In this document: positions 1-64,000 of the stretch, one piece after another
Numbering within the stretch: the first letter of the stretch is position 1
Layout: every line of letters begins with the position of its first letter
Assembly (NCBI RefSeq): GCF_030268085.1
Contig: NZ_BSDE01000003.1
Coordinates: 124,001 to 188,000 of the forward strand
Source of the DNA: Geothrix limicola
GTDB taxonomy: Bacteria; Acidobacteriota; Holophagae; Holophagales; Holophagaceae
Reading direction: 5' to 3'
Length of the DNA: 64,000 nucleotides
Position numbers and translations under genes: made by a program
The notes under the pieces: generated by a model
Told to the model about the DNA's origin: nothing
Seen by the model: only the letters and a program-made list of their open reading frames with translations
Database searches by the model: none

Positions 1-935
1 ATCCAGGCATCCTTGAAGCGGCGGTCCTTGATGGAGAAGAGCAGGCCGTCGGGATTGTAGGCCTTGTCCTGGCAGGAATAGATATTGAGGTCGGCGCCGA
101 TGACGGGGCGCACCTGGAGCATGGGGCACCAGGTGTAGGCCTTGTCGAAGGTGTGGAGCTGGTTGTCGAAGGCGTCCGAGATCTCGGTGTACTGGCCGAA
201 ATCCTGGATGGCCCGGGCCACCTGATCCTTCACCGCCTCGAAGTGCTTCGCGTGGTAGGCGACGTTCTTCGCGCCCTCGTTGCTGACGATGACCGGGGAG
301 ATCTTGATGCTGTCGAGGCCGAGGGTGGCCATGCGGCTCACGAGCTCGTGGATGTGAGGGCCGTTCTCGTGGCCCACCACGATGACGGCGCCGAGGTAGC
401 ACTTGCCGCCCAGCTTCTTGAAGGCCCGCATGTTCGACAGCACCTTCTCGAACTCGGTCTCCTTGGTGTTTCGCGCCTTGGCGTAGCTGGGCCCATCCCA
501 GCCGTCCACGGAGATCCGCACCCAGGTGCCGTGCTCCGCGAAGAGCTCCGCCACCTCGCCCGATAGACGCGATCCGTTGGTGAGGCTGGCGAAGGCGATG
601 CCGCCATCGACCAGGCGCTGGGTGGTCTTGAGCAGGTGGGGATAGACGAAGGGTTCGCCGCCCCCGCTGAAGGTCACAGCCCGCACCTTCATCTCGATGA
701 GGTCGTCCACGATCTCCATCATCTTGTCGAAGGGGATCTGATCCCGCTCGACCATGGTTTCACCCAGCTGGAAATCCTCCTGGCGGTAGGCGCAGAACCA
801 GCAGTCGTGGTTGCAGATGTTGGTGGGCTTGATGCGGACGTGGATGGGGGGGAGGACTTCGTCCACGGCAGGAGGGAGCGAGCTCACCTTGTCCGGATAG
901 CCGAAGACCTTGAGGTTCGTGTTCAGGATGGCCAT
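1..935 (-). CDS. Radical SAM protein with SPASM-like C-terminal part (truncated by window edge)
   Basis: The start at 935 gives a protein beginning MAILNTNLKVFGYPDK. A CxxxCxxC cluster (CNHDCWFC, Cys41/45/48) is the radical SAM [4Fe-4S] site, followed by a SAM-binding GGGEP motif (FSGGGEPFV). Near the window edge the sequence CPMLQVRPV...YSCQDKAYN is typical of the start of a SPASM-type auxiliary cluster region. About 311 codons are present and the C-terminus lies outside. It is the third gene of a minus-strand operon behind a GT41-TPR glycosyltransferase and a methyltransferase, with only 6 bases to the latter. A role in modifying a peptide or sugar is inferred from context; the substrate is unknown. 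Confidence 0.85.
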   Translation of the reverse strand, partial: MAILNTNLKVFGYPDKVSSLPPAVDEVLPPIHVRIKPTNICNHDCWFCAYRQEDFQLGETMVERDQIPFDKMMEIVDDLIEMKVRAVTFSGGGEPFVYPHLLKTTQRLVDGGIAFASLTNGSRLSGEVAELFAEHGTWVRISVDGWDGPSYAKARNTKETEFEKVLSNMRAFKKLGGKCYLGAVIVVGHENGPHIHELVSRMATLGLDSIKISPVIVSNEGAKNVAYHAKHFEAVKDQVARAIQDFGQYTEISDAFDNQLHTFDKAYTWCPMLQVRPVIGADLNIYSCQDKAYNPDGLLFSIKDRRFKDAW

Positions 936-941
936 GGGCCC

Positions 942-1604
942 CTACTCGAAAAAGATGAACTCATAGTCCCCTTCGTAGCCGAAGTGGCCTAGAAGCCAGA
1001 TCCATTCCTCTTCGTCAAAGAAGCTCTCGGCCGTTAATGCCCAGCATTGAAGGTTGAACAGCTCCTGCTCGTTCCGGTAGCTCTCCACCATCAGGTACTG
1101 GCGGCGGGCGACGCGGCTCATCTCCTTCAGGGCCCGCTCCAGCTGGAAGATCCGCAGGTTGTGCAGGGTGCCCAGCGAGATCACCAGATCGAAATGCCCG
1201 TCGGGAAAGGGGAAGGGCTGGCGGGCATCGTGCTTGAAGAGGAAGGGCCGGATGGGTTCGGGCGCGTCGGCCAATCCGTGTTCCGAGATGTCAAACCCCC
1301 GGCACTCCGCCTGGGGCAGCAGCTGCTGCAGCTCGTAGAGCAGGTGGGCCTTGCCGCAGCCCACATCCAGGATCCTGGCGTCCGGCCCGAGGTTGTAGGT
1401 CTCGATGAGCCGCTGGGCCACGCCCTTCCAGCGTCCATCGTAGCGGTAGCCGCCGTAGCCGTAGCGGCGGTCCCCATCCCAGTAGTCGCGGCCGTACTGC
1501 TTGCTGACGAGCATGGCTTCGACCTTGTTGTCGACCATGCGGGCGAGACAGTCCCGCTTCGTCTGGCGGTGGAGGGGCGTCACGAGGTTCAGCAGGGGGC
1601 TCAT
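942..1604 (-). CDS. SAM-dependent class I methyltransferase
   Basis: A 220-residue protein starting MSPLLNLVTPLHRQTKRDCL. The Rossmann motif I is ILDVGCGKAHLL at about residue 77, followed by an acidic GFDIS strand-2 region and a DLVISLGTLHNL motif, which together identify a class I SAM methyltransferase of the Methyltransf_11/25 type. An N-terminal Tyr/Gly-rich stretch (GRDYWDGDRRYGYGGYRYDG) is unusual. The open frame runs much further upstream, but the ATG at 1604 is chosen because it falls 10 bases after the stop of the upstream GT41 gene. It is co-transcribed with the radical SAM gene behind it. The acceptor could be a sugar or a protein side chain; nothing in the sequence decides this. 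Confidence 0.82.
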   Translation of the reverse strand: MSPLLNLVTPLHRQTKRDCLARMVDNKVEAMLVSKQYGRDYWDGDRRYGYGGYRYDGRWKGVAQRLIETYNLGPDARILDVGCGKAHLLYELQQLLPQAECRGFDISEHGLADAPEPIRPFLFKHDARQPFPFPDGHFDLVISLGTLHNLRIFQLERALKEMSRVARRQYLMVESYRNEQELFNLQCWALTAESFFDEEEWIWLLGHFGYEGDYEFIFFE

Positions 1605-1614
1605 GTGGATCCGA

Positions 1615-3834
1615 TCAGAAGGGCCTCGGGGGCTCAGGGTTCCGTTCCAGCCAGCGGTGCCAGAAGCTGCGGTAGGCGGCCTCCACGGCCCGCGTGTAGC
1701 GTTCCGGATTGCCGGCGGCCGAGGTGCGGATGCGCTCGCGCAGGCCCGCGCGAAGTTGGGCCAGGGCCTCAAGATCCGCGGCCTGTCGAAGGGCCAGGTC
1801 CACATAGGTGTCGGCATCTCGCGCCGTCCAGGCCTCAAGCCCCAGGGCCCCGAGGATGGCCGCGGAGAGGCGGCAGGCCGGATGATCCCCCAGCAGGGCC
1901 ACCACCGGCACGCCCATCCAGAGCGACTCCCAGGTCGTGATGCCGCCGTTCTGGGGGAAGGTGTCGAGGGTGATGTCCACCTCGCCATAGACCGCCAGAT
2001 GCGCCTGCCTCGAGGTGCGGCCCCGCAGGTCGAGGCGTTCGGCGCCGACGCCCCGCTTCTCGAAGGTGGCGAGGACGCGGGCCCGCACCTGGGGATCGTC
2101 CAGCACGCCATCCTTCAGCAGCAGGCGTGAACGGGGCACGGCGAGCAGGAGCTCGGCCCACTGCTCCATCAGGCCCGGCGTGATCTTTGAAAAGCGGTTG
2201 AGGCAACCGAAGGTAAGGTGGCCCTTCGATCTGGCGGGCAGATCCGTGACCGGCGGCGCGAAAGGCGGTGGATCGAAGGTGATGCAGCAGGGCAGATCGT
2301 ACGAGCTTTCAGCAAACAGGGGTCTGACCCCATCCGGAATGTGGATGGGGTCCGTGAACTGGTAGTCGATCATGGGCAGGCCCGTGCCGCCGCCGTGCCC
2401 CCAGGCCGTCACCTGGATGGGCGCGGGCCTGCGCCCGAAGACGGGCAGGCGATTTCCCGTGGAGTGCCCTGAAAGGTCGATGAGAATGTCGACGCCATCC
2501 TGCCGGATGCGCTCGGCCAGGTCGTCGTCGCCGAGCCTGGAACTGCGGACCCACTGATCCGCGAAACCCTGGAATTCGCGCGTACGGTCATCCTCGGTGA
2601 GGACGCCGGAATAGCAGATCACCTTGAAGGCGGAACGGTCATGATGGCGAAGGATGGGGCCGAAGCAGACCGCGGCCGAATGCTCGCAGAAGTCCGCGGA
2701 CACGTAGCCCAGGACGAGGGGGCGACCGGGGTTCCGGTCCCGGGCCGGGAGTGGGGTGACAGGCCAGGCGGGGCCGTGCATCTCGAAGAAGCGGCGCCGC
2801 TCCTCCTGGTGTCGGGCGAAGCTCAGTTCCGGCAGGAAGTCGAGCATGAAGATCTTGGGCGAATGGGCGGCGGCGTCGCTGGGATCGAGCGCGAGGACGC
2901 GATCCAGGTCCGCGATGGCCGCCTCGTGCCGGCCCATGAGATGCAGGGCCAGGGCGCGGTTCTTGAGCGCGCTGGTGGATTGCGGCGCCAGGACGAGGGA
3001 CCGGTCGAAGGCCGCCAGGGCCTCGCTGAAGCGGCGGAGCTGGAGCAGCGCATTGCCGCGGTTCATGAGCCCATCGGCCCGCTCCCCCGTGAGGGCCAGG
3101 GAGCGGTCGATGCTGGCCAGGGCCTGCTCGGGCCGCTGCAGGTCCAGCAGGGCCGTGCCGCGATTCAAGAGCGCGTCCGCGTGATCGGGGCGCAGGGACA
3201 GGGCCCGGTCGTGATCCTCGAGCCCCCGCTGCGGGTCGCCGAGCGCCTGCCGCACGGCCCCTCGGTCCGTTAGCGCGTCCGCATCATCGGGCCGCAGGCG
3301 CAGGGCTTCGTCTAGGCAGGCCAGGGCCTCCTCATGGCGATGCAGCTCCTGCAGCAGGCCCGCGAGGGCCCGAAGCACCCGGCCATCCTCGGGCTCGAGG
3401 GACCGGGCTTTTTCGAGGGCGGCCCGGGCCTGCTCGCTTCTCCCGAGGGAACGCAGGGCCACGGCCTGGTTGAGCAGGGCCTCGACGGACTTCGGATTGA
3501 TCAGGAGCGCCAACTGGTAGTGCTGCAGCGCCTCTTCGGCCCGGCCCAGGTTCCAGAGCGCGACTCCACGGTTCATGTGGGCGAGGGCGGATCTCGGATG
3601 AAGCTGGAGGGCCGTCGCCAAGATTTGCGCCGCGTCTTCGTAATGGCCCCGCTGGTTCGCGATGACGCCCAGCTGGTGCGTGGCGATGAAGTGGCGCGCG
3701 TCCTGGCCCAGGATCCTGCGAAACAGGTCCTCAGCCCCATCCAAATCGCCCAGGTCGTGTCGGTGGAGCGCCGCCTCCAGCAGGGAGGTCTTGGCCTCGG
3801 CGGATTCCGGCGCGGGATCGGGCGAAAGGGGCAT
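1615..3834 (-). CDS. TPR protein with SPINDLY/OGT-like glycosyltransferase domain (GT41)
   Basis: A 739-residue protein. Residues ~15-300 are a chain of tetratricopeptide repeats (repeated A-x-x-x-x-x-A-L-x-L-x-P units). The C-terminal ~400 residues carry GT41 signatures: GYVSADFCEHSAAV (with the catalytic-region His), DLSGHSTGNRLPVFGRRPAP, FGCLNRFSKITP, and DITLDTFPQNGGITTWESLW followed by MGVPVV. In this family the TPRs bind the protein substrate and the C-terminus transfers a sugar from a nucleotide donor to Ser/Thr. TPR-OGT-like enzymes in other bacteria (for example FlmG of Caulobacter) modify flagellin. A flagellin gene lies 15 kb away and nucleotide-sugar genes are next door, so flagellin is a plausible but unproven substrate. 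First gene of a minus-strand operon. Confidence 0.88.
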   Translation of the reverse strand: MPLSPDPAPESAEAKTSLLEAALHRHDLGDLDGAEDLFRRILGQDARHFIATHQLGVIANQRGHYEDAAQILATALQLHPRSALAHMNRGVALWNLGRAEEALQHYQLALLINPKSVEALLNQAVALRSLGRSEQARAALEKARSLEPEDGRVLRALAGLLQELHRHEEALACLDEALRLRPDDADALTDRGAVRQALGDPQRGLEDHDRALSLRPDHADALLNRGTALLDLQRPEQALASIDRSLALTGERADGLMNRGNALLQLRRFSEALAAFDRSLVLAPQSTSALKNRALALHLMGRHEAAIADLDRVLALDPSDAAAHSPKIFMLDFLPELSFARHQEERRRFFEMHGPAWPVTPLPARDRNPGRPLVLGYVSADFCEHSAAVCFGPILRHHDRSAFKVICYSGVLTEDDRTREFQGFADQWVRSSRLGDDDLAERIRQDGVDILIDLSGHSTGNRLPVFGRRPAPIQVTAWGHGGGTGLPMIDYQFTDPIHIPDGVRPLFAESSYDLPCCITFDPPPFAPPVTDLPARSKGHLTFGCLNRFSKITPGLMEQWAELLLAVPRSRLLLKDGVLDDPQVRARVLATFEKRGVGAERLDLRGRTSRQAHLAVYGEVDITLDTFPQNGGITTWESLWMGVPVVALLGDHPACRLSAAILGALGLEAWTARDADTYVDLALRQAADLEALAQLRAGLRERIRTSAAGNPERYTRAVEAAYRSFWHRWLERNPEPPRPF

Positions 3835-3944
3835 GGACAGCGGGTTTCCAAGTGAGTGGTATGAAGGTAGGAGACAGGCCTATCTTGAACCTTTCGTCCC
3901 AGCTTGGTTCAAACATTTCAAACGTTCTGTGTAGAGTGGTGGGC
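3835..3944. promoter_or_regulatory. Divergent promoter region with TTGAACC/GGTTCAA inverted repeat
   Basis: This 110-base gap separates the minus-strand GT41 operon from the plus-strand sugar operon, so both promoters should lie in it. It contains an exact inverted repeat, TTGAACC (3885-3891) and GGTTCAA (3906-3912), with centres 21 bp apart, about two helical turns. TTCAAAC also occurs as a direct repeat (3908-3914 and 3917-3923). The A/T content is higher than in the flanking genes. A -35-like TTCAAA near 3908 and a -10-like TAGAGT near 3933 could drive the epimerase gene. An operator function is inferred from symmetry and position only. Confidence 0.35.
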
Positions 3945-4937
3945 ATGAGCCTCAAAACGGTCGTCACGGGCGGAGCGGGTTTTATCGGGAGCCATCTCGT
4001 GGAGCGGCTTCTCGGCGAGGGTCACCACGTCACGGTGGTGGACAACTTCGCCACGGGTCGCCTGGAGAACCTGGCGGGCTTCCGGGATCACGCCAACCTT
4101 GTCGTCGAAAAGGTGGACGTCGCGGATTTCCTGACTCTCCGCCCCATCTTCGAGGGCCGCGACTGGGTGTTCCACCTCGCGGGCCTCGCCGACATCGTGC
4201 CCTCCATCCAGCGGCCCCTGGAATACCACCACGCCAACGTGGACGGCACCATCTCCGTGCTGGAATCCGCGCGGCTCGGCGGCGTGAAGCGCCTGCTCTA
4301 CGCCGCGTCTTCGACCTGCTACGGCCTGCCCGACGCGGTGCCCACGCCTGAAACGGCGCCCATCCGCCCCATGTTCCCCTACGCCCAGACCAAGTACATG
4401 GGCGAGGAGTACGTGATGGCCTGGCACAAGATCTACCACCTGCCCGTGGTCTCGCTGCGCCTCTTCAACGTGTTCGGCCCGCGCTCCCGCACCACGGGAA
4501 CCTACGGCGCGGTCTTCGGGGTCTTCCTCGCCCAGAAGCTCGCCGGAAAACCCTACACGGTGGTGGGCGATGGTCAGCAGACCCGCGACTTCACCTATGT
4601 CACGGACGTGGTGGATGCCTTCGTGAAGGCCGCCCAATCCGAGGTGGCCGGGGAGATCTTCAACGTCGGTTCGGGAGGCACGTACAGCGTGAACCGCCTG
4701 GTCCAGCTTCTTGGCGGGGATGTTGCTTATGTCCCCAAGCGACCCGGGGAACCCGACTGTACCTTCGCGGATACCAGCAAAATATGCCGCGCACTCGGTT
4801 GGAAACCCCAGGTGAGCTTCGAGCAGGGGGTCACCCATATGTTGAATCACATCGAAATGTGGCGACAGGCGCCCGTGTGGGACACGGCCTCCGTCCAGGA
4901 AGCGACCCGCGACTGGTTCAAGTACCTCGGCCGGTGA
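3945..4937 (+). CDS. NAD-dependent epimerase/dehydratase (extended SDR)
   Basis: 330 residues. The nucleotide-binding motif GGAGFIGSHL lies at residues ~7-16, then VDNFATG. The active-site Ser/Thr region is ASSTCYG (~121-127) and the catalytic YxxxK is YAQTK (~145-149). LRLFNVFGPR and GDGQQTRDFTYV are typical of UDP-glucose 4-epimerase and related nucleotide-sugar epimerases. The frame is open to 3852, but the ATG at 3945 places the Rossmann glycine motif at the usual distance from the N-terminus. First gene of the plus-strand sugar operon, 7 bases before the kinase/nucleotidyltransferase gene. It could epimerise an NDP-hexose or NDP-heptose. Confidence 0.88.
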   Translation: MSLKTVVTGGAGFIGSHLVERLLGEGHHVTVVDNFATGRLENLAGFRDHANLVVEKVDVADFLTLRPIFEGRDWVFHLAGLADIVPSIQRPLEYHHANVDGTISVLESARLGGVKRLLYAASSTCYGLPDAVPTPETAPIRPMFPYAQTKYMGEEYVMAWHKIYHLPVVSLRLFNVFGPRSRTTGTYGAVFGVFLAQKLAGKPYTVVGDGQQTRDFTYVTDVVDAFVKAAQSEVAGEIFNVGSGGTYSVNRLVQLLGGDVAYVPKRPGEPDCTFADTSKICRALGWKPQVSFEQGVTHMLNHIEMWRQAPVWDTASVQEATRDWFKYLGR

Positions 4938-4944
4938 GCGCGCC

Positions 4945-6462
4945 ATGCCCACCACCGACAAGGTCCTGAGCCTCGAAAACCTGGCGCACCGGCTGGAGGA
5001 TCGAACCCAGGGACAGCGGGTCGTCCTCTGTCACGGCGATTTCGAGGTCCTCCACCCGGGCTACATCCACTATCTGGAGGAGGCCCGCCGAATGGGCGAC
5101 GTGCTGGTGGTGACCCTCACCCCCGACCGTCACCTGCCCCAGACCTTCACCTACCCGCATTTCGACGGGCCCCAGCGGGCCCAATCCCTCGCGGCGCTGT
5201 CCATGGTGGACTTCGTGGTGGTGAGCCCCCACGCCGACACCGCCGGCGCCATCCGCCTTTTGAAGCCCGATGTCTTCGTGCGCGGCGATGGCGAGACCTC
5301 CGACCACGGCGAGGGCCAGGCCCTGGCGGAAGTGGGGGCGCGGCTCGCCGTCGCCCACGCGCCCACGCCCGTGATGTCGTACTACAACCCGATGTCCGTC
5401 TACCCGAAGGAGGTGACGGAATTCCTGGAGGACTTCTCCTCCCGCCACTCGGCCGCCTCCATCACCCAGTGGCTGGATGCGGGGCGCCGCCTCAAGGTAC
5501 TCGTGGTGGGCGAAACCATCATCGACGAGTACCACTACGTCGAGACCATGGGCAAATCCGGCAAGGAGCCCATCCTCGCCACCCGCTACCAGCGCACGGA
5601 GAGCTTCGCCGGCGGCATCCTCGCCGTGGCGAACAACGTGGCCGCCTTCGTGGACCAGGTGGACATGCTCACGGTCCTCGGCCGCCAGGACGGCAAGCCC
5701 GATCCCACCGAGCCCTTCATCCACCAGCACCTCAATCCCAAAGTCCGCCCCATCTTCCTCTACCAGGACGACGCGCCCACCATCGTCAAGCGGCGCTTCG
5801 TGGAGAGCTACCCGCTGCAGAAGCTCTTCGAGGTCTACCTGCTGAAGCACATGGAAGAGGTCAGCCCCCTGGCCGACGAACTCTGCGACAAACTGGAGGC
5901 CATCCTGCCGGACTACGACGTGGTGCTCGTCACGGACTACGGCCACGGCATGATCGTGCCCCGCGCCGTGGAGCTTCTCTGCCAGAAGGCTCGCTTCCTC
6001 GCGGTGAATACCCAGACCAACGCCGACAACCAGGGCTTCAACACCATTTCGAAGTACCGCCGCGCCGACTTCATCAGCCTCTCCGAAAAGGAGCTCCGGC
6101 TGGAGGTGCGCAGCCGCCGCCGGGAAACCGCCTCGATCATGGAAGAGGTGGCCGGCAAGATGGGCTGCCAGACCCTGCTCGTCACCTCGGGCCAGCACGG
6201 CAACCAGCTCTTCAGCCGCAACGAAGGCTTCTTCCGCTCGCCTTCGCTGTCCAACCGCATCCTCGACCGCGTGGGCGCGGGCGATGCCGTCTTCTCCGCC
6301 ACCACCCTCTGCGTGGCCCAGGGCGCCCCCGTGGACGTGGTCGGCTTCATCGGCAATATCGTCGGGGCCCACGCCGTGGCGACGGTGGGTCACCGCACCT
6401 CCCTGGACGCCGAGCTTCTGGCGCAGCATATTTCAGCGCTTCTCGAACAGGGGGCCTCATGA
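4945..6462 (+). CDS. Bifunctional nucleotidyltransferase-PfkB sugar kinase (HldE-related, domain order reversed)
   Basis: 505 residues. Residues ~20-150 resemble a cytidylyltransferase-type domain (CHGDFEVLHPGYIHYLEEAR, then LLKPDVFVRGDGE). Residues ~185-505 form a PfkB/ribokinase-type kinase with FAGGILAVANNV, DYGHGMIVP and the catalytic DRVGAGDAVFSATTL (Asp ~446). HldE, which makes ADP-heptose, carries the same two activities with the kinase first; here the transferase comes first. The HxGH nucleotide-binding motif reads HPGY, so the second His is Tyr and transferase activity is uncertain. The stop overlaps the start of the GmhA-like isomerase. A heptose-phosphate substrate is inferred from the GmhA and GmhB neighbours. 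Confidence 0.82.
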   Translation: MPTTDKVLSLENLAHRLEDRTQGQRVVLCHGDFEVLHPGYIHYLEEARRMGDVLVVTLTPDRHLPQTFTYPHFDGPQRAQSLAALSMVDFVVVSPHADTAGAIRLLKPDVFVRGDGETSDHGEGQALAEVGARLAVAHAPTPVMSYYNPMSVYPKEVTEFLEDFSSRHSAASITQWLDAGRRLKVLVVGETIIDEYHYVETMGKSGKEPILATRYQRTESFAGGILAVANNVAAFVDQVDMLTVLGRQDGKPDPTEPFIHQHLNPKVRPIFLYQDDAPTIVKRRFVESYPLQKLFEVYLLKHMEEVSPLADELCDKLEAILPDYDVVLVTDYGHGMIVPRAVELLCQKARFLAVNTQTNADNQGFNTISKYRRADFISLSEKELRLEVRSRRRETASIMEEVAGKMGCQTLLVTSGQHGNQLFSRNEGFFRSPSLSNRILDRVGAGDAVFSATTLCVAQGAPVDVVGFIGNIVGAHAVATVGHRTSLDAELLAQHISALLEQGAS

Positions 6463-7058
6463 ACCCAGCACCCAGCATTTCCAGCCTCTGGCTTGAACAC
6501 CTCGCCCGGCACCCCGGGGAAGTGGTGAGCACGGGATCCGCCGGGGAGGCCTTCGCCTTCGACGAGGCCATCCAGGCCGCCAAGGCCATGCTTCTGGAGG
6601 CCAAGGCCCACGGGAAGAAGGTCCTCATCATTGGCAACGGCGGCAGCGCCGCCATCGCGAGCCACATGCAGACGGACCTCTGCCACAGCCTGGGCATCCG
6701 CGGCCTCGTGTTCAACGAGCCGCCCCTGCTCACGGCCCTCTCCAACGACAACGGCTACGAGAACGCCTTCCAGCGGCTCGTGGACCTGTGGGGCGATGCG
6801 GGCGACGTGCTCGTGGCCATCAGCAGTTCGGGCCGTTCGGCCAACATCCTCAACGCCTGCGCGGCTGCGCGGGCGCGGGGCCTCGGCCTCATCACCTACT
6901 CGGGATTCGGCGCCGACAACCCCCTGCGCGGCAAGGGCGACCTCAACTTCTACGTGGCCAACGCCAACTACGGCCCGGTGGAATCCGCTCACGCCGTGCT
7001 GGTGCACCACCTCACCGACCAGGTGCTGGCACACCTCCGCGCCCAGGTGCCCGCATGA
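6459..7058 (+). CDS. gmhA: SIS-domain phosphosugar isomerase, GmhA-like (sedoheptulose-7-phosphate isomerase)
   Basis: 199 residues, the usual size of GmhA. The SIS signature IIGNGGSAAIASHMQTDL (~57-74) matches the GmhA sequence type (GNGGSA-ASHFAxEL), with a second phosphate-binding stretch AISSSGRSANIL. GmhA converts sedoheptulose-7-P to D-glycero-D-manno-heptose-7-P in the cytoplasm. The start ATG overlaps the previous stop (ATGA), and its own stop overlaps the next start the same way. Cluster membership with a sugar kinase, a GmhB-like phosphatase and a nucleotidyltransferase supports a heptose role. Another phosphosugar substrate cannot be excluded. Confidence 0.85.
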   Translation: MNPAPSISSLWLEHLARHPGEVVSTGSAGEAFAFDEAIQAAKAMLLEAKAHGKKVLIIGNGGSAAIASHMQTDLCHSLGIRGLVFNEPPLLTALSNDNGYENAFQRLVDLWGDAGDVLVAISSSGRSANILNACAAARARGLGLITYSGFGADNPLRGKGDLNFYVANANYGPVESAHAVLVHHLTDQVLAHLRAQVPA

Positions 7059-8074
7059 ATTCCACGCTCAAACCTGGCCTCAAGTTCGACCGCGTGCTCG
7101 TCACCGGCGGCGCCGGCTATGTCGGCTCCATCCTGGTGCCCAAGCTCCTGGCGGCGGGCTACCGCGTGCGGGTGCTGGACCTCTACCTCTACGGCGACCA
7201 CGTGCTGGACGCAGTGAAGGATCATCCCGGTCTGGAGCAGGTCAAGGGCGACCTGCGAGACACGGAGCTCCTGAAGAAGGTGATCCCCGGCTGCCAGGCC
7301 GTCATCCACCTCGCCTGCATCTCCAACGATCCGAGCTTCGAACTGGATCCCGACCTCGGCAAGAGCATCAACTACGACGCCTTCTTCGGCCTGGTGGACA
7401 TCAGCAAGGCCAGCGGCGTGCAGCGGTTCATCTATGCCTCGTCCTCGAGCGTCTACGGCGTGAAGCCCGGCCAGGACGTCACCGAGGAACTGAGCCTCGA
7501 GCCCCTGACGGACTATTCGAAGTACAAGGCCATGTGCGAAGAGGTGCTCCAGGCCAAGCGCGAGCCCGGCTTCACCACGCTGACGCTGCGCCCCGCCACC
7601 GTGTGCGGCTATTCCCCGCGCCTGCGGCTGGATCTGGCGGTCAACGTCATGGCCGCCCACGCCCACGTCAACCGCCTCATCAAGGTCTTCGGCGGCGGCC
7701 AGATGCGGCCGAACCTCCACATCCAGGACATGACCGATCTCTACCTCAAGACCCTCCTGTGGGAATCCGAAGCCATCGACGGGAAGACGTACAACGCCGG
7801 CTACCAGAACCACACGGTGGGCGAGATCGCCCAGATCGTGAAGGGCGTGATGGGCGAGGACGTGGGCATCGTCACCACGCCCACGGACGACAACCGTTCG
7901 TACCACATCTCCTCGGAGAAGATCCGGCGAGAGCTGGGTTTCGAGCCGAAGTACACCATCCAGGCTGCCGTCCAGGATCTGAAGCAGGCCTTCCAGGCGG
8001 GCCTCGTGACGGATCCCCTGACCAATCCGCTCTACTCCAACATCAAGCTCATGCAGAGCGTGGCGCTCCACTGA
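7055..8074 (+). CDS. NAD-dependent epimerase/dehydratase (extended SDR)
   Basis: 339 residues. The NAD-binding motif is GGAGYVGS (~16-23), followed by LDLYLYG. The active-site region is ASSSSVYG (~128-135) and the YxxxK motif is YSKYK (~154-158); RPATVCGYSPR and HIQDMTDLY follow. It belongs to the nucleotide-sugar epimerase/dehydratase family, distinct from the epimerase at the head of the operon. Coupled to the GmhA-like gene by an ATGA overlap. In a heptose pathway such an enzyme could act as C4/C6 epimerase, dehydratase or reductase on the NDP-sugar; the sequence alone does not settle which. Confidence 0.87.
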   Translation: MNSTLKPGLKFDRVLVTGGAGYVGSILVPKLLAAGYRVRVLDLYLYGDHVLDAVKDHPGLEQVKGDLRDTELLKKVIPGCQAVIHLACISNDPSFELDPDLGKSINYDAFFGLVDISKASGVQRFIYASSSSVYGVKPGQDVTEELSLEPLTDYSKYKAMCEEVLQAKREPGFTTLTLRPATVCGYSPRLRLDLAVNVMAAHAHVNRLIKVFGGGQMRPNLHIQDMTDLYLKTLLWESEAIDGKTYNAGYQNHTVGEIAQIVKGVMGEDVGIVTTPTDDNRSYHISSEKIRRELGFEPKYTIQAAVQDLKQAFQAGLVTDPLTNPLYSNIKLMQSVALH

Positions 8075-8102
8075 GGCCGGCCCCCGCCCCTTCGGAGCCC
8101 CC

Positions 8103-8726
8103 ATGACGCCCCGCCTCGGCATCGACTTCGACAACACGATCATCTGCTACGACGCGGTGTTCCACCGCCTGGCCGTGGAAGCGGGGTTGTTGTCCCCGGA
8201 AGCACCCCCACGCCAAAAGGCCGTCCGCGACGCCGCGCGACGATCTCCCGAGGGCGACGTGGCTTGGCAGCGCCTCCAGGGCCAGGCCTATGGTCCGCGC
8301 ATCCAGGAGGCGACACCCGCGCCCGGCATTCTGGCCTTTCTGTCGAAGGCCCGACGTGCCGGATTCGAGGTCCACATCATCAGCCACAAGACCCGCTTCG
8401 CCTCCATCGATCCCACGGGCACGGACCTGCAGGCGGCCGCCGCGGCCTGGCTGGCGCGGCACGGTTTCTTTTCGGAAGAGACCGGCCTCGATCCAAGCCA
8501 TTTCCACTGCGGCGTGACGCGGCAGGAAAAGGTGGCCCTGATCCGGAATCTCGGCTGCACCCACTTCGTCGATGACCTGGTGGAGACCTTCCGCGAAGCC
8601 GCCTTCCCATCCACCGTCCAGCCCATCCTGTACGCACCCGGCGGAGAGCCTGCGCCCGAGGACCTGCCCCACCTTTGGGTGGCCCGCTCCTGGGACGAGG
8701 TCGCCCGAAGGATCCACCTTGTCTAG
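8103..8726 (+). CDS. HAD-superfamily hydrolase-like protein
   Basis: 207 residues. HAD motif I is GIDFDNTIICYD near the N-terminus, motif II is probably HIISHKT (~97), motif III is the Lys of TRQEKVALI and motif IV is HFVDDLVE. All four catalytic elements are therefore present. The ribosome site GGAG sits about 6 bases before the ATG. Its last eight bases overlap the next gene. It is not GmhB, which is encoded separately at 13008-13595; within this operon it could dephosphorylate another phosphosugar intermediate. Substrate unknown. Confidence 0.75.
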   Translation: MTPRLGIDFDNTIICYDAVFHRLAVEAGLLSPEAPPRQKAVRDAARRSPEGDVAWQRLQGQAYGPRIQEATPAPGILAFLSKARRAGFEVHIISHKTRFASIDPTGTDLQAAAAAWLARHGFFSEETGLDPSHFHCGVTRQEKVALIRNLGCTHFVDDLVETFREAAFPSTVQPILYAPGGEPAPEDLPHLWVARSWDEVARRIHLV

Positions 8727-9759
8727 TCCGGCCCTGTCCCTGGGCGCCGCGGCGCGGCTGGCCGGAAGCCCCGTGCGGGCCCTGAAGCCCCTGGGTGGCG
8801 GGCGGAACAGCCAGGTCTACCGGCTGGAGACCGAGGAGGACCGCGTCTTCGCGCTGAAGGCCTACTTCCGCCACGCGGGTGACCCGCGGGACCGCCTCGG
8901 CACGGAGTTCAGCGCCCTGCGCTTCCTTTGGGAACGCGGCCTCCGCTGCGTGCCCCAGCCCCTGGCCATGGACGCGGAAGCGGGGCTGGGCCTCTATGAA
9001 TTCATCGAGGGGCGGCCCCAGCCCCAGCCGGCCGAAGCCGATCTGGACGCGGCCTGGGGCTTTCTCGTCGGCCTCCGGGATCTGGCCTCCGACCCCGCGG
9101 CCCGGAGCCTCCCCGAGGCTTCGGAAGCCTGCTTCTCCCTGCGCGACGTGGCCCAGAACATCCAGTCGCGGCTGGACCGCCTGGGCGCCGTGGACTCCCG
9201 GCTGGCTCAGGAATCGGGGCTCGCGGCCTTCCTCAACCGGGATCTGGGACCCGCCTGGCTGGAACTCCTGGATGACTGCCAGGGGGTCTGCCTCCGCTCC
9301 GGCCTCGCCTTCGATGCGCCCCTGCCCCAGGCCCAGCGCACCCTGAGCCCTTCGGATTTCGGCTTCCACAACGCCTTGAAGCGGGCCGAGGGCATGGTCT
9401 TTCTGGACTTTGAATACTTCGGGTGGGACGATCCGGCCAAGATGCTGGCAGATTTCCTGCTGCACCCCGGCATGGAGCTGACGCTCCGCCAGCGCCAGCG
9501 TTTCGCCGCCGGGCTCATCGACCACCTGGACCTCGACACCCTTCCCCTTCGCACGCGCCTCAGCTTTCCCCTCTTCGGCATCAAGTGGTGCCTCATCCTT
9601 CTCAATGAATTCCTCAAGGGCTCCCTGGACCGGCGCGCCTTCGCCGATTTCGAGGCCCGCGGCGCCGAGGAACGCCAGGCCCAGCAACTGGAGAAGGCCC
9701 GACTCAAACTCCGACACCTCCTGGATGACCATGCCCACTTCCCCTACTTCCCCCTTTAG
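8719..9759 (+). CDS. Aminoglycoside phosphotransferase (APH)-fold kinase-like protein
   Basis: 346 residues from a TTG start supported by an AAGGA ribosome site six bases upstream, with no good ATG nearby; it overlaps the preceding gene by 8 bases. The glycine-rich loop LGGGRNSQVYRLE and FALKAYF (ATP-contacting Lys) open a small-molecule kinase fold. The catalytic loop reads SPSDFGFHNAL where the family normally has HGDxxxxN, so the His-Gly are replaced but the Asp and Asn remain. The metal-binding region is FLDFEYFGWDDPAKMLADF. Likely phosphorylates a sugar or similar small molecule; substrate unknown. Confidence 0.7.
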   Translation: MSSPALSLGAAARLAGSPVRALKPLGGGRNSQVYRLETEEDRVFALKAYFRHAGDPRDRLGTEFSALRFLWERGLRCVPQPLAMDAEAGLGLYEFIEGRPQPQPAEADLDAAWGFLVGLRDLASDPAARSLPEASEACFSLRDVAQNIQSRLDRLGAVDSRLAQESGLAAFLNRDLGPAWLELLDDCQGVCLRSGLAFDAPLPQAQRTLSPSDFGFHNALKRAEGMVFLDFEYFGWDDPAKMLADFLLHPGMELTLRQRQRFAAGLIDHLDLDTLPLRTRLSFPLFGIKWCLILLNEFLKGSLDRRAFADFEARGAEERQAQQLEKARLKLRHLLDDHAHFPYFPL

Positions 9760-10585
9760 CCCACCCACCTCCAGGCCGAGCCTCGACCGGAGGTCCAAGG
9801 ACCTGCGCACCCTCGTGCTCCGCGCCTTCGGCGCCGGACGCCGCGGGCACCTCGGCTCGGCCTTCTCCCTCGTGGAGATGCTGCGCGTGCTCTACGACGA
9901 CGTACTGCGTTTCGACGCCACCAAGCCCCTGTGGGAGGGCCGCGACCGCATGATCCTCTCCAAGGGCCATGGCTGTCTGGCGCTCTACGCCATCCTCGCG
10001 GACAAGAGCTTCTTTCCCGAATCGGAGCTGATGAAGTTCTGCCACATCGACGGCAAGCTCGGCGGCCATCCCGAACGCGGCAAGGTGCCCGGCGTCGAAG
10101 CCTCCACGGGCAGCCTGGGTCACGGCCTGTCCATCGGCGTCGGCATGGCCCTCGCGCTACGGGCGCGGCCCGAAGCCGGCCGAGTCTTCGTCATCGACAG
10201 CGACGGTGAGTGCAATGAAGGCTCGCTCTGGGAGGCCGCGCTGTCGGCTTCCAAGCACCGGCTGGAGAACCTCACGGTCCTCGTGGACTACAACCACATG
10301 CAGTCCTACAGCACGACGGCCGAGGTCCTCAACCTCGAGCCCATGGCCGACAAGTGGCGCGCCTTCGGGTTCGCGGTGAAGGAAGTGGACGGCCACGATG
10401 TGGCGTCGCTGCGCGAGGCGCTCAAGGCGACGCCCTTCGAGCCGGGCCGCCCCAGCGCGCTCATCTGTCACACCGTGAAGGGCCGGGGCGTGCCGCTGCT
10501 GGAGTGGAACGCCGCCTGGCACCACAAGAACAAGGTCACCGACGAGGAAGTCGCGACCCTGCTCGCCGCGCTCGAGGAGGCCTGA
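9725..10585 (+). CDS. Transketolase, N-terminal (TPP-binding) subunit
   Basis: 286 residues. GHLGSAFSLVEML, ILSKGHGCLALYAIL, GSLGHGLSIGVGMALA and the TPP/Mg motif DSDGECNEGS...VDYNH are all characteristic of the first half of transketolase. Transketolase moves two-carbon ketol units and makes sedoheptulose-7-P from pentose phosphates. The start is uncertain: ATG at 9725 or 9731, both overlapping the end of the APH-like gene. Encoded as a separate polypeptide, with the partner half starting at the overlapping ATG at 10585. Its place next to GmhA and kinase genes suggests a dedicated source of a long-chain ketose phosphate. Confidence 0.88.
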   Translation: MTMPTSPTSPFSPPTSRPSLDRRSKDLRTLVLRAFGAGRRGHLGSAFSLVEMLRVLYDDVLRFDATKPLWEGRDRMILSKGHGCLALYAILADKSFFPESELMKFCHIDGKLGGHPERGKVPGVEASTGSLGHGLSIGVGMALALRARPEAGRVFVIDSDGECNEGSLWEAALSASKHRLENLTVLVDYNHMQSYSTTAEVLNLEPMADKWRAFGFAVKEVDGHDVASLREALKATPFEPGRPSALICHTVKGRGVPLLEWNAAWHHKNKVTDEEVATLLAALEEA

Positions 10586-11520
10586 TGCGCAAGACAAGTC
10601 TGGATAGCGTCTACGAGCTGGCCAAGCAGGACAAACGCATCGTGTTCATCGGCTCGGACATCGGGGCCGGCACCCTCGACGAGTTCAAGGCCGAGATGCC
10701 CAACCAATTCTTCATGGAAGGCATCAGCGAGGCCCACGTGGTGGGCATGGCCGCGGGCATGGCGCTGGAAGGGAAGATCGTCTACATCAACACCATCGCC
10801 ACCTTCCTCACGCGGCGCTGCTACGAGCAGGTCGCCCTGGACTGCTGCCTCCACAAGACCCGCGTGCGACTCATCGGCAGCGGCGGCGGCCTCGTGTACG
10901 CACCCCTCGGGCCCACGCACCTCGCCGTCGAAGACATCGCCATCATGCGCGCCCTGCCGGGCATGACGATCCTCGCCGCGGCCGATGCCGAGGAAATGAA
11001 GCGCATGATGCCGCACACCGTGGACATTCCCGGCCCCGTCTACATCCGCCTGGGCCGTGGCGGCGATCCCGTCGTCACGGATCCCACGGATCCCTTCGAG
11101 ATCGGCAAGCTGTTCCTCCTGAAACCCGGGAAGGATGTCCTCCTCATCACGACGGGCACCATGTCCAAGATGGCCCTGGATGCGGCCGACCTGCTGCGCG
11201 CCCAGTCCCTCGACGCCGGCGTGCTCCACGTGCCCACCCTCAAGCCGCTGAACGTATCTGGGCTCATCGCTCAGATGGCGGAGATCCCCGTGATCCTCAC
11301 CCTCGAAGAACACTCCGTGATCGGCGGACTCGGGAGCGCGATCTCCGAGATCCTGGCGGAGGCCGCCTTCACGCCGGCCAAGCGCTTCAGGCGTCTCGGT
11401 CTGCCCGATGCGTTCTGCGAAAACTACGGCTCCCAGGCCAGCCTGATGGCCAAGCAGGGTCTCAGCGTCGAACGGGTGGCCCAGCAGGCGCTGGAGTTGG
11501 CGGCCGGCGCGAGGGTTTGA
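10585..11520 (+). CDS. Transketolase, C-terminal (pyrimidine-binding and C-terminal) subunit
   Basis: 311 residues. FMEGISEAHVVGMAAGMAL holds the catalytic Glu region of the pyrimidine-binding domain; GPTHLAVEDIAIMRALPGM is the conserved His/Glu loop; GPVYIRLGRGG follows; and LITTGTMSKMALDAADLL with LEEHSVIGGLGSAI marks the C-terminal transketolase domain. The start overlaps the TGA of the N-terminal subunit by one base, consistent with a 1:1 complex. Split transketolases of this type occur in several nucleotide-sugar clusters and in central metabolism. The location argues for the former. Confidence 0.88.
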   Translation: MRKTSLDSVYELAKQDKRIVFIGSDIGAGTLDEFKAEMPNQFFMEGISEAHVVGMAAGMALEGKIVYINTIATFLTRRCYEQVALDCCLHKTRVRLIGSGGGLVYAPLGPTHLAVEDIAIMRALPGMTILAAADAEEMKRMMPHTVDIPGPVYIRLGRGGDPVVTDPTDPFEIGKLFLLKPGKDVLLITTGTMSKMALDAADLLRAQSLDAGVLHVPTLKPLNVSGLIAQMAEIPVILTLEEHSVIGGLGSAISEILAEAAFTPAKRFRRLGLPDAFCENYGSQASLMAKQGLSVERVAQQALELAAGARV

Positions 11521-11531
11521 TCGGGGGCACC

Positions 11532-12290
11532 ATGGATCTGGGCATCGCAGGAAAGCGGGTGCTGGTGACCGCCGGCAGCCAGGGGCTGGGGCGCGTGGCG
11601 GCCCTGGCCTTCGCGCAGGAAGGCTGCCGTGTGGCGGTGATCGCCCGCGACCAGGCGAAGCTGGACCAACTGCTGAACGAGCTCGGAGGCCCCGGCAAGG
11701 GGCACGCCGTCCTCAGCGCGGACCTGATGGAACCCCAGGCGCCGGCGCGGGCCCTGAAGGCGCTCGTGGCGCAGGGCGGCCCCTTCGACATCGTCATCCA
11801 CAACCTCGGCGGCACCCTGGGCCTGAAGGATCCACTCTCAGCCCCTGAACGCTGGGCCGAGGTCTGGCGCTTCAACGCCGGCATCACCATCGAGCTCAAC
11901 AACCTCGTCATCCCCGCGATGGAAGAGCGGGGCTGGGGCCGCATCGTCCACATATCCTCCACGGCGGCGGAATCCGCCCGGGGATCCGTGCCCTACGCCG
12001 CCGCCAAGGCCTTCCTCAACACCTACGTGAAGGGCGTCGGGCGGGCCTACGCCTCCAAGGGCCTCGTCCTCTCCGCCATCATGCCCGCGGCCTTTGAATC
12101 CGAAGGCGGCCACTGGGCTCGGGTGCGGCGGGACAATCCGGCCCTGGTCGAGGACTATGTCCGCCACCACCACGCCATCGGTAGGCTGGGCACCCCGGAG
12201 GACATCACGCCCTTCCTCCTCTTCATGGCCTCCACCCACGTCACCTTCGCCACCGCCGCCGTCTTCGCCGTGGACGGCGGCAGCATGTAG
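11532..12290 (+). CDS. Short-chain dehydrogenase/reductase (classical SDR)
   Basis: 252 residues. The cofactor loop VLVTAGSQGLGRVAAL (TGxxxGxG type with Ala in the second position), HNLGG (usually NNAG), the catalytic Ser in HISSTAAES and YAAAK (Tyr ~155) are all present. VFAVDGGSM at the C-terminus is typical of classical SDRs. The ATG at 11532 follows a CGGGGG ribosome site; a TTG at 11517 overlapping the upstream stop is the alternative. Last gene of the plus-strand sugar operon, ending 7 bases from the convergent nucleotidyltransferase gene. Probably an oxidation or reduction step on a sugar intermediate. Confidence 0.85.
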   Translation: MDLGIAGKRVLVTAGSQGLGRVAALAFAQEGCRVAVIARDQAKLDQLLNELGGPGKGHAVLSADLMEPQAPARALKALVAQGGPFDIVIHNLGGTLGLKDPLSAPERWAEVWRFNAGITIELNNLVIPAMEERGWGRIVHISSTAAESARGSVPYAAAKAFLNTYVKGVGRAYASKGLVLSAIMPAAFESEGGHWARVRRDNPALVEDYVRHHHAIGRLGTPEDITPFLLFMASTHVTFATAAVFAVDGGSM

Positions 12291-12297
12291 GCGCGGT

Positions 12298-13011
12298 TCA
12301 GGGGATGCCGGGGAATTCGGCCCGGGCGCGTTCCAGACGGTCTGGCGAATCGATGGCGCAGCGGTATCCGCTCAGGGGAAACCCGTAGACGCGCCCTTCC
12401 GCGATGAGGTCGGGGAAGACGTCGCGCGGGAAATCCTGGATACCCCCTTCCGCGATGCGCGAAAGGATGGAGGGATCCAACACGTAGATCCCCGAATTCA
12501 CCCAAGGGGACTCGACGCCCATCCGTTCGCGGTCATCGGGCCGCTCCAACAGCCGCGTCACGCGAAAGGTTTCGTCCAGCACCACGACGCTGTTAGAGCT
12601 GGCCCGCTGGTGCAGCAGCAACGTGGCCAGGGCGCCCGTCCGCCGGTGGGCGGCCACCATGGCCCCGAGATCCTGATTCGTGAGGATGTCGCCGTAGTGC
12701 AGGAGGAAGGGTTCGTCGCCCTGCAGGTGAGCCGCGGCATTCCGCGCGCTCCCCGCCGTGCCCAGGAGCTGGGTTTCAGGCACATAGGTGATGCGCAGGC
12801 CCAGGGCGGAACCGTCGCCGAAGTGATCCCGGATGACCTGCGGATGGTGGAAGAGATTCAGCACCACCTCGCGAAACCCGTGGCGCGCGAGGTTTCGCAG
12901 GATGTGCTCGAGGATCGGGCGGCCCTGCACCATCAGCATGGGCTTGGGGCAGTCCTTCGTGAGCTCCCCCATGCGGCTTCCCGCACCCGCCGCCAGCACC
13001 ATCGCCTTCAT
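12298..13011 (-). CDS. hddC: Sugar-1-phosphate nucleotidyltransferase (HddC-like)
   Basis: 237 residues. The N-terminal signature MKAMVLAAGAGSRMGEL...CPKPM is that of the NTP_transferase family; HYGDILTNQDL carries the metal-binding Asp; WVNSGIYVLDP is the conserved sugar-binding region. Short single-domain members adjacent to GmhA and GmhB are usually D-glycero-D-manno-heptose-1-P guanylyl- or other nucleotidyltransferases (HddC). The start overlaps the stop of the GmhB-like gene (ATGA), coupling phosphatase and transferase, consecutive steps of the pathway. The base of the nucleotide (GTP, ADP or CTP) cannot be read from the sequence. Confidence 0.82.
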   Translation of the reverse strand: MKAMVLAAGAGSRMGELTKDCPKPMLMVQGRPILEHILRNLARHGFREVVLNLFHHPQVIRDHFGDGSALGLRITYVPETQLLGTAGSARNAAAHLQGDEPFLLHYGDILTNQDLGAMVAAHRRTGALATLLLHQRASSNSVVVLDETFRVTRLLERPDDRERMGVESPWVNSGIYVLDPSILSRIAEGGIQDFPRDVFPDLIAEGRVYGFPLSGYRCAIDSPDRLERARAEFPGIP

Positions 13012-13595
13012 CGTTCCTCCAGGATCCAGGTGGCAGCCTCCGTCAGGGAGGCGCAGACGAAGGCCGGAACGATCCCCGGATCGAGCGCCTCCGCCGTTTC
13101 GATGGGCCGGTCCGCGTGGCGGCCCGACTGGACCCAGATGCCCAGGCATCCGGCCCGGTGACCCGCCTGCAGGTCCGTCGGGCGGTCCCCCACCATGTAG
13201 CTGGATGCCAGGTCCAGCCCCAGATCCTCGGCCGCCTTCAGCAGCATCCCGGGGCGCGGCTTGCGACACCCGCAGTCCACGCGGTATTCCGGGAGCGTGG
13301 CCGAGGGATGGTGGGGACAGTAGTAGAACCCGTCGAAGGCCGGCGCGCCCTGCGCCTGCAGCCGAGCCTCCAGCGTTTCCTGGAGGCGCCGCATCCCGGC
13401 CTCGCTGAGCAGGCCACGGGCCACCACGGCCTGGTTGCTCACGACGACCAGAGCGAACCCCGCGCGATGCAGGCGCGCCAGGGCCTCGGGCACGCCCTCG
13501 TAGATCCGGATGTCTTCTGCGTCCACCAGCAGGCCGCGGTCCTCCACCAGCACGCCATCCCGGTCCAGGAAGACGGCCCGGCGTCGAATCCCCAT
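13008..13595 (-). CDS. gmhB: D-glycero-D-manno-heptose-1,7-bisphosphate 7-phosphatase-like (GmhB, HAD family)
   Basis: 195 residues, the size of GmhB. HAD motif I is AVFLDRDGVL, motif II VVVSNQAVVARG, and motif IV MVGDRPTDLQAG. The zinc-binding loop typical of GmhB and the histidinol phosphatase family is present as YYCPHHP followed by DCGCRKPRPG (Cys-x-His pattern and Cys-x-Cys). GmhB removes the 7-phosphate to leave heptose-1-P for the nucleotidyltransferase encoded next. Histidinol-phosphate phosphatase is the closest alternative, but the neighbouring HddC-like gene favours GmhB. Confidence 0.85.
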   Translation of the reverse strand: MGIRRRAVFLDRDGVLVEDRGLLVDAEDIRIYEGVPEALARLHRAGFALVVVSNQAVVARGLLSEAGMRRLQETLEARLQAQGAPAFDGFYYCPHHPSATLPEYRVDCGCRKPRPGMLLKAAEDLGLDLASSYMVGDRPTDLQAGHRAGCLGIWVQSGRHADRPIETAEALDPGIVPAFVCASLTEAATWILEER

Positions 13596-13608
13596 CCTCG
13601 GCTGCCCC

Positions 13609-13995
13609 TCAGTAGGATTGATAGGATTTCTCCTCGATCAGATCGGAGCCCAGCAGCTCGTTGATCCTGCGTTTGACCTGCGCGCGGAGATCGTTCTGCC
13701 GGTAGACGGCGCGCGCCAGTTCGATGAAGCGCGCATCAAAGGCCCGTTGGCGCTCGCAAAGACGGATCTCGTCCTCCACCTCCCACAGAGCTTCGTTGAC
13801 GGCCTTCAGCTCCGCTTCGCAGGCCGCGAGATCCGGATGGGCGGCGTGGGCCTGCTCGCGCAGCGGCCGGAGGGCCTCCAGCTCGCGCCGCACGTTGGCC
13901 ACCTTGGCCGCATCCTGGATCCGCTCCGCCTTGATCAAGAGGATCGTCACCTTGTCGATCAATTCGCCCCAGGAAACCGGCGCCAGCACGGACAT
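13609..13995 (-). CDS. DUF6165-like small protein
   Basis: 128 residues, starting MSVLAPVSWGELIDKVTIL. The N-terminal PVSWGELIDKxTIL-IKxERI pattern matches my recollection of the DUF6165 family, small proteins often found next to TPR/glycosyltransferase genes. The middle is strongly helical and charged, likely coiled coil. The ATG at 13995 has a GAGGTG ribosome site 5-7 bases upstream; a GTG at 14001 is the less likely alternative. It leads the three-gene minus-strand unit with GmhB and HddC and is divergent from the TPR-GT9 gene. Function unknown. Confidence 0.75.
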   Translation of the reverse strand: MSVLAPVSWGELIDKVTILLIKAERIQDAAKVANVRRELEALRPLREQAHAAHPDLAACEAELKAVNEALWEVEDEIRLCERQRAFDARFIELARAVYRQNDLRAQVKRRINELLGSDLIEEKSYQSY

Positions 13996-14096
13996 CAGCA
14001 CACCTCATACCCAGGCCAGGACCTGCGGCTCCGGGCAGGTTCGATTCTAAGGCGCACGGGCAGGATTCTCCCTTAATTCCAATCCAGTACGCGCCT

Positions 14097-15593
14097 ATGG
14101 TGGTAAGCAAACACCCATGTCCTCATGAGGGTCTCTTGCACACCCATCCATCCGACAGTCTCGAGACCGCCCGCAGCCTGGATCTGGCGGGAAAATCCGA
14201 AGAGGCCCTCGCGGCCTTCCGGGCCTATCTGCAGGCCCACCCCGAAGTCGTCGAAGGCTGGGTGGATTGCGCGGGGCTGCTGCTGGGACTCAACCGGTTG
14301 GACGAGGCTGAGGCAGCCTGCGAAGCCGCGCTGCGCTTGGATTCCAGCCACTACGGCGCCCTCACCTATTTCGCCGGGATCCGCATGAACCAGGGCCGCC
14401 TCGACGAATCCGAAGCCCTCTTCCGCCGCGCGATCTTGCTTGAGCCGCGGCGCTTCGCCGCGCGCCTGATGCTGTCGGACTGCCTCGTGCGGAAGGGTGA
14501 TCCCGACCAGGCCCGGGCCCTGCTGGACGACGTGCTCGAGCAGGATCCCAGCCACGCCATCGCCATGGACAAGCGCAGCACGCTCATGGCCCTCCAGGGC
14601 GACTGGGCGGGGCTGCGCAAGAGCATGATGCGCCAGGTGGCGCGCTATGCGGGCGCCGAGGCGGACTACGTGTCGAGCCACCTGGACCTGATGTTCGGGG
14701 ACATGCCCGGAGGCTGGCAGAGGTTCGAATCCCGCCTCGACATTCCGAACCGGCCCCAGCCCGAACACACCCGGACCAAACCGCGCTGGATGGGCGAGCC
14801 CCTGGCGGGCAAGACCCTGCTCCTCACCTGGGAGCAGGGCTTCGGCGACACCTTGATGTTCCTCCGCTACGCGCCCCTGGCCAAGGCCCTGGGCGCCACA
14901 GTGCTCGTGGAGGTCCAGCCGCCCCTGGCCGAGCTGGCGGCCACCTGCCCGGGCATCGATCAGGTGCTGGTCCCCGGAGAGCCGGCACCCTCCTTCGATG
15001 TCCACGCCTCCCTGCTCTCCCTGCCCGCCCTCTTCGGCACGGACCTGGAGTCCATTCCCGCCGAGGTGCCCTACCTCCGCGTGCCGGACACCGTGCCCGA
15101 ACGCCGCAAGATCATCGACCAGGTGAATGCCTCCGGAGATCGGGTGCGCATCGGCATCTGCTGGGCCGGCAGCGAGCGGCACGCGAAGGATGCCAAGCGC
15201 TCTCTTCCCGCTTCGGCCCTGGCGCCGCTGAGTGCGCTGGGCGACGTGGCCTGGTACAACTTCCAGTTCGAGGCCAAGGAGGTGCCCCCCCTTCCGGGCC
15301 TCATCAACATGGGTCCGCTGCTGGCGGGCTTCACCAACACGGCCTTCGCCCTCAGCCACATGGACCTGGTCATCACCGCCGACACGGTCCTCGCACATCT
15401 GGCCGGCGCCCTGGGCATCCCTACGCTGCTGCTGCTCTCCTTCATCCCGGATTGGCGCTGGATGCTCGGCCGCAGCGACACACCGTGGTACCCCGCCACG
15501 CGCCTGTATCGCCAGCACACGCCGGGCGACTGGGATTCGGTGCTCCGGCACGTGGTCCAGGATCTGGCGAGCGATCCCGACACGCAGGCCTGA
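14097..15593 (+). CDS. TPR protein with GT9/heptosyltransferase-like C-terminal domain
   Basis: 498 residues. Residues ~20-190 contain four to five TPR units (repeated AL-x-LD/EP patterns). The C-terminal half has features of ADP-heptosyltransferase-like GT-B proteins: TWEQGFGDTLMFLRYAPLAK, VRIGICWAGSERHAKDAKRS, and MDLVITADTVLAHLAGALGIPTLLLL. The last is the donor-binding region of the GT9 family. Such TPR-GT9 proteins are candidates for protein heptosylation. It sits between heptose genes and flagellar genes. Start uncertain: ATG at 14097 has no ribosome site, whereas an in-frame TTG at 14136 is preceded by GAGGG. Confidence 0.82.
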   Translation: MVVSKHPCPHEGLLHTHPSDSLETARSLDLAGKSEEALAAFRAYLQAHPEVVEGWVDCAGLLLGLNRLDEAEAACEAALRLDSSHYGALTYFAGIRMNQGRLDESEALFRRAILLEPRRFAARLMLSDCLVRKGDPDQARALLDDVLEQDPSHAIAMDKRSTLMALQGDWAGLRKSMMRQVARYAGAEADYVSSHLDLMFGDMPGGWQRFESRLDIPNRPQPEHTRTKPRWMGEPLAGKTLLLTWEQGFGDTLMFLRYAPLAKALGATVLVEVQPPLAELAATCPGIDQVLVPGEPAPSFDVHASLLSLPALFGTDLESIPAEVPYLRVPDTVPERRKIIDQVNASGDRVRIGICWAGSERHAKDAKRSLPASALAPLSALGDVAWYNFQFEAKEVPPLPGLINMGPLLAGFTNTAFALSHMDLVITADTVLAHLAGALGIPTLLLLSFIPDWRWMLGRSDTPWYPATRLYRQHTPGDWDSVLRHVVQDLASDPDTQA

Positions 15594-15609
15594 GGCCGCC
15601 CGCCCGAAT

Positions 15610-15915
15610 TCAGGTCGTGCGGAGGTTCGCCTCGTAGCCCCGGAGGGCGCGGCTGCCGCGTTCCTGGGCGTCCAATTCGGCCTTCAACGCGTCCCGCAAC
15701 TTCTCGAAGGGGGGAATCCGCGCTTCGAGCCGAGCCCCCACCGCATGGGCCCTCGCGATGAGCTCAGCCCAGCCGGGGCCCCTCTCCGCCTGGGCCAGGG
15801 CCTGCTGGAATTCAGCGTTCCATTGGGCCAGCCCATCCGGATCCGGATTCCAGGCCGCATCGTCGATCCATTCCTCCATCTGGCAGATGGCGGAAAGAAC
15901 CGCTGCGTCGCTCAT
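15610..15915 (-). CDS. Small protein at FliT position, unknown function
   Basis: 101 residues, starting MSDAAVLSAICQMEEWIDDA. It is mostly alpha-helical and charged in composition, with no recognised motif. The ATG overlaps the FliS stop (ATGA), so translation is coupled to FliS. A small helical protein directly after fliS is where flagellar chaperones such as FliT are encoded in many bacteria, so a FliT-like chaperone is a reasonable guess, not a homology claim. Confidence 0.65.
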   Translation of the reverse strand: MSDAAVLSAICQMEEWIDDAAWNPDPDGLAQWNAEFQQALAQAERGPGWAELIARAHAVGARLEARIPPFEKLRDALKAELDAQERGSRALRGYEANLRTT

Positions 15916-16337
15916 ACGACCCGGTCCCTGACCTGGAAGTCCATGGCCGCGGCCGCGCCGGAAAGCTTGATGTGGAGCTGCTCCCAGGCCTGGCGGATCT
16001 CGCCCATGTGGAAGGACAGGGCCTCGAGGCGCGCGACATCCTTGTTGGCGCTGGCTTCGAAGACTTCCCAGATCCACCAGTCGTAGACCTTCCCGAGGTT
16101 CCCGACCAGCTCTCCGCCTTCTTCGTGGTTCAGCCGCAGGGTCGCCTCGTTGATGATCTCGGTGACCCGGCTCAGGCAGCGCCCCGCCTCCATGTGATTG
16201 CTCTGCTCCATGGCCTTGATGGCCTTCCCGATGAAGCGCTGTCCGGCCTCCATGAGCAGGGCGGCCTGCTGCACGGGGCCGGCGTTCATCACGCGCTGGA
16301 CGAGGTAGGCATCGGTCGGTGGAGCGTATGGTTTCAT
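15912..16337 (-). CDS. fliS: Flagellar export chaperone FliS
   Basis: 141 residues. The start MKPYAPPTDAYLVQRVMNAG followed by PVQQAALLMEAGQRFIGKAI matches the FliS pattern (N/D-AYLxxxVxxASPxxLxxMLYEGALRFIxxA). The remainder is predicted helical. FliS binds the C-terminus of flagellin in the cytoplasm, prevents premature polymerisation and delivers it to the flagellar export apparatus. It lies behind fliD in the normal order flagellin-flaG-fliD-fliS. The usual MLYEGA segment reads LLMEAG, a mild divergence. Confidence 0.88.
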   Translation of the reverse strand: MKPYAPPTDAYLVQRVMNAGPVQQAALLMEAGQRFIGKAIKAMEQSNHMEAGRCLSRVTEIINEATLRLNHEEGGELVGNLGKVYDWWIWEVFEASANKDVARLEALSFHMGEIRQAWEQLHIKLSGAAAAMDFQVRDRVV

Positions 16338-16391
16338 GGCGAATTCCTCTAGAGCCTTTTCGACACAATCAGACCAAGCGATGAGGGCTGA

Positions 16392-18134
16392 CTATGCGCC
16401 CGTGAGGCTCGATGCGGAAGCCCTCATTTGCGCCACCGTGCTCTCCATCGTCGAGAACTGCAGTTGAAGCACCTGCTTCCGTCGGTTCAAAGCCGACTGG
16501 GCTGCGCTGATCTGAGTCGCAAGTGTCTGGTTCTGTGTCCGGATGTTGTTCAGCGCCGAGGACAGGAATCCGGTGCCCGAAGCCGAGAAGCTCGTGATGA
16601 GGTCGCTCACGGCTTGGCCCGCGCCCCGGGCGAGGGTGAGGGTGCCCGTGCCCGTGGCGGTCACGGAAAGGGTCAGCCCTTCCAGTGGGGTGCCTGCGGC
16701 TCCGACGAGGGTCCCGTTGGAACCCGTCAGGCGGACGTTGGAAAATGCGGTGCCGTTGTAGGTGCCCGAGAAGGTGCCGGACACCGTGCCCCCCGTCGTG
16801 AACTGATCGATGTTGAAGGTCACCGGTCCCGTGGCCGTCTTGGCGCCCCCGCTCTTGAAGCTCACCACGCCGTTGGTGGTGTCACCCGAGAACGTGAAGA
16901 GGCGCAGGGCCGCGCTGGGATCCTTCTCCATGGCGGCCTTGAAGGTCGTCGTGTCGAGGCTCAGGGTGCCATCCGAATTGGTCCGGACTCCCAGGCTGGC
17001 GGGCACCGTGAAAGGCGCCGTGCTCGGCAGGCCCGCGGACGCGCCCGTCAGGGCGGTGCGGATCTGGGCCATGATGCTGCGGGAGGTGGAGTCGCCGGCG
17101 AGGGGCCCCTGGTTGAGGCTGCCGTCGGAGTTCTTGGTGGTCGCCGAGGCGCTCTTGTAGCCCGAGACCAGGGCGTTGAACTTGGTGATCACATCCTGGA
17201 TGCCCGCGGTGGCCGTGCTGATGTCCTGGGACACGGTCAGCGTCGTGGATCCCGTCTGGCCGCCCTGCTTGAGGGTGAAGGTGATGCCGTCGGCGGCGTC
17301 CGAGACCACGTTGCTTTGGCGGGTGAGCTGGATGCCGTTCAGGGTGAACACGGCATTCTGGGCCGTGGCCCCGGAAGTCGCGGAGCTCAGGCCGGTGATG
17401 GTGGTCGGCGCCGTGGTGCTGTCCACGAAACCCGCCGTGATGCCGAGGGTATTGACTGAGGCGCCGGCGGAGCTGCTCGTGCCGTTGGTGATATCGGCGA
17501 GCGTGATGTTGCCGCCTGTCTGTCCGGTTCCCGTGGCGTTGGCCGTGATGACCAGCTGATAGGGAGTGGTGCCCGTCCCCGTGTTCACGATGGAGGCCGT
17601 CACCCCGGCGCCCGAGGCATTGATGGCATCGCGCAGACCATTGAGACTGTTGTTGGTCACCTGGAAGGTCTTGATGACGCCATCCGTGCCCTGAACGGCG
17701 AAGGTCCCAGTCGTCTGACCGGCCGTGAAGATGGCGTTGGCCGGATTGGCCACGGCCAGGTTCGTGGGGTTTCCGCTGGCATCCAACGTAGGCGAAATTC
17801 GCCCCTTGGTCGCCAGGGTCGAGACCTTCACATCGTACGTGCCAGCACCGGCACCGCTCGCGGTCGCCGTGACGTAGCTGTTGTTCGTATCGGTGCTGGT
17901 GACGGTGCGGGCGTTGAACTTGTCCTGAAGCGCGGCCAGGCTCACGAACAGCGACGTCATGCTCGTTTGCATGGCCGTGAGGGCCGTGGTCTTGTTGTTG
18001 TTCCGGGTCTGCCTTGCCTGCAGGGCCGCCAAACCCTGCCCTTCCTGGGCAAGAATGGCGCTCACAAGCGCGTCGGTCTGAATCCCGGTGGACAGGCCCT
18101 GAAAACTAAGGGCGGAGTTTGCACTCGTCGCCAT
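16392..18134 (-). CDS. fliD: Flagellar filament capping protein FliD (HAP2)
   Basis: 580 residues. The N-terminus SALSFQGLSTGIQTDALVSA matches the FliD N-terminal domain (xxxxGLaSGIDtxxLVxxLm), followed by a heptad coiled coil. The centre is Gly/Thr/Ser/Ala-rich and low complexity, as for surface-exposed D2/D3 domains. The C-terminal ~100 residues (TQISAAQSALNRRKQVLQLQ) form the second coiled-coil/D0 segment. FliD caps the filament and promotes flagellin folding. Upstream is flaG (24-base gap), downstream fliS. Confidence 0.9.
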   Translation of the reverse strand: MATSANSALSFQGLSTGIQTDALVSAILAQEGQGLAALQARQTRNNNKTTALTAMQTSMTSLFVSLAALQDKFNARTVTSTDTNNSYVTATASGAGAGTYDVKVSTLATKGRISPTLDASGNPTNLAVANPANAIFTAGQTTGTFAVQGTDGVIKTFQVTNNSLNGLRDAINASGAGVTASIVNTGTGTTPYQLVITANATGTGQTGGNITLADITNGTSSSAGASVNTLGITAGFVDSTTAPTTITGLSSATSGATAQNAVFTLNGIQLTRQSNVVSDAADGITFTLKQGGQTGSTTLTVSQDISTATAGIQDVITKFNALVSGYKSASATTKNSDGSLNQGPLAGDSTSRSIMAQIRTALTGASAGLPSTAPFTVPASLGVRTNSDGTLSLDTTTFKAAMEKDPSAALRLFTFSGDTTNGVVSFKSGGAKTATGPVTFNIDQFTTGGTVSGTFSGTYNGTAFSNVRLTGSNGTLVGAAGTPLEGLTLSVTATGTGTLTLARGAGQAVSDLITSFSASGTGFLSSALNNIRTQNQTLATQISAAQSALNRRKQVLQLQFSTMESTVAQMRASASSLTGA

Positions 18135-18158
18135 GTCGCACCTCCACTTGCCGAAAAG

Positions 18159-18551
18159 CTAGCCCTGCTTGTCCACCAGGACGCCCGAGGCGCCCATCTT
18201 GGAGTCCAGAGCCCTCAAATTCCGTGCCATCGCAAGCACTTCCTCGGAAGGCACCTGGAGCACGACTGCCCCCGTGTGCTCGTCGACGACTTTAAAGACG
18301 GTTCGACCCGTCCCCTTGTCCACTTGGATCTTCAAGTCCGTGGCAGCCTGCTGGAGATGGCTGTTGATCTGGACCACGGCCTTTTCGGGGGTCGTGGCCC
18401 CCTCGGAGGCTGGCGTATCCGTCTTTTGAGGCTGGATGTCGGAAGCCGGCGCCGAGGGCTGCTTTTCGGGTGCGGGCCGCGATGGAGCTGCCGCCAGCGT
18501 CAGTGGAAGGCTCGACGCCAAGCTACCCGTGAGGTTGACTTGATCGGCCAT
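18159..18551 (-). CDS. flaG: FlaG family protein
   Basis: 130 residues. The C-terminal half has the FlaG pattern: VVQINSHLQQAATDLKIQVD followed by RTVFKVVDEHTGAVVLQVPS and an EEVLAMARNLR helix. The N-terminal half is Pro/Ala/Ser-rich and disordered. The start MADQVNLTG at 18551 is preceded by a strong GAGGAG ribosome site; the frame stays open to 18566. FlaG proteins affect filament length in other bacteria. It lies between flagellin and FliD, separated from flagellin by a strong hairpin. Confidence 0.85.
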   Translation of the reverse strand: MADQVNLTGSLASSLPLTLAAAPSRPAPEKQPSAPASDIQPQKTDTPASEGATTPEKAVVQINSHLQQAATDLKIQVDKGTGRTVFKVVDEHTGAVVLQVPSEEVLAMARNLRALDSKMGASGVLVDKQG

Positions 18552-18579
18552 GGTTGAACTCCTCAACCAACTTCAACGT

Positions 18580-18612
18580 CCGGAGGGGGCTGATCAGGCC
18601 AGCCCCCTCCGG
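18580..18612 (-). terminator. Strong GC hairpin behind flagellin gene (terminator or transcript stabiliser)
   Basis: A perfect 13-bp inverted repeat (CCGGAGGGGGCTG at 18580-18592 and its complement at 18600-18612) with a 7-base loop lies 17 bases after the flagellin stop. The minus-strand sequence after it is only moderately T-rich (ACGTTGAAGTTGGTTG), so it is not a textbook intrinsic terminator. Partial termination or 3'-end protection would give excess flagellin over FlaG/FliD. Confidence 0.6.
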
Positions 18613-18629
18613 GAATCGTTAGAAGTCAG

Positions 18630-19265
18630 TTACCGGAAGAGGCCCAGAACGGTCTGGCTCGAGGAGTTCGCGTTCGTCAGAGCGCTGGTGCCAGCCTGCA
18701 TCAGGATCTGGTACTTGGTGAGGTTCACCATTTCACGGCCGATGTCGGCGCCCATGATGGTGTCGGCCTGGGACGTGGCGTTTTCACCCTCGATGCCCTT
18801 GATGTTGGCGTTGCTCTGGGCAGTGGCCATGGTCGCGGCCAGGGTGGAGCGCTGCGAGTTGATGGCCGACAGCGCGGTGCTGGAGTTGGTGGCCGAGGAA
18901 CTGGCACCACCAAGGGCGGCGGCGGAGTTCGCAAGGGCCAGCACAGCGGTGTACTCAGCGGAAGTGCTGTTGCCGCTGCCTTCCAGTTCCGCCAGGCGGT
19001 AGGCCTGGTTGGTGGCTTCTTCCAGGTAACCGTCCGAAGCCTGCGCGGCGAAGTACTGGTTCTGGTAGGCCTGCACCTGGGCGGAGGCGGTCTTGGCCTG
19101 GGCGGTGAAGCCCGTGCCGGCGACCATGCCCGCGGCGTCGTCAGAGGCGCGGTTGACGCGCTTGCCGGTGGTGAGTCGCTCGATCGCCTGCTTCAGACCC
19201 ATCTGGGTGACGCCGAGCTGACGGCTGGCGGCGATAGCGGTGACGTTATTGAGAATACTAGGCAT
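18630..19265 (-). CDS. fliC: Flagellin, short form
   Basis: 211 residues. The N-terminus MPSILNNVTAIAASRQLGVT...RLTTGKRVNRASDDAAGM is a clear flagellin D0/D1 sequence, and the C-terminus ends ALTNANSSSQTVLGLFR like a flagellin D0 helix. The total is far below the ~270-500 residues of common flagellins, so surface D2/D3 domains are absent and only the D0/D1 core remains, with Ser/Thr-rich stretches (GGASSSATNSSTALS) that could be glycosylated. The ATG at 19265 has a GGAGG site. A sigma-28-like promoter lies upstream and a hairpin downstream. Confidence 0.92.
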   Translation of the reverse strand: MPSILNNVTAIAASRQLGVTQMGLKQAIERLTTGKRVNRASDDAAGMVAGTGFTAQAKTASAQVQAYQNQYFAAQASDGYLEEATNQAYRLAELEGSGNSTSAEYTAVLALANSAAALGGASSSATNSSTALSAINSQRSTLAATMATAQSNANIKGIEGENATSQADTIMGADIGREMVNLTKYQILMQAGTSALTNANSSSQTVLGLFR

Positions 19266-19340
19266 GACATCCTCCGTGATGTGCCTTGGCAGCATCCGTG
19301 CTGCCGGTTGTGGGTGTGGGGGGAACCCCCGACCTTCCCT

Positions 19341-19368
19341 CTTTCGGTGCCTGGGCGAAAAACCTTTA
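19341..19368 (-). promoter_or_regulatory. Sigma-28 (FliA)-like promoter of the flagellin gene
   Basis: On the minus strand TAAA (19365-19368) is followed after 16 bases by ACCGAAAG (19341-19348). The FliA consensus is TAAA-N15-GCCGATAA, so the -35 matches fully and the -10 keeps CCGA. It lies about 75 bases before the flagellin ATG, a suitable position for a late flagellar promoter. Confidence 0.55.
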
Positions 19369-19444
19369 GCTTTTTTTCACGGGCGAGCCGCGGCGCGCCT
19401 TTCCATGCACGAAGGGCCAATGGATCCATCAGTTCAAAGGTGCG

Positions 19445-20848
19445 TCAGTCCTTTTCGCGACTGAACATGCCCCGCAGCCGGCCCATGAGACCGGCCTGGC
19501 CGTCCTTGGACGAAGGTACCCCTGCTTCTGCGGCCCACCCGGCCGGCACGGCCACGGAAGGATCGAGCTCCAGGGCCCGTCGGAAGCAGCCTTGAGCGTT
19601 CGCCTGGAATCCCTTGCGGTGATAGAGCTCGCCCATGAGTGCCCAGGGCTCGGCCGCCCGTGGATTGAGCCTTGACGCCACCTGCAGCGCCTCGATGGCA
19701 CGGGTGGACCAGGCGGGATTGGCCAGCCTGAGGCGGCCGAGCAGCATCCAGGATTCGTAGGCCCCGGGCGAATCCCCGTCCAGCTTGATGGCCTGCTCCA
19801 GGGCGCGGATCGCTTCGCTGGTGCGATCCTGCATCACGTAGGATTTGGCTTTGATCAGCAGGCGCCGAGCCCGCTCGGTGGCCGAAAGCTCCTCTTCTTC
19901 CCGCGCGGGCGGCTGGGCCGGCGGCGTCATGGCCGGCACGTCCAGATCGAAGGAATCCGCGTGATGTGGAGAGTGATGCGGCGGAAACGGCGCGGGCGCC
20001 GGTTCTTCGGGCATCAGCAGGATCGGTTCGATCTCGATTTCGATCTCGGGCTCGATGATGGGTTCGGGTTCGGGCTCCACGACCGGCGGGGGTGGAGGCG
20101 GTGGTGGCGGCGCTTCGATTTTCGGCAAGAGCGGAAGGTCCCCACGAACGAGGTTCATGCCGCCCAGGGCCCAGAGGGTCGCCACCAGCCGCGCGGCCTG
20201 AGTCTGCGGAAGGCCCGTCAGCGATTCGATGGTGTCGCAGCCGAGGGGTTCCGTGCCCAGCAGGGACAGGGCATAGGCCAGGGTTGGCGTCAGCGGAAGG
20301 TCAGTCAGCGCGTTGAGGAGGTCGGGCACCGCCTTCCAGCGCCAATCGGGCTCGCTGCGGAACATCCCGACCAGCTCCTGATCGATCTGCGCGCTCTGGA
20401 AGGTATCCCAGACCACGCTGCGGTGATCGAGCCGGAACTGCATGTCCCCGCCCAGGCTGTCGCTGAGAGGTCCCGGAAGCCAGGTCATCTTCAGGATCGG
20501 ATGCTCCATGGCGTGGAGCAGGACCGATCCGAACAGCTCATGGAGGCGCTCGTCGCGCTCCTCCACGGTCATCAGGCCCCACTGCACGACGCGATCACCC
20601 ACGCGGGCGCCTTCACCATCGGCGAGGAGCTCCTTGAGCGCGGCCATGTCCAGCACGCCGCGCCGGATGAGGAAGTTGCCGAACTGCTCGCCCACCGCGT
20701 CGCTTCGCAGGTACCTCAGGTCGCCGTCGGCCCAGTAGAGGCGCCGGACGCCGTCGTTTTGCTCGAGCACCAGCTCGCCCTCAGCCTTCTGCTGATGAAG
20801 GGACCCCATGAGGGCCGGCAAGAAATGGTGGATCCGAACTTCGGGCAC
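19445..20848 (-). CDS. PATAN/DUF4388-like and TPR protein
   Basis: 467 residues. The N-terminal ~110 residues (GELVLEQNDGVRRLYWADGD, then FLIRRGVL) resemble the DUF4388/PATAN domain found in bacterial signalling proteins. A middle segment is a proline/glutamate-rich linker with a run of prolines (~255-265) and alternating E-I repeats. The C-terminal ~130 residues hold TPR units (LIKAKSYVMQDRTSEAIRAL and LEQAIKLD) and end in a basic tail. It is transcribed divergently from a Ser/Thr kinase. A regulatory or scaffolding role is inferred; no catalytic motif is visible. Confidence 0.75.
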   Translation of the reverse strand: MPEVRIHHFLPALMGSLHQQKAEGELVLEQNDGVRRLYWADGDLRYLRSDAVGEQFGNFLIRRGVLDMAALKELLADGEGARVGDRVVQWGLMTVEERDERLHELFGSVLLHAMEHPILKMTWLPGPLSDSLGGDMQFRLDHRSVVWDTFQSAQIDQELVGMFRSEPDWRWKAVPDLLNALTDLPLTPTLAYALSLLGTEPLGCDTIESLTGLPQTQAARLVATLWALGGMNLVRGDLPLLPKIEAPPPPPPPPPVVEPEPEPIIEPEIEIEIEPILLMPEEPAPAPFPPHHSPHHADSFDLDVPAMTPPAQPPAREEEELSATERARRLLIKAKSYVMQDRTSEAIRALEQAIKLDGDSPGAYESWMLLGRLRLANPAWSTRAIEALQVASRLNPRAAEPWALMGELYHRKGFQANAQGCFRRALELDPSVAVPAGWAAEAGVPSSKDGQAGLMGRLRGMFSREKD

Positions 20849-21009
20849 TGACTCTCCGGGAGTTGGTCTCTAGTTTGCATGTTCCGGGCTGGGACGCCAG
20901 CCCAGAAAACGGGATCGGAATGCCGCATTATCCCAAGTTCCTTGGCCCTGATCCCGTCTGGACCTATCCTGTCTTTCTGCCCAGCGCATGCACCCGGAAG
21001 GGTCCGTCC
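20849..21009. promoter_or_regulatory. Divergent intergenic region with inverted repeats
   Basis: 161 bases between the PATAN gene and the kinase gene. It contains a 7-bp hairpin GGGCTGG-GACG-CCAGCCC (20886-20903) and a separated 8-bp inverted repeat ACGGGATC (20909-20916) / GATCCCGT (20950-20957). No convincing -35/-10 pair could be fixed. The kinase frame is open through most of this region, but without a good start. Confidence 0.25.
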
Positions 21010-22746
21010 ATGTTCGAGAAGCTCGGAAAATTCGAGATCAAGCGCGTCCTCGGCAATGGCGCCATGGGCGAGGTCTATCTCGGTGTGGACCCCTCCATCG
21101 GCCGCGAAGTGGCCATCAAGACCATCCTCCCGGCCTCGGCCCAGGGGGGCGAGGCCAAGGAGCGCTTCTCCCGCGAGGCCCGGGCCGCCGGCGTGCTGAA
21201 CCATCCCAACCTGGTGACCATCTATGAATTCGGCGAAGACCAGGGCGTGCTCTACATCGCTATGGAGTTCGTCCGGGGCCACGATCTGGACGAGCTGCTG
21301 CAGGAGCAGTCCCTCACCCGCTCCGAAGCCCTGGAGGTGCTGGCCCAGGTCTGCGACGGCCTGGGCTTCGCCCACCGCCAGCACATCGTCCACCGCGACA
21401 TCAAGCCCACCAACGTCCGCGTCCAGCGCGACGGCAAGCGGCTCCACGCCAAGGTCATGGATTTCGGCGTGGCGAAGATCAGCAATTCCGACATGACCGC
21501 CACGGGCATGGTCATGGGCACCGTGAGCTACATGGCTCCCGAGTACATCCGCACGGGCAAGCCGGATCCGCGCAGCGACCTCTTCGCCGTGGGCGTGATG
21601 CTCTACGAGTGCCTCAGCGGACGGAAACCCTTCTCCGGTGACACCACGCCGACGGTGCTCTACAAGATCGTCAACGAGCCGCCCGATCCCATCGACCTCG
21701 AAAAGCTCCACGGCATCAGCCCCGCCATCCGATCGGTGCTCGACCGCTCCCTTTGCAAGAATCCCGACGAGCGGTACCAGACCGCCGAGGATCTCGCCAA
21801 GGCCCTGCGCGCCGCCAAGGACCCCTCCTGGATGGGCCAGGTGGAGGAGGTCACCACCCAACTGCAGGCTTCCTCACCCACCGCACCCGTGCCTTCGGCC
21901 TCGTCGGCCATCACCGCGCAGAAGCCCGCGCCGGCTCCAGCCGCGTTACCCGAAGCAGCCCCGGTGGCAGCGGTCCCGACCCCGGCCGCGCCGACAGCCC
22001 AGCCGAAACGCCAGGCCAGCCCGAAGGGGCTGTGGCTGGGGCTCGCGGCCCTCGTCCTCCTTTCCCTCGGCGGCGCCTGGTGGGCCCTGAAGGGTCGCGC
22101 TTCCGCAACGGCCTCGCTTTCCGGAACCCAACCCGAGACCCAGGCTCCGCCTTCCGAAATGCCCAAGGATTCCGCGGCCTCCAAGGGCACTCCGGGGGCC
22201 TCGGCGACGCCAGGTGCCCAGACGCCGGGCCAGCCCACACCCGGCAACCATCCCTCGGAAACCCAGGCGCAGGTGGGCGGGACCTCGGCCAAACCGGGCT
22301 CCGAGCCTCCCAAGGTCGATCTGAAACCCGAAGCCCGACCCGAACCGGCGCGTCCCGCCAAGCCCGCAGAGACAAAGCCCGCCAAGTCCATCGACCAGCC
22401 CGAACTCTACCAGCCCGAAAAGCTCGACAAGCTGCAGGTCCACGAACGCCTGAATCTGGGCAATGTCTCCCTGAGCGAGGCCATCCAACTGGCGGACAGC
22501 CAGCCGGACAAGGCCATCCAGGGTTTCCGCCAGGCCATCAAGGCCGACCCCTATAACGTGAACGCCCATGCCTGGCTGGGCGTGGTGCTCTACGACCAGG
22601 GCCGCATGAACGAGTTCGTGCAGGAAATCCGCGAAGCCCGGCGGCAGGGCATCCTCGGGCAGATGGCCGCCCGCAACATCCGCTTCCGGTCGGTGCTCAA
22701 TCAGGCGCGGTTCAACCGGAAGCTCCCTTCCGACCTCGCGGATTGA
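21010..22746 (+). CDS. Membrane-anchored Ser/Thr protein kinase with C-terminal TPR-like segment
   Basis: 578 residues. The kinase domain occupies ~1-270: glycine loop LGNGAMGEVYLG, VAIKTI, catalytic HRDIKPTNV (~127), DFGVAKI (~152), GTVSYMAPEYI and DLFAVGVMLYE. This is the bacterial Hanks-type (PknB-like) pattern. An Ala/Pro linker leads to one membrane helix (~340-360, LWLGLAALVLLSLGGAWWAL), then a Pro/Thr-rich stretch and a C-terminal TPR-like part (AIQGFRQAIKADPYNVNAHA), predicted extracytoplasmic. The ATG at 21010 follows a GGAAGGG site. Likely senses an envelope signal; substrates unknown. Confidence 0.9.
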   Translation: MFEKLGKFEIKRVLGNGAMGEVYLGVDPSIGREVAIKTILPASAQGGEAKERFSREARAAGVLNHPNLVTIYEFGEDQGVLYIAMEFVRGHDLDELLQEQSLTRSEALEVLAQVCDGLGFAHRQHIVHRDIKPTNVRVQRDGKRLHAKVMDFGVAKISNSDMTATGMVMGTVSYMAPEYIRTGKPDPRSDLFAVGVMLYECLSGRKPFSGDTTPTVLYKIVNEPPDPIDLEKLHGISPAIRSVLDRSLCKNPDERYQTAEDLAKALRAAKDPSWMGQVEEVTTQLQASSPTAPVPSASSAITAQKPAPAPAALPEAAPVAAVPTPAAPTAQPKRQASPKGLWLGLAALVLLSLGGAWWALKGRASATASLSGTQPETQAPPSEMPKDSAASKGTPGASATPGAQTPGQPTPGNHPSETQAQVGGTSAKPGSEPPKVDLKPEARPEPARPAKPAETKPAKSIDQPELYQPEKLDKLQVHERLNLGNVSLSEAIQLADSQPDKAIQGFRQAIKADPYNVNAHAWLGVVLYDQGRMNEFVQEIREARRQGILGQMAARNIRFRSVLNQARFNRKLPSDLAD

Positions 22747-22748
22747 CC

Positions 22749-23456
22749 ATGACTCGATCCAAGGCTGACGTGGGCGATCTGGAGGCCCGGCTGGGCTACC
22801 GGTTCCAGGATCCGACCCTGCTGCGCGAGGCCCTGACCCACACCTCCGCGGGACTTCCCCACGACAACCAGCGCCTCGAGTTCCTCGGCGATGCCCTGCT
22901 CAATTTCGCCGTGGCCCTGATCCTCCATCGGGAACGCCCGGATTGGCAGGAAGGTCCCATGAGCAAGCTCCGGGGCGTCCTCGTGCGCACGGATTCGCTG
23001 CACGCCTGGGCCGCGGACCTGGGCCTGGACCGTGCCCTCAAGGCCGTCCATCCCCGCAAGGCCCCGCCCATGGGGCCCAAGCCCCTCGCCGATGCCCTCG
23101 AAGCCCTTCTGGCCGCGGTCTACCTCGACGCCCAGGCCACCGGATCGGACGGCACCGCGCGAGTCGCGGCCCTGGTGGAAGCCCGCTTCCTGGAGCCCAT
23201 CCGCCAGGCCCGTCCCGAAAGCTGGACCCGATCAGATCCCAAGACCCACCTCCAGGAAACCGCCGCCCGGCTCGGGCTGCCGGCCCCGGTCTATGCCCAG
23301 GTGGACCTCGCCGGTCCGGGACACGCGCCGCGGTTCACCATGCGGGTTTCCGTCGGCTCCCTCTCGGCCCAGGCCGAGGGTCCCACCCGCAAGCGCGCCG
23401 AGGGCGAGGCGGCCCAGCGGCTGCTCGATCAACTCGGAACCCACACAGAGTCCTAA
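22749..23456 (+). CDS. rnc: Ribonuclease III
   Basis: 235 residues. The RNase III signature DNQRLEFLGDALLNF (~40-54) carries the metal-binding Glu/Asp, and LADALEALLAAVYLD holds the second catalytic Asp/Glu pair. A dsRNA-binding domain follows from ~160 (DPKTHLQETAARLG to KRAEGEAAQRLLDQL). RNase III cleaves double-stranded RNA in rRNA maturation and mRNA control. The start is ATG 22749, 2 bases after the kinase stop, suggesting co-transcription with the kinase. Confidence 0.95.
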   Translation: MTRSKADVGDLEARLGYRFQDPTLLREALTHTSAGLPHDNQRLEFLGDALLNFAVALILHRERPDWQEGPMSKLRGVLVRTDSLHAWAADLGLDRALKAVHPRKAPPMGPKPLADALEALLAAVYLDAQATGSDGTARVAALVEARFLEPIRQARPESWTRSDPKTHLQETAARLGLPAPVYAQVDLAGPGHAPRFTMRVSVGSLSAQAEGPTRKRAEGEAAQRLLDQLGTHTES

Positions 23457-23495
23457 CCCTTGCGTTACACTCCCAATCTGCATCTCACCTGGGGT

Positions 23496-24218
23496 GTGCG
23501 ATTGAAGATCTACCCGACCTTGAACCTCCAGCACGGCCGCGTGGTCTCGACCGCCGGCACGGAAGAGCCCTGCCCTCAGACACCTGCGGATCTGGCGGAA
23601 CGCCTGATCGAGGAGGGGGCGACTCGCCTGGCGCTGGTGGACGTGGACGCCGCCATGGGCCGGGGGAACAACCGCGAACTCATCGCCCAGATCCTCCACC
23701 GCTGCCGCGCACGGGAGCGCAAGGTCTGCATCCAGGTGGCCGGCGGCATCCGCAGTTCGGACCAGGCCCAGTTCTTCATCGACCTCGGCGCCACCTGGCT
23801 CGTCGCCGGCACCATCCTCCACAAGTCGCCCATGGTCTCCGAACAGCTGATGGCGCGATTCCAATCCTTCCTCACGGCCGCCATCGACGCCCGCGGCGGC
23901 AAGGTGCACCGCTCCGGCTGGGTGGACTCGGCCAGCCTCAGCGCCCTCGACCTCGCCCTGCGCGCCAAGGCCTACGGATTCCGGCGCCTGCTCTTCGTCG
24001 ACATTCCGGAGAACGCCGCGGCCGAGCCGGATTTCCAGACCGCCCAGGAGCTCGCCACCGCCACCGGCCTGCCCCTCATCATGGGCGGCAGCCTCACGAG
24101 CCCGACTCACCTGGAGACCGTGCACGCCTATCCCGGACTCAAGGGCGCCCTGGTGGACGCCTTGCTGTTCAAGGAAAATCCGCGGCTTCTGGCCTTCCTC
24201 CAAGCCACCTGCGCCTGA
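23496..24218 (+). CDS. HisA/HisF-family beta-alpha barrel protein with altered catalytic residues
   Basis: About 240 residues. LALVDVDAAMGRGNNRELIA, IQVAGGIRSSDQAQ and LGATWLVAGTILHKSP align with HisA (phosphoribosylformimino-AICAR-P isomerase). The N-terminal catalytic Asp of HisA (xPAIDLxxG) is Asn here (PTLNLQHG), and the C-terminal TDIxRDG motif is replaced by VDIPENAAAEPDF. The central AIDARGGKV is kept. No other his gene is nearby. The start is uncertain: GTG 23496 or TTG 23502, the latter better spaced from GGGGTG. It may have a different substrate or be non-catalytic. Confidence 0.75.
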   Translation: MRLKIYPTLNLQHGRVVSTAGTEEPCPQTPADLAERLIEEGATRLALVDVDAAMGRGNNRELIAQILHRCRARERKVCIQVAGGIRSSDQAQFFIDLGATWLVAGTILHKSPMVSEQLMARFQSFLTAAIDARGGKVHRSGWVDSASLSALDLALRAKAYGFRRLLFVDIPENAAAEPDFQTAQELATATGLPLIMGGSLTSPTHLETVHAYPGLKGALVDALLFKENPRLLAFLQATCA

Positions 24219-24231
24219 TCCGGGAGGGACC

Positions 24232-26016
24232 GTGACTGGAGGGGAATCCGTCTTCCTGGAAACCCTCACGGAATCCGAGCGCGTCCACTTCCATCATCTG
24301 GCCATGATCCGCCCGCATTTGCCGACGCCCAGCCAGATCCACATGCTGGAGGGCCTCGCCAGTTCGCTGGCCTCCCCGCGCCTGCTCACCCTCATGGCGC
24401 GCACCCCTCATTGGCTGGCCCACTGGCCCATCCTACTCGGCCTCACCGAAAACGAGGCGACCCCCGAGCCCATCCGCCGCGACCTTGAGATGGTGGTGTC
24501 CCTCTTCGATCAGATGCGGGAGATGGACCAGGCTTCCGCCGAGGAGAAGCCCGATCGTTCGGAATCCGTGAAGGCCCTCTACTCCCAGCTGAGCACCGGG
24601 CTCAAGCCCGTCGCCAAGCTCCTCGCCAAGCAGCTCGCGAAGACGGTGTCCGCCACGGGCACCACCCAGGAGCTGCCGCCCCTTCCCACGGAAAATCCGG
24701 ACTGGGACACGCTCACGGCTCCTCCGCCCCCCCTTCCCGCCCAGACTCCCAGCGCGGGCCTGGACCGGGTCGGCCGCCTCACCTGGGCACGGCAGACGGC
24801 CCAGCCTGGAGAACTCTTGTCCTTCCTCGTGAGCTCCGATGCCGAAGTGCGGCAGACGGCCCTCCAGAACCCGATGGTCTCCGAAGAACTCATCTGCCAG
24901 GCCCTCGCCCAGAGCACCGAATCCGCCTTCTTCGAGGAGGTCTACGCCGAAGCCCGCTGGTACTTCCGCGACCCCGTGCGCGAAAGCCTGCAGGACGCGC
25001 CGGGATGCCCGGCGGACCTGTCCCGGCGCATCGGACTCTCCCAGAAACTGGTGGCCGCCCTGGAGCAGGGTTCGCTCGGCCGCGCCTCGCTCCGCCGCAT
25101 GGTGAGCCTCTTCACCCAGCTGGACGAAAGCGAGTACCAGTTCATCACCTTTTGGGCCAAGCGGCAGTCCCCCCACCTGCTCCGGGTGGTGAAGTACTTC
25201 TACGACCGCCTGCAGCGCGAGCGTTCGGGGCTGTCGACGGCCCTGCCTGAACGCGGCGAGGAGGGCCGCTGGGCGACGATGGAAGAGCGCGTCTTCCTCG
25301 CCACCCAGGCCACCCAGGAAGAGCAGATCGCCCAGATCCTGAAGGATCCCAACCCCCAGGTCTTCCAGCTGGCGCTGGAGAATCCCGCCCTGAGCCCGCG
25401 CCTGCTCGCCGCCACCGCCCCGGGGCTGGATCACGGTCGCGTGGAGGCCATCGCCGCCCACGGCTCCTGGTCCGAGGATCCCATGGTGGCCGAGGCCCTC
25501 GTCCACCACCCCCAGCTCTCCGAAGCCTCGGCCCTGCGCCTCTTCGGCCGGCTCCACGGCATGAAGCCCGCCATCGAAGTCCTGCGGGATTCCAGGCTGC
25601 TGCACCTCGAAGTCAAGCGGCGGGCCCTCGAACACCTCCGCACCCTCTACCTGGCCATGCCGGTATCCGATCGCATCACGGCCCTGCGCACCTCGGGCGG
25701 CGAACTCATGCGCCACCTGCCCCAGGAAGTGCTCCAGGACGAGGAGACCCTCCGCCGCCTGGTGGCGGACCGCCAGCTGGACCCCGGCATCCTGCTGCGA
25801 CTGGCGCGGAACAAGCTGACCCCGCGCGCCGTGCTGGAACAGATCGCGGGCCATCCGGTGCTCATGGCCCACGCGGCCATCATGTCCGAGCTTCTCCTCA
25901 ACCCGAAGACGCCCCGGGAGGCCTCCGTCCGCATCTGGGGCCTCCTGTCCGAGGCCGAGCAGCAGCAGCTCCTGCACAGCCCCCACCTGCCGGCCGCTTT
26001 AAGGGCTCTGGGCTGA
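24232..26016 (+). CDS. Large helical repeat protein of unknown function
   Basis: 594 residues from a GTG start with a strong GGGAGGG site four bases upstream. No signal peptide or membrane helix. After a helical N-terminus and a Pro-rich linker (~155-185), the rest is made of helical repeats of the kind seen in HEAT-like or leucine-rich variant proteins: FLVSSDAEVRQTALQNPMVS, ILKDPNPQVFQLALENPALS and LARNKLTPRAVLEQIAGHPV share an N-P-x(5)-L-A-x-NP pattern. Likely a cytoplasmic protein-binding scaffold. Function unknown. Confidence 0.72.
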   Translation: MTGGESVFLETLTESERVHFHHLAMIRPHLPTPSQIHMLEGLASSLASPRLLTLMARTPHWLAHWPILLGLTENEATPEPIRRDLEMVVSLFDQMREMDQASAEEKPDRSESVKALYSQLSTGLKPVAKLLAKQLAKTVSATGTTQELPPLPTENPDWDTLTAPPPPLPAQTPSAGLDRVGRLTWARQTAQPGELLSFLVSSDAEVRQTALQNPMVSEELICQALAQSTESAFFEEVYAEARWYFRDPVRESLQDAPGCPADLSRRIGLSQKLVAALEQGSLGRASLRRMVSLFTQLDESEYQFITFWAKRQSPHLLRVVKYFYDRLQRERSGLSTALPERGEEGRWATMEERVFLATQATQEEQIAQILKDPNPQVFQLALENPALSPRLLAATAPGLDHGRVEAIAAHGSWSEDPMVAEALVHHPQLSEASALRLFGRLHGMKPAIEVLRDSRLLHLEVKRRALEHLRTLYLAMPVSDRITALRTSGGELMRHLPQEVLQDEETLRRLVADRQLDPGILLRLARNKLTPRAVLEQIAGHPVLMAHAAIMSELLLNPKTPREASVRIWGLLSEAEQQQLLHSPHLPAALRALG

Positions 26017-26076
26017 GCCGACCCGGCCTGGTTAAACGCCACCCGCCCGATCCCGTAGCCGATCCAGGAGCCCACC

Positions 26077-27087
26077 ATGCGTCGCCCCGCCGCCATTCTG
26101 ATTCCCGCCGTGGTCGCGCTGGCCTGCCTGCCCTCCGCCGTCTCCTGCCGACCCAAGTCCCACGCGCCCGCCTGGGTGCAGGCCGCGCCCGGCGACAGCC
26201 TGGCGGCCTTTTCGGGCGAGGCGGGCTGGATGCTGACCCACAAGGAGGTCCAGTCCTTCATCGCCCGCGATCCCATGGTGGAACGGGCCCTCGACCTCTT
26301 CCTCCAGAAGGCCCGGATCAATCCCCGCACCGAAACCGGCCGCGTGACCTTCCACCTGCTGGGCATGCCCCAGGTCAAGGAAAACAGCCTGCAGAAGGGG
26401 CTGGAACACGCCCTCATCCAGCTCAACCAGTTCAAGGACCCGGCCGCCCTGGTGGGGGCCCTGTCCGAATCCTTCCCCCAGGAGGGCAGCCTCCGCCTTC
26501 AGGGCCGGGACTGGCCCCTCTACGTGATCCTCGATGTGGAAGCCAACGGTGTCAAAGCCCACATCCGCGCCGCCAGTGATGAAAAGGGGCAGATCTGGAT
26601 CGGCTCCCTGGAAGCCCTGACGCGGCTGGCCTCCAAGGAGGGGCTCGCCTCCCAGGCGGACGCGGCCCTTGCCGCCGAATGGATCAGCCCCCGCGCGCCC
26701 TTCCAGGGCTACCTGCAGCCCGAGGCGCTGCTCGGCGGGCTGCGCCAGAACCTGGATGAAAGCATCGTCAAGGAGCTGCCCCAGGGCGTGACCGCGCTGT
26801 TCTGGAGCATCACCCCCGCCGCCGACAAGGATCAGCCGGTCCACTTCGAACTGGCCCTGGCCGGCCAGCCCGAGGGCATCAGCCGGGTGGCGCCCTGGCT
26901 CCAGCGCCTGATCGCCGCCGCCAACGCCGTCCAGTCCTCGCCCGGCTCCGCGCCGGAGCTGATGCAGGAGAAAAAACGCGTAGGTCTACGTTGCACCCTC
27001 ACGCCCGATCAGCTCAAGCTGGTCATGGAGAAGCTCGGCCAGCCCGGCATCTCCTTCACGCTTCCCGGCGGAGGCCGCAAGGCATGA
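26077..27087 (+). CDS. Exported protein of unknown function, first gene of the ECF sigma operon
   Basis: 336 residues. An N-terminal signal peptide is clear (MRRPAAILIPAVVALACLPS then AVSC), possibly a lipoprotein although AVSC is not a typical lipobox. The mature part is mixed alpha/beta with no recognised motif. Its stop overlaps the start of the sigma factor (ATGA), so expression is coupled. An envelope protein ahead of a sigma/anti-sigma pair may be a sensor input or a regulated product; this is inference. Confidence 0.72.
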   Translation: MRRPAAILIPAVVALACLPSAVSCRPKSHAPAWVQAAPGDSLAAFSGEAGWMLTHKEVQSFIARDPMVERALDLFLQKARINPRTETGRVTFHLLGMPQVKENSLQKGLEHALIQLNQFKDPAALVGALSESFPQEGSLRLQGRDWPLYVILDVEANGVKAHIRAASDEKGQIWIGSLEALTRLASKEGLASQADAALAAEWISPRAPFQGYLQPEALLGGLRQNLDESIVKELPQGVTALFWSITPAADKDQPVHFELALAGQPEGISRVAPWLQRLIAAANAVQSSPGSAPELMQEKKRVGLRCTLTPDQLKLVMEKLGQPGISFTLPGGGRKA

Positions 27088-27674
27088 GTCCGGCCATCCC
27101 GATCACCGCAGACGGCGGCTTCGTGTCGTCGGACGAGCCGTCGCCCGAATACTGGATGGCGCAGCTGAAGGCCGGCAAGGAGGAGGCCCTGGCCCACCTC
27201 ATGGCCCGCTTCGAGCGACCCCTGTTCGCCTTCCTCCACCGCCGCCTCCAGGGCGAGGGCGGGGTCGTCCAGGAGTTGGCCCAGGAGGTTTTCCTCAAGT
27301 GCCTCCAGCATTGTCAACGGTTTGAGGAGGGTCGGCCCGTGGCCGCCTGGCTTTTTACGCTGGCGGCTAATGCGGCGACCGACCACCTGCGTAGAAGAGG
27401 GCGGGAGGTACCCCCTCCCGAGACCTTTGACGCACCGGACCCCCACCAACCTTCACCCTGGGAGTCCGTGGACCAAAGCCGACGGATCCAAGCCCTGAAA
27501 GGGGCCTTGGAAGGCCTCACCCCCCGCCAGCGAGCCATGGTCCTGGCCTACTACGTGCACGAGCATCCGGTGAAACGGATCGCCCAGGATCTGGGATGCG
27601 CCGAAGGAACCGTCAAGGCCACCCTCTTTCAAAGCCTCCAGAAACTCCGCAAGACCCTTGGACCCCAGCCATGA
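27084..27674 (+). CDS. ECF-type RNA polymerase sigma factor
   Basis: 196 residues. Region 2 includes LMARFERPLFAFLHRRLQ, ELAQEVFLKCLQ and the DNA-melting segment AAWLFTLAANAATDHLRRRG. Region 4 is LEGLTPRQRAMVLAYYVHEH and IAQDLGCAEGTVKATLFQSL, a helix-turn-helix for the -35 element. There is no region 1 or 3, as usual for ECF factors. Both ends overlap neighbours by ATGA, tying it to the exported protein before it and the membrane protein after it, which is probably its anti-sigma factor. Confidence 0.92.
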   Translation: MSPAIPITADGGFVSSDEPSPEYWMAQLKAGKEEALAHLMARFERPLFAFLHRRLQGEGGVVQELAQEVFLKCLQHCQRFEEGRPVAAWLFTLAANAATDHLRRRGREVPPPETFDAPDPHQPSPWESVDQSRRIQALKGALEGLTPRQRAMVLAYYVHEHPVKRIAQDLGCAEGTVKATLFQSLQKLRKTLGPQP

Positions 27675-28363
27675 CCGCCTCCCCTGACCCCCAGCGCCTC
27701 GATCCCAGTTCACTGGACGAAGCCCGCCTCTTCGAGCTGCTCGAACAGCCCGAACTGTGGCCCGAGGACCCTGCCGTTCAGGCCGAGCTGGCCAGCCTTC
27801 TGGAGCTGCACCTGGGCCTTGGAAGCCATGCCGCCGAACTCAGCGAAGAGCTGACCCCGGCCCCCCGGGTCCGGTGGCGCGCCTCCTGGTCCCTGGCCGC
27901 CGCCGCCGTCTTCCTCGTGGCGCTGATTCCCGCCTTCACCGCCCATCAGATGACAAAGCGCATCCAGGCCCAGGCCCGGGACACGGCCCGCCTGGAACAG
28001 CTGGCCCAGAAGCGGACCCAGGAGCGCGCCTGGATCGACTTCTTCCAGCAAAGCACGACGCTCCTTCAGGATTTCGAGCAGAATCCCAACCTCTGCAAGA
28101 AGGGTGAGGAGGACCGCCGCCAGGAACGCGAGATGGCCCGGGCCCTGCTCGAGGCCAGCCACCAGCTCGCCGCCCAGGGCGCCCCCCTCAAGGAAGCCGA
28201 AGCCATCCGCGCCAGCCTCCATTCCTGGCTCTCCGAACTCGCCTTCGAAGACAGCTGCCTGAGCGTGGAGCGGGCCCAGGAACTGCGCCAGTGGGCCACG
28301 GCCCACAACCTGGAAGACAAGTCTGAGCGCATGGAACGCCGCCTCCGCGGAGAGGGCGCATGA
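27671..28363 (+). CDS. Single-pass membrane protein, probable anti-sigma factor
   Basis: 230 residues. Residues 1-65 are acidic and cytoplasmic, one membrane helix follows (~74-92, WSLAAAAVFLVALIPAF), then a long charged coiled-coil-like external part (RIQAQARDTARLEQLAQ). This topology and the overlap with the ECF sigma gene are typical of anti-sigma factors, although no zinc-binding HxxxCxxC motif is present. The assignment therefore rests on position and topology. It also overlaps the next gene by ATGA. Confidence 0.7.
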   Translation: MTASPDPQRLDPSSLDEARLFELLEQPELWPEDPAVQAELASLLELHLGLGSHAAELSEELTPAPRVRWRASWSLAAAAVFLVALIPAFTAHQMTKRIQAQARDTARLEQLAQKRTQERAWIDFFQQSTTLLQDFEQNPNLCKKGEEDRRQEREMARALLEASHQLAAQGAPLKEAEAIRASLHSWLSELAFEDSCLSVERAQELRQWATAHNLEDKSERMERRLRGEGA

Positions 28364-29187
28364 TCCTGGCTTTCCTAATGCTGGTTTCCGCCCCGACGCC
28401 AACCTCCTCGCCGGCCCCGGCCCCGGCGGAGCCCCCCCGGCTCGTCGCCCCCGAAGGCCAGGCTGACGCCCTCTTCCGCCAGGGCCGCGACCTCCGCTAC
28501 GCCCAGCGCTGGTGGGAGGCCGCCCAGGCCTACCGCAGCCTGGTCCGCGAGTTCCCCACCTCCTTCCGCGTTCCGGATGCCCGCTACTGGCTGGCTTCCA
28601 GCCTCGAGCAGGACCAGCGGTGGGACGAGGCCGCCGAAGCCTACACGGATTTCCTCGCCAAACATCCCGACCAGCGAATGCTCGGCAAGGAGGCCCGGCT
28701 CAACCGCGTTCGCTGCTGGGGCATCCGCCAGTGCGACAACCCCGCCGCGGCCGCCGGCCTGGTGAACGCCCTTTCCGAGGACCGCGAAGAGGTCCGCATC
28801 GCCGCGGCCCTGCAGTTGGCCAAGCGCCGCGACAAGCGCGCGATCCCCGTGCTGCAGGCGGGTCTGCGGCTGGATGCCTCTTCCGAGGCCTGCCGCCTGG
28901 CCCTGCAGTCCATGGGCGTGCAGCCCCAGGTCACAGGCCCCGCCCAGGGCCGTTTCCTCGTCGTGCGCGTGAAGGAGCGCGGGCAATCCGAAGCCCTCAC
29001 CGTGCGCTTGGCCCTGGGGCTCGCCCGGGCCGTGGGCGGCTACCTGTCCGACGAGCAGCTGCGCCAGGCGAAGAAGAAGGGCGTCGACATGGAGCGCCTC
29101 ATGGATCAGGCCCTCAATGCCCCGAAGGGCACCGAGCTCTTCAGCCTGGACGATGGCAAGAGCACGGTGAGCGTGACCGTCGAGTAG
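28360..29187 (+). CDS. Exported TPR/HEAT-like protein
   Basis: 275 residues with a short signal peptide (MILAFLMLVSAP) and a Pro/Ala stretch. Residues ~35-110 resemble BamD/YbgF-type TPRs (FRQGRDLRYAQRWWEAAQAY, then VPDARYWLASSLEQDQRWDE). Residues ~125-180 look like HEAT repeats (REEVRIAAALQLAKRRDKRA). The final ~80 residues have no clear motif. Fourth gene of the translationally coupled ECF sigma operon, so probably an envelope member of the same response. Confidence 0.75.
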   Translation: MILAFLMLVSAPTPTSSPAPAPAEPPRLVAPEGQADALFRQGRDLRYAQRWWEAAQAYRSLVREFPTSFRVPDARYWLASSLEQDQRWDEAAEAYTDFLAKHPDQRMLGKEARLNRVRCWGIRQCDNPAAAAGLVNALSEDREEVRIAAALQLAKRRDKRAIPVLQAGLRLDASSEACRLALQSMGVQPQVTGPAQGRFLVVRVKERGQSEALTVRLALGLARAVGGYLSDEQLRQAKKKGVDMERLMDQALNAPKGTELFSLDDGKSTVSVTVE

Positions 29188-29220
29188 CAGCGATCCGTTA
29201 AGCTGGAAGGTCGAGGGTCC

Positions 29221-31032
29221 ATGTCCAGCATTCGCCGTTTCTACCGGGAGCACCTGCTCCGGTTCCTCCCCGCCATCCTGGGCGGCATGCTCCTGCTGCT
29301 GGCGGCGGGGCTTTGCCAGTCGCTGCTCATCGGCAGCCTCAACTTCGTCTTCAAGGACAACCTGCACATGGCCCCGCCGGGCGTCAAGGCCACCGGCGCC
29401 TTCGCGGCCCTGGACCACCTGAAGCTCTGGCTCATGGCCCACATGCCCCAGCGGGCCGACCTGCAGCAGAGCAGCCGCTTCGTCCCCATGCTGCTGATCA
29501 GCCTCTTCCTGATGAAGGGGCTCCTCGGCTACGCCGGCACCCTGCTGATGGTGCGCAGCGGCATCCGGGCCACCCAGGCCCTGCGGGAGCGGCTGTTCAG
29601 CCACCTCCTGGACCAGGAGCCCGGCTTCTTTCAGAAGCATCCCGTGGGCGAGCTCATCACCCGCTGCATCTCCGACGTGGGCGCCGTGCAGGGCATCGCC
29701 AGCAACCAGCTGGCCGAGGCCGTCCGCGAGATCTGCCTAGCCGTCTCCATGATCGCGGCCCTGCTCTGGATGGACTGGAAGCTTTCGCTCACCCTCTTCA
29801 TCGCCGGCCCCCTCGTGATCGTCCCCGTGCGCAAGCTGAGCCAACGCATCCGCGCCGTGAACCACCGCAACCAGGAGGCCTCCAGCCGCCTCCTGCAGCG
29901 CCTCAAGGAGGTCTTCAGCAACATCCGCGTCGTGCTCGGCTTCGCGCGGGAGGACTTCGAGGTTCGGCGCTTCCAGGGCCAGAACCACGAGCTCTACCGC
30001 CTGGGCATGAAGAGCGCCCGCGCCTCGGCGCTATCAACGCCCATCATGGAGCTGGTGGGCGGCTGCCTGCTCGCGGCCCTGGTGGCCTACGCCTCCGCCG
30101 AGATCCGCTCGGGGCGGCTCTCCGGCGCGGATTTCTTCACCTACCTCCTGGCGGTCTACCAGCTCTACGATCCCCTGCGCCGCCTCACCAAGCTCAACAA
30201 CGAGGTGCAGGTGGCCACCGCCAGCCTGGACCGCGTCTACAGCATGCTGGAGCGGACCAGCGAACTCGCGGTACCCGCCAAGCCAAGCCCCGTACCCGTC
30301 CATCCGCGCAGCCTGCGCTTCGAGGACGTCAGCTTCACCTACGACGCCAAGCACCCGGTTCTGCGCGGCATCAACCTGGAGATCCGTTCCGGCGAGACCG
30401 TGGCCCTGGTGGGCGGCAGCGGCGGCGGCAAGACGACCCTCGTCAACCTCGTGCCGCGCTTCTTCGATCCCTCAGACGGGCGCATCACGCTGGATGGCAC
30501 CGACCTCCGCGACTTCGATCCCCGCGAGCTGCGCAAGCGCATCGGCATCGTCACCCAGGAGACCCTGCTCTTCATGGACACGGTGCACGACAACATCGCC
30601 TACGGCATGGAGGCCAGCCGCGAGGCCGTGATCGAGGCCGCCAAGAAGGCCCACGCCCACGACTTCATCATGGCCCTGCCCAAGGGCTACGACACCTCTT
30701 TGGCGGAGACGGGCTCCAGCGTGAGCGGCGGCCAGCGCCAGCGCCTCGCCATCGCCCGGGCTCTGCTGCAGGACCCGCCCATCCTCATCCTCGACGAGGC
30801 CACCAGCGCTCTCGACACGGAAAGCGAGCGGGCCGTGCAGGCCGCCCTCGAGACCCTCATCCAGAACCGCACCACCCTCGTGATCGCCCACCGTCTCAGC
30901 ACCATCCAGCGGGCCACCCGCATCTGCGCCCTGAAGCAGGGCCGCATCGTGGAGGAGGGCACCCACGAGGATCTGCTGGCGGCCCAGGGCGAGTACGCGC
31001 GCCTGCACAAGTTGCAGTTCGCCGAGGCCTGA
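29221..31032 (+). CDS. MsbA-like ABC exporter (fused permease-ATPase)
   Basis: 603 residues. The N-terminal half has about six membrane helices with the half-transporter pattern (LRERLFSHLLDQEPGFFQKH, then GELITRC). The ATPase half has Walker A GGSGGGKTTL (~398), Q-loop VTQETLLF, signature VSGGQRQRLAIARAL (~500), Walker B ILILDEATSALD (~521) and the switch His in VIAHRLSTI. It belongs to the lipid/drug exporter type; MsbA flips lipid A across the inner membrane as a homodimer. The exact substrate is not determined. It lies 6 bases before queA. Confidence 0.9.
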   Translation: MSSIRRFYREHLLRFLPAILGGMLLLLAAGLCQSLLIGSLNFVFKDNLHMAPPGVKATGAFAALDHLKLWLMAHMPQRADLQQSSRFVPMLLISLFLMKGLLGYAGTLLMVRSGIRATQALRERLFSHLLDQEPGFFQKHPVGELITRCISDVGAVQGIASNQLAEAVREICLAVSMIAALLWMDWKLSLTLFIAGPLVIVPVRKLSQRIRAVNHRNQEASSRLLQRLKEVFSNIRVVLGFAREDFEVRRFQGQNHELYRLGMKSARASALSTPIMELVGGCLLAALVAYASAEIRSGRLSGADFFTYLLAVYQLYDPLRRLTKLNNEVQVATASLDRVYSMLERTSELAVPAKPSPVPVHPRSLRFEDVSFTYDAKHPVLRGINLEIRSGETVALVGGSGGGKTTLVNLVPRFFDPSDGRITLDGTDLRDFDPRELRKRIGIVTQETLLFMDTVHDNIAYGMEASREAVIEAAKKAHAHDFIMALPKGYDTSLAETGSSVSGGQRQRLAIARALLQDPPILILDEATSALDTESERAVQAALETLIQNRTTLVIAHRLSTIQRATRICALKQGRIVEEGTHEDLLAAQGEYARLHKLQFAEA

Positions 31033-31038
31033 AGGCCG

Positions 31039-32103
31039 ATGCAGCGTTCCGATTTCCACTTCGACCTGCCGCCGGAGCTCATCGCGCAGCACCCGGCCGC
31101 CGAGCGCGACGGCGCGCGCCTGCTGGTGGTGGATGCCCGCACGGGCACCTGGTCCCATCGGGCCATCCGCGACCTGCCCGAGCTCGTGCCCGCGGGCAGC
31201 CTCTGCGTGCCCAACGATGTGCGTGTGCGCCACGCCCGCCTCTTCCTGCGCCGGCGTGGCGGCGGTGAGGGCGAGGCCCTGCTGCTGCGCAGCCTCGGCG
31301 GCGGCGCCTTCGAGGCCATGGTGAAGCCCGGCGCGCGCCTGAAGCCCGGTGCATCAGCCCTGGTGGTGGATCCCACCTCCGGCGCGGAGCTGGCCCGTCT
31401 CGACGTGCTCGACACGCTGCCCGAGGGCCTCCGCGCCGTGCGCGTCCACAGCGACCACGGCCTGGACTGGGACGAGATCGACCGCATCGGCCGCCTGCCC
31501 CTGCCGCCCTACATCGAGCATCTGGCCGATGGCGAGGACGAGACCCGCTACCAGACGGTCTTCGCAGCCTCCGAAGGCGAGGCCGTGGCGGCCCCCACGG
31601 CAGGCCTCCACTTCACGCCCGACCTCATCGCGGCCCTGCAGGCGAAGGGCTGCGGCTGGCACCCCGTTCGGCTGCACGTGGGCCTCGGCACCTTCCGACC
31701 CATGACCGCGGACCGCCTCGAAGACCACGCCATGCACGAGGAGCGCTTCGAGATCCCCGGTGAAACGGCCGCTCGCCTCGAACCCGTGCTGGCCGATCGC
31801 GCGCGGCCCGTCCTCTGTGTCGGCACCACCGCGCTGCGCACGCTCGAAGGCGCCTGGGACGGCGCGCACCTCCAGCGCGAAGGCGCCACGCGGCTCTTCA
31901 TCACGCCGGGCTACCGGCTGCGCACCGCCGACCACCTGCTCACCAACTTCCACCTGCCCGAAAGCACGCTCTTCGTGCTCGTGTCGGCGTTGCTGGGGCT
32001 CGAGACCGCCCAAGCCGCCTACGCCGAGGCCGTCCGCGAGCGGTACCGGTTCTTCAGCTACGGCGACGCCATGCTGATCCTGAACGCCCGCCGGGTGGCG
32101 TAG
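31039..32103 (+). CDS. queA: tRNA preQ1(34) S-adenosylmethionine ribosyltransferase-isomerase QueA
   Basis: 354 residues, typical for QueA. The N-terminus FHFDLPPELIAQHPAAERDG is diagnostic, with LPLPPYIE, AAPTAGLHFTPDLI, LHVGLGTFRPM and TNFHLPESTLFVLVSALLG. QueA transfers and isomerises the ribosyl part of SAM onto preQ1 in tRNA to form epoxyqueuosine. Co-transcribed with the upstream ABC exporter. Confidence 0.96.
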   Translation: MQRSDFHFDLPPELIAQHPAAERDGARLLVVDARTGTWSHRAIRDLPELVPAGSLCVPNDVRVRHARLFLRRRGGGEGEALLLRSLGGGAFEAMVKPGARLKPGASALVVDPTSGAELARLDVLDTLPEGLRAVRVHSDHGLDWDEIDRIGRLPLPPYIEHLADGEDETRYQTVFAASEGEAVAAPTAGLHFTPDLIAALQAKGCGWHPVRLHVGLGTFRPMTADRLEDHAMHEERFEIPGETAARLEPVLADRARPVLCVGTTALRTLEGAWDGAHLQREGATRLFITPGYRLRTADHLLTNFHLPESTLFVLVSALLGLETAQAAYAEAVRERYRFFSYGDAMLILNARRVA

Positions 32104-32105
32104 CG

Positions 32106-32139
32106 GAGCCCGGGGGGCTCAGCGAAGCCGGGACCCGGC
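32106..32139. repeat. Palindromic GC-rich element after queA
   Basis: Immediately after the queA stop lie GAGCCC-GGG-GGGCTC (32106-32120, perfect hairpin) and GCCGGG-A-CCCGGC (32127-32139, perfect palindrome). The pair sits between convergent genes and may act as a bidirectional terminator or be a REP-like repeat. There is no T-run to support classical intrinsic termination. Confidence 0.45.
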
Positions 32140-32173
32140 GAGGCGTTCATGCCACTGCTCGGCAGGCTCGTGC

Positions 32174-32536
32174 CTACAAATAATCCACGAACTGGTGGAT
32201 CACCGGGATGCGGTGCTTCTTGCCCTTGGTGGCCTGCAGGACGCTCGTCACGGACATGCCCAGGCACCAGAGCAGCCAGAGGGGCAGGAAGAAGCGCACG
32301 GACACGGATCCGAAGATGGGGAAGAGGCCGACGATGATCATGGCCAGGGTCAGCACGCATTCGGCGAAGGCGAGGATCACGCCCTGGCGCGCATGCCAGA
32401 GCAGTTCGGAATCCTCCCGGTTCCGCATGTAGGGCAGGAAGGCCCAGGGCCCCGCGTAGCACAGGATCAGGTCTCGCAGGCGCTCCCCCGCATAGAGGGG
32501 CGTTGGGGCATCCAGGGGCACGGCAACCTCCGTCAT
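32174..32536 (-). CDS. Small membrane protein, DUF4870-like
   Basis: 120 residues. A cytoplasmic N-terminus with WAFLPYMRNREDSELLWHAR is followed by two to three membrane helices (GVILAFAECVLTLAMIIVGL; FFLPLWLLWCLGMSV) and a basic tail. The LxYLxxxxxxxxxxFHAKQG-like segment (YMRNREDSELLWHARQGVIL) resembles the DUF4870 membrane family. Function unknown. Single gene, convergent with queA and divergent from the cytochrome-like lipoprotein. Confidence 0.72.
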   Translation of the reverse strand: MTEVAVPLDAPTPLYAGERLRDLILCYAGPWAFLPYMRNREDSELLWHARQGVILAFAECVLTLAMIIVGLFPIFGSVSVRFFLPLWLLWCLGMSVTSVLQATKGKKHRIPVIHQFVDYL

Positions 32537-32597
32537 GAGAATAACCCAAGGCGGCCTAAACCCTGTGGCGCCTGTTCGTGTCTGTGGATTACACCTA

Positions 32598-32649
32598 AAG
32601 ATCTAACAATCTTGATCTTGACCAATTCGTGCGCCCGTCCATCCTATTT
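32598..32649 (+). promoter_or_regulatory. Possible promoter of the cytochrome-like/DUF1800/DUF1501 operon
   Basis: TTGACC (32618-32623) resembles a -35 box; after 18 bases TCCTAT (32642-32647) is a weak -10. A 6-bp inverted repeat AAGATC (32598-32603) / GATCTT (32614-32619) overlaps the -35 box and could be an operator. The region is richer in A/T than its surroundings. Support is by pattern only. Confidence 0.35.
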
Positions 32650-32667
32650 CCAATGATTCGGAGTCTC

Positions 32668-33144
32668 ATGCGCCTGGTTCTTCCCGCCCTGAGTGCCTTG
32701 GCCTTCGCCCTCGCCTGCGGTGGCGGCGGAAGCAGCGCGACTCCCGCCCCGCCGGCGCCTTCGCCATCCACCTGCCCCATCACGGTGGCCAAGACCAACC
32801 CCTCCTTTTCCGCCGATCTAGTGCCCGCCATTCAAAGCAGCTGCGGTTCCACCGCCAGCTCCTGCCATGGCGGCCCCTCACCCACGGGTCATGTGAGCTA
32901 TTCGGGCACGGCCTCCCAGATCCGGGCCTCCCTTGTTAACGTCGCGCCCGCCAACGCGCCTGCGGGCTGGCTGCTCGTCAAGCCCGGGGATCCGGCGCAC
33001 TCCTGGATCATCGAGAAAGTCACCAAGGATCAACCCGGCGGATCCGGCTACGGCACGCGCATGCCCCAGGGCGCGCCCAACCTGTGCCAACCCACCGTCG
33101 ATACGCTCTCGGCCTGGATCAGCGCCGGGGCCCCCGACAACTAG
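32668..33144 (+). CDS. Lipoprotein with cytochrome c-like CxxxxxxCH site
   Basis: 158 residues. The signal peptide ends in a good lipobox (LSALAFALAC then GGGG), so a lipoprotein is likely. FSADLVPAIQSSC...SSCHGG resembles the N-terminal heme site of planctomycete-type cytochrome c proteins, but the two cysteines are six residues apart (CGSTASSCH) instead of two. GSGYGTRMPQGAPNLC and LSAWISAGAPDN match the family's C-terminus with the axial Met candidate. The ATG at 32668 is chosen because GGAG lies 4 bases upstream; ATGs at 32629 and 32653 are alternatives. First gene ahead of DUF1800 and DUF1501. Confidence 0.75.
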   Translation: MRLVLPALSALAFALACGGGGSSATPAPPAPSPSTCPITVAKTNPSFSADLVPAIQSSCGSTASSCHGGPSPTGHVSYSGTASQIRASLVNVAPANAPAGWLLVKPGDPAHSWIIEKVTKDQPGGSGYGTRMPQGAPNLCQPTVDTLSAWISAGAPDN

Positions 33145-33153
33145 GAGCCCACC

Positions 33154-34806
33154 ATGGCCGATCTCAGTCCCCTCGCCAGCTGGACCCTCGCCGATGTCCA
33201 GCACTTCGCCCGGCGCGCGGGCTTCGGCCTGAACCCGGCCGATGCGGCGGCGCTCCAGGCCCAGGCCCCCGGCGCGGCCATCGACGCCTGGATCGACGGC
33301 ACCGCCGCCGATTCCGCTGCCTTCACCGCCGCCCTCGCCTCCGCGGACGTCGTGACGGAAGCCCTCGTCACGGCCAGCACGACGGATCCCGGCAGCGTGG
33401 ACGTGCCCGCCGTGCCCGGGCCCCACGCCTTCCTCGTCGAGGGGGCGAACGCCTGGCGCAACAACCTGAACACGGCCCAGGCCCTCTGCGCCTGGCGCAT
33501 GCAGCACAACCCCTACGCCTTCCAGGAGCGGATGGCGCTCTTCTGGCACAACCTCTTCGCCACGGGCCAGCACAAGGTCAACAACGCGGCCCTGATGCTC
33601 AAGCAGATCCAGCTGTTCCGCAGCCAGGGCCTGGTCAAGTTCGATGATCTGCTTGTGGCCGTCAGCAAGGACCCAGCCATGTGCATCTGGCTGGATTCGG
33701 TGCTGAACAACGCCTCGGGCACGAACATCCCCAACGAGAACTACGCCCGCGAAGTGATGGAGCTCTACAGCCTGGGGGCTGACAACGGCTACAACCAGAC
33801 CGACATCACCCAGCTGGCCCGGGCGCTCAGCGGCTGGAGCTTCACCTTCGCCGAGACCGACTACATCGCGAACCCCGCGAGCCCCAGCCAGAAGACCGCC
33901 GCCGACGGCCATTTCCGCGTCTACGACGGCAGCGCCATCGCCCCGGACACCCGCCTCTACTACGGCGGCGCGCGCAGCACCACGTACAACCTGCACGGCA
34001 CGGGCACCATCTCCCTGTTTGGCCAGACCCTCGACATCACCACCACCGCGAACGGATGGGCCAAGGGCGAGAACGCCCTGCGCAGCATCCTCGTCCAGCG
34101 CGGGCCCAACTGCGCGCAGTTCCTCGCCAAGCGCCTACTCATCCACTTCGTCAGCGCCGATTATTCCGCGCAGGACCAGAGCGACGTGGCGGCCATGATC
34201 CAGGCCGCGGGCTTCGACCTGCGCGTGGTGATGAAGACCCTGCTCAAGTCCAATTTCTTCTTCGACCCCGCCCACCGCTTCGCCCTGGTGGAGGGGCCCG
34301 TGTCCTGGATCGTGCGGGCCGCCCGCATGCTCTGCCCCTCCCTCGCCACCGCCAGCGCCCAGACGCCCAAGGGCTACCCCGCCTGGCGCCTCGTCACAAG
34401 CAACGCCACCACCTTCGATCAGATGGGCATGAAGCTGCTGGATGCCAGCGGCCCCAACGGATGGAAGGAGCACACGGCCTGGCTCAACAGCAACACCATG
34501 CGCTACCGCACCAAGGCCGCCGCGGCGCTCACCTTGAATGAAACGCGATCCTCCGGCGGCACCACCTATCCGCTGTTTCCCACGTCGCTCACGACGGACT
34601 GGTTCCCCACGGCGCCGGCCTCGGCCCAGGCCGTCTACGACCGCCTCGTCGCGCTGCTGCAGCCGGGGACCATTCCCGCCTCCGTCTCGGCCGCCTGGCT
34701 CGCGGCCCTCTGGCCCTCGACCTTCACCTGGGACGCGGCGGCCCAGACCAAGGCGCGCGAGCTGGCCTTCCTCATCCTCTGCTCGCCCGCGGGCCAGCTC
34801 TACTGA
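33154..34806 (+). CDS. DUF1800 family protein
   Basis: 550 residues. The N-terminal WTLADVQHFARRAGFGLNPA and the central RMALFWHNLFATGQ, NENYAREVMELYSLGADNGY and LARALSGWSF are the hallmark stretches of DUF1800. No signal peptide was seen. DUF1800 proteins are almost always encoded with a DUF1501 protein, as here (12-base gap). Their biochemical role is not established. The preceding cytochrome-like lipoprotein suggests an envelope redox or export-linked system. Confidence 0.9.
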   Translation: MADLSPLASWTLADVQHFARRAGFGLNPADAAALQAQAPGAAIDAWIDGTAADSAAFTAALASADVVTEALVTASTTDPGSVDVPAVPGPHAFLVEGANAWRNNLNTAQALCAWRMQHNPYAFQERMALFWHNLFATGQHKVNNAALMLKQIQLFRSQGLVKFDDLLVAVSKDPAMCIWLDSVLNNASGTNIPNENYAREVMELYSLGADNGYNQTDITQLARALSGWSFTFAETDYIANPASPSQKTAADGHFRVYDGSAIAPDTRLYYGGARSTTYNLHGTGTISLFGQTLDITTTANGWAKGENALRSILVQRGPNCAQFLAKRLLIHFVSADYSAQDQSDVAAMIQAAGFDLRVVMKTLLKSNFFFDPAHRFALVEGPVSWIVRAARMLCPSLATASAQTPKGYPAWRLVTSNATTFDQMGMKLLDASGPNGWKEHTAWLNSNTMRYRTKAAAALTLNETRSSGGTTYPLFPTSLTTDWFPTAPASAQAVYDRLVALLQPGTIPASVSAAWLAALWPSTFTWDAAAQTKARELAFLILCSPAGQLY

Positions 34807-34818
34807 CGGGAGACGACG

Positions 34819-36159
34819 ATGACCACGCGACGCGAATTCATCCAGACCCTCGGCGCCACGGGCGCCGCCCTGGCGGGACTGACGGCCTGCAGCGGCGGCG
34901 GCAAGAGCAGCGGAGGCGGCGGCGGCAGCACCCAGCCGCCAGCGCCGCCGCCGGCCTCGCCCATCCTCGTCATCGTCAACATCGATGGCGGCTACGACTG
35001 GCTGAACGTGATGCCCCCCAATGCCGGATCCAACCTCGGCGTCTACCAGACCAAGCGTGCGACGCTGGGCATCACGGATTCCGGATTGCTGACCGACCTG
35101 GGGAGCGGTGCCGCCCTCAACAAGGATTTCACGGGCATGGACACGCTTTCCGCCCTGGGCCGCGTGGCCTGGATTCCGGGCATCGGCATGCCGAATCCGA
35201 ACCTCTCCCACTTCACGTCCATCGACCTCTGGGGTCAGGGCGCCACCGTGCCCGCGGGCACCGGCTGGCTGGGCCGCTTCGCAGACACGGCCTTCAGCCC
35301 CTCAGGCGACGTGCTGCGCGGCCTCAGCGTCACCTCCGACCTGCCCGTCATGCTCAAGGGCGCCAGCCGAAGCTTCGTCTCCATCCCCAGCGCCGGGGGC
35401 TACGTCTTCCCGGCCTACCTGCTGAACGGCGGTACCGTCCCCGACGCGGCCACCCTCGAAACCGGATGGGGCACGGCGCTGAACGCCACCAGCCCGGATC
35501 CGGGCTACGCCGCCGGTGCCCAGGCTGGAAAGCTCTTCTTTGATGCGCAGAACAACCCGGCCTTCGGCACCGGAGGCGCCCTCGCCGCGCGCACGCCCAG
35601 CGTGGCCTACCCGGGGGACACCACCTATCCCATCACGCGGCTCAGCGGATCGCCCCTCACCAGCAGCCTCAGCAACCAGTTCAAGCTCATCGCCCAGATG
35701 ATCGCCGCCGGGCTACCGGGCCAGGTCTACTTCTCCCGCCTCGGCGGCTGGGATACCCACAGCAACCAGGCCGTGGACCATCCCAACCTCCAGCGCGCCC
35801 TGGGGGGTTCCATCAAGGCCTTCTACGACGACCTCGCCACCATCACCACCTCCGCCGGAAACGCCCAGGACCGTGTGATGATCCTGGCCTACAGCGAATT
35901 CGGTCGCCGCGTGCAGGAGAACAACGGTGGCACGGACCACGGCACCGCCGGCCTGGCCTTCTGCGTGGGCAAGGCCGTGAAGGGCGGCTTCTACGGCGCC
36001 TATCCCGATCTCACGAACCTGGATGCCAACGGGAACATGAAGTTCACGACCGACTTCCGTAGCCTCTACGCCACCGTGCTCGACCGCTGGCTGGGCCAGG
36101 CGACGAGCACGACGGACACCCTGCTGGGCAGCGCCTACCCGCGCCTGGGTTTCCTGTAG
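34819..36159 (+). CDS. DUF1501 family protein with Tat signal
   Basis: 446 residues. The N-terminus MTTRREFIQTLGATGAALAG is a twin-arginine signal, followed by LTAC (possible lipobox) and a Gly/Ser-rich linker. Conserved DUF1501 segments are NLSHFTSIDLWGQG, GWDTHSNQ and AYSEFGRRVQENNGGTDHG, related to the sulfatase/alkaline-phosphatase-like fold. Tat export implies that it folds, perhaps with a metal, before export. Partner of the preceding DUF1800 gene. Confidence 0.9.
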   Translation: MTTRREFIQTLGATGAALAGLTACSGGGKSSGGGGGSTQPPAPPPASPILVIVNIDGGYDWLNVMPPNAGSNLGVYQTKRATLGITDSGLLTDLGSGAALNKDFTGMDTLSALGRVAWIPGIGMPNPNLSHFTSIDLWGQGATVPAGTGWLGRFADTAFSPSGDVLRGLSVTSDLPVMLKGASRSFVSIPSAGGYVFPAYLLNGGTVPDAATLETGWGTALNATSPDPGYAAGAQAGKLFFDAQNNPAFGTGGALAARTPSVAYPGDTTYPITRLSGSPLTSSLSNQFKLIAQMIAAGLPGQVYFSRLGGWDTHSNQAVDHPNLQRALGGSIKAFYDDLATITTSAGNAQDRVMILAYSEFGRRVQENNGGTDHGTAGLAFCVGKAVKGGFYGAYPDLTNLDANGNMKFTTDFRSLYATVLDRWLGQATSTTDTLLGSAYPRLGFL

Positions 36160-36188
36160 TTGGATTCCCTGTAGTCGGATTTCCTCTC

Positions 36189-36974
36189 TCAGTGCCGGCG
36201 CAGCACCACCAGCAGCGCCATCAGCAGCACGAAGCCCGCGTAGACCTGCTTCAGCTTCGCGCCGCGCACGCGCGTGGCCATGCGGGCCCCGAGAAACCCG
36301 CCCACCGCGAAACCTGCCGCCACGGCGCCGATGGTCCCCCAGGGCAGCCCGCCCTGGGCCTTGGCGTACACGTAGACGCCGGGCAGGCCGATGGGCGGCA
36401 GCAGCATCATCAGGCTCGTGAGCTGCGCCTCGTGCTGGGTCATGCGGAACTTCGAGGCCAGGAGCGGAATGACCACCACGGCGCCGCCCAGGCCCGTGAG
36501 GCCTGATACTAGGCCCGCCAGCAGCCCGATGGGCAGGCCCCAGGTCCAGCGTCCGCCCAGGTTCATCGGCTCCGCCTCCCGATTCACCACCGGCGGTTCC
36601 TCTCGAAGAAAGGTGCGCAGGGCGAGGAAGACGAGGAAGGCCGCGTAGCCCCAGCGCAGCCCTTCCGAAGGAATCACGTTGGCCACCAGGGAGCCGCCCG
36701 TGATGCCGAAGAGGAAGGCCAGGATGAGCACGCCCACCAGGGGCAGGTCCGCCGCGATGCCCCGCCGGCGGTACTGGAGCACGGCCGGCAGCCCCGTGGG
36801 CAGCAGCATGGCCGCCAGGGTCGCCCCCTGGGCGCGGTGCTGATCCAGCCGCAGGGTCAGGCCCAGCAGGGGCACCATGACGATGCCCCCGCCGATGCCG
36901 AAGAGGCCCGACAGCAGGCCGCCGCAAAGGCCCGTCCCCAGGCCCCCCAGCAGGTGTTCCGTGCCCGAATTCAT
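36189..36974 (-). CDS. TauE/SafE-family (sulfite exporter-like) membrane permease
   Basis: 261 residues with about eight membrane helices. The repeated motif GLLSGLFGIGGGIVMVPLLG in the first half and GLVSGLTGLGGAVVVIPLLA in the second is the TauE/SafE signature, from internal duplication. The family transports organic or inorganic anions such as sulfite, sulfoacetate or similar; the substrate here is unknown. The start overlaps the stop of the esterase gene. Confidence 0.9.
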   Translation of the reverse strand: MNSGTEHLLGGLGTGLCGGLLSGLFGIGGGIVMVPLLGLTLRLDQHRAQGATLAAMLLPTGLPAVLQYRRRGIAADLPLVGVLILAFLFGITGGSLVANVIPSEGLRWGYAAFLVFLALRTFLREEPPVVNREAEPMNLGGRWTWGLPIGLLAGLVSGLTGLGGAVVVIPLLASKFRMTQHEAQLTSLMMLLPPIGLPGVYVYAKAQGGLPWGTIGAVAAGFAVGGFLGARMATRVRGAKLKQVYAGFVLLMALLVVLRRH

Positions 36975-37816
36975 GGGGCCTCCAGGGGATGGGCCTCGAA
37001 GAAGGCCCAGATCAGGTGGGCGGCGGACAGATCCTTCACCGGTTCGTCCGCACCAGGCGCGTAGGGCCGCCCGCCGGGCCAGGCGTGGCCCATGCCCGCC
37101 ACCGTCCAGAACCCCACCTGGCAGGCCTCGGAGGTCCAGAGATCCAGGCCGTGGGCGTCCAGCGAGTCCCGCTCCGGCTCTCCATCGCAGCCCATGAGGG
37201 CCGCCCAGCGCGCCAGGGCCTCCCGGGCCGGAAGGGCCCGCAGCCGGCGGCCCAGGGGACCCACGCCGCCCTCGTAGGGGATGTGCTGATCCGCCGTGCC
37301 GTGGAAGGCGAGGGTGGGCACGGGCCGCGAGGGCGCCTCGCCCCAGACGGGCGCCCCGGCCACGGCAGCGATGGCCGCCACCCAGGGCGCCGCGAGGGCC
37401 ATGCGGTAGGCCATACGGGCCCCGTTGGAAAAGCCCGCCACGTAGATGCGCTGGGGATCCACCGGCGCGTGGCGGTCCACGCGATCCGCCACAGCCCGCA
37501 GGAAGGTCACATCATCGGCGTCGGGATGGAGGGGACAACCCATGCCCGGCCCGGCGTTCCAGGCGGCCCCGAGGGCCGGGTCCTCCGTGCCCGCCTCGCC
37601 CAGAGCCTGGGGATAGGCCACGCGGAAGCCCCGCTCGTCCGCCAGGCGGCTGAGGCCCGAGAGGTGGGCCATGAGGCGGCCCGTGCCGCCGGTGCCGTGC
37701 AGGGCCAGGATCAGGGGCAGGCTTCGGCCCTCGTGGCCGGGAGGGTCGTGGACGAGCACCCGCCGGCCTTCGCCGTTCCATTCGACCTTCAGGTAGTGGC
37801 CTTGGCCGTGCTGCAC
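36971..37816 (-). CDS. Alpha/beta hydrolase of the PHB-depolymerase/LpqC esterase family
   Basis: 281 residues. The oxyanion region is LILALHGTGGTG, the nucleophile elbow AGFSNGARM (Ser ~129), the acid region FHGTADQHIPYEGG and the His region GMGHAWPGGRPY. This order matches PHB depolymerase and feruloyl-esterase-like enzymes (polyhydroxybutyrate depolymerase family esterases). There is no signal peptide, so a cytoplasmic esterase is likely. Followed by a permease gene with an ATGA-type overlap. Confidence 0.85.
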   Translation of the reverse strand: MQHGQGHYLKVEWNGEGRRVLVHDPPGHEGRSLPLILALHGTGGTGRLMAHLSGLSRLADERGFRVAYPQALGEAGTEDPALGAAWNAGPGMGCPLHPDADDVTFLRAVADRVDRHAPVDPQRIYVAGFSNGARMAYRMALAAPWVAAIAAVAGAPVWGEAPSRPVPTLAFHGTADQHIPYEGGVGPLGRRLRALPAREALARWAALMGCDGEPERDSLDAHGLDLWTSEACQVGFWTVAGMGHAWPGGRPYAPGADEPVKDLSAAHLIWAFFEAHPLEAP

Positions 37817-37875
37817 GTCTCCCCCTCCCCGGATTCTGGGGTGGCCTGTGTTCCAATGGAAGGTTGGAGGTTCCG

Positions 37876-38652
37876 GTGCAGGTGCAGCTCAGCGAGGATG
37901 TGGTGCTCGACAGCCGAAGGGCCGTCTGGCTGCCCCGGCAGAAGACGCTGGTGCTGTCGGATCTCTTCTTCGGCCTGGGAGCCGCCCGGCGGCGGCGTCC
38001 CGATCCCATGCCGGCCACCCCGCAGATGGAGATCTGGGAGCGGGTCTTCAGCCTCATCGACGACTACGCCCCCGAGCAGGTGGCCCTGCTGGGGGACCTG
38101 AAACCCAGCCAGGGCACGGTGGAGGGTGACGAGGCCGAGGAGCTGCGCACCATCTTCCGCAAGCTCAAATCCGGCGGCCGCCAGGTGGTCCAGGTGGTGG
38201 GCCATCCCGAACGCAGCATGGGCGCGGCCCTGGACGGCACGGGCATCCAGCCCGTCGAAACCCACCGCGTGGGGCCCTTCACCCTCATGCACCGCCGGCG
38301 CATCTTCGTCTACCCACGCCACGACCCCTCGCACGGTTTCTGGATCAACGGCGGCGTGCATCCCCTCTTCGCCGTGCCCAATCCCGGGCCCATGGCCGAA
38401 GCGGACTGGCTGCGCCTTCCCGCCTTCCTCTACACGGGCTTCGCCCTGGTGATGCCGCCCTTCGTGAGCTACGCCCAGGGCTTCGAGGTCATCCAGCCCG
38501 AGCGCCTGCCGCGGCAGGCCAAGGCCTGGAAGCTGCTGGCGGACCGGCTCAGCCCCCTCGACCTGGGCAGCCTGCCGCCCACGCCCGAGCACCTGCGCAC
38601 GCTCACGCGCCCGCCGCGCAAGGGGAAGGAAACCGCCAAGTCGGAGGAGTAG
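37876..38652 (+). CDS. Metallophosphoesterase-fold protein lacking metal-binding residues
   Basis: 258 residues from a GTG start with GGAGG five bases upstream (a TTG at 37864 would add four residues). The layout matches the YbiB/ligase-associated metallophosphoesterase group: LVLSDLFFGLGAARRRR, LLGDLKPSQG, VVGHPERSMG and WINGGVHPLF. In active enzymes these are D-x-H, GD, GNHD/E and GH-x-HP; here the first His is Phe, the Asn-His is lost and the GH is GG. The protein has probably lost metal-dependent catalysis or changed function. It is divergent from the esterase operon. Confidence 0.72.
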   Translation: MQVQLSEDVVLDSRRAVWLPRQKTLVLSDLFFGLGAARRRRPDPMPATPQMEIWERVFSLIDDYAPEQVALLGDLKPSQGTVEGDEAEELRTIFRKLKSGGRQVVQVVGHPERSMGAALDGTGIQPVETHRVGPFTLMHRRRIFVYPRHDPSHGFWINGGVHPLFAVPNPGPMAEADWLRLPAFLYTGFALVMPPFVSYAQGFEVIQPERLPRQAKAWKLLADRLSPLDLGSLPPTPEHLRTLTRPPRKGKETAKSEE

Positions 38653-38665
38653 TCGCCTCCTGCTT

Positions 38666-38722
38666 CTTCGCCTTCGGCCTATTTCTTTCTTGCCTTCGGC
38701 CTACTTTTTCTTCGCCTTCGGC
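38666..38722. repeat. Short tandem repeat duplicating the 3' end of the DUF192 gene
   Basis: Three imperfect copies of CTTCGCCTTCGGCCTA start at 38666, 38689 and 38710, about 21-23 bases apart. The copy nearest the gene encodes the lysine-rich end of the DUF192 protein, and the stop codon lies within the unit, so the other two copies lie downstream of the stop. This looks like local slippage. Confidence 0.6.
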
Positions 38723-39183
38723 AGGGGCAGGCCGCCGCGCACCGCGCGACCGTCGTCCAGCGTGAGGTCCCAGCCCAGGCGGTCGCCCTTCTTCAGGCCC
38801 AGGTGTTTGAAGGTGCCCGCAGGGAATTCGATGAAGTACCGCGCCGGGATCGTGCCGCCATAGGTGGGGCAGTCGTCGCCGCGCATGGGGCTGCAGGGCG
38901 GCACGTGCTCGGCGGTCTCCACGACCTTCCCCTCGGCGTCGATCCAGACCACATCGAGCGCGATGAGGCAGTTCTTCATCCAGATGGCGTGGTAGCCCTC
39001 CTCGCCGTAGACGAAGAACATGCAGCGGTCCTTGGCCAGGCTCTGCCGGTACATCAGGCCCTTCGCCTTTTCCGCATCCGTGGCCGCCACTTCGGCCATG
39101 AACGACGTCTGCTTGAAGACGACGGTGCCGCCTCCGGCCGCCAGCAGCGGAAGGGAAAGCAGGGCCGTGAACCACATGCGCAT
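38701..39183 (-). CDS. DUF192 family exported protein
   Basis: 160 residues with a signal peptide (MRMWFTALLSLPLLAAGGG). FMAEVAATDAEKAKGLMYRQ, FVYGEEGYHAIWMKNCLIAL and FIEFPAGTFKHLGLKKGDRL are the standard DUF192 blocks (R-x-x-GLMxR, MKNTxIPLD-like, VLELxAG). The family has a compact beta-fold and an unknown function. The protein ends in PKAKKK, encoded within a short tandem repeat. Between YGGTIPA and the first block a PPCSPMRGDDCPTYGG loop adds two cysteines. Confidence 0.85.
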   Translation of the reverse strand: MRMWFTALLSLPLLAAGGGTVVFKQTSFMAEVAATDAEKAKGLMYRQSLAKDRCMFFVYGEEGYHAIWMKNCLIALDVVWIDAEGKVVETAEHVPPCSPMRGDDCPTYGGTIPARYFIEFPAGTFKHLGLKKGDRLGWDLTLDDGRAVRGGLPLPKAKKK

Positions 39184-39305
39184 GAGAACTCCTGGAGATC
39201 CATTATCGATGGAAGTGTGCGGCTGATTCGAGGGGATCCGGCATTCATTCTACCTCGCATGCTGTGGCATCATGAATCCCCCGGCCCGGCGCCTTTGAGA
39301 GGTCC

Positions 39306-41744
39306 ATGCGCATCCCACCCCTGCTCGTGATCCCCCTGCTGGCCGGTTCGGTGGCGGCGCGTCCCAAGCCGGACATAGGCATCCGGGCCTTGCGGACCTC
39401 TACGGAGATCCGGGTGGACGGGCATCTCGATGAGGCCGCCTGGGAGCGAGCCCAGCCCGCTTCGGATTTCACCCAGGACTGGCCTCTGCGCGGGCGGCCC
39501 GCCCGCCAGCGCACGGAGGTGCGCGTCCTCTTCGACGACCAGTTCCTCTACGTGGGCGCCCGCATGCACCACAATCCCGCCCTGGAAGGCGGCACCGCCA
39601 AGGTGGTGCGCCGCCTCCACCGCCGGGACCAGGGCAGCCAAAGCGACTGGTTCAGCGTGGCCGTGGATTCCAACCACGACCGCCGCACGGCCCTCGTCTT
39701 CGAAGTCAACGCCGCCGGGGTGCAGAAGGACCAGGTCATCTACAACGACACCTCCTTCGATCCCAGCTGGGACGGTGTGTGGGAAAGCGCCGTCAGCGTG
39801 GATGCGGAGGGTTGGACCGCCGAGCTGAAGATTCCCCTCTCCCTGCTGCGCTTCACGCCCAGCGAAGGCCCCCAGACCTGGGGCATCAACTTCACGCGGC
39901 AGGACCAGGGTGCCATCCGCGAAACCAGCCGCTGGATGGAGGTTCCGCGCGGCGAAAGCGGCTTCGTCAGCCGTTTCCCGGAGCTGAGGGGGCTCGAAGG
40001 CCTGAAGCCCCAGGCCCGCAAGGAGTACCTCCCCTACGTGGGGTCGGCCCGCAAATTCGAAACGGCCCGAACCTACGACGATCGCGGCTGGGACAACCGG
40101 GCGGGCATGGACGCCCGATGGGGCCTCAACTCCCACGCCCAGGTGGACCTTTCGATCCGGCCGGACTTCGGCCAGGTCGAGGTGGATCAGGCCGTGCTGA
40201 ACCTGGGCACGGTGGAGACCTTCTTTCCCGAGAAACGGCCCTTCTTCCTCGAGGGCATGGACATCTTCCGCGTGGCGGGCCCCGACCTCTTCTACAGCCG
40301 CCGCATTGGACAGGGATTGTCGGATCCGGATCTGAACCCCGGGGAAACCCTGCTGGGCCGGCCCAACGCCACCGACATCAGCGCCGCCGCCAAGTACACG
40401 GCCAAGTACGCCAGCGGCACCAATGTCGGCCTGCTGGGCGCCAGCGTGGAGCCGGCCCGGGCCAGTCTCCGCGACGCCAGCGGGAACCCTTTCCAGCGCG
40501 AGATCGCGCCCCTCACCAACTTCGGCGTCCTGCGCGTGCAGCAGCTCATGAACGACCGCGGCAGCTACCTGGGCGGCTTCAGCTCCGGCGTGCACCAGGC
40601 CGGTGCCAATGGGCGCATCGCCCAGGTCCAGGCCTTGGACGGCGCCTACAACACCGAGGACCGCAGCCGCCTGCTGGAGGTCACCCTCAGCCGCAGCCAG
40701 GCGGGGCCCAAGACGGCCCAGGAGCAGGGCTGGCGCGGCCAGGTGCGCGCCCACCAGGAGGGCCCCGAAGGGTGGAGCTTCGAAGTGCAGGCCGTCAACG
40801 CCGGCCGCACCTACGATCCCAACGACATGGGCTACCTGGGCCGTGCCGACGAGCAGCGTGTCCACGGCGAAGTGGATCGCACCTGGGACCGCACCTGGGG
40901 CGTGTTCCGCAACTGGGGCGTGGGCTTCGGGCACACGGAGGCACGGGACCAGGCCGGCCACACCTTCGCGCGGAACCTCAGCGCCTGGGCGAGGACCGAC
41001 TTCACCAACTTCTACTCCCTCTGGGGCGGAGGCGGCGTGGACCTGCCCGTGGACGACGACCGCGAACTCCGCACCTACAACGACCCCGTCAAGAAGTACC
41101 TCGCGCGGCCCTCGACGCCCTACATGAACCTGGGCTTCGACACGCCCGGCAACCGGCCCTGGTACCTGCGCCTCAGCGCCAACCGCTCGTGGCAGGAGGG
41201 CGGCCCCTCCATGGACACCTCGCTCTTCCAGATCATCCAGCCCACCTCGGCCACCGAGGTCCAGCTCTCCACCTCCGTCACCCGCGACGAAGGCGAGCTG
41301 AAGTGGCTGGAGACGCCCGTCGCCACGCCCATCGTGGGCCTGCGGCGCCTCAGCCAGCTCAACCAAACCCTGCGGGTGGCCTACGCCTTCAGCCCCAGCT
41401 TCACGCTGCAGTTCTTCAGCCAGTGGCTGGCCGCCAACTGGAACTACCGGGACCTGAAGCACACGAGCAACGGCCAGACCTTCGACCCCGGCCTGCCCGA
41501 CGATCAGCCCGCGGGCACCACGCCCCAGACCGCTTTCAGCTACCGCACCTGGAATCTAAATCTCATCAGCCGCTGGGAATTCAAGCCGGGCTCGACCCTC
41601 TTCCTCGTCTACACCCACGGCGCCAGCACGGACGCGCTCATCAATGACCGGGCCAGCCTCTCGCCGCGGCCCGATTTCGCCGTGCTGCGCACCCTGCCCT
41701 CCGACGACGTCGTCCAGGCCAAGCTCAGCTGGCTGTTCCGCTAG
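39306..41744 (+). CDS. DUF5916-type outer membrane protein with N-terminal carbohydrate-binding-like domain
   Basis: 812 residues with a signal peptide (MRIPPLLVIPLLAGSVAA). Residues ~25-215 resemble a CBM9-like domain (IRVDGHLDEAAWERAQPASD, then VRVLFDDQFLYVGARM). The rest matches DUF5916: LSIRPDFGQVEVDQAVLNLG, FFPEKRPFFLEGMDIFRV, LFYSRRIGQG, and a long C-terminal region of alternating aromatic beta strands ending AKLSWLFR, as expected for a beta barrel with a terminal aromatic/Arg. Probably an outer membrane protein; ligand unknown. Its last 20 bases overlap the convergent aminotransferase gene. Confidence 0.85.
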   Translation: MRIPPLLVIPLLAGSVAARPKPDIGIRALRTSTEIRVDGHLDEAAWERAQPASDFTQDWPLRGRPARQRTEVRVLFDDQFLYVGARMHHNPALEGGTAKVVRRLHRRDQGSQSDWFSVAVDSNHDRRTALVFEVNAAGVQKDQVIYNDTSFDPSWDGVWESAVSVDAEGWTAELKIPLSLLRFTPSEGPQTWGINFTRQDQGAIRETSRWMEVPRGESGFVSRFPELRGLEGLKPQARKEYLPYVGSARKFETARTYDDRGWDNRAGMDARWGLNSHAQVDLSIRPDFGQVEVDQAVLNLGTVETFFPEKRPFFLEGMDIFRVAGPDLFYSRRIGQGLSDPDLNPGETLLGRPNATDISAAAKYTAKYASGTNVGLLGASVEPARASLRDASGNPFQREIAPLTNFGVLRVQQLMNDRGSYLGGFSSGVHQAGANGRIAQVQALDGAYNTEDRSRLLEVTLSRSQAGPKTAQEQGWRGQVRAHQEGPEGWSFEVQAVNAGRTYDPNDMGYLGRADEQRVHGEVDRTWDRTWGVFRNWGVGFGHTEARDQAGHTFARNLSAWARTDFTNFYSLWGGGGVDLPVDDDRELRTYNDPVKKYLARPSTPYMNLGFDTPGNRPWYLRLSANRSWQEGGPSMDTSLFQIIQPTSATEVQLSTSVTRDEGELKWLETPVATPIVGLRRLSQLNQTLRVAYAFSPSFTLQFFSQWLAANWNYRDLKHTSNGQTFDPGLPDDQPAGTTPQTAFSYRTWNLNLISRWEFKPGSTLFLVYTHGASTDALINDRASLSPRPDFAVLRTLPSDDVVQAKLSWLFR

Positions 41745-42948
41745 CCGCGCAAAGCCAGGCGGCCACACGGTCCACATCGGCCTCGGTGTGGAAGCCGTGG
41801 AAGGCCACGCGCAGGTAGCCCTCCCGCACGGAGGCGAAGACGCCCTGGCGGTAGCCCGCCTTGAGGATCCGGTCGAGTCCTTCCAGACCGCGGCCCCCGT
41901 GGTGGAAGCTCAGCACCGAGGCCAGCCGACCCGCCTCCAGCAACGCCTTCAGCCGCGCGGCCTCCGCAGCCCAGGTCGTCCCGGCCAGCGCCTCCAGCAG
42001 CCTCGCCTGAAGCTCCGCGATGTGGGCCGCGATGGCGGGGACACCCACCCCGTTGAGGAGGCGCAGGGATTCGAGCAGGACCGACGCGTGCAGCAGGTTC
42101 GGCCCGCCGGGTTCGAGGGCCCGCCCATCCGGCAGCCAGTCCCGCTGGAAATCCGTCGAGGGCCGCGCAAAGTCCGTCGCCCCCTCCACCGACAGCCAGC
42201 TGCCGCAAGGCGACAGGGACTGTCGAAACGCCGCGTCGGTCCAGAGGAAACCCAGGCCCTCGGGGGCCAGCAAGCCCTTGTACCCGCCCGTGGCGAAGGC
42301 GGACAGGCCCTCCAGGTTCAGGGGCGCGGTGCCCACGCCCTGAATGCCGTCCACCACAAGGTGGATGCCCCGGTCGCGGCAGGCCGCGCCCAGGCGCTGA
42401 AGTTCCAACTTCAGGCCGTCCTGGAAACGCACCCAGGAGAGGGCGAGCACCTTGGTGCGGGGCCCGAGGGCGGCGATGAGACGGCCTTCCGGATCCGCCG
42501 CCTGGGTGGGCGGGAGGCTTTCCCAGGCTTCGGTCCCGGAGCGGTGGCCCTCCCAGAGGGGCACCTCGTGGAAGGCCACGCCGCGGGCGCGCAGCGCCAG
42601 CCAGGGCCAGGCGTTCGATGGGAATTCGCCCAGGGGCGCCAGCACCTCGTCGCCTGGAGACCAGGGAAAGCCCTGGGCCACGGTCACCAGGCCCGACGAG
42701 GTGGTGGGGCTGAGGCTGATGTCCTCGGCGCGCCCGCCCAGCAGGGCCGCAGCCTCAGTCCGCACCGCGGCGGGCAGGCCCAGGAAATCCTCCTCCCAGC
42801 GCATCCGCCAGGGCTGCAGCTCCTTGTGCATGAAGGCGCGCACGGCCCGCAGGCCCGCGCGGGGCACGGGACCCTCGGCACAGTGCATGACCCAGAGGTG
42901 GGCCTCGTCCAGGTGGAACAGCGCGGGGTTGAGGGGCGGGAGGTTCAT
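41725..42948 (-). CDS. Class V PLP-dependent aminotransferase
   Basis: 407 residues. LSPTTSSGLVTVAQGFPWSPGD fits the cofactor-binding start of class V aminotransferases; HLVVDGIQGVGTAPLNLEGL carries the PLP-contacting Asp and SGGYK-type ATGGYKGLLAPEGLGFLW the Schiff-base Lys (~222). Related to kynureninase, isopenicillin epimerase-like and SufS-like enzymes, but without a persulfide Cys motif visible. The start MNLPPLNP at 42948 overlaps the ThyX stop by four bases. Substrate unknown. Confidence 0.83.
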   Translation of the reverse strand: MNLPPLNPALFHLDEAHLWVMHCAEGPVPRAGLRAVRAFMHKELQPWRMRWEEDFLGLPAAVRTEAAALLGGRAEDISLSPTTSSGLVTVAQGFPWSPGDEVLAPLGEFPSNAWPWLALRARGVAFHEVPLWEGHRSGTEAWESLPPTQAADPEGRLIAALGPRTKVLALSWVRFQDGLKLELQRLGAACRDRGIHLVVDGIQGVGTAPLNLEGLSAFATGGYKGLLAPEGLGFLWTDAAFRQSLSPCGSWLSVEGATDFARPSTDFQRDWLPDGRALEPGGPNLLHASVLLESLRLLNGVGVPAIAAHIAELQARLLEALAGTTWAAEAARLKALLEAGRLASVLSFHHGGRGLEGLDRILKAGYRQGVFASVREGYLRVAFHGFHTEADVDRVAAWLCAASGTAS

Positions 42949-43625
42949 CCTTTGCCGGAGGCGAGGAGGGCCTTCAGGCCCACGGGATAGAGGGGCTCCA
43001 CCACCTCGCGCACGGCGGCGGCGTACTGCTGGATCTCCCACTGGGCGTGGGCATCGGCGCGCAGGCGGATGAAGTGGGCCACGGCCTGGAGGCTGACGGT
43101 CCAGTAGACCTCGGAGTAGAGCGCCACGGGCAGCACACAGCGGGCCTGCTCGCGGCAGACGCCCAGCGAGATCAGCTCCTTGTAGTGGGCCACGGCGCCG
43201 CGGCAGCTCTCCAGGTAGCTTTCCAGGGCCCGGGCCCGGTTCGCCTCAGCGATCTCGCCCTCGCTGCCCTGCTTGTTCACCTTGGCCTGCTGGCGGAAGG
43301 TGGCGGGCACGAAGAATTCATCCTCGGGAAACTCCACGTAGCGGCCCGAGATCTCGTTGAACTCCGAGCCGATGCGGTGCTTCATCCACTGCCTGAACAC
43401 GAAGATCGGCGCCTTCACGTGCAGCGTGAGCGCCGTGTGGCGGAAGGGCGAGGTGTGCTCGTGCTCGGCGAGGTAGTTCACCAACTTGGCGTCGCCCTCC
43501 TCGAAGGCCTCCTTCTTCTTGCCGAAGGAGACCCGGGCCGCGTTCACCACGGATAAATCCGAGCCCATGTGGTCGACGAGACGCACAAAGCCTTTATCTA
43601 GAACCTTGATTTCGGGATGGGCCAT
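42945..43625 (-). CDS. thyX: FAD-dependent thymidylate synthase ThyX
   Basis: 226 residues. The ThyX motif R/KHRxxSxNExSxR is present as [15 protein letters not shown] (~80-94); [20 protein letters not shown] precedes it and [20 protein letters not shown] with [14 protein letters not shown] follows. It methylates dUMP using methylenetetrahydrofolate and FAD. The first residue of the motif is Lys instead of Arg, a variant I would expect to be tolerated. It couples to the aminotransferase behind it by overlap and is divergent from the aldolase gene. Confidence 0.95.
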
Positions 43626-43705
43626 CTGGAGACTCCGGGCTTCCAGCTTCCCGCGCCGCCTGGGAGAATGGAAGGGTCCAGCGCATGCCGGGCCAGGAGA
43701 CGACC

Positions 43706-44353
43706 ATGAAGTTTTTTATCGACACCGCGAACATCGATGAGATCAAGCGCATCAATGCCCTCGGCGTGCTGGACGGCGTGACCACCAACCCCAGCCTCAT
43801 CGCCAAGGAAACCGGCAAGCCCTTTGAAGCCATCATCGAAGAGATCTGCCAGATCGTGGACGGCCCCATCAGCGCCGAAGTCATCGGCCTGGAGGCCCCG
43901 GGCATGATCGAGGAGGGCCGCCGTCTCTCCAAGATCCACAAGAACGTCGTCGTGAAGCTGCCCCTCATCGCCGAGGGCCTGAAGGCCTGCAAGGCCCTGA
44001 GTTCTGAAGGCATCCACACCAACGTCACCCTCTGCTTCAGCGCCACCCAGGCCCTCATGGCCGCCAAGGCCGGCGCCACCTACGTGAGCCCCTTCGTGGG
44101 CCGCCTGGACGACATCAACCTCGAGGGCATGGACCTGATCCGCGAGATCTGCGCCATCTTCGAGAACTACGCCTTCGATACCCAGGTGCTCTCCGCCAGC
44201 ATCCGCAGCCCCCGCCACGTCACGGATTCGGCCCTGGCCGGCGCCCACGTGGCCACCATCCCCACCAAGGTCTTCGACCAGATGCTCAAGCACCCCCTGA
44301 CGGACAAGGGCGTGGAGGGCTTCCTCGCCGACTGGAAGAAGAGCGGGCGGTAA
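43706..44353 (+). CDS. Transaldolase / fructose-6-phosphate aldolase-like (short type)
   Basis: 215 residues, the size of the FSA/TalC type. [31 protein letters not shown], the Schiff-base Lys in VVVKLPL (~83), [30 protein letters not shown] and [11 protein letters not shown] are all diagnostic. This short transaldolase family acts on sedoheptulose-7-P plus glyceraldehyde-3-P or on fructose-6-P. CAGGAGACG precedes the ATG at 43706. It precedes the HIT gene by 18 bases. Confidence 0.93.
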
Positions 44354-44371
44354 CGGAATCGGCGGGCGGCG

Positions 44372-44833
44372 ATGCGCCGCGCCCTGATCCTCCTGTCGGT
44401 CCTGGCCCTCCTCGGTGGCCCGGGGCTGGTGGCTCAAGCCCCGCCCCCGGCCGCCAAAGAGGCGCCCGTCGACTGCATCTTCTGCAGGATCGTGGCGGGC
44501 AAGGCCCCTTCGAAAAAGGTCTATGAGGATCAGTACGTCCTGGCCTTCTGGGACATCCGCCCCCGGGCCAAGGTGCACCTCCTCGTCATTCCCAAGCAGC
44601 ACGTGGCCAGCCTCAAGGAGCTGGACGAGCTGCCCGTGGAAACCCGCGCGGCCCTGCTCAGCGCCTGCGTAAGGGTGGCCAAGGACCAGGGCATCCTCGA
44701 CAAGGGCTTCCGCGTCATCACCAACGCGGGCAAGGATGCGAGCCAGAGCGTCTTCCACCTCCACTTCCACGTGGTGGGCGGAGAGCAATTGCGCGAGGAC
44801 GCCATCACGAAGGATCCGACCCCGCAACCCTGA
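44372..44833 (+). CDS. HIT-family protein with N-terminal signal peptide
   Basis: 153 residues. Residues 1-22 (MRRALILLSVLALLGGPGLV then AQA) form a signal peptide. The rest is a HINT/HIT domain: DCIFCRIVAGKAPSKKVYED, AFWDIRPRAKVHLLVIPKQH, and the HxHxHxx site SVFHLHFHVVGG (~128-136). HIT proteins hydrolyse purine nucleotide phosphoramidates or related AMP adducts and are normally cytoplasmic, so an exported copy is unusual. The start codon cannot easily be moved, since the next ATG is far inside the domain; an internal start without ribosome site would be needed for a cytoplasmic form. Confidence 0.87.
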   Translation: MRRALILLSVLALLGGPGLVAQAPPPAAKEAPVDCIFCRIVAGKAPSKKVYEDQYVLAFWDIRPRAKVHLLVIPKQHVASLKELDELPVETRAALLSACVRVAKDQGILDKGFRVITNAGKDASQSVFHLHFHVVGGEQLREDAITKDPTPQP

Positions 44834-44949
44834 TCCGGCGCCCGATGACACTCCGTCAAGCTGTCAGACGCGGCCCCCCAAACGTGACCAAATCGTAAAG
44901 TGATGCCGGTAGCATGGGGCCTGCTGATTTCAGGCTTTGAGGTGTCCCC

Positions 44950-46809
<1,860 letters not shown>

Positions 46810-46859
46810 TAGATTGCACCATTACGTGAGTGGAATGCTTTGCGATCTCTCACTTTCAA

Positions 46860-46965
46860 AGCTGTTCACCCGGGGCAACAATAGGCCAGTGCCTTTGCAC
46901 TCCTGTCTTTTGTGCCCTGGGTGAGCAGCTCGGTCACGCCAGTTGCAATCGCGAACGATTCACCT
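46860..46965 (+). other. Strongly structured intergenic segment, possible RNA element
   Basis: An 18-bp stem can form between 46860-46877 and 46913-46930; on the plus-strand transcript all pairs hold, two as G-U, while the minus-strand transcript would have two mismatches there. The loop contains a smaller hairpin AGTGC-CTTT-GCACT, and AATCG-CGAA-CGATT (46947-46960) forms another just downstream. No T-run follows, so it is not a standard terminator for aspA. It may be a riboregulatory 3' element, a small RNA or a mobile-element remnant. Confidence 0.35.
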
Positions 46966-47005
46966 GCAAAACAGCACAGTCACGATCAAGACCGAGTCAT
47001 GACCC

Positions 47006-47371
47006 TCACCAATTAGGGACAAATGACGCTGTGCCAGTAACGCCATTTGAATCGGTAACCGTCACCGTATAGACCGTGTTACCTCCATTGAATTTGCCCG
47101 GCACCAAAATAGTTTGGGTTGTATCGCCAGTGGACCAAAGGTAAGTCCACGGCCCAGTGCCTTTGGCATACGCCGTACCGCTGACCCATCCAGCACCGGC
47201 ATACGCCTGTTGGATCCACACCTGCGGCAGGCCAGCTAGAGAAGATTCGGAACTAGTTCCACTGGCCATCCGGCCTTGGCCGGCTGGAATACTGGCTTTC
47301 AGGGAAAGTGGTGTTTGCTGGGCAAACAAGAGCACCGTACTGCACGCGGCAGTAAAAATCACACGCTTCAT
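47006..47371 (-). CDS. Small secreted protein with PKD/SprB-like strand motif
   Basis: 121 residues with a signal peptide (MKRVIFTAACSTVLLFAQQ). The C-terminal part, WTYLWSTGDTTQTILVPG followed by VYTVTVTDSNGVTGTASF, resembles one SprB/PKD-type beta repeat (YxWSTGxTTxTIxxLxxGxYxVTVTDxxGC). A GGAG ribosome site lies 8 bases before the ATG. Base composition is clearly lower in GC than the neighbours, and codon use is relaxed, consistent with transfer. It stands alone in a spacer. Confidence 0.6.
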   Translation of the reverse strand: MKRVIFTAACSTVLLFAQQTPLSLKASIPAGQGRMASGTSSESSLAGLPQVWIQQAYAGAGWVSGTAYAKGTGPWTYLWSTGDTTQTILVPGKFNGGNTVYTVTVTDSNGVTGTASFVPNW

Positions 47372-47605
47372 GTTGTGGCTCCATGAATTTGAATTAAGAA
47401 GGTGCGCTCGTCGACGGGAGCGAGGGGATCATTTCATGGGTAAAAAATAAAACAACTGAAATTTTAGATATTGTATATTTAATCTAAATTAACGCGATTT
47501 TATGCTGAGCCCATTCCGTTCAGCCCCGCTCTCACCAACGTCCAAATCCATTCACTGGCTCTCTGTGGGTTAACCTAGGGACAACCTTCTCTCCTTTGGA
47601 GTCCC
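47372..47605. other. A/T-rich spacer, no gene seen
   Basis: 234 bases between divergent genes. The stretch ~47440-47510 is strikingly A/T-rich for this genome and should contain the promoter of the small secreted protein, but no box could be assigned with confidence. A GGTTAACC palindrome lies close to the start of the DUF4410-like gene. Confidence 0.4.
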
Positions 47606-48301
47606 ATGCGGCGCGCGCTTCCCCTCCTTCTGGGCCCGGCCCTCTGTCTCACGGCTCAGGAAACGCCCAAAACGGAGGCGGCCCCGGCTCCTCCGACCAC
47701 AGCAGCGCCTGCGTCCGTCACTGCGACTGCACCTGTGCCTGCACCCAAGCCGGCTGCGCCCAAGGCCCCTCTCCAGGACGACGGCCTCTTGGATCCCGCC
47801 TGGTTCGGCGAAGACATCACCTTCACCAAGGGCGACGATGTGGACTACTACTGGATCAAGCCCGGCCTAAACCTCGGCGGCCACACGGTGTTCATGAAGG
47901 CCTGGGAGGATCCCGCCATGCTCCGCAAGGGCCGGGACGGCAAGGACAACGCCAAGGCCACCGAGCTGACGGACAGCTTCCCGGGCATGCTTCGCGGCGC
48001 TCTCACCGGCGCCTTCAACGGCAAGGCCAAGGTGAGCCGCTCGGACGGCGACCTGGCGCTGGTGGGCCGCTTCGTGGACGCCAATGCCGGGAGCAAGGCG
48101 GCCAAGTGGCTCATCGGCCTCGGCGCCGGCAGTGAGACCGCCACCTGGGACCTGAAGATCGTGGACGCCAAGTCCGGCGAGGTGCTGATGGCCATCCATC
48201 ACCGCGCCATCAGTGGCACCGCCATGAGCAACATCCAGGACAAGCTCGTGAAGTGGGCCGACAAGTTCGCCACCTTCGTGGCCATTCAGGCCGTCAAATA
48301 A
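47606..48301 (+). CDS. DUF4410-like exported protein
   Basis: 231 residues. A signal peptide (MRRALPLLLGPALCLTAQ) is followed by an Ala/Pro/Thr linker to ~55. The domain beyond, with LVGRFVDANAGSKAAKWLIG, LGAGSETATWDLKIVDAKSG and EVLMAIHHRAISG, resembles DUF4410, a family of envelope proteins or lipoproteins of unknown function. No lipobox Cys at the cleavage site. GGAG precedes the ATG by 5 bases. Confidence 0.72.
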   Translation: MRRALPLLLGPALCLTAQETPKTEAAPAPPTTAAPASVTATAPVPAPKPAAPKAPLQDDGLLDPAWFGEDITFTKGDDVDYYWIKPGLNLGGHTVFMKAWEDPAMLRKGRDGKDNAKATELTDSFPGMLRGALTGAFNGKAKVSRSDGDLALVGRFVDANAGSKAAKWLIGLGAGSETATWDLKIVDAKSGEVLMAIHHRAISGTAMSNIQDKLVKWADKFATFVAIQAVK

Positions 48302-48395
48302 GCCGGTTTGGCCGGCGTCGAGCTTCGCCCGGGCCCTGGGTTAGACTGTGGGCAGATCCCCAGATCCGCCGACGGTCCTGTGCCCGGGAGTACCC

Positions 48396-49934
48396 ATGTC
48401 CCTCGAAAAGAAGATCGAGCTGCTGAAAGCCAAGCATGCCCAGGCCCTGGCCGGAGGGGGCGAGGCACGCATCCAGAAGCAGCATGAGGGCGGCAAGCTC
48501 ACGGCCCGGGAACGCGTCGCGGCCTTCCTGGACGAGGGCTCCTTCGAGGAGATGGACGCCCTCATGGTCCACCGCAACTGGGGCGTGGAGAAGATCCCCG
48601 GCGACGGCGTCATCACGGGCTTCGGCCGCGTGGATGGCCGTCCCGTGGCCGTCTTCGCCCAGGATTTCACGGTCTTCGGCGGTTCGCTCAGCGAAGCCTA
48701 CGCCAAGAAGATCTGCAAGGTGATGGATCTGGCCATGAAGGTGGGCTGCCCCGTCGTCGGCCTCAACGACAGCGGCGGCGCGCGCATCCAGGAGGGTGTG
48801 GTCTCGCTGGGCGGCTATGCCGACATCTTCCTGCGCAACACGCTGGCCTCGGGCGTCATCCCCCAGATCAGCCTCATCATGGGCCCCTGCGCCGGCGGCG
48901 CCGTCTACAGCCCCGCCATCACGGACTTCATCACCATGGTAAAGGGCACGAGCTACATGTTCGTGACGGGCCCCGACGTCATCAAGGCCGTCACCCACGA
49001 GGAAGTCACGAAGGAAGAGCTGGGCGGCGCCGCCACCCACAGCGCCAAGAGCGGCGTGGCCCACTTCGTCACCCAAAGCGACCTGGCGGCCCTGGCGCAC
49101 ACCCGTGAGCTGCTCTCCTTCCTGCCCAGCAACAACCTGGGCGAGGCGCCTAGGCGCGCGCCCAAGCGCGATATGCCCCTGGAGAATCCGGACCTCGACA
49201 AGGTGGTGCCGGACGACGCGAGCAAGCCCTACGACATCCGCGACATCATCCGCGGCGTGGTGGACGACGCCCACTTCTTCGAGGTGCACGAGGCCTTCGC
49301 ACCCAACCTCGTCGTCGGCTTTGCCCGCATCGACGGGCGCAGCGTGGGCATCGTGGCCAACCAGCCGGCCTTCTACGCCGGTGTGCTCGACATCGCGTCC
49401 AGCGAGAAGGGCGCGCGCTTCGTGCGCTTCTGCGACGCCTTCAACATCCCCCTCATCACCTTCGAGGACGTGCCGGGCTTCCTGCCGGGCGTCACGCAGG
49501 AGCACGGCGGCATCATCCGCCACGGTGCCAAGCTGCTCTTCGCCTTCTGCGAGGCCACGGTGCCCAAGATCACCGTCATCACCCGCAAGGCCTACGGCGG
49601 CGCCTACTGCGTGATGGCCTCCAAGCACATCCGCACGGACTTCAACTTCGCCTATCCCACGGCGGAGATCGCCGTCATGGGCGCCGAGGGCGCCATGAAC
49701 GTGCTGCACGGCAAGTCCATCGCCATCGCGCCGGATCCCGCGGCCCGCAAGGCCGAGCTCATCGCCGAGTACAACGAGAAGTTCGCCAACCCCTACATCG
49801 CCGCCGAGCACGGCTTCGTGGACGAGGTGATCCTGCCCCGCGAAACCCGCCTGAAGCTGGTCAAGGCCCTGGCCTTCCTCGACACCAAGCGCGACACCAT
49901 GCCCCCCAAGAAGCACGGGAACATCCCCCTGTAG
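48396..49934 (+). CDS. Acyl-CoA carboxylase carboxyltransferase (propionyl/methylmalonyl-CoA type) beta subunit
   Basis: 512 residues. [76 protein letters not shown] and [15 protein letters not shown] are the carboxyltransferase blocks that bind acyl-CoA and carboxybiotin. It fits PccB/MmdA: either the propionyl-CoA carboxylase beta chain or the methylmalonyl-CoA decarboxylase alpha chain. No biotin carboxylase, biotin carrier or membrane decarboxylase subunit is encoded beside it, so the complex type is undecided. GGGAG site 5 bases before the ATG. Confidence 0.93.
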
Positions 49935-49942
49935 GCGGTCTC

Positions 49943-50668
49943 ATGCGGCGGCTCATCTTCCTCCTCGCACTTCCCCTCTCGCTTCCCCTGCTGGGCCAGG
50001 ACGCCACGGCGGCCTTCTTCAAGGGCGACCCCAAGGCCGTGCTGACGGTCTGCGCGGACCGGGCCCGCGCCCTCGATCCCAAGGATTCGCGCCTGCTCGC
50101 GGAGTACGGCCGCGCCTACCTGCTGGCGGGGGACCGCGCCAAGGCCGAAGTCACCTTCAAGGCCGCTGCGCTGTCGGATCCGAAGGATGCCGAGACCTAC
50201 CGGCTCATCGCCATGGCCTGGTTCTCCGCGGGTCAGAAGCCCGAGGCTCTCGCGGCCCTGCAGACCATGCAGACGATGGATCCCAAGGCCAAGAACGTCT
50301 TCAAGCACGCGGCCATCAACCTGCTGGACGCCGGCTGCGTGGAAGAGGCTCAGACCCTGATGGAAAGGGCCTGGACCCTCGATCCCAAGGACTACAACAA
50401 CGGCAAGGATTTCGCCTTCGCCGCCCTGCGCACCCAGCATTGGGAAGTGGCCTCCGCGTGGATCGAGCGGATCCACGTCCTCGAGCCCAAGGAGTGGGAG
50501 GATCCCATTGCCTTCGCCCGGGCCGCGCTGCGCGGAGGCAAGCGCGACCTCGCCGGGCTCTGGCTGGAGCGGGCGGTCCTGGCCCGTCCGAAGGAGGTCC
50601 GCATGTGGAACGAGATCGCCCTCCTCTTCGCCGAGCAGGAGAACCCCGCCTGGACAGCCCACCCCTAG
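49943..50668 (+). CDS. Exported TPR protein, paralogue 1
   Basis: 241 residues with a signal peptide (MRRLIFLLALPLSLPLLGQ). The mature protein begins FFKGDPKAVLTVCADRARAL and contains four to five TPRs with D-PKD spacing (LSDPKDAETYRLIAMAW). It is homologous along its length to the proteins starting at 50737 and 52548, the three sharing the FxGDxxAxxxxCADxARxLxPKD opening. Probably a periplasmic scaffold. Function unknown. Confidence 0.78.
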   Translation: MRRLIFLLALPLSLPLLGQDATAAFFKGDPKAVLTVCADRARALDPKDSRLLAEYGRAYLLAGDRAKAEVTFKAAALSDPKDAETYRLIAMAWFSAGQKPEALAALQTMQTMDPKAKNVFKHAAINLLDAGCVEEAQTLMERAWTLDPKDYNNGKDFAFAALRTQHWEVASAWIERIHVLEPKEWEDPIAFARAALRGGKRDLAGLWLERAVLARPKEVRMWNEIALLFAEQENPAWTAHP

Positions 50669-50736
50669 ACAAGTCCCGCGCAAATCACCCGGCGCGGCGA
50701 AGTGGCTTATCATGAGCCACCCCTTCCGGAGTGCCC

Positions 50737-51354
50737 ATGCGCCGCCTGCTACCCGGCCTGCTGGCCTTTCCCCTTCTGTCCCAGGCCCTCTTTTCCCAGG
50801 CCTTGGATGAAGCCGCCTTCCGGGGGGACCCGAAGCGGCTGGCGGGCAGCTGCGCGGACCGCGCGCGCCTGCTGCGCCCCAAGGACGCGAAGATGCTCGC
50901 CGAATACGGCCGCGCCTTCCTCGCCGCCGGGGAGAAGGCCAAGGCCGAGGACTGCTTCCAGCTGGCCCGCATGGACAAGCCCAAGGATGCCGACGTCCAC
51001 CGCCTTATCGCCGTGGCCTGGATGCGCGCCGGGCAGCGGGCCGAGGCCCTGAAGGCCATCGCCGACATGCAGATGGCCGATCCCAAGGACAAGAACGCCT
51101 TCACCCGCGCCGCCGTGAATCTGTCGGATTTCGGCCATGCCAAGGAGGCCGAGGCCCTCATGGAGCGGGCCTGGATCTTGGATCCCTCGGACTGGCAGAA
51201 CTGTGTGGCCTTCGGCCGCGCCTGCCTGCGCAAAGGCCACCGCGACGCCTCCGCCAAGTGGTTCGCCCGGGCCAGCCAGGCCAAGCCCCAGGAGGAGCGC
51301 ATGTGGAACGCCATCGCCCTCGCCTACGCCGATCACGGCGCCGAACCGAGCTAG
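50737..51354 (+). CDS. Exported TPR protein, paralogue 2
   Basis: 205 residues with a signal peptide (MRRLLPGLLAFPLLSQALFS). Mature sequence FRGDPKRLAGSCADRARLLR, then LAEYGRAFLAAGEKAKAEDC, mirrors paralogue 1, including the pattern LMERAWILDPSDWQNCVAFG. The leader TTCCGGAGTGCCC before the ATG is nearly identical to that of paralogue 3, supporting a recent duplication of gene plus ribosome site. Confidence 0.78.
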   Translation: MRRLLPGLLAFPLLSQALFSQALDEAAFRGDPKRLAGSCADRARLLRPKDAKMLAEYGRAFLAAGEKAKAEDCFQLARMDKPKDADVHRLIAVAWMRAGQRAEALKAIADMQMADPKDKNAFTRAAVNLSDFGHAKEAEALMERAWILDPSDWQNCVAFGRACLRKGHRDASAKWFARASQAKPQEERMWNAIALAYADHGAEPS

Positions 51355-51362
51355 GAGCCCCC

Positions 51363-52517
51363 ATGCGCCTGCCCCTGCTTCTGACGGTTTCCATCCTCAG
51401 CCTTCAGGCCGATGAATCCGCCGTCCTGAGGAGCTCCCTGGCCAAGTTCCAGGCGGATCCCCAGGCGGCGCTCGCCGATGTGGAGCCCGGCTCGCCCGTG
51501 GAACGGACGGCCATGAAGATGATCCTTACGGGCGGCAGCTCCACGTGGCGAACCCGCTATCTCGCCGCGGAGTGGCTCCTGCAGGCGCACCTGCTGCGCA
51601 GCCGCATGGAGCCCGTGCCTGCGGTCACCCGCGAGCGCCAGGATCTGGAGCAGGCCTGGCGGCTCGTGAGCACGGCCCTGGCCCAGTCCCGCCGGACCAT
51701 CGTCCCCCGCGGAGGCGCCAGTTTCTATCGCGGCGCCGATCCCGTGAAACGCAGCGAAGCGGCCCAGGCCCTCTCCAATCGGGTGGGCCAGGAGCACGTC
51801 CCCGAGGAATTCACGCGCACGATGAACACCCTGGCCCTCGAAATCGCCGTCCGTCTGGAAGACCCCTCCCGGATGGCCGAGGCGCTGGAACCCGTCCTTC
51901 CCCTCACCGACCTGCGCCCCCGCGACAAGACTTTCGCCCTCGTGGCCGCTACCCACTGCGGGCGCTGGGACGAAGCCAGGGCCTGGTGCCGGGATCTGGT
52001 CGGCACGCCCAGTTTCAAGGTGCTCCACGACCGGGCCCAGGAGCACGCCGCCAGCTTCGACTACACCTTCCTCAGCCTGGATGTCCCTGCGTCCGCCGCA
52101 TGGCCGCCGGCGGCCACCACGCCCCCCGCCGTGGCCGCCGAGCTTCCCGTGGCCGAGGTCCGGATCCGCCTCCTGGACGTGCAGGGCGATGCGGCCTCGG
52201 CCGCCAAGATCCGCGAGGCCTATCCCGTGGGCTGGTCCGCGGGCGGGCCCACCACACCCATCCTGAGGCGGGGCGCCCTCGCCCGCTGGCAGGTGCCCGG
52301 AGCTCATCCGCCCACCCTGACGGGCGCCTGCGGGCCCGATCGCATGCGGCTTCTCGGCTACCAGGACCTTCCAGAGGGCGGGCGCCGTCTGGATACCCTC
52401 GACCTGAGACCAGACGCGACCCGGTCGGGCACCTGGGTGGGCACCTTGCAGAGCGACCGGCCCTCGGAAGCCGGTCCCGTCAGTCTCCGTTTCGATGTCG
52501 AACTCGACCTTCGCTAG
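51363..52517 (+). CDS. Exported protein of unknown function between TPR paralogues
   Basis: 384 residues with a probable signal peptide (MRLPLLLTVSILSLQA). The N-terminal ~200 residues are helical with weak repeat character (RMAEALEPVLPLTDLRPRDK); the C-terminal ~150 (VAEVRIRLLDVQGDAASAAK, then VSLRFDVELDLR) look beta-rich. It does not share the FxGD-CADxAR opening of the flanking TPR proteins, but starts 8 bases after paralogue 2 and 30 bases before paralogue 3, so all are probably co-transcribed. Confidence 0.7.
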   Translation: MRLPLLLTVSILSLQADESAVLRSSLAKFQADPQAALADVEPGSPVERTAMKMILTGGSSTWRTRYLAAEWLLQAHLLRSRMEPVPAVTRERQDLEQAWRLVSTALAQSRRTIVPRGGASFYRGADPVKRSEAAQALSNRVGQEHVPEEFTRTMNTLALEIAVRLEDPSRMAEALEPVLPLTDLRPRDKTFALVAATHCGRWDEARAWCRDLVGTPSFKVLHDRAQEHAASFDYTFLSLDVPASAAWPPAATTPPAVAAELPVAEVRIRLLDVQGDAASAAKIREAYPVGWSAGGPTTPILRRGALARWQVPGAHPPTLTGACGPDRMRLLGYQDLPEGGRRLDTLDLRPDATRSGTWVGTLQSDRPSEAGPVSLRFDVELDLR

Positions 52518-52547
52518 CTCCTGACTGGTTCCATTCCCGGAGTGCCC

Positions 52548-53168
52548 ATGCGCGTCTCAAGCCTCGTCTTCACCCTCGCCACCCTGTCGCTCGCGGCGCA
52601 GGTGCCCACCCCCGTTGTCTTTGACGAAGCCTTCTTCAACGGGGACCGCCGCGCCATCCTCGAGGGCTGCGCCGACAAGGCCCGCGCCCTCAAGCCGAAG
52701 GACGCGAAATACCTGGCCGAGTGCGGCCGGGCCTACCTGGCGGCCCTGGACAAGCCCAAGGCCGAAGCCGCCTTCAAGGAGGCCGAGACCCGCGAACCCA
52801 AGGATGGACAGGTACTGCGCCTCATCGCCCAGGCCTGGCTGAAGCACGGCTACAAGACCGAGGCCCTGGAGGGCTACGAAAAGATCCTGGCCCGGGATCC
52901 CAAGAACAAGGAGGCCGTCACCCAGGCCGCCGTGGACCTGGCGGAAGTGGGCCTGGTGAACGAGGCCGAGCGGTACATGGGCGTGCTGCTGGCGCTGGAC
53001 AAGGACGCCTGGGAACGCTTCCTCGCCTTCGGCCGGGCCCTGCTGGTGGCCGGGCAGCGCAAGAAGGCCGCCGTCTGGTTCGCCCGCGCCGTGGCCCTGA
53101 AACCCAACGAGGAAAGGCTCTTCCTGGAAATCTCCCGCACCTTCGCCGAAACCCAGAGCGTCATGTAG
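52548..53168 (+). CDS. Exported TPR protein, paralogue 3
   Basis: 206 residues with a signal peptide (MRVSSLVFTLATLSLAAQ). The mature part opens FFNGDRRAILEGCADKARAL and keeps the TPR rhythm of paralogues 1 and 2 (LAECGRAYLAALDKPKAEAA; LIAQAWLKHGYKTEALEGYE). The ATG at 52548 follows CCCGGAGTGCCC. Last member of the tandem family; followed by a CPBP protease gene 50 bases on. Confidence 0.78.
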   Translation: MRVSSLVFTLATLSLAAQVPTPVVFDEAFFNGDRRAILEGCADKARALKPKDAKYLAECGRAYLAALDKPKAEAAFKEAETREPKDGQVLRLIAQAWLKHGYKTEALEGYEKILARDPKNKEAVTQAAVDLAEVGLVNEAERYMGVLLALDKDAWERFLAFGRALLVAGQRKKAAVWFARAVALKPNEERLFLEISRTFAETQSVM

Positions 53169-53218
53169 GGCTCAACCGGGGGCGCATCCCTCCGTAGCCC
53201 GGTTTTCCAGGAGATGTC

Positions 53219-54103
53219 ATGTCCAAGTGGTTCCTCAACGAGGAGGGCTCTGTCCGCAGCGGGTGGAAGGTCCTCGGCTTCATCGCGCTGTTCATGGCCA
53301 TGGGCATCGGTCTCGGCATGATCGCCAAGGCCTTCCATGCGCCCCGGCCCAGCAACACCCTCCTCGTCTGGATCAACGCCATCGTCATGGCCCTCGCCAG
53401 CCTCATCTGCGTGCGCCTGGAGAAGCGAGCCTTCCGCGACCTGGGTTTCCGCCTGGGATCGCGTTGGTTCCGCGAGTTCGGCCTGGGCGCCCTCCTGGGC
53501 CTCCTGCTCATGGTGGTGACCGCCCTGGTCGTGAAGGGCTTCGGAGGTTTCCATTGGGAACAGGCCGCGGCCATCGGCGCCCGGCAGATGCTTGCCGCCG
53601 CCCTCCTCTTTCTGGGCGTGGCCTTCAACGAGGAGATCATGTCCCGCGGCTACCCCTTCCAGCGGCTCGTGGAAGGCGCCGGCCCCTGGGTGGGCCAGCT
53701 GGTCTTCGCCGCCCTCTTCGCGTTTCTGCACTGGGGCAACCCGGGCATGCACGGCGCCACCAAGGCCTGGGCCACGCTGAACATCGGGCTGGCGGCCATC
53801 CTGCTGGGCTTCTGCTACCTGCGCACCAAGAGCCTGGCCCTGCCCATCGGCCTGCACCTGGGCTGGAACTGGGCCCAGGGCAGCCTGCTCGGCTTCGGCG
53901 TGAGCGGCACGACGGATGTCAAGGGCCTGTGGACCCCGGTCTTCCACGGCAAGCCCGAATGGCTCACGGGCGGGGCCTTCGGCCTGGAGGCCAGCCTGCC
54001 CTGCGCCCTGGTCTGCGGCCTGGCGATCTTCGTGCTGTGGCGCTGGCGCGGCGTGACGGCGAACGCCGTCAGCGCCGATGCTTCCACTGCTTCGGCGTCT
54101 TGA
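53219..54103 (+). CDS. CPBP-family intramembrane metalloprotease-like protein
   Basis: 294 residues with about seven to eight membrane helices. The catalytic motifs of the CAAX/CPBP (Abi) family are present: FNEEIMSRGYPFQRL (EExxxR, ~137), FLHWGNPGMHG (His) and GLHLGWNWAQG (His/Asn). In eukaryotes the fold cleaves prenylated proteins; bacterial members are proteases or chaperones of varied substrates. The start has AGGAG 5 bases upstream. The 3' end overlaps the convergent GNAT gene by 35 bases. Confidence 0.88.
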   Translation: MSKWFLNEEGSVRSGWKVLGFIALFMAMGIGLGMIAKAFHAPRPSNTLLVWINAIVMALASLICVRLEKRAFRDLGFRLGSRWFREFGLGALLGLLLMVVTALVVKGFGGFHWEQAAAIGARQMLAAALLFLGVAFNEEIMSRGYPFQRLVEGAGPWVGQLVFAALFAFLHWGNPGMHGATKAWATLNIGLAAILLGFCYLRTKSLALPIGLHLGWNWAQGSLLGFGVSGTTDVKGLWTPVFHGKPEWLTGGAFGLEASLPCALVCGLAIFVLWRWRGVTANAVSADASTASAS

Positions 54104-54587
54104 TGCCCGCGCCCATCACGAGGCGCATCTCACTGGTCGGCGCGAAGCCCATCCGCTGGTAGAGGCCCTCGGCTTCGAGGCTGGCGTGCAGCTCCATGAT
54201 CTCGATGCCCAGGTCCCTGGCCAGGTCCAGGGCGCCTTCGGTCAGGAGGGCCGCCAGGCCCCGGCGCCGGTGTGAGGGTTCGGTGTAGACGTTGAAGAGG
54301 TAGCCCCGCACCGACAGGGGCGAGACCGGCGTGGGCACCGAGTCCTTCATCAGCATGAGCACGCTGGCCACGGGGCGGCCCGCCTCCTCGGCGATGAGGC
54401 CCCGGCACTGGCCCGTCACCAGCCAGCCCCGCAGCTGGTGGCGGAAGGCCTCGGCCATGCGCTTCAGGCCTTCTTCGGAGCCCATCTCCATGTCGCGGAA
54501 CATGGCGACGCGGTGTGCCACGTGGGTTTCCAGATCCGCGAGGGTGGAGGGACGCAGGGTCGGGGCGGGCTTTTGACTGGGGCTCAT
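54069..54587 (-). CDS. GNAT-family N-acetyltransferase
   Basis: 172 residues starting MSPSQKPAPTLRPSTLADLE. The acetyl-CoA-binding signature (motif A) is NVYTEPSHRRRGLAALLTEG, with R-x-x-GLA in place of RGxGIG/A, followed by HASLEAEGLYQRMGFAPTSE (motif B, Tyr in YxxxGF). The substrate may be an amine of a small molecule or protein; unknown. The frame is open further upstream, but 54587 aligns with the usual start and avoids overlap with the divergent hydrolase. Confidence 0.85.
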   Translation of the reverse strand: MSPSQKPAPTLRPSTLADLETHVAHRVAMFRDMEMGSEEGLKRMAEAFRHQLRGWLVTGQCRGLIAEEAGRPVASVLMLMKDSVPTPVSPLSVRGYLFNVYTEPSHRRRGLAALLTEGALDLARDLGIEIMELHASLEAEGLYQRMGFAPTSEMRLVMGAGIKTPKQWKHRR

Positions 54588-54615
54588 GCGGTCAGTGTAA
54601 GCGTTATCCTGGACC

Positions 54616-55395
54616 ATGCACTATGCGGCGCTCGCCTCCGGTTCCAAGGGGAACTGCCACGCCCTGTCGGATGGCGAGCGGACGCTCCTCATCGACGCGG
54701 GCATCTCCCTGCGCCAGATCCGGCAGCGCCTGGAGGCCCTGGCCTTCGATCCCGCGGGCGTCCAGGCCCTGGCCCTCACCCATGAGCATTCGGATCACAT
54801 CGGCGCCCTGGGCGTCATCCTCCGCCGGACCGACTGGGCCATCCTCGCGACGGCCGACACGCGCAAGGCCGCCGAAAAGGCCCAGGGAGAGCCGATCCCC
54901 AACCACCGCTGGGTCGAGCTGAAGGCCGGCCAGGCCCTGGACTGGCAGGGCTGGCGCGTCCTGCCCTTCGCCCTGCCCCATGATGCGGCCGATCCCGTGG
55001 CCTACCGCGTCGAGGCCGATGGCTGCGCCTGCGCCGTCGTCACGGACCTGGGCCATCCCACGGCCCTGGTGGCCGACCACCTGCAGGAGCTCGACCTCCT
55101 CGTGCTGGAGGCCAACCACGACGTGGACATGCTGCGCGAAGGCGACTATCCGCCCCAGCTCAAGGCCCGCATCCTCAGCCGGGTGGGCCATCTCAGCAAC
55201 GCCTCCATGGCCGAGCTGCTGGCGCGGGTCTGCTCGCCGCGGTTGAAACGGCTCGTGCTGGCCCACCTCAGCGAATCCAACAACCACCCCGACCTGGCCC
55301 GCTTCGCCGCCGAGGAGGTCCTGCGGGGCACCACCGTGGCATTGCACGTGGCCCATCAGCGGGAACCCCTCGCCCTGTCCACCGCATCCCACTGA
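54616..55395 (+). CDS. Metallo-beta-lactamase-fold hydrolase (YycJ/WalJ-like)
   Basis: 259 residues. ALASGSKGNCHALSDGERTL at the N-terminus is typical of the YycJ-like group; the metal site is LTHEHSDHIGAL (HxHxDH, ~54-59), with VVTDLGHPT, LEANHDVDML and VLAHLSESNNHP supplying further ligands. YycJ-like proteins are described as single-stranded DNA exonucleases or cell-division-linked hydrolases. The ATG lies 29 bases from the divergent GNAT start. Confidence 0.88.
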   Translation: MHYAALASGSKGNCHALSDGERTLLIDAGISLRQIRQRLEALAFDPAGVQALALTHEHSDHIGALGVILRRTDWAILATADTRKAAEKAQGEPIPNHRWVELKAGQALDWQGWRVLPFALPHDAADPVAYRVEADGCACAVVTDLGHPTALVADHLQELDLLVLEANHDVDMLREGDYPPQLKARILSRVGHLSNASMAELLARVCSPRLKRLVLAHLSESNNHPDLARFAAEEVLRGTTVALHVAHQREPLALSTASH

Positions 55396-55401
55396 GTGTC
55401 C

Positions 55402-56091
55402 ATGTCCCGAACCCTCCTCGTCCTGATCCTGCTCGCCCTGGGCGCCGCGCCTCCCCTGGCCGCCCAGGCGCCGCCTCCCCTGCGCGAGGTGGTGGAGCGC
55501 TTCGACGCCGCCCAGGCCCAGGCCCAGACCCTGCAATGCCCCTTCACCCTCACCCTGCGGCGCGCCCTCCTGAAGACGCCCTCGGTCACGAAGGGCACGC
55601 TGTACCTCCAGGGCTCCGACTTCGCGCACTTCGCCTTCCAACCTCCAGAGGACCTCATCCTCCACCTGACGCCCAAGGCCCTCATCTCGTACAGCCCCGA
55701 GGCCCGCGAAGGCGAGCTCATGAAGATCGGCTTCATCAAGAACGCCGACCGGAAATTCCTGGGCCTGGGCCAGAAGCTGAGCTACCTGTCGGACTACTTC
55801 CAGATCGCCCTCTCCGACGCGAAGGATGGCTCCAACACCTGGTTCCTCACCCTCACGCCGCGTACTCTGTCGCTCCGCAAGCGGATGCAGACCCTGAATC
55901 TGTGGGTGGACAAGGAGTCCTGGCTGCCGCGTCAGATCCAGTGGATCGAGCGCAGCGGGGACACCTGGTTCCTCGAACTCGGCGCGCTGAAGGTCAACCA
56001 GCCCCTGCCCCCCACGGTCACGGGATTCAAGCTCCCCGAGGGCATTCCCCTGCGCAGCGAATTCAGCTTCTTCGCCACGCGCAAGAAGTAG
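55402..56091 (+). CDS. LolA-like outer membrane lipoprotein carrier
   Basis: 229 residues with a signal peptide (MSRTLLVLILLALGAAPPLA). LREVVERFDAAQAQAQTLQC, GTLYLQGSDFAHFAFQPPED and LWVDKESWLPRQIQWIERSG match the LolA-like fold, with the alternating strands that form the lipoprotein-binding half barrel. LolA carries lipoproteins across the periplasm from LolCDE to LolB. No other lol gene is in the window, so it could also be a LolA-like paralogue. Confidence 0.78.
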   Translation: MSRTLLVLILLALGAAPPLAAQAPPPLREVVERFDAAQAQAQTLQCPFTLTLRRALLKTPSVTKGTLYLQGSDFAHFAFQPPEDLILHLTPKALISYSPEAREGELMKIGFIKNADRKFLGLGQKLSYLSDYFQIALSDAKDGSNTWFLTLTPRTLSLRKRMQTLNLWVDKESWLPRQIQWIERSGDTWFLELGALKVNQPLPPTVTGFKLPEGIPLRSEFSFFATRKK

Positions 56092-56122
56092 GGATACACT
56101 GCAACTGCTTCCCGAGGGCCCG

Positions 56123-56740
56123 ATGATCGTGGTGTGCCCGGCCTGCCAGGCCCGCTTCCAATATGACGACAGTCGATTCGGCACCGTCCGGGTCAAGCGG
56201 TTCAAATGCCCGAAATGCAGCCACGTCTTCGAGGTGATGAACCCGACGCTGGCCCCCGCGCCCCTGATGCCCGAACCTCCCCTCGTGACGGTCCCGGCCC
56301 CCATGCCCCCCAACGAGCCGACGCCCCCCGCCCCGATCCCGGCGGCCCAGACAACGGCCCGGCGCGATCGCGAAGCCATGCTCGTGGCCGCAGGCCTCCA
56401 GGTGCCGGGCATGCCCCCGGGCCTGAAGTTCAGCCTGGCCTTCCTGTCCGGGCCCCAGGCCTCCACCGTGAAGGTCATCGAAAACCCCCAGACGGTCATC
56501 GGCCGCGAGGAAGGTGACGTCGTAACCCTGGACCCCGAGACCTCCCGCCGACACGCCCTGCTGGAGATCCACCGGGACGGCACCGTGTGGATCAGCGATC
56601 AGCAGTCCACCAACGGCACCCTGGTCAACGGCGAGCGCATCACGGGTGCCGTCCAGCTTTTCAGCCAGCAGGAATTCACCTGCGGGAACAGCACCTTCAT
56701 GCTGCTGGTGCGCAGCACCGACGAATTCCCGCTTCACTGA
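56123..56740 (+). CDS. Zinc-ribbon plus FHA-domain protein
   Basis: 205 residues. The first 40 residues form a MJ0042-type zinc ribbon (VCPACQARFQYDD...KCPKCSHVFEV, CxxC...CxxC). A Pro/Ala linker (~42-80) leads to an FHA domain (~100-200) with IGREEGD, SRRHALLEI and STNGTLVNGERI, the residues that read phosphothreonine. FHA proteins commonly bind substrates of Hanks-type kinases; one such kinase is encoded at 21010. Co-transcribed with the following TPR protein. Confidence 0.88.
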   Translation: MIVVCPACQARFQYDDSRFGTVRVKRFKCPKCSHVFEVMNPTLAPAPLMPEPPLVTVPAPMPPNEPTPPAPIPAAQTTARRDREAMLVAAGLQVPGMPPGLKFSLAFLSGPQASTVKVIENPQTVIGREEGDVVTLDPETSRRHALLEIHRDGTVWISDQQSTNGTLVNGERITGAVQLFSQQEFTCGNSTFMLLVRSTDEFPLH

Positions 56741-56750
56741 GACGCGACCC

Positions 56751-58613
56751 ATGACGCCCGATCCCTACGCGCCCCATCTCCGTCAGGCGGATGACCTCTT
56801 TGCCAAGGGGGAGATCGTCAAGGCCGGCCAGATCTGGCAGGCCATCCTCAAGCAGCAGCCCACCCACGCCGAGGCCCGCGAACGCCTGGTCCTCGTGAAG
56901 CAGCGCCTCCTGGCCCTCCGCGAGGCCGAAGCCGCCCAGGCGAAGGCTCCGGAACCGCCCCCAGCACCCGTCCTCTCACCGGCCCCCGAACCCGCCTCGG
57001 CCCCAGTGGCAGCCCCCGCGACGTCGCCTGAACCGCAGCCCGAGCCCGTAATCGAGGTGGCCGAGGAACCAGTGCCGCTGCCTTCCTCCCTTCCGCAGCC
57101 CGAACCCGTCTCTGCATTCGGCGCCGAACCTGGCGAAGCGGCGCCGGTGCCTCCCGCCGTCGAGCGGCCTGCCGCACCCGCCCCGGATCCCGAGCGCCTG
57201 GTCGCCGAGGGCTGCACCCTCTACGACATGGGCCAACTGGAGGACGCGCTGCGGAAGTGGGAGCAGGCCCTCTCCCTGGATCCCGCCCACGCCCTCGCCC
57301 GCGGCTATGCCAACGGGGCTCGCCGCGAACTGGGACGTCCTCCCCTGGAGGCGGCCCCGAGTCCCGCGCCGGTGCAAGTGGAGGCCCTCCACGGGGACGA
57401 AGACATCGACAAGCTTCTGCGCGAGGCCGTCCAGCTCTACGACATGGGCCTGGTGGAAGAAGCCATCACCAAGTGGGAGCGCGTCCTCGCGCTGGAACCC
57501 CATCGCACCGAGATCGAGGGCTACCTGAGACAGGCCCGCGCGGAGGCAGGTTCGGCCCCGGCCCCCACCGCGCCCGCCGCGCCGACCCAACCCGCGACGA
57601 CCGTCTCGGAGGCCCTGGACCTCAAGCTCCGGCAGGCCGAGCACCTGCTCACCCTGCAGCGCCACGAGGAGGCGGCCTTCACCTTCCAGCAGGCCCTGGG
57701 CCTGGATCCGGGCAATGCCCGCGCCCTCCAGGGCCTGGAGCGCTGCCGCAAGCCCGGCGGACCCGGCGCCGTCGCGGCCCCGCCCACCCCGGTGGTGTCG
57801 CTGGATCCCCAGGGGCGCATCGCCATGGCCGTCGTGGAGGCCTCCGGTGCCACCGAGGCCCAGGGCGTCGAACCTCCAGCCGCCCTCCTCAAGACGGCCC
57901 AGGCCCCGCGCGAAGGGCTGTCCCTGCCCGAGCGGCTGCGGGAAGCCGCCGAGCGCCTGCCCTGGCTGAAGGACACCAAGACCCTCGCCTACGCGGGCAG
58001 CGGCACCATCGCCCTCATCCTCGGCCTCACCTTCTTCCACAGCTACCGGAAGGACCAGGCCCTAAAGGAGGAGGTCCGCGCCGCCCGGGCGGCCGCCGTG
58101 GCCCCCGTGTCCCAGCAGGCCCAGGCCCCCGACCTCGCCGAAACCTCCGATTCGATCCGCCAGGAGGCCGAGGCCGCCCTCGTCGTTGACCCTCTGCGGG
58201 CCTACCTCCGCGCCGAGGCCTTCGTGAACCGCAGCCCCAACGATGCCTCTGGAGCCCAGCTGCTGGAGAAGGCCAGGGCCGGGCTGGCCGGGGGCGTCAC
58301 CGGCGCCAGCCTGCCTGAGTTCCAAAAGCACCTGCAGGCCGGTGATCTCGAGGCCGCCCTGAAGGTGCTCGACACCCTGCTTCGCGCGCAGCCCGGCGAC
58401 ACCGACCTCCGCGCCCGGGGCGGCCGCCTGGCCCTCGCCCTCTGCGTCGCCCACGCCAGCCAGGCCAAGTGGGAGGAGGCCGAGATGGACCTCCTGCGCG
58501 GCCGTGCCCTCTTCCCCGGGGACAAGACCTGGCAGGTCCGCCTCAAGCTCCTCGAACGGATCAAGGCCCTGCCCAAGGATCAGCGGGGCGCCTGGATCAC
58601 GCTGCTCGGCTAG
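56751..58613 (+). CDS. TPR membrane protein with Pro/Ala linkers
   Basis: 620 residues. The N-terminus (APHLRQADDLFAKGEIVKAG) and two copies of a LYDMGxLEDALxKWExxLxLxPxxA segment (~150 and ~230) are TPR units, followed by a third at ~300, separated by Pro/Ala linkers. One membrane helix lies near ~415-432 (AYAGSGTIALILGLTFF), then a coiled-coil-like and further TPR part ending AWITLLG. Probably a cytoplasmic-membrane scaffold working with the FHA protein 10 bases upstream. No enzymatic motif. Confidence 0.8.
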   Translation: MTPDPYAPHLRQADDLFAKGEIVKAGQIWQAILKQQPTHAEARERLVLVKQRLLALREAEAAQAKAPEPPPAPVLSPAPEPASAPVAAPATSPEPQPEPVIEVAEEPVPLPSSLPQPEPVSAFGAEPGEAAPVPPAVERPAAPAPDPERLVAEGCTLYDMGQLEDALRKWEQALSLDPAHALARGYANGARRELGRPPLEAAPSPAPVQVEALHGDEDIDKLLREAVQLYDMGLVEEAITKWERVLALEPHRTEIEGYLRQARAEAGSAPAPTAPAAPTQPATTVSEALDLKLRQAEHLLTLQRHEEAAFTFQQALGLDPGNARALQGLERCRKPGGPGAVAAPPTPVVSLDPQGRIAMAVVEASGATEAQGVEPPAALLKTAQAPREGLSLPERLREAAERLPWLKDTKTLAYAGSGTIALILGLTFFHSYRKDQALKEEVRAARAAAVAPVSQQAQAPDLAETSDSIRQEAEAALVVDPLRAYLRAEAFVNRSPNDASGAQLLEKARAGLAGGVTGASLPEFQKHLQAGDLEAALKVLDTLLRAQPGDTDLRARGGRLALALCVAHASQAKWEEAEMDLLRGRALFPGDKTWQVRLKLLERIKALPKDQRGAWITLLG

Positions 58614-58617
58614 GGCC

Positions 58618-59766
58618 TCACCCCACCCAGATTTCCGGCGGCACCGGGTGGCTCAGGAAATGGGTCATGCCCTCGTTCAGGCCGTAGGCACCCGTGCTGC
58701 CGAAGGCCAGCAGGTCGCCCGCCTTCAGCTCGGGCAGCCGCACCTCGCCCAGGCGGTCCAGGCTCGTGCATAGGGGCCCCGCCAGCGTGTGGGCGGCGGC
58801 GCCTTCCCCCTGGCCCACGGCCTTGACCGGGAAGGGTTCGCCCGTGAGCAGGGGGCGGATGAGGTGGTTGATGCCACCCTCCAGGATGGCGAAGCGTGTG
58901 CCCCGGCTCTCCTTGATGCGCACCACCCGAGCCAGGTAGACGCCGCAGGGGCCCGCCAGGAAGCGGCCCGGCTCCAGGATCAGTTCGCCCTTGTACCAGG
59001 CGTGCCGCCCGAGCAGATCCGACAGTCCCTGTCCAAAGGCCGCCAGATCCAGGGGCGCCTGTTCGGGCGCGTAGGGAATCCCCAGACCGCCGCCCAGGTC
59101 GATCTGCTCGAAGGTGAGGCCATGCTGCTCGTGCAGACGCTTGGCCAGGTCCAGCACGGCGCCGTGGATGGTCTTCAGCTTGGCGGCGTCCCGCTGGTTG
59201 CTGGCCGCGAAGACATGCAGGCCGCGGATGCGGACGTGGCGCAGCTGCGCCGCGCGCGCCAACAGGGCCGGCACGTCCTCCTCGTCGATGCCGAAGGCCG
59301 AAGGCCCGCTGCCGCCGATGATGCGGTTCCCCTCGGAGACGTCGAAGGCCGGATGTACCCGCAGGTTGACGGCGGTTTCGCGATCCACCAGCGCGTCAAT
59401 GCGCGCCAGGTCCTCGAAACCCTCCGCCTGGATGCGTACGCCCATGGCCAGGGCCTTCTGCAGCTCCGCCTCGCGCTTGCCCGGGCCCGCGAAGAAGGTG
59501 CGGCCCGGCTCAAGATTCAGGGCCTCCACCCGGCCCAGCTCCCCGATGGACGCGCAGTCGAAGCTGGCCCCTAGCGACGCGAAGCGCGCCAGCAGGCCCG
59601 GATGGGGGTTGGCCTTCACCGCGTAGGCGAGGCGCACCCGCCCAGGCAACACGTCGCGAAGCGCGCGGAACTGCGCTTCAGCCACCGCGCCTGAGTAGGC
59701 GAAGCAGGGCGTGCCATGGGTTTCGGCGAGGGAGCGGCACTGAGTGTCGTCAAAAGCGAAAAGCAT
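58618..59766 (-). CDS. lysA: PLP-dependent (fold III) decarboxylase, LysA-like
   Basis: 382 residues. The Schiff-base Lys is in AYAVKANPHPGLL (~51), PLP phosphate contacts in IDLGGGLGIPY, and ILEPGRFLAGPCGVYLARVV and GPLCTSLDRLGEVRLPELKA follow. Canonical diaminopimelate decarboxylase has CESxD where this has CTSLD, and GLHxHIGSQ where this has GLHVFAASN. The same changes occur in BtrK-like and exosortase-associated decarboxylases. As last gene of a complete dap cluster it is best called meso-DAP decarboxylase (last step to lysine), with that caution. Gap to the aminotransferase is 30 bases. Confidence 0.78.
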   Translation of the reverse strand: MLFAFDDTQCRSLAETHGTPCFAYSGAVAEAQFRALRDVLPGRVRLAYAVKANPHPGLLARFASLGASFDCASIGELGRVEALNLEPGRTFFAGPGKREAELQKALAMGVRIQAEGFEDLARIDALVDRETAVNLRVHPAFDVSEGNRIIGGSGPSAFGIDEEDVPALLARAAQLRHVRIRGLHVFAASNQRDAAKLKTIHGAVLDLAKRLHEQHGLTFEQIDLGGGLGIPYAPEQAPLDLAAFGQGLSDLLGRHAWYKGELILEPGRFLAGPCGVYLARVVRIKESRGTRFAILEGGINHLIRPLLTGEPFPVKAVGQGEGAAAHTLAGPLCTSLDRLGEVRLPELKAGDLLAFGSTGAYGLNEGMTHFLSHPVPPEIWVG

Positions 59767-59796
59767 TAAAACCTCTAACTGCAGTGAATATCTTTT

Positions 59797-60912
59797 TCAG
59801 TTCTTCCAGTACGGCGCCAGGCGCCGCACGCCTTCGCGCAGCTGCTCGGGCGTCGCGGCGAAGCTGAGACGGGCGTGGCCGCGGCCGCCTTCGCCGAAGG
59901 CGAGGCCGGGGATGAGCACGACCTTGGCCTCGTCACGCAGCTTCAGACAGAAGGCGAGGGGATCGGCGTGGGCCGAAGGCGGCAGGGGCATGAAGTGGTA
60001 GAAGGTGCCGTCGGGCGGAGCCACGACCTGTCCCAGCTCTTCGCGCAGGGCGGCCGCCAGGGCCTCCCAGCGCAGCTGCACGGCGGCGCGGGCCTCGGCC
60101 AGCACCGTATCGGAATGCTCGATGAGGGCCAGGGCCGCCCACTGGGCGGGCGTGGCCGTGCCGGTGACGGCATAGCCGTGCACCACGCGGGCGGGGGCCA
60201 GCCAGGCGGGATCGCCCACGGCCCAACCCACACGCAGGCCCGGCGCGCCCCAGCCCTTGCTCACGGAGCTCGTCACCACGCCGCGGTCCGTGACGTCGCG
60301 CAGGCTGGGGGCCCGCACGCCGAAGTGCAGGTCGCGGTAGACCTCGTCGGAGATGAGCAGCACGCCGCGGGCCGTGCAGGCGTCCGCCACGCGCTTGAGC
60401 GCCGTGAGGTCGCCGCCGCCGCCCGTGGGGTTGGAGGGCAGGTTGAGGATCACGGCCGAGGCGTCCGGCGTCGCCTCCAGCACGCGGATCAGTTCGTCCG
60501 CATCCAGGCGGAAGCGGTCCGGTGAAAGCCGGTAGGTGACGGGTTCGGCGCCCGCCATGCGGGCCAGGGCCGGGTAGGCCACGAAGCCCGGATCGGGCAT
60601 GAGCACCTGGGTGCCGGGGTTCACCCAGGCCTGGAACAGCGAGAACAGCGCGCCCTGCGATCCCGTGGTGATGAGCACCTCGTCGAGGTGGGCGTTGTGG
60701 AAGGCGGCGACGGCCTTGCGCAGCTCCGTGAGTCCCACGTGGGGCACGTAGGCGCAGGGACCTGGATCGCGCAGCAGGGCTTTGCGCCCCACCTCGGGCA
60801 GGTCCCAGGTGGGCTCGCCCAATCCAAGAGGAATGGCGCCCGGCGGTGTGCCGTCCGTGATGGCGCGGATGGGCGAGGGTTTGAGCTGGGAAAGACGTTC
60901 TGCAGGCTTCAT
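59797..60912 (-). CDS. dapC: Class I/II aminotransferase, probable N-succinyl-DAP aminotransferase (DapC)
   Basis: 371 residues. IPLGLGEPTWDLP, TTGSQGALFSLFQAW, NLPSNPTGGGGDL, LISDEVYRDLHFG and the Schiff-base SSVSKGWGAPGLRVGW (Lys ~215) define a fold-I class I aminotransferase. Set between dapD and lysA, with the start overlapping the dapD stop, it is the natural candidate for succinyldiaminopimelate transamination. Other specificities are possible, as DapC enzymes are hard to tell from other class I aminotransferases. Confidence 0.85.
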   Translation of the reverse strand: MKPAERLSQLKPSPIRAITDGTPPGAIPLGLGEPTWDLPEVGRKALLRDPGPCAYVPHVGLTELRKAVAAFHNAHLDEVLITTGSQGALFSLFQAWVNPGTQVLMPDPGFVAYPALARMAGAEPVTYRLSPDRFRLDADELIRVLEATPDASAVILNLPSNPTGGGGDLTALKRVADACTARGVLLISDEVYRDLHFGVRAPSLRDVTDRGVVTSSVSKGWGAPGLRVGWAVGDPAWLAPARVVHGYAVTGTATPAQWAALALIEHSDTVLAEARAAVQLRWEALAAALREELGQVVAPPDGTFYHFMPLPPSAHADPLAFCLKLRDEAKVVLIPGLAFGEGGRGHARLSFAATPEQLREGVRRLAPYWKN

Positions 60913-61730
60913 CGCAGGGCTTGCTCCAGGGCGGTGGCCGCATCGGTCCTGTCGTCGCGGTACTTCACGATACAGGGGGCCGACACCTGGAGTCCGTGGG
61001 CCTTGGCAAAGTCCCCCGAGGCCGGGCGGGAACCGGGCACGACGACAGCTCCTTCGGGTACCTCCTGGCGCAGCTCGCGGCCGTTCACCAGGTCGTAGAT
61101 CACCGTGCTGCCCGTGATGACGACGCCGGAAGCCAGCACGGCGCGCTTGCGCACGACGATGCCTTCGAAGAGGCCCACGAGGCCGCCCACGAAGGCTTCA
61201 TCTTCCACGATGACGGGACGTGCTCCGGCGGGTTCGAGCACGCCGCCGATCTGGGCCGCGGCCGAAAGGTGCACCCGCTTGCCGATCTGCGCGCAGCTGC
61301 CCACCAGGGCGTGGCTGTCCACCATGGTCCCCTCGTCCACGAAGGCACCCACGTTCACGTAAGCCGGGGGCATCACGACGACGCCCTTGGCCACGTGCGC
61401 CCCGCGGCGCACGGAGGAACCACCGGGCACGAGGCGCACGGCATCCTCCGGCCCGAAGTGGCGCGGCGGGTAGGCGGTCTTGTCGAACATGGGGAAGCCC
61501 GGGCCCTCCATGGCCACGATGGCCGTGCGGCGGAAGCCGCAGAGGATGGCCTGCTTCACCCAGGCGTTGGCCTGCCAGCTGCCGTCCTCCTGGCGTTCCG
61601 CGGCCCGGATGGCGCCGGTTTCCAGGCCCACGAGCAGCAGCTGGTGCATGGCCGGAGCCTGGGGATCGACGAGCAGGGCCTCGGGCGCCTGGCTGAAGAA
61701 ACCACGAATGAGATCCACATCCACGACCAT
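60909..61730 (-). CDS. dapD: 2,3,4,5-tetrahydropyridine-2,6-dicarboxylate N-succinyltransferase DapD
   Basis: 273 residues. VNVGAFVDEGTMVDSHALVG, SCAQIGKRVHLSAAAQIGGV, EPAGARPVIVEDEAFVGGLV and SGVVITGSTVIYDLVNG are characteristic of DapD's left-handed beta-helix with its hexapeptide repeats. It transfers succinyl from succinyl-CoA to tetrahydrodipicolinate. A GTG at 61733 or ATG at 61730 is possible; the latter has GGAG eight bases upstream. Presence of DapD fixes the route as the succinylase pathway. Confidence 0.93.
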   Translation of the reverse strand: MVVDVDLIRGFFSQAPEALLVDPQAPAMHQLLLVGLETGAIRAAERQEDGSWQANAWVKQAILCGFRRTAIVAMEGPGFPMFDKTAYPPRHFGPEDAVRLVPGGSSVRRGAHVAKGVVVMPPAYVNVGAFVDEGTMVDSHALVGSCAQIGKRVHLSAAAQIGGVLEPAGARPVIVEDEAFVGGLVGLFEGIVVRKRAVLASGVVITGSTVIYDLVNGRELRQEVPEGAVVVPGSRPASGDFAKAHGLQVSAPCIVKYRDDRTDAATALEQALR

Positions 61731-62632
61731 CACATCACTCCGGGAAGGGTGCCGTCCGAGGCCAGGCAGAGGGCCTCACTCAAAAGGGTGCGCGTGGCCG
61801 CCGAGGCCTGCGCGAGGGGAAGGCGCACGACGTCCGTGCCGAGGCCCAGCAGTTTCAGCGCCGCCTTCAGGGGCACGGGATTGCTCTCCACGAACAGCGC
61901 GTCCATGAGGGGCAGCAGCTGCTGGTGCAGGCGCAGGGCCTCGGCCCCATTCCCGCCGCGAGCCGCGGCCACCAGGGCCGAGGTCTCCCGGGGCAGCACG
62001 TTACCCAGCACGGATACGAGGCCCGAGGCACCCACGGCCATGGAGGCCAAGGCCAGGTTGTCGTCACCCGACAGCAGGGTCTTGCCCTTGGGCAGGGTCC
62101 GGGCCACCTCGGCGATCTGGGACAAACTGCCGCTGCTTTCCTTCACGGCCACCACCTGGGGGTTCTCCCAGAGCCGCATGAGCAGGGCGGGCACCACGTT
62201 CTGGCCCGTCCGGCCCGGCACATTGTAGGCCACAAGGGGGAAGCCCGGCGCGGCCTCGGCGATGGCGGCGTAGTGGGCCACCAGGCCATCGGGGTTGGGC
62301 TTGTTGTAGTAGGGCGTCACCACCAGGGCGCCGGCGGCGCCCAGTTCCTGCGCGCGCCGCGTCAGGGCCGCGGCCTGGCGCGTGGCGTTCGAGCCCGTGC
62401 CGACGATCACCGTGCGGCCCTGGCTTTCTTCGAGGCAGGCCGTGATGATCGCGTCGCGCTCCGCATCCAGCAGGGTGGACGCCTCGCCCGTCGTGCCCAG
62501 GGGCACCAGGGTGTCCACCCCGCCCCCCACCACGTGGCGCACCAGCTTGCGGAAGGCGGGAAGGTCCAGGTCGCCCGCAGACGTGAAGGGCGTGGCCAGC
62601 GCGACGGCGAGGCCGGACAGATCCAGGGTCAT
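61730..62632 (-). CDS. dapA: 4-hydroxy-tetrahydrodipicolinate synthase DapA
   Basis: 300 residues. VALATPFTSAGDLD, LVPLGTTGEASTL, VVTPYYNKPNPDGL, LVAYNVPGRTGQNV (Tyr of the proton relay) and VVAVKESSGSL with the Schiff-base Lys (~161) are all present. It condenses pyruvate with aspartate semialdehyde. The start at 62632 overlaps the dapB stop by ATGA; the open frame upstream runs into the dapB repeat tail and is not coding in this frame. Confidence 0.95.
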   Translation of the reverse strand: MTLDLSGLAVALATPFTSAGDLDLPAFRKLVRHVVGGGVDTLVPLGTTGEASTLLDAERDAIITACLEESQGRTVIVGTGSNATRQAAALTRRAQELGAAGALVVTPYYNKPNPDGLVAHYAAIAEAAPGFPLVAYNVPGRTGQNVVPALLMRLWENPQVVAVKESSGSLSQIAEVARTLPKGKTLLSGDDNLALASMAVGASGLVSVLGNVLPRETSALVAAARGGNGAEALRLHQQLLPLMDALFVESNPVPLKAALKLLGLGTDVVRLPLAQASAATRTLLSEALCLASDGTLPGVM

Positions 62633-63447
62633 GGCTTGCCTCCGAAGGACGGGGTATCGGGGCTTTGCCCGGATACCCCGTGGGGGAGTTCGAGGGGGGA
62701 CGAAGAGCGAGCACCGCGAGCGGACGATCCCCCCTCGTTCAAGTTGGTGAACAAGGGGTCGAGCAGGTCCGCGCCCAAGTCGTCCATGGTGAAGAGGCCC
62801 TTGCGTCCGTGCAGCCAGCGGGCGGCGGCGAGGGCGCCCTGGGCGAAGGGCGCCCTGGAGCGCGCCCTGTGCGTGAGTTCCAGCACCTCGGCGGGGGCGT
62901 CGAGGCCCACCGTGTGGGTGCCGAATTCGGCGCCGGCGCGCAGCACGCCCAGGCTGAGCTGGTGCGGCGCGGGGGTACCGAGGGTCCATTCGGTCTTGCG
63001 CGGGCAGCCCGCCATCAGGGCCGCCGCCAGAGTCCTGGCGGTGCCCGAGGGCGCATCGGCCTTGAGGCGGTGGTGGTGCTCGAAGAGGTAGGGATCGCGA
63101 GTCGGGTCCAGGGCCGCGAAGCGTCCCATCACTGTCGCCAGGCGCGCCATGAGGGCCACGGTGAGCGAGAAGTTGGTGGCCGTCAGCACGCCGATGCGAC
63201 CTCCGATCCGCGTTTCCAGATCCGGGATGGACCAGCCCGTGGCGCCGATCACCAGATCGGTACCCGTTTCCAAGGCCCAGTCCAGGTGGGCTTCCACGCC
63301 TTCCGCCAGGCTGGCGTCGATGGCCACGTCCACGGCGCCGCCGGGCGCCTCGCCCCTATCCACGGTCCAGGCCAGGCCTTCGCCGGCCTCCGCGAGGATG
63401 GCCGAGCCCAGACGGCCTCGGCCGAAAAGTCCGATGCGCAAGGTCAC
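62629..63447 (-). CDS. dapB: 4-hydroxy-tetrahydrodipicolinate reductase DapB, with extra C-terminal tail
   Basis: 272 residues. The N-terminal IGLFGRGRLGSAI is the NAD(P)H site, LVIGATGW and ATNFSLTVALM follow, and the catalytic segment FEHHHRLKADAPSGTA (~122-137) is clear. Family homology ends at GRKGLFTMDDLG (~235), where normal DapB proteins stop. About 35 further residues (from NLNEGGSSARGARSSSPLEL) are encoded by palindromic repeat DNA, so the tail is probably not functional. The stop overlaps dapA. Confidence 0.93.
   Translation of the reverse strand: MTLRIGLFGRGRLGSAILAEAGEGLAWTVDRGEAPGGAVDVAIDASLAEGVEAHLDWALETGTDLVIGATGWSIPDLETRIGGRIGVLTATNFSLTVALMARLATVMGRFAALDPTRDPYLFEHHHRLKADAPSGTARTLAAALMAGCPRKTEWTLGTPAPHQLSLGVLRAGAEFGTHTVGLDAPAEVLELTHRARSRAPFAQGALAAARWLHGRKGLFTMDDLGADLLDPLFTNLNEGGSSARGARSSSPLELPHGVSGQSPDTPSFGGKP
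62651..62737. repeat. Palindromic repeat element inside the 3' end of dapB
   Basis: Two hairpins lie within 87 bases: GGGGTATC (62651-62658) pairs with GATACCCC (62672-62679), with a further GGGC/GCCC inner stem, and CGAGGGGGGA (62691-62700) pairs with TCCCCCCTCG (62728-62737). They lie in the part of dapB beyond its family homology and just before dapA's start. This is the structure expected of a REP-like or palindromic coding insert; it could also slow RNA polymerase or ribosomes at the dapB-dapA junction. Confidence 0.55.
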
Positions 63448-64000
63448 GCGGCGCCTCCCACCAGCACGCGGTGCAGGCGGCGCAGCGCCTCGGCGGTGCT
63501 TTCCCCCTTCACGACGAGGCTCAGGTTGATCTCGTTGGCGCCCATGCTGATCATCTCCACGTTGATGTCGCCCAAGGCCGTGAGTAGCTGGGCGCCGAGG
63601 CCCGGCGTGGATTTCAGGCGCTCGCCCACGGCGGCGATGATGGCGCGGTCCTCGTGCACCTCCACCGTCGCGAAGACCGCCAGATCCTGCAGCAGGGGCT
63701 TCAGGGGCACGTCGGCTTCCACGGTCAGCGACACGCTGACTTCAGCCGTGGCAACGAGGTCGACGCTCACGCCCCGGCGACCGAAGACTTCAAAGAGCCG
63801 CGCGAGAAACCCGCTCTGCGCGAGCATCCGCGTGCTGCTCACCGTCAGCACCGTTACCGGCCCGCGGTTGGCCAGCGCCGTGATGGGACGACCCGTGCGC
63901 ACCTCGGCCGAGATGGTCGTGAAGCGGCCCTCGGGCTTCTGCGTGTGGCGCACGGTGACGGGGATGCGCGCTTCGACGGCGGGCTGGATGGTGGCGGGGT
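63444..64000 (-). CDS. lysC: Aspartate kinase, C-terminal ACT domains (truncated by window edge)
   Basis: About 185 codons of the C-terminal part; the kinase domain lies beyond the window end. VTVLTVSSTRMLAQSGFLAR followed by VFGRRGVSVDLVATAEVSVS is ACT domain 1, and IIAAVGERLKSTPGLGAQLL with MGANEINLSLVVKG is ACT domain 2, including the SxxxI/MGASExNIS-type motif. ACT domains bind lysine and/or threonine for feedback inhibition. It is the first gene of the lysine operon seen here; its stop overlaps the dapB start. Confidence 0.92.
   Translation of the reverse strand, partial: PATIQPAVEARIPVTVRHTQKPEGRFTTISAEVRTGRPITALANRGPVTVLTVSSTRMLAQSGFLARLFEVFGRRGVSVDLVATAEVSVSLTVEADVPLKPLLQDLAVFATVEVHEDRAIIAAVGERLKSTPGLGAQLLTALGDINVEMISMGANEINLSLVVKGESTAEALRRLHRVLVGGAA

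Follow-up and report, generated by a model that had tools for sequence, protein, structure and literature searches.

Which protein, and which sugar, does a glycosyltransferase encoded beside a flagellar operon serve? The question is raised by a 64,000-nucleotide stretch of the Geothrix limicola genome, analysed here as a whole and referred to as the window. In it, a gene for a tetratricopeptide repeat (TPR) protein with a C-terminal glycosyltransferase (GT) domain, which we call TPR-GT (P0001), lies next to the flagellin operon and a set of sugar genes. A first-pass annotation of the window had read TPR-GT as a TPR plus GT9-like fusion, convergent with the flagellar operon, and as the best candidate for linking heptose to protein.

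Layout of the flagellar cassette

The TPR-GT open reading frame (14097-15593, + strand) starts with ATG and encodes 498 residues without an internal stop. It does converge with the flagellar genes, as flagellin, flaG, fliD and fliS all lie on the - strand. The features of the locus are as follows.

1615-3834, -: TPR + GT41 (OGT/SPINDLY-like) glycosyltransferase, divergent from the sugar module
3852-12290, +: sugar module: epimerase, HldE-like (order reversed), GmhA-like, epimerase, HAD, APH-like kinase, split transketolase, SDR
12298-13011, -: sugar-1-phosphate nucleotidyltransferase; best NCBIfam match ManC-/MurU-like; HddC model 72.4 of 300 bits
13008-13595, -: HAD phosphatase, GmhB-like; 149.9 bits, cut-off 178
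13609-14001, -: DUF6165 protein, 130 aa, divergent from TPR-GT
14097-15593, +: TPR + GT9-fold glycosyltransferase (TPR-GT), 498 aa; TPR about residues 18-200, catalytic domain about 237-492
15610-15915, -: 101-aa gene after fliS; no Pfam match; conserved here across the genus; FliT-like position
15912-16337, -: fliS (PF02561)
16392-18134, -: fliD
18159-18566, -: flaG
18630-19262, -: short flagellin, 210 aa, proposed acceptor

TPR-GT had been placed between the GmhB/HddC-like genes and the fliS gene; this holds, but its immediate neighbours are the DUF6165 gene and the 101-aa gene. The start codons of the DUF6165 gene and TPR-GT are 95 bp apart and divergent, with the GmhB-like and nucleotidyltransferase genes behind DUF6165, and the gap between them yielded no promoter-like site. 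Beyond the sugar module lie three TPR-GT41 genes, one of them directly divergent from the first sugar gene, and near these a further TPR protein of 736 aa that has no GT41 match (L074:14816-17026). A second fliS-like gene, together with upp, marks the end of the region at about 114.2 kb of the contig (C3), so that the 25 kb from fliS to the second fliS-like gene form one cassette inside the flagellar locus. A paralogue, 37% identical to TPR-GT, is found far from flagellar genes (G000:C1:495642-497066, L002).

The catalytic domain is GT9-like

A Pfam search of TPR-GT finds TPR families over residues ~30-157 (TPR_19, E 7e-18), while the GT9 family PF01075 misses its gathering score (17.3 vs 22 bits). 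The full-length AlphaFold2 model (31 aligned sequences, pLDDT 91) shows antiparallel helix pairs from residue 18 to about 215, followed by an alpha/beta domain. Searches of the PDB with the whole protein were swamped by TPRs and OGT, which led us to model the catalytic domain by itself (pLDDT 93, pTM 0.92) and to search with that model. Comparison of the C-terminal domain with GT9 structures had been proposed in the first-pass annotation, and its best matches are indeed of this family: 3TOV (Z 18.4), WaaF (1PSW, 17.0), WaaC (2H1F, 16.9) and TibC (15.4). Foldseek agrees with this ranking (E 1.6e-9), and unrelated GT-B folds score from Z 11.8 downward. One chain of the NDH-PSI supercomplex from plant chloroplasts (7wff_a, 9grx_1, 7f9o_6) falls among the GT9 structures and matches nearly as well as TibC (Z 15.6-14.7). 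A profile of the catalytic domain matched no PDB sequence.

Because the isolated model fits GT9 structures clearly above other GT-B folds, the C-terminal domain is, as modelled, GT9-like. The open reading frame, the Pfam repeats and this model together bear out the proposed fusion. For the C-terminal part, hhalign gives a probability of 95.9. In the merged alignment with WaaC, D251 corresponds to D13, the catalytic base of WaaC, and D429, T430 and H434 correspond to D261, T262 and H266, its phosphate motif. The GT9 D-(T/S)-G-x-x-H motif is kept except for a Gly to Val change, and the base and the D-T..H residues are invariant over 26 TPR-GT homologues. The first-pass annotation had made its reading depend on a nucleotide-heptose pocket, of which the GT9 base and phosphate motif are present, but WaaC K192 and E222 have no clear counterpart in the merged alignment. 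TPR-GT thus resembles the LPS heptosyltransferases WaaC and WaaF (GT9) in fold, catalytic Asp and D-(T/S)...H motif, and differs from them in its TPR domain, its sub-threshold PF01075 score and these two residues.

Two shorter GT9 domains of the same family, 46-47% identical to TPR-GT, occur outside the flagellar locus in relatives (L093 9097-10416 in G007; L096 9192-10160 in G029, contig C18). Their neighbouring open reading frames look phage-like by eye, and they are possibly phage-borne glycosyltransferases.

TPR-GT accompanies the short flagellin

Among 60 relatives, TPR-GT homologues are almost confined to the genus. A flagellin search finds a short flagellin (about 200-215 aa) in 17 genomes, this one included (in G035 as a fragment only), and 11 others have only a longer flagellin (241-270 aa where read). 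TPR-GT is present in 17/17 of the former and 0/11 of the latter; with kinship left out of account, a 17-of-28 split of this kind would arise by chance once in 21 million (C(28,11)). In nearly all of the 17 genomes the gene is at the flagellar locus, and its convergent placement beside fliS is kept in most TPR-GT genomes.

The six long-flagellin loci read (G001, G002, G009, G011, G030 and G033) run flagellin-flaG-fliD-fliS-101-aa gene-upp-eno and have no cassette. In TPR-GT genomes the cassette begins after fliS or after the 101-aa gene; at its other end, here and in many relatives with a long enough contig, stands a second fliS-like gene, followed by upp. Presence and absence of the cassette at one site is thus a natural comparison. 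On an enolase tree of 25 genomes, about 6 changes between presence and absence of TPR-GT are counted (shuffled mean 8.1, minimum 5), which indicates that TPR-GT was not inherited as a single block. The enolase gene itself belongs to this locus; its tree is no independent species tree, and this limits the test. Farther afield, two Nitrospirae loci also have flagellin genes a few kb downstream of a TPR-GT gene.

These data bear on whether TPR-GT might be an LPS or capsule enzyme that stands beside the flagellar operon by chance. GT9 enzymes are mostly LPS enzymes, and the sugar module resembles carbohydrate-cluster modules elsewhere, one of them with TIGR04323/04324 proteins. Given the TPR domain, the conserved flagellar placement in the genus and the separate GT9 genes elsewhere in the genome, we regard a chance neighbour as highly improbable.

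The short flagellins themselves (window 18630-19262; relatives L099-L114) lack the central domain of long flagellins and also the D1 stretch typical of these, such as ISNKLGADIRIAGQ...ANDGIS, and filament assembly from them may need other support. In G016, about six tandem TPR-GT9 genes, some apparently shortened or fused, lie between fliS and the second fliS-like gene (L012 2497-11428 / L076 8494-17425), as if copies had arisen by duplication and had then decayed or diverged in specificity.

Flagellin as the probable acceptor

In Caulobacter crescentus, the TPR N-terminal domain of FlmG binds flagellins and its GT-B C-terminal domain is needed, both domains being required for glycosylation (PMC7591256). 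TPR-GT has the same succession of a TPR N-terminus and a GT-B C-terminus and the same genetic link to flagellin, and would likewise be a soluble cytoplasmic enzyme. The likeness drawn here is in architecture and gene linkage, and FlmG differs in that it transfers pseudaminic acid, whereas the sugar genes nearest TPR-GT are no pseudaminic set. Genus co-occurrence, the same-site comparison and the FlmG precedent support flagellin as acceptor, and with it the protein acceptor that the first-pass annotation had favoured. We consider it probable that TPR-GT is a FlmG-like flagellin glycosyltransferase with a GT9 fold, flagellin binding and glycosyl transfer both being inferred. The enzyme is most likely cytoplasmic, gripping flagellin via its repeat domain and attaching a sugar.

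As proposed, TPR-GT would be a soluble cytoplasmic protein O-glycosyltransferase dedicated to the organism's short flagellin. The TPR solenoid would bind unfolded or FliS-bound flagellin before export, and the GT9-fold domain would take the sugar from a nucleotide-sugar, with D251 as putative base and D429/T430/H434 holding the diphosphate. It would then place this sugar on Ser/Thr of the flagellin, probably assisted by the DUF6165 protein. No clear Ser/Thr enrichment was found in the short flagellin.

As a counterpoint, members of the TPR-GT family are widespread away from flagella, in contexts that include a calcium-binding protein with type I secretion genes (Azospirillum), plasmids and tandem arrays. 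FliD or another exported protein could also be the acceptor. TPR-GT might then act on FliD or a large secreted protein, as family members elsewhere adjoin secreted proteins, or it might add a later sugar after a GT41 start, as three TPR-GT41 genes lie within the same cassette. Against this reading stand the tight co-occurrence with one flagellin type and the fact that in most TPR-GT genomes no GT41 gene is shown; we hold it to be decidedly unlikely.

The NCBI 'tetratricopeptide repeat-containing glycosyltransferase family protein' shares the architecture of TPR-GT, with 30-38% identity over 90+% of the length, but is named by architecture only, and its contexts vary (type I secretion, plasmids, cyanobacteria). 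GT41 enzymes of the OGT/SPINDLY type are likewise TPR plus GT-B protein glycosyltransferases; their family, PF13844, has no match in TPR-GT and matches three neighbouring genes. TibC has a GT9-like fold and modifies protein with heptose (PMC4358343). It and the other autotransporter heptosyltransferases (AAH) share with TPR-GT this catalytic fold and a protein acceptor, but TibC lacks TPRs and no autotransporter was noticed beside TPR-GT. The iron site of these enzymes needs four cysteines, whereas the TPR-GT catalytic domain has C284 and C355 alone. We found no paper that joins TPR, GT9 and flagellin.

The donor sugar

The first-pass annotation had heptose, made by the adjacent GmhB/HddC/HldE-like genes, transferred onto flagellin by TPR-GT. 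The fold is in keeping with this, since the nearest solved enzymes are heptosyltransferases, including the protein heptosyltransferase TibC, and so is the fact that the sugar module is part of the flagellar cassette, bounded by fliS on one side and the second fliS-like gene on the other. Elsewhere the genome has its own canonical GmhA gene, a heptose kinase gene and GT9 genes, which would make the module a dedicated set. In other organisms, DUF6165 genes adjoin rfaD and rfaE2 (Sulfitobacter) or stand beside LPS-type GT9 genes (G009, G010 and G160).

Several observations weigh against heptose. The HldE-like gene is absent from the 16 other TPR-GT genomes, and elsewhere in the genus it occurs in one genome, G030, which is without TPR-GT. 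In the stretches read of G030, G046, G048, G050 and G057 the module is found again, with neither TPR-GT9 nor flagellin. Its enzymes fall under the heptose-specific NCBIfam equivalog cut-offs (GmhA 85.6/209, HldE 155/521, GmhB 149.9/178 and HddC 72.4/300 bits), WaaC K192 and E222 are not clearly kept in TPR-GT, and the other TPR glycosyltransferases of the cassette could use the product of the module. The sugar genes also differ among relatives: epimerases and, by eye, a UDP-sugar dehydrogenase lie beside TPR-GT in G004; its neighbours in G003 include a transketolase pair and epimerases, and in G024 NeuB is encoded on the same flagellar contig. From the missing HldE-like gene, the modules without TPR-GT, the sub-cut-off scores and these differing sugar genes, we conclude that the donor of TPR-GT cannot be read from its neighbours. 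Of the proposed link of heptose to protein, the protein part, as flagellin, is supported and the heptose part is not. The local genes suggest a sugar whose synthesis involves a transketolase pair, a SIS isomerase and a nucleotidyltransferase; heptose is possible, because the cassette contains the module and the domain is folded like the heptosyltransferases, yet we think its transfer onto flagellin rather unlikely.

A nonulosonate was considered as donor: NeuB is encoded elsewhere in this genome and in G024, but none was found in four TPR-GT genomes, so that by this criterion a nonulosonate is not shared as donor.

The module has further features of its own. Its HldE-like fusion (window 4945-6462) has a reversed domain order, nucleotidyltransferase first and PfkB kinase second. 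A radical SAM enzyme, a methyltransferase and a TPR glycosyltransferase accompany the module both here (G000, window 1-4937) and in G030 (L139), the TPR glycosyltransferase being GT41 here and of the TIGR04372 type in G030. In the G046 locus, two genes are confirmed as TIGR04323 and TIGR04324 ('sporadic carbohydrate cluster', NCBIfam), a name on which we found no paper.

DUF6165 and a possible exchange of the cassette

DUF6165 adjoins TPR-GT in this genome, in G016 and in a Planctomycete, and in Paroceanicella it overlaps the end of TPR-GT by 4 bases. Two Azospirillum plasmids encode a single polypeptide in which a TPR-GT9 (35 and 34% identity to P0001) is followed by DUF6165 (66 and 64%), and in Paracoccus yeei DUF6165 comes after a relative of the GT domain that has no TPRs. 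The fusion and the neighbourhood point to DUF6165 as a physical partner of the GT9 domain, and, judged from sequence, it is likely a partner subunit of TPR-GT. It is not a strict GT9 partner, because it is also found away from GT9: in a distant acidobacterial family (f47) the loci read have no GT9 genes next to it, and in two loci (L195 and L196) it adjoins a GT4-like gene, named by eye. Within the genus, a minority only of the TPR-GT genomes have it.

We tentatively propose, as a plausible if not yet probable arrangement, that DUF6165 serves TPR-GT9 as an accessory or regulatory subunit, and that the enzyme, the second FliS-like chaperone and the short flagellin form an exchangeable cassette. 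One site would then switch between a long flagellin without GT and a short flagellin with at least one TPR-GT9, in some genomes with DUF6165. We found no paper on DUF6165, nor any report of a link between DUF6165 and glycosyltransferases or of such a cassette exchange.

Implications

The neighbouring heptose-like genes do not tell the sugar, which corrects the idea that they do. Should the link of DUF6165 to the enzyme be borne out, protein glycosylation would become a role for a family whose function is not known. TPR-GT offers a case, open to test, of a dedicated flagellin glycosyltransferase outside Proteobacteria, one that tracks a single flagellin type across a genus and for which closely related genomes without TPR-GT are natural controls.
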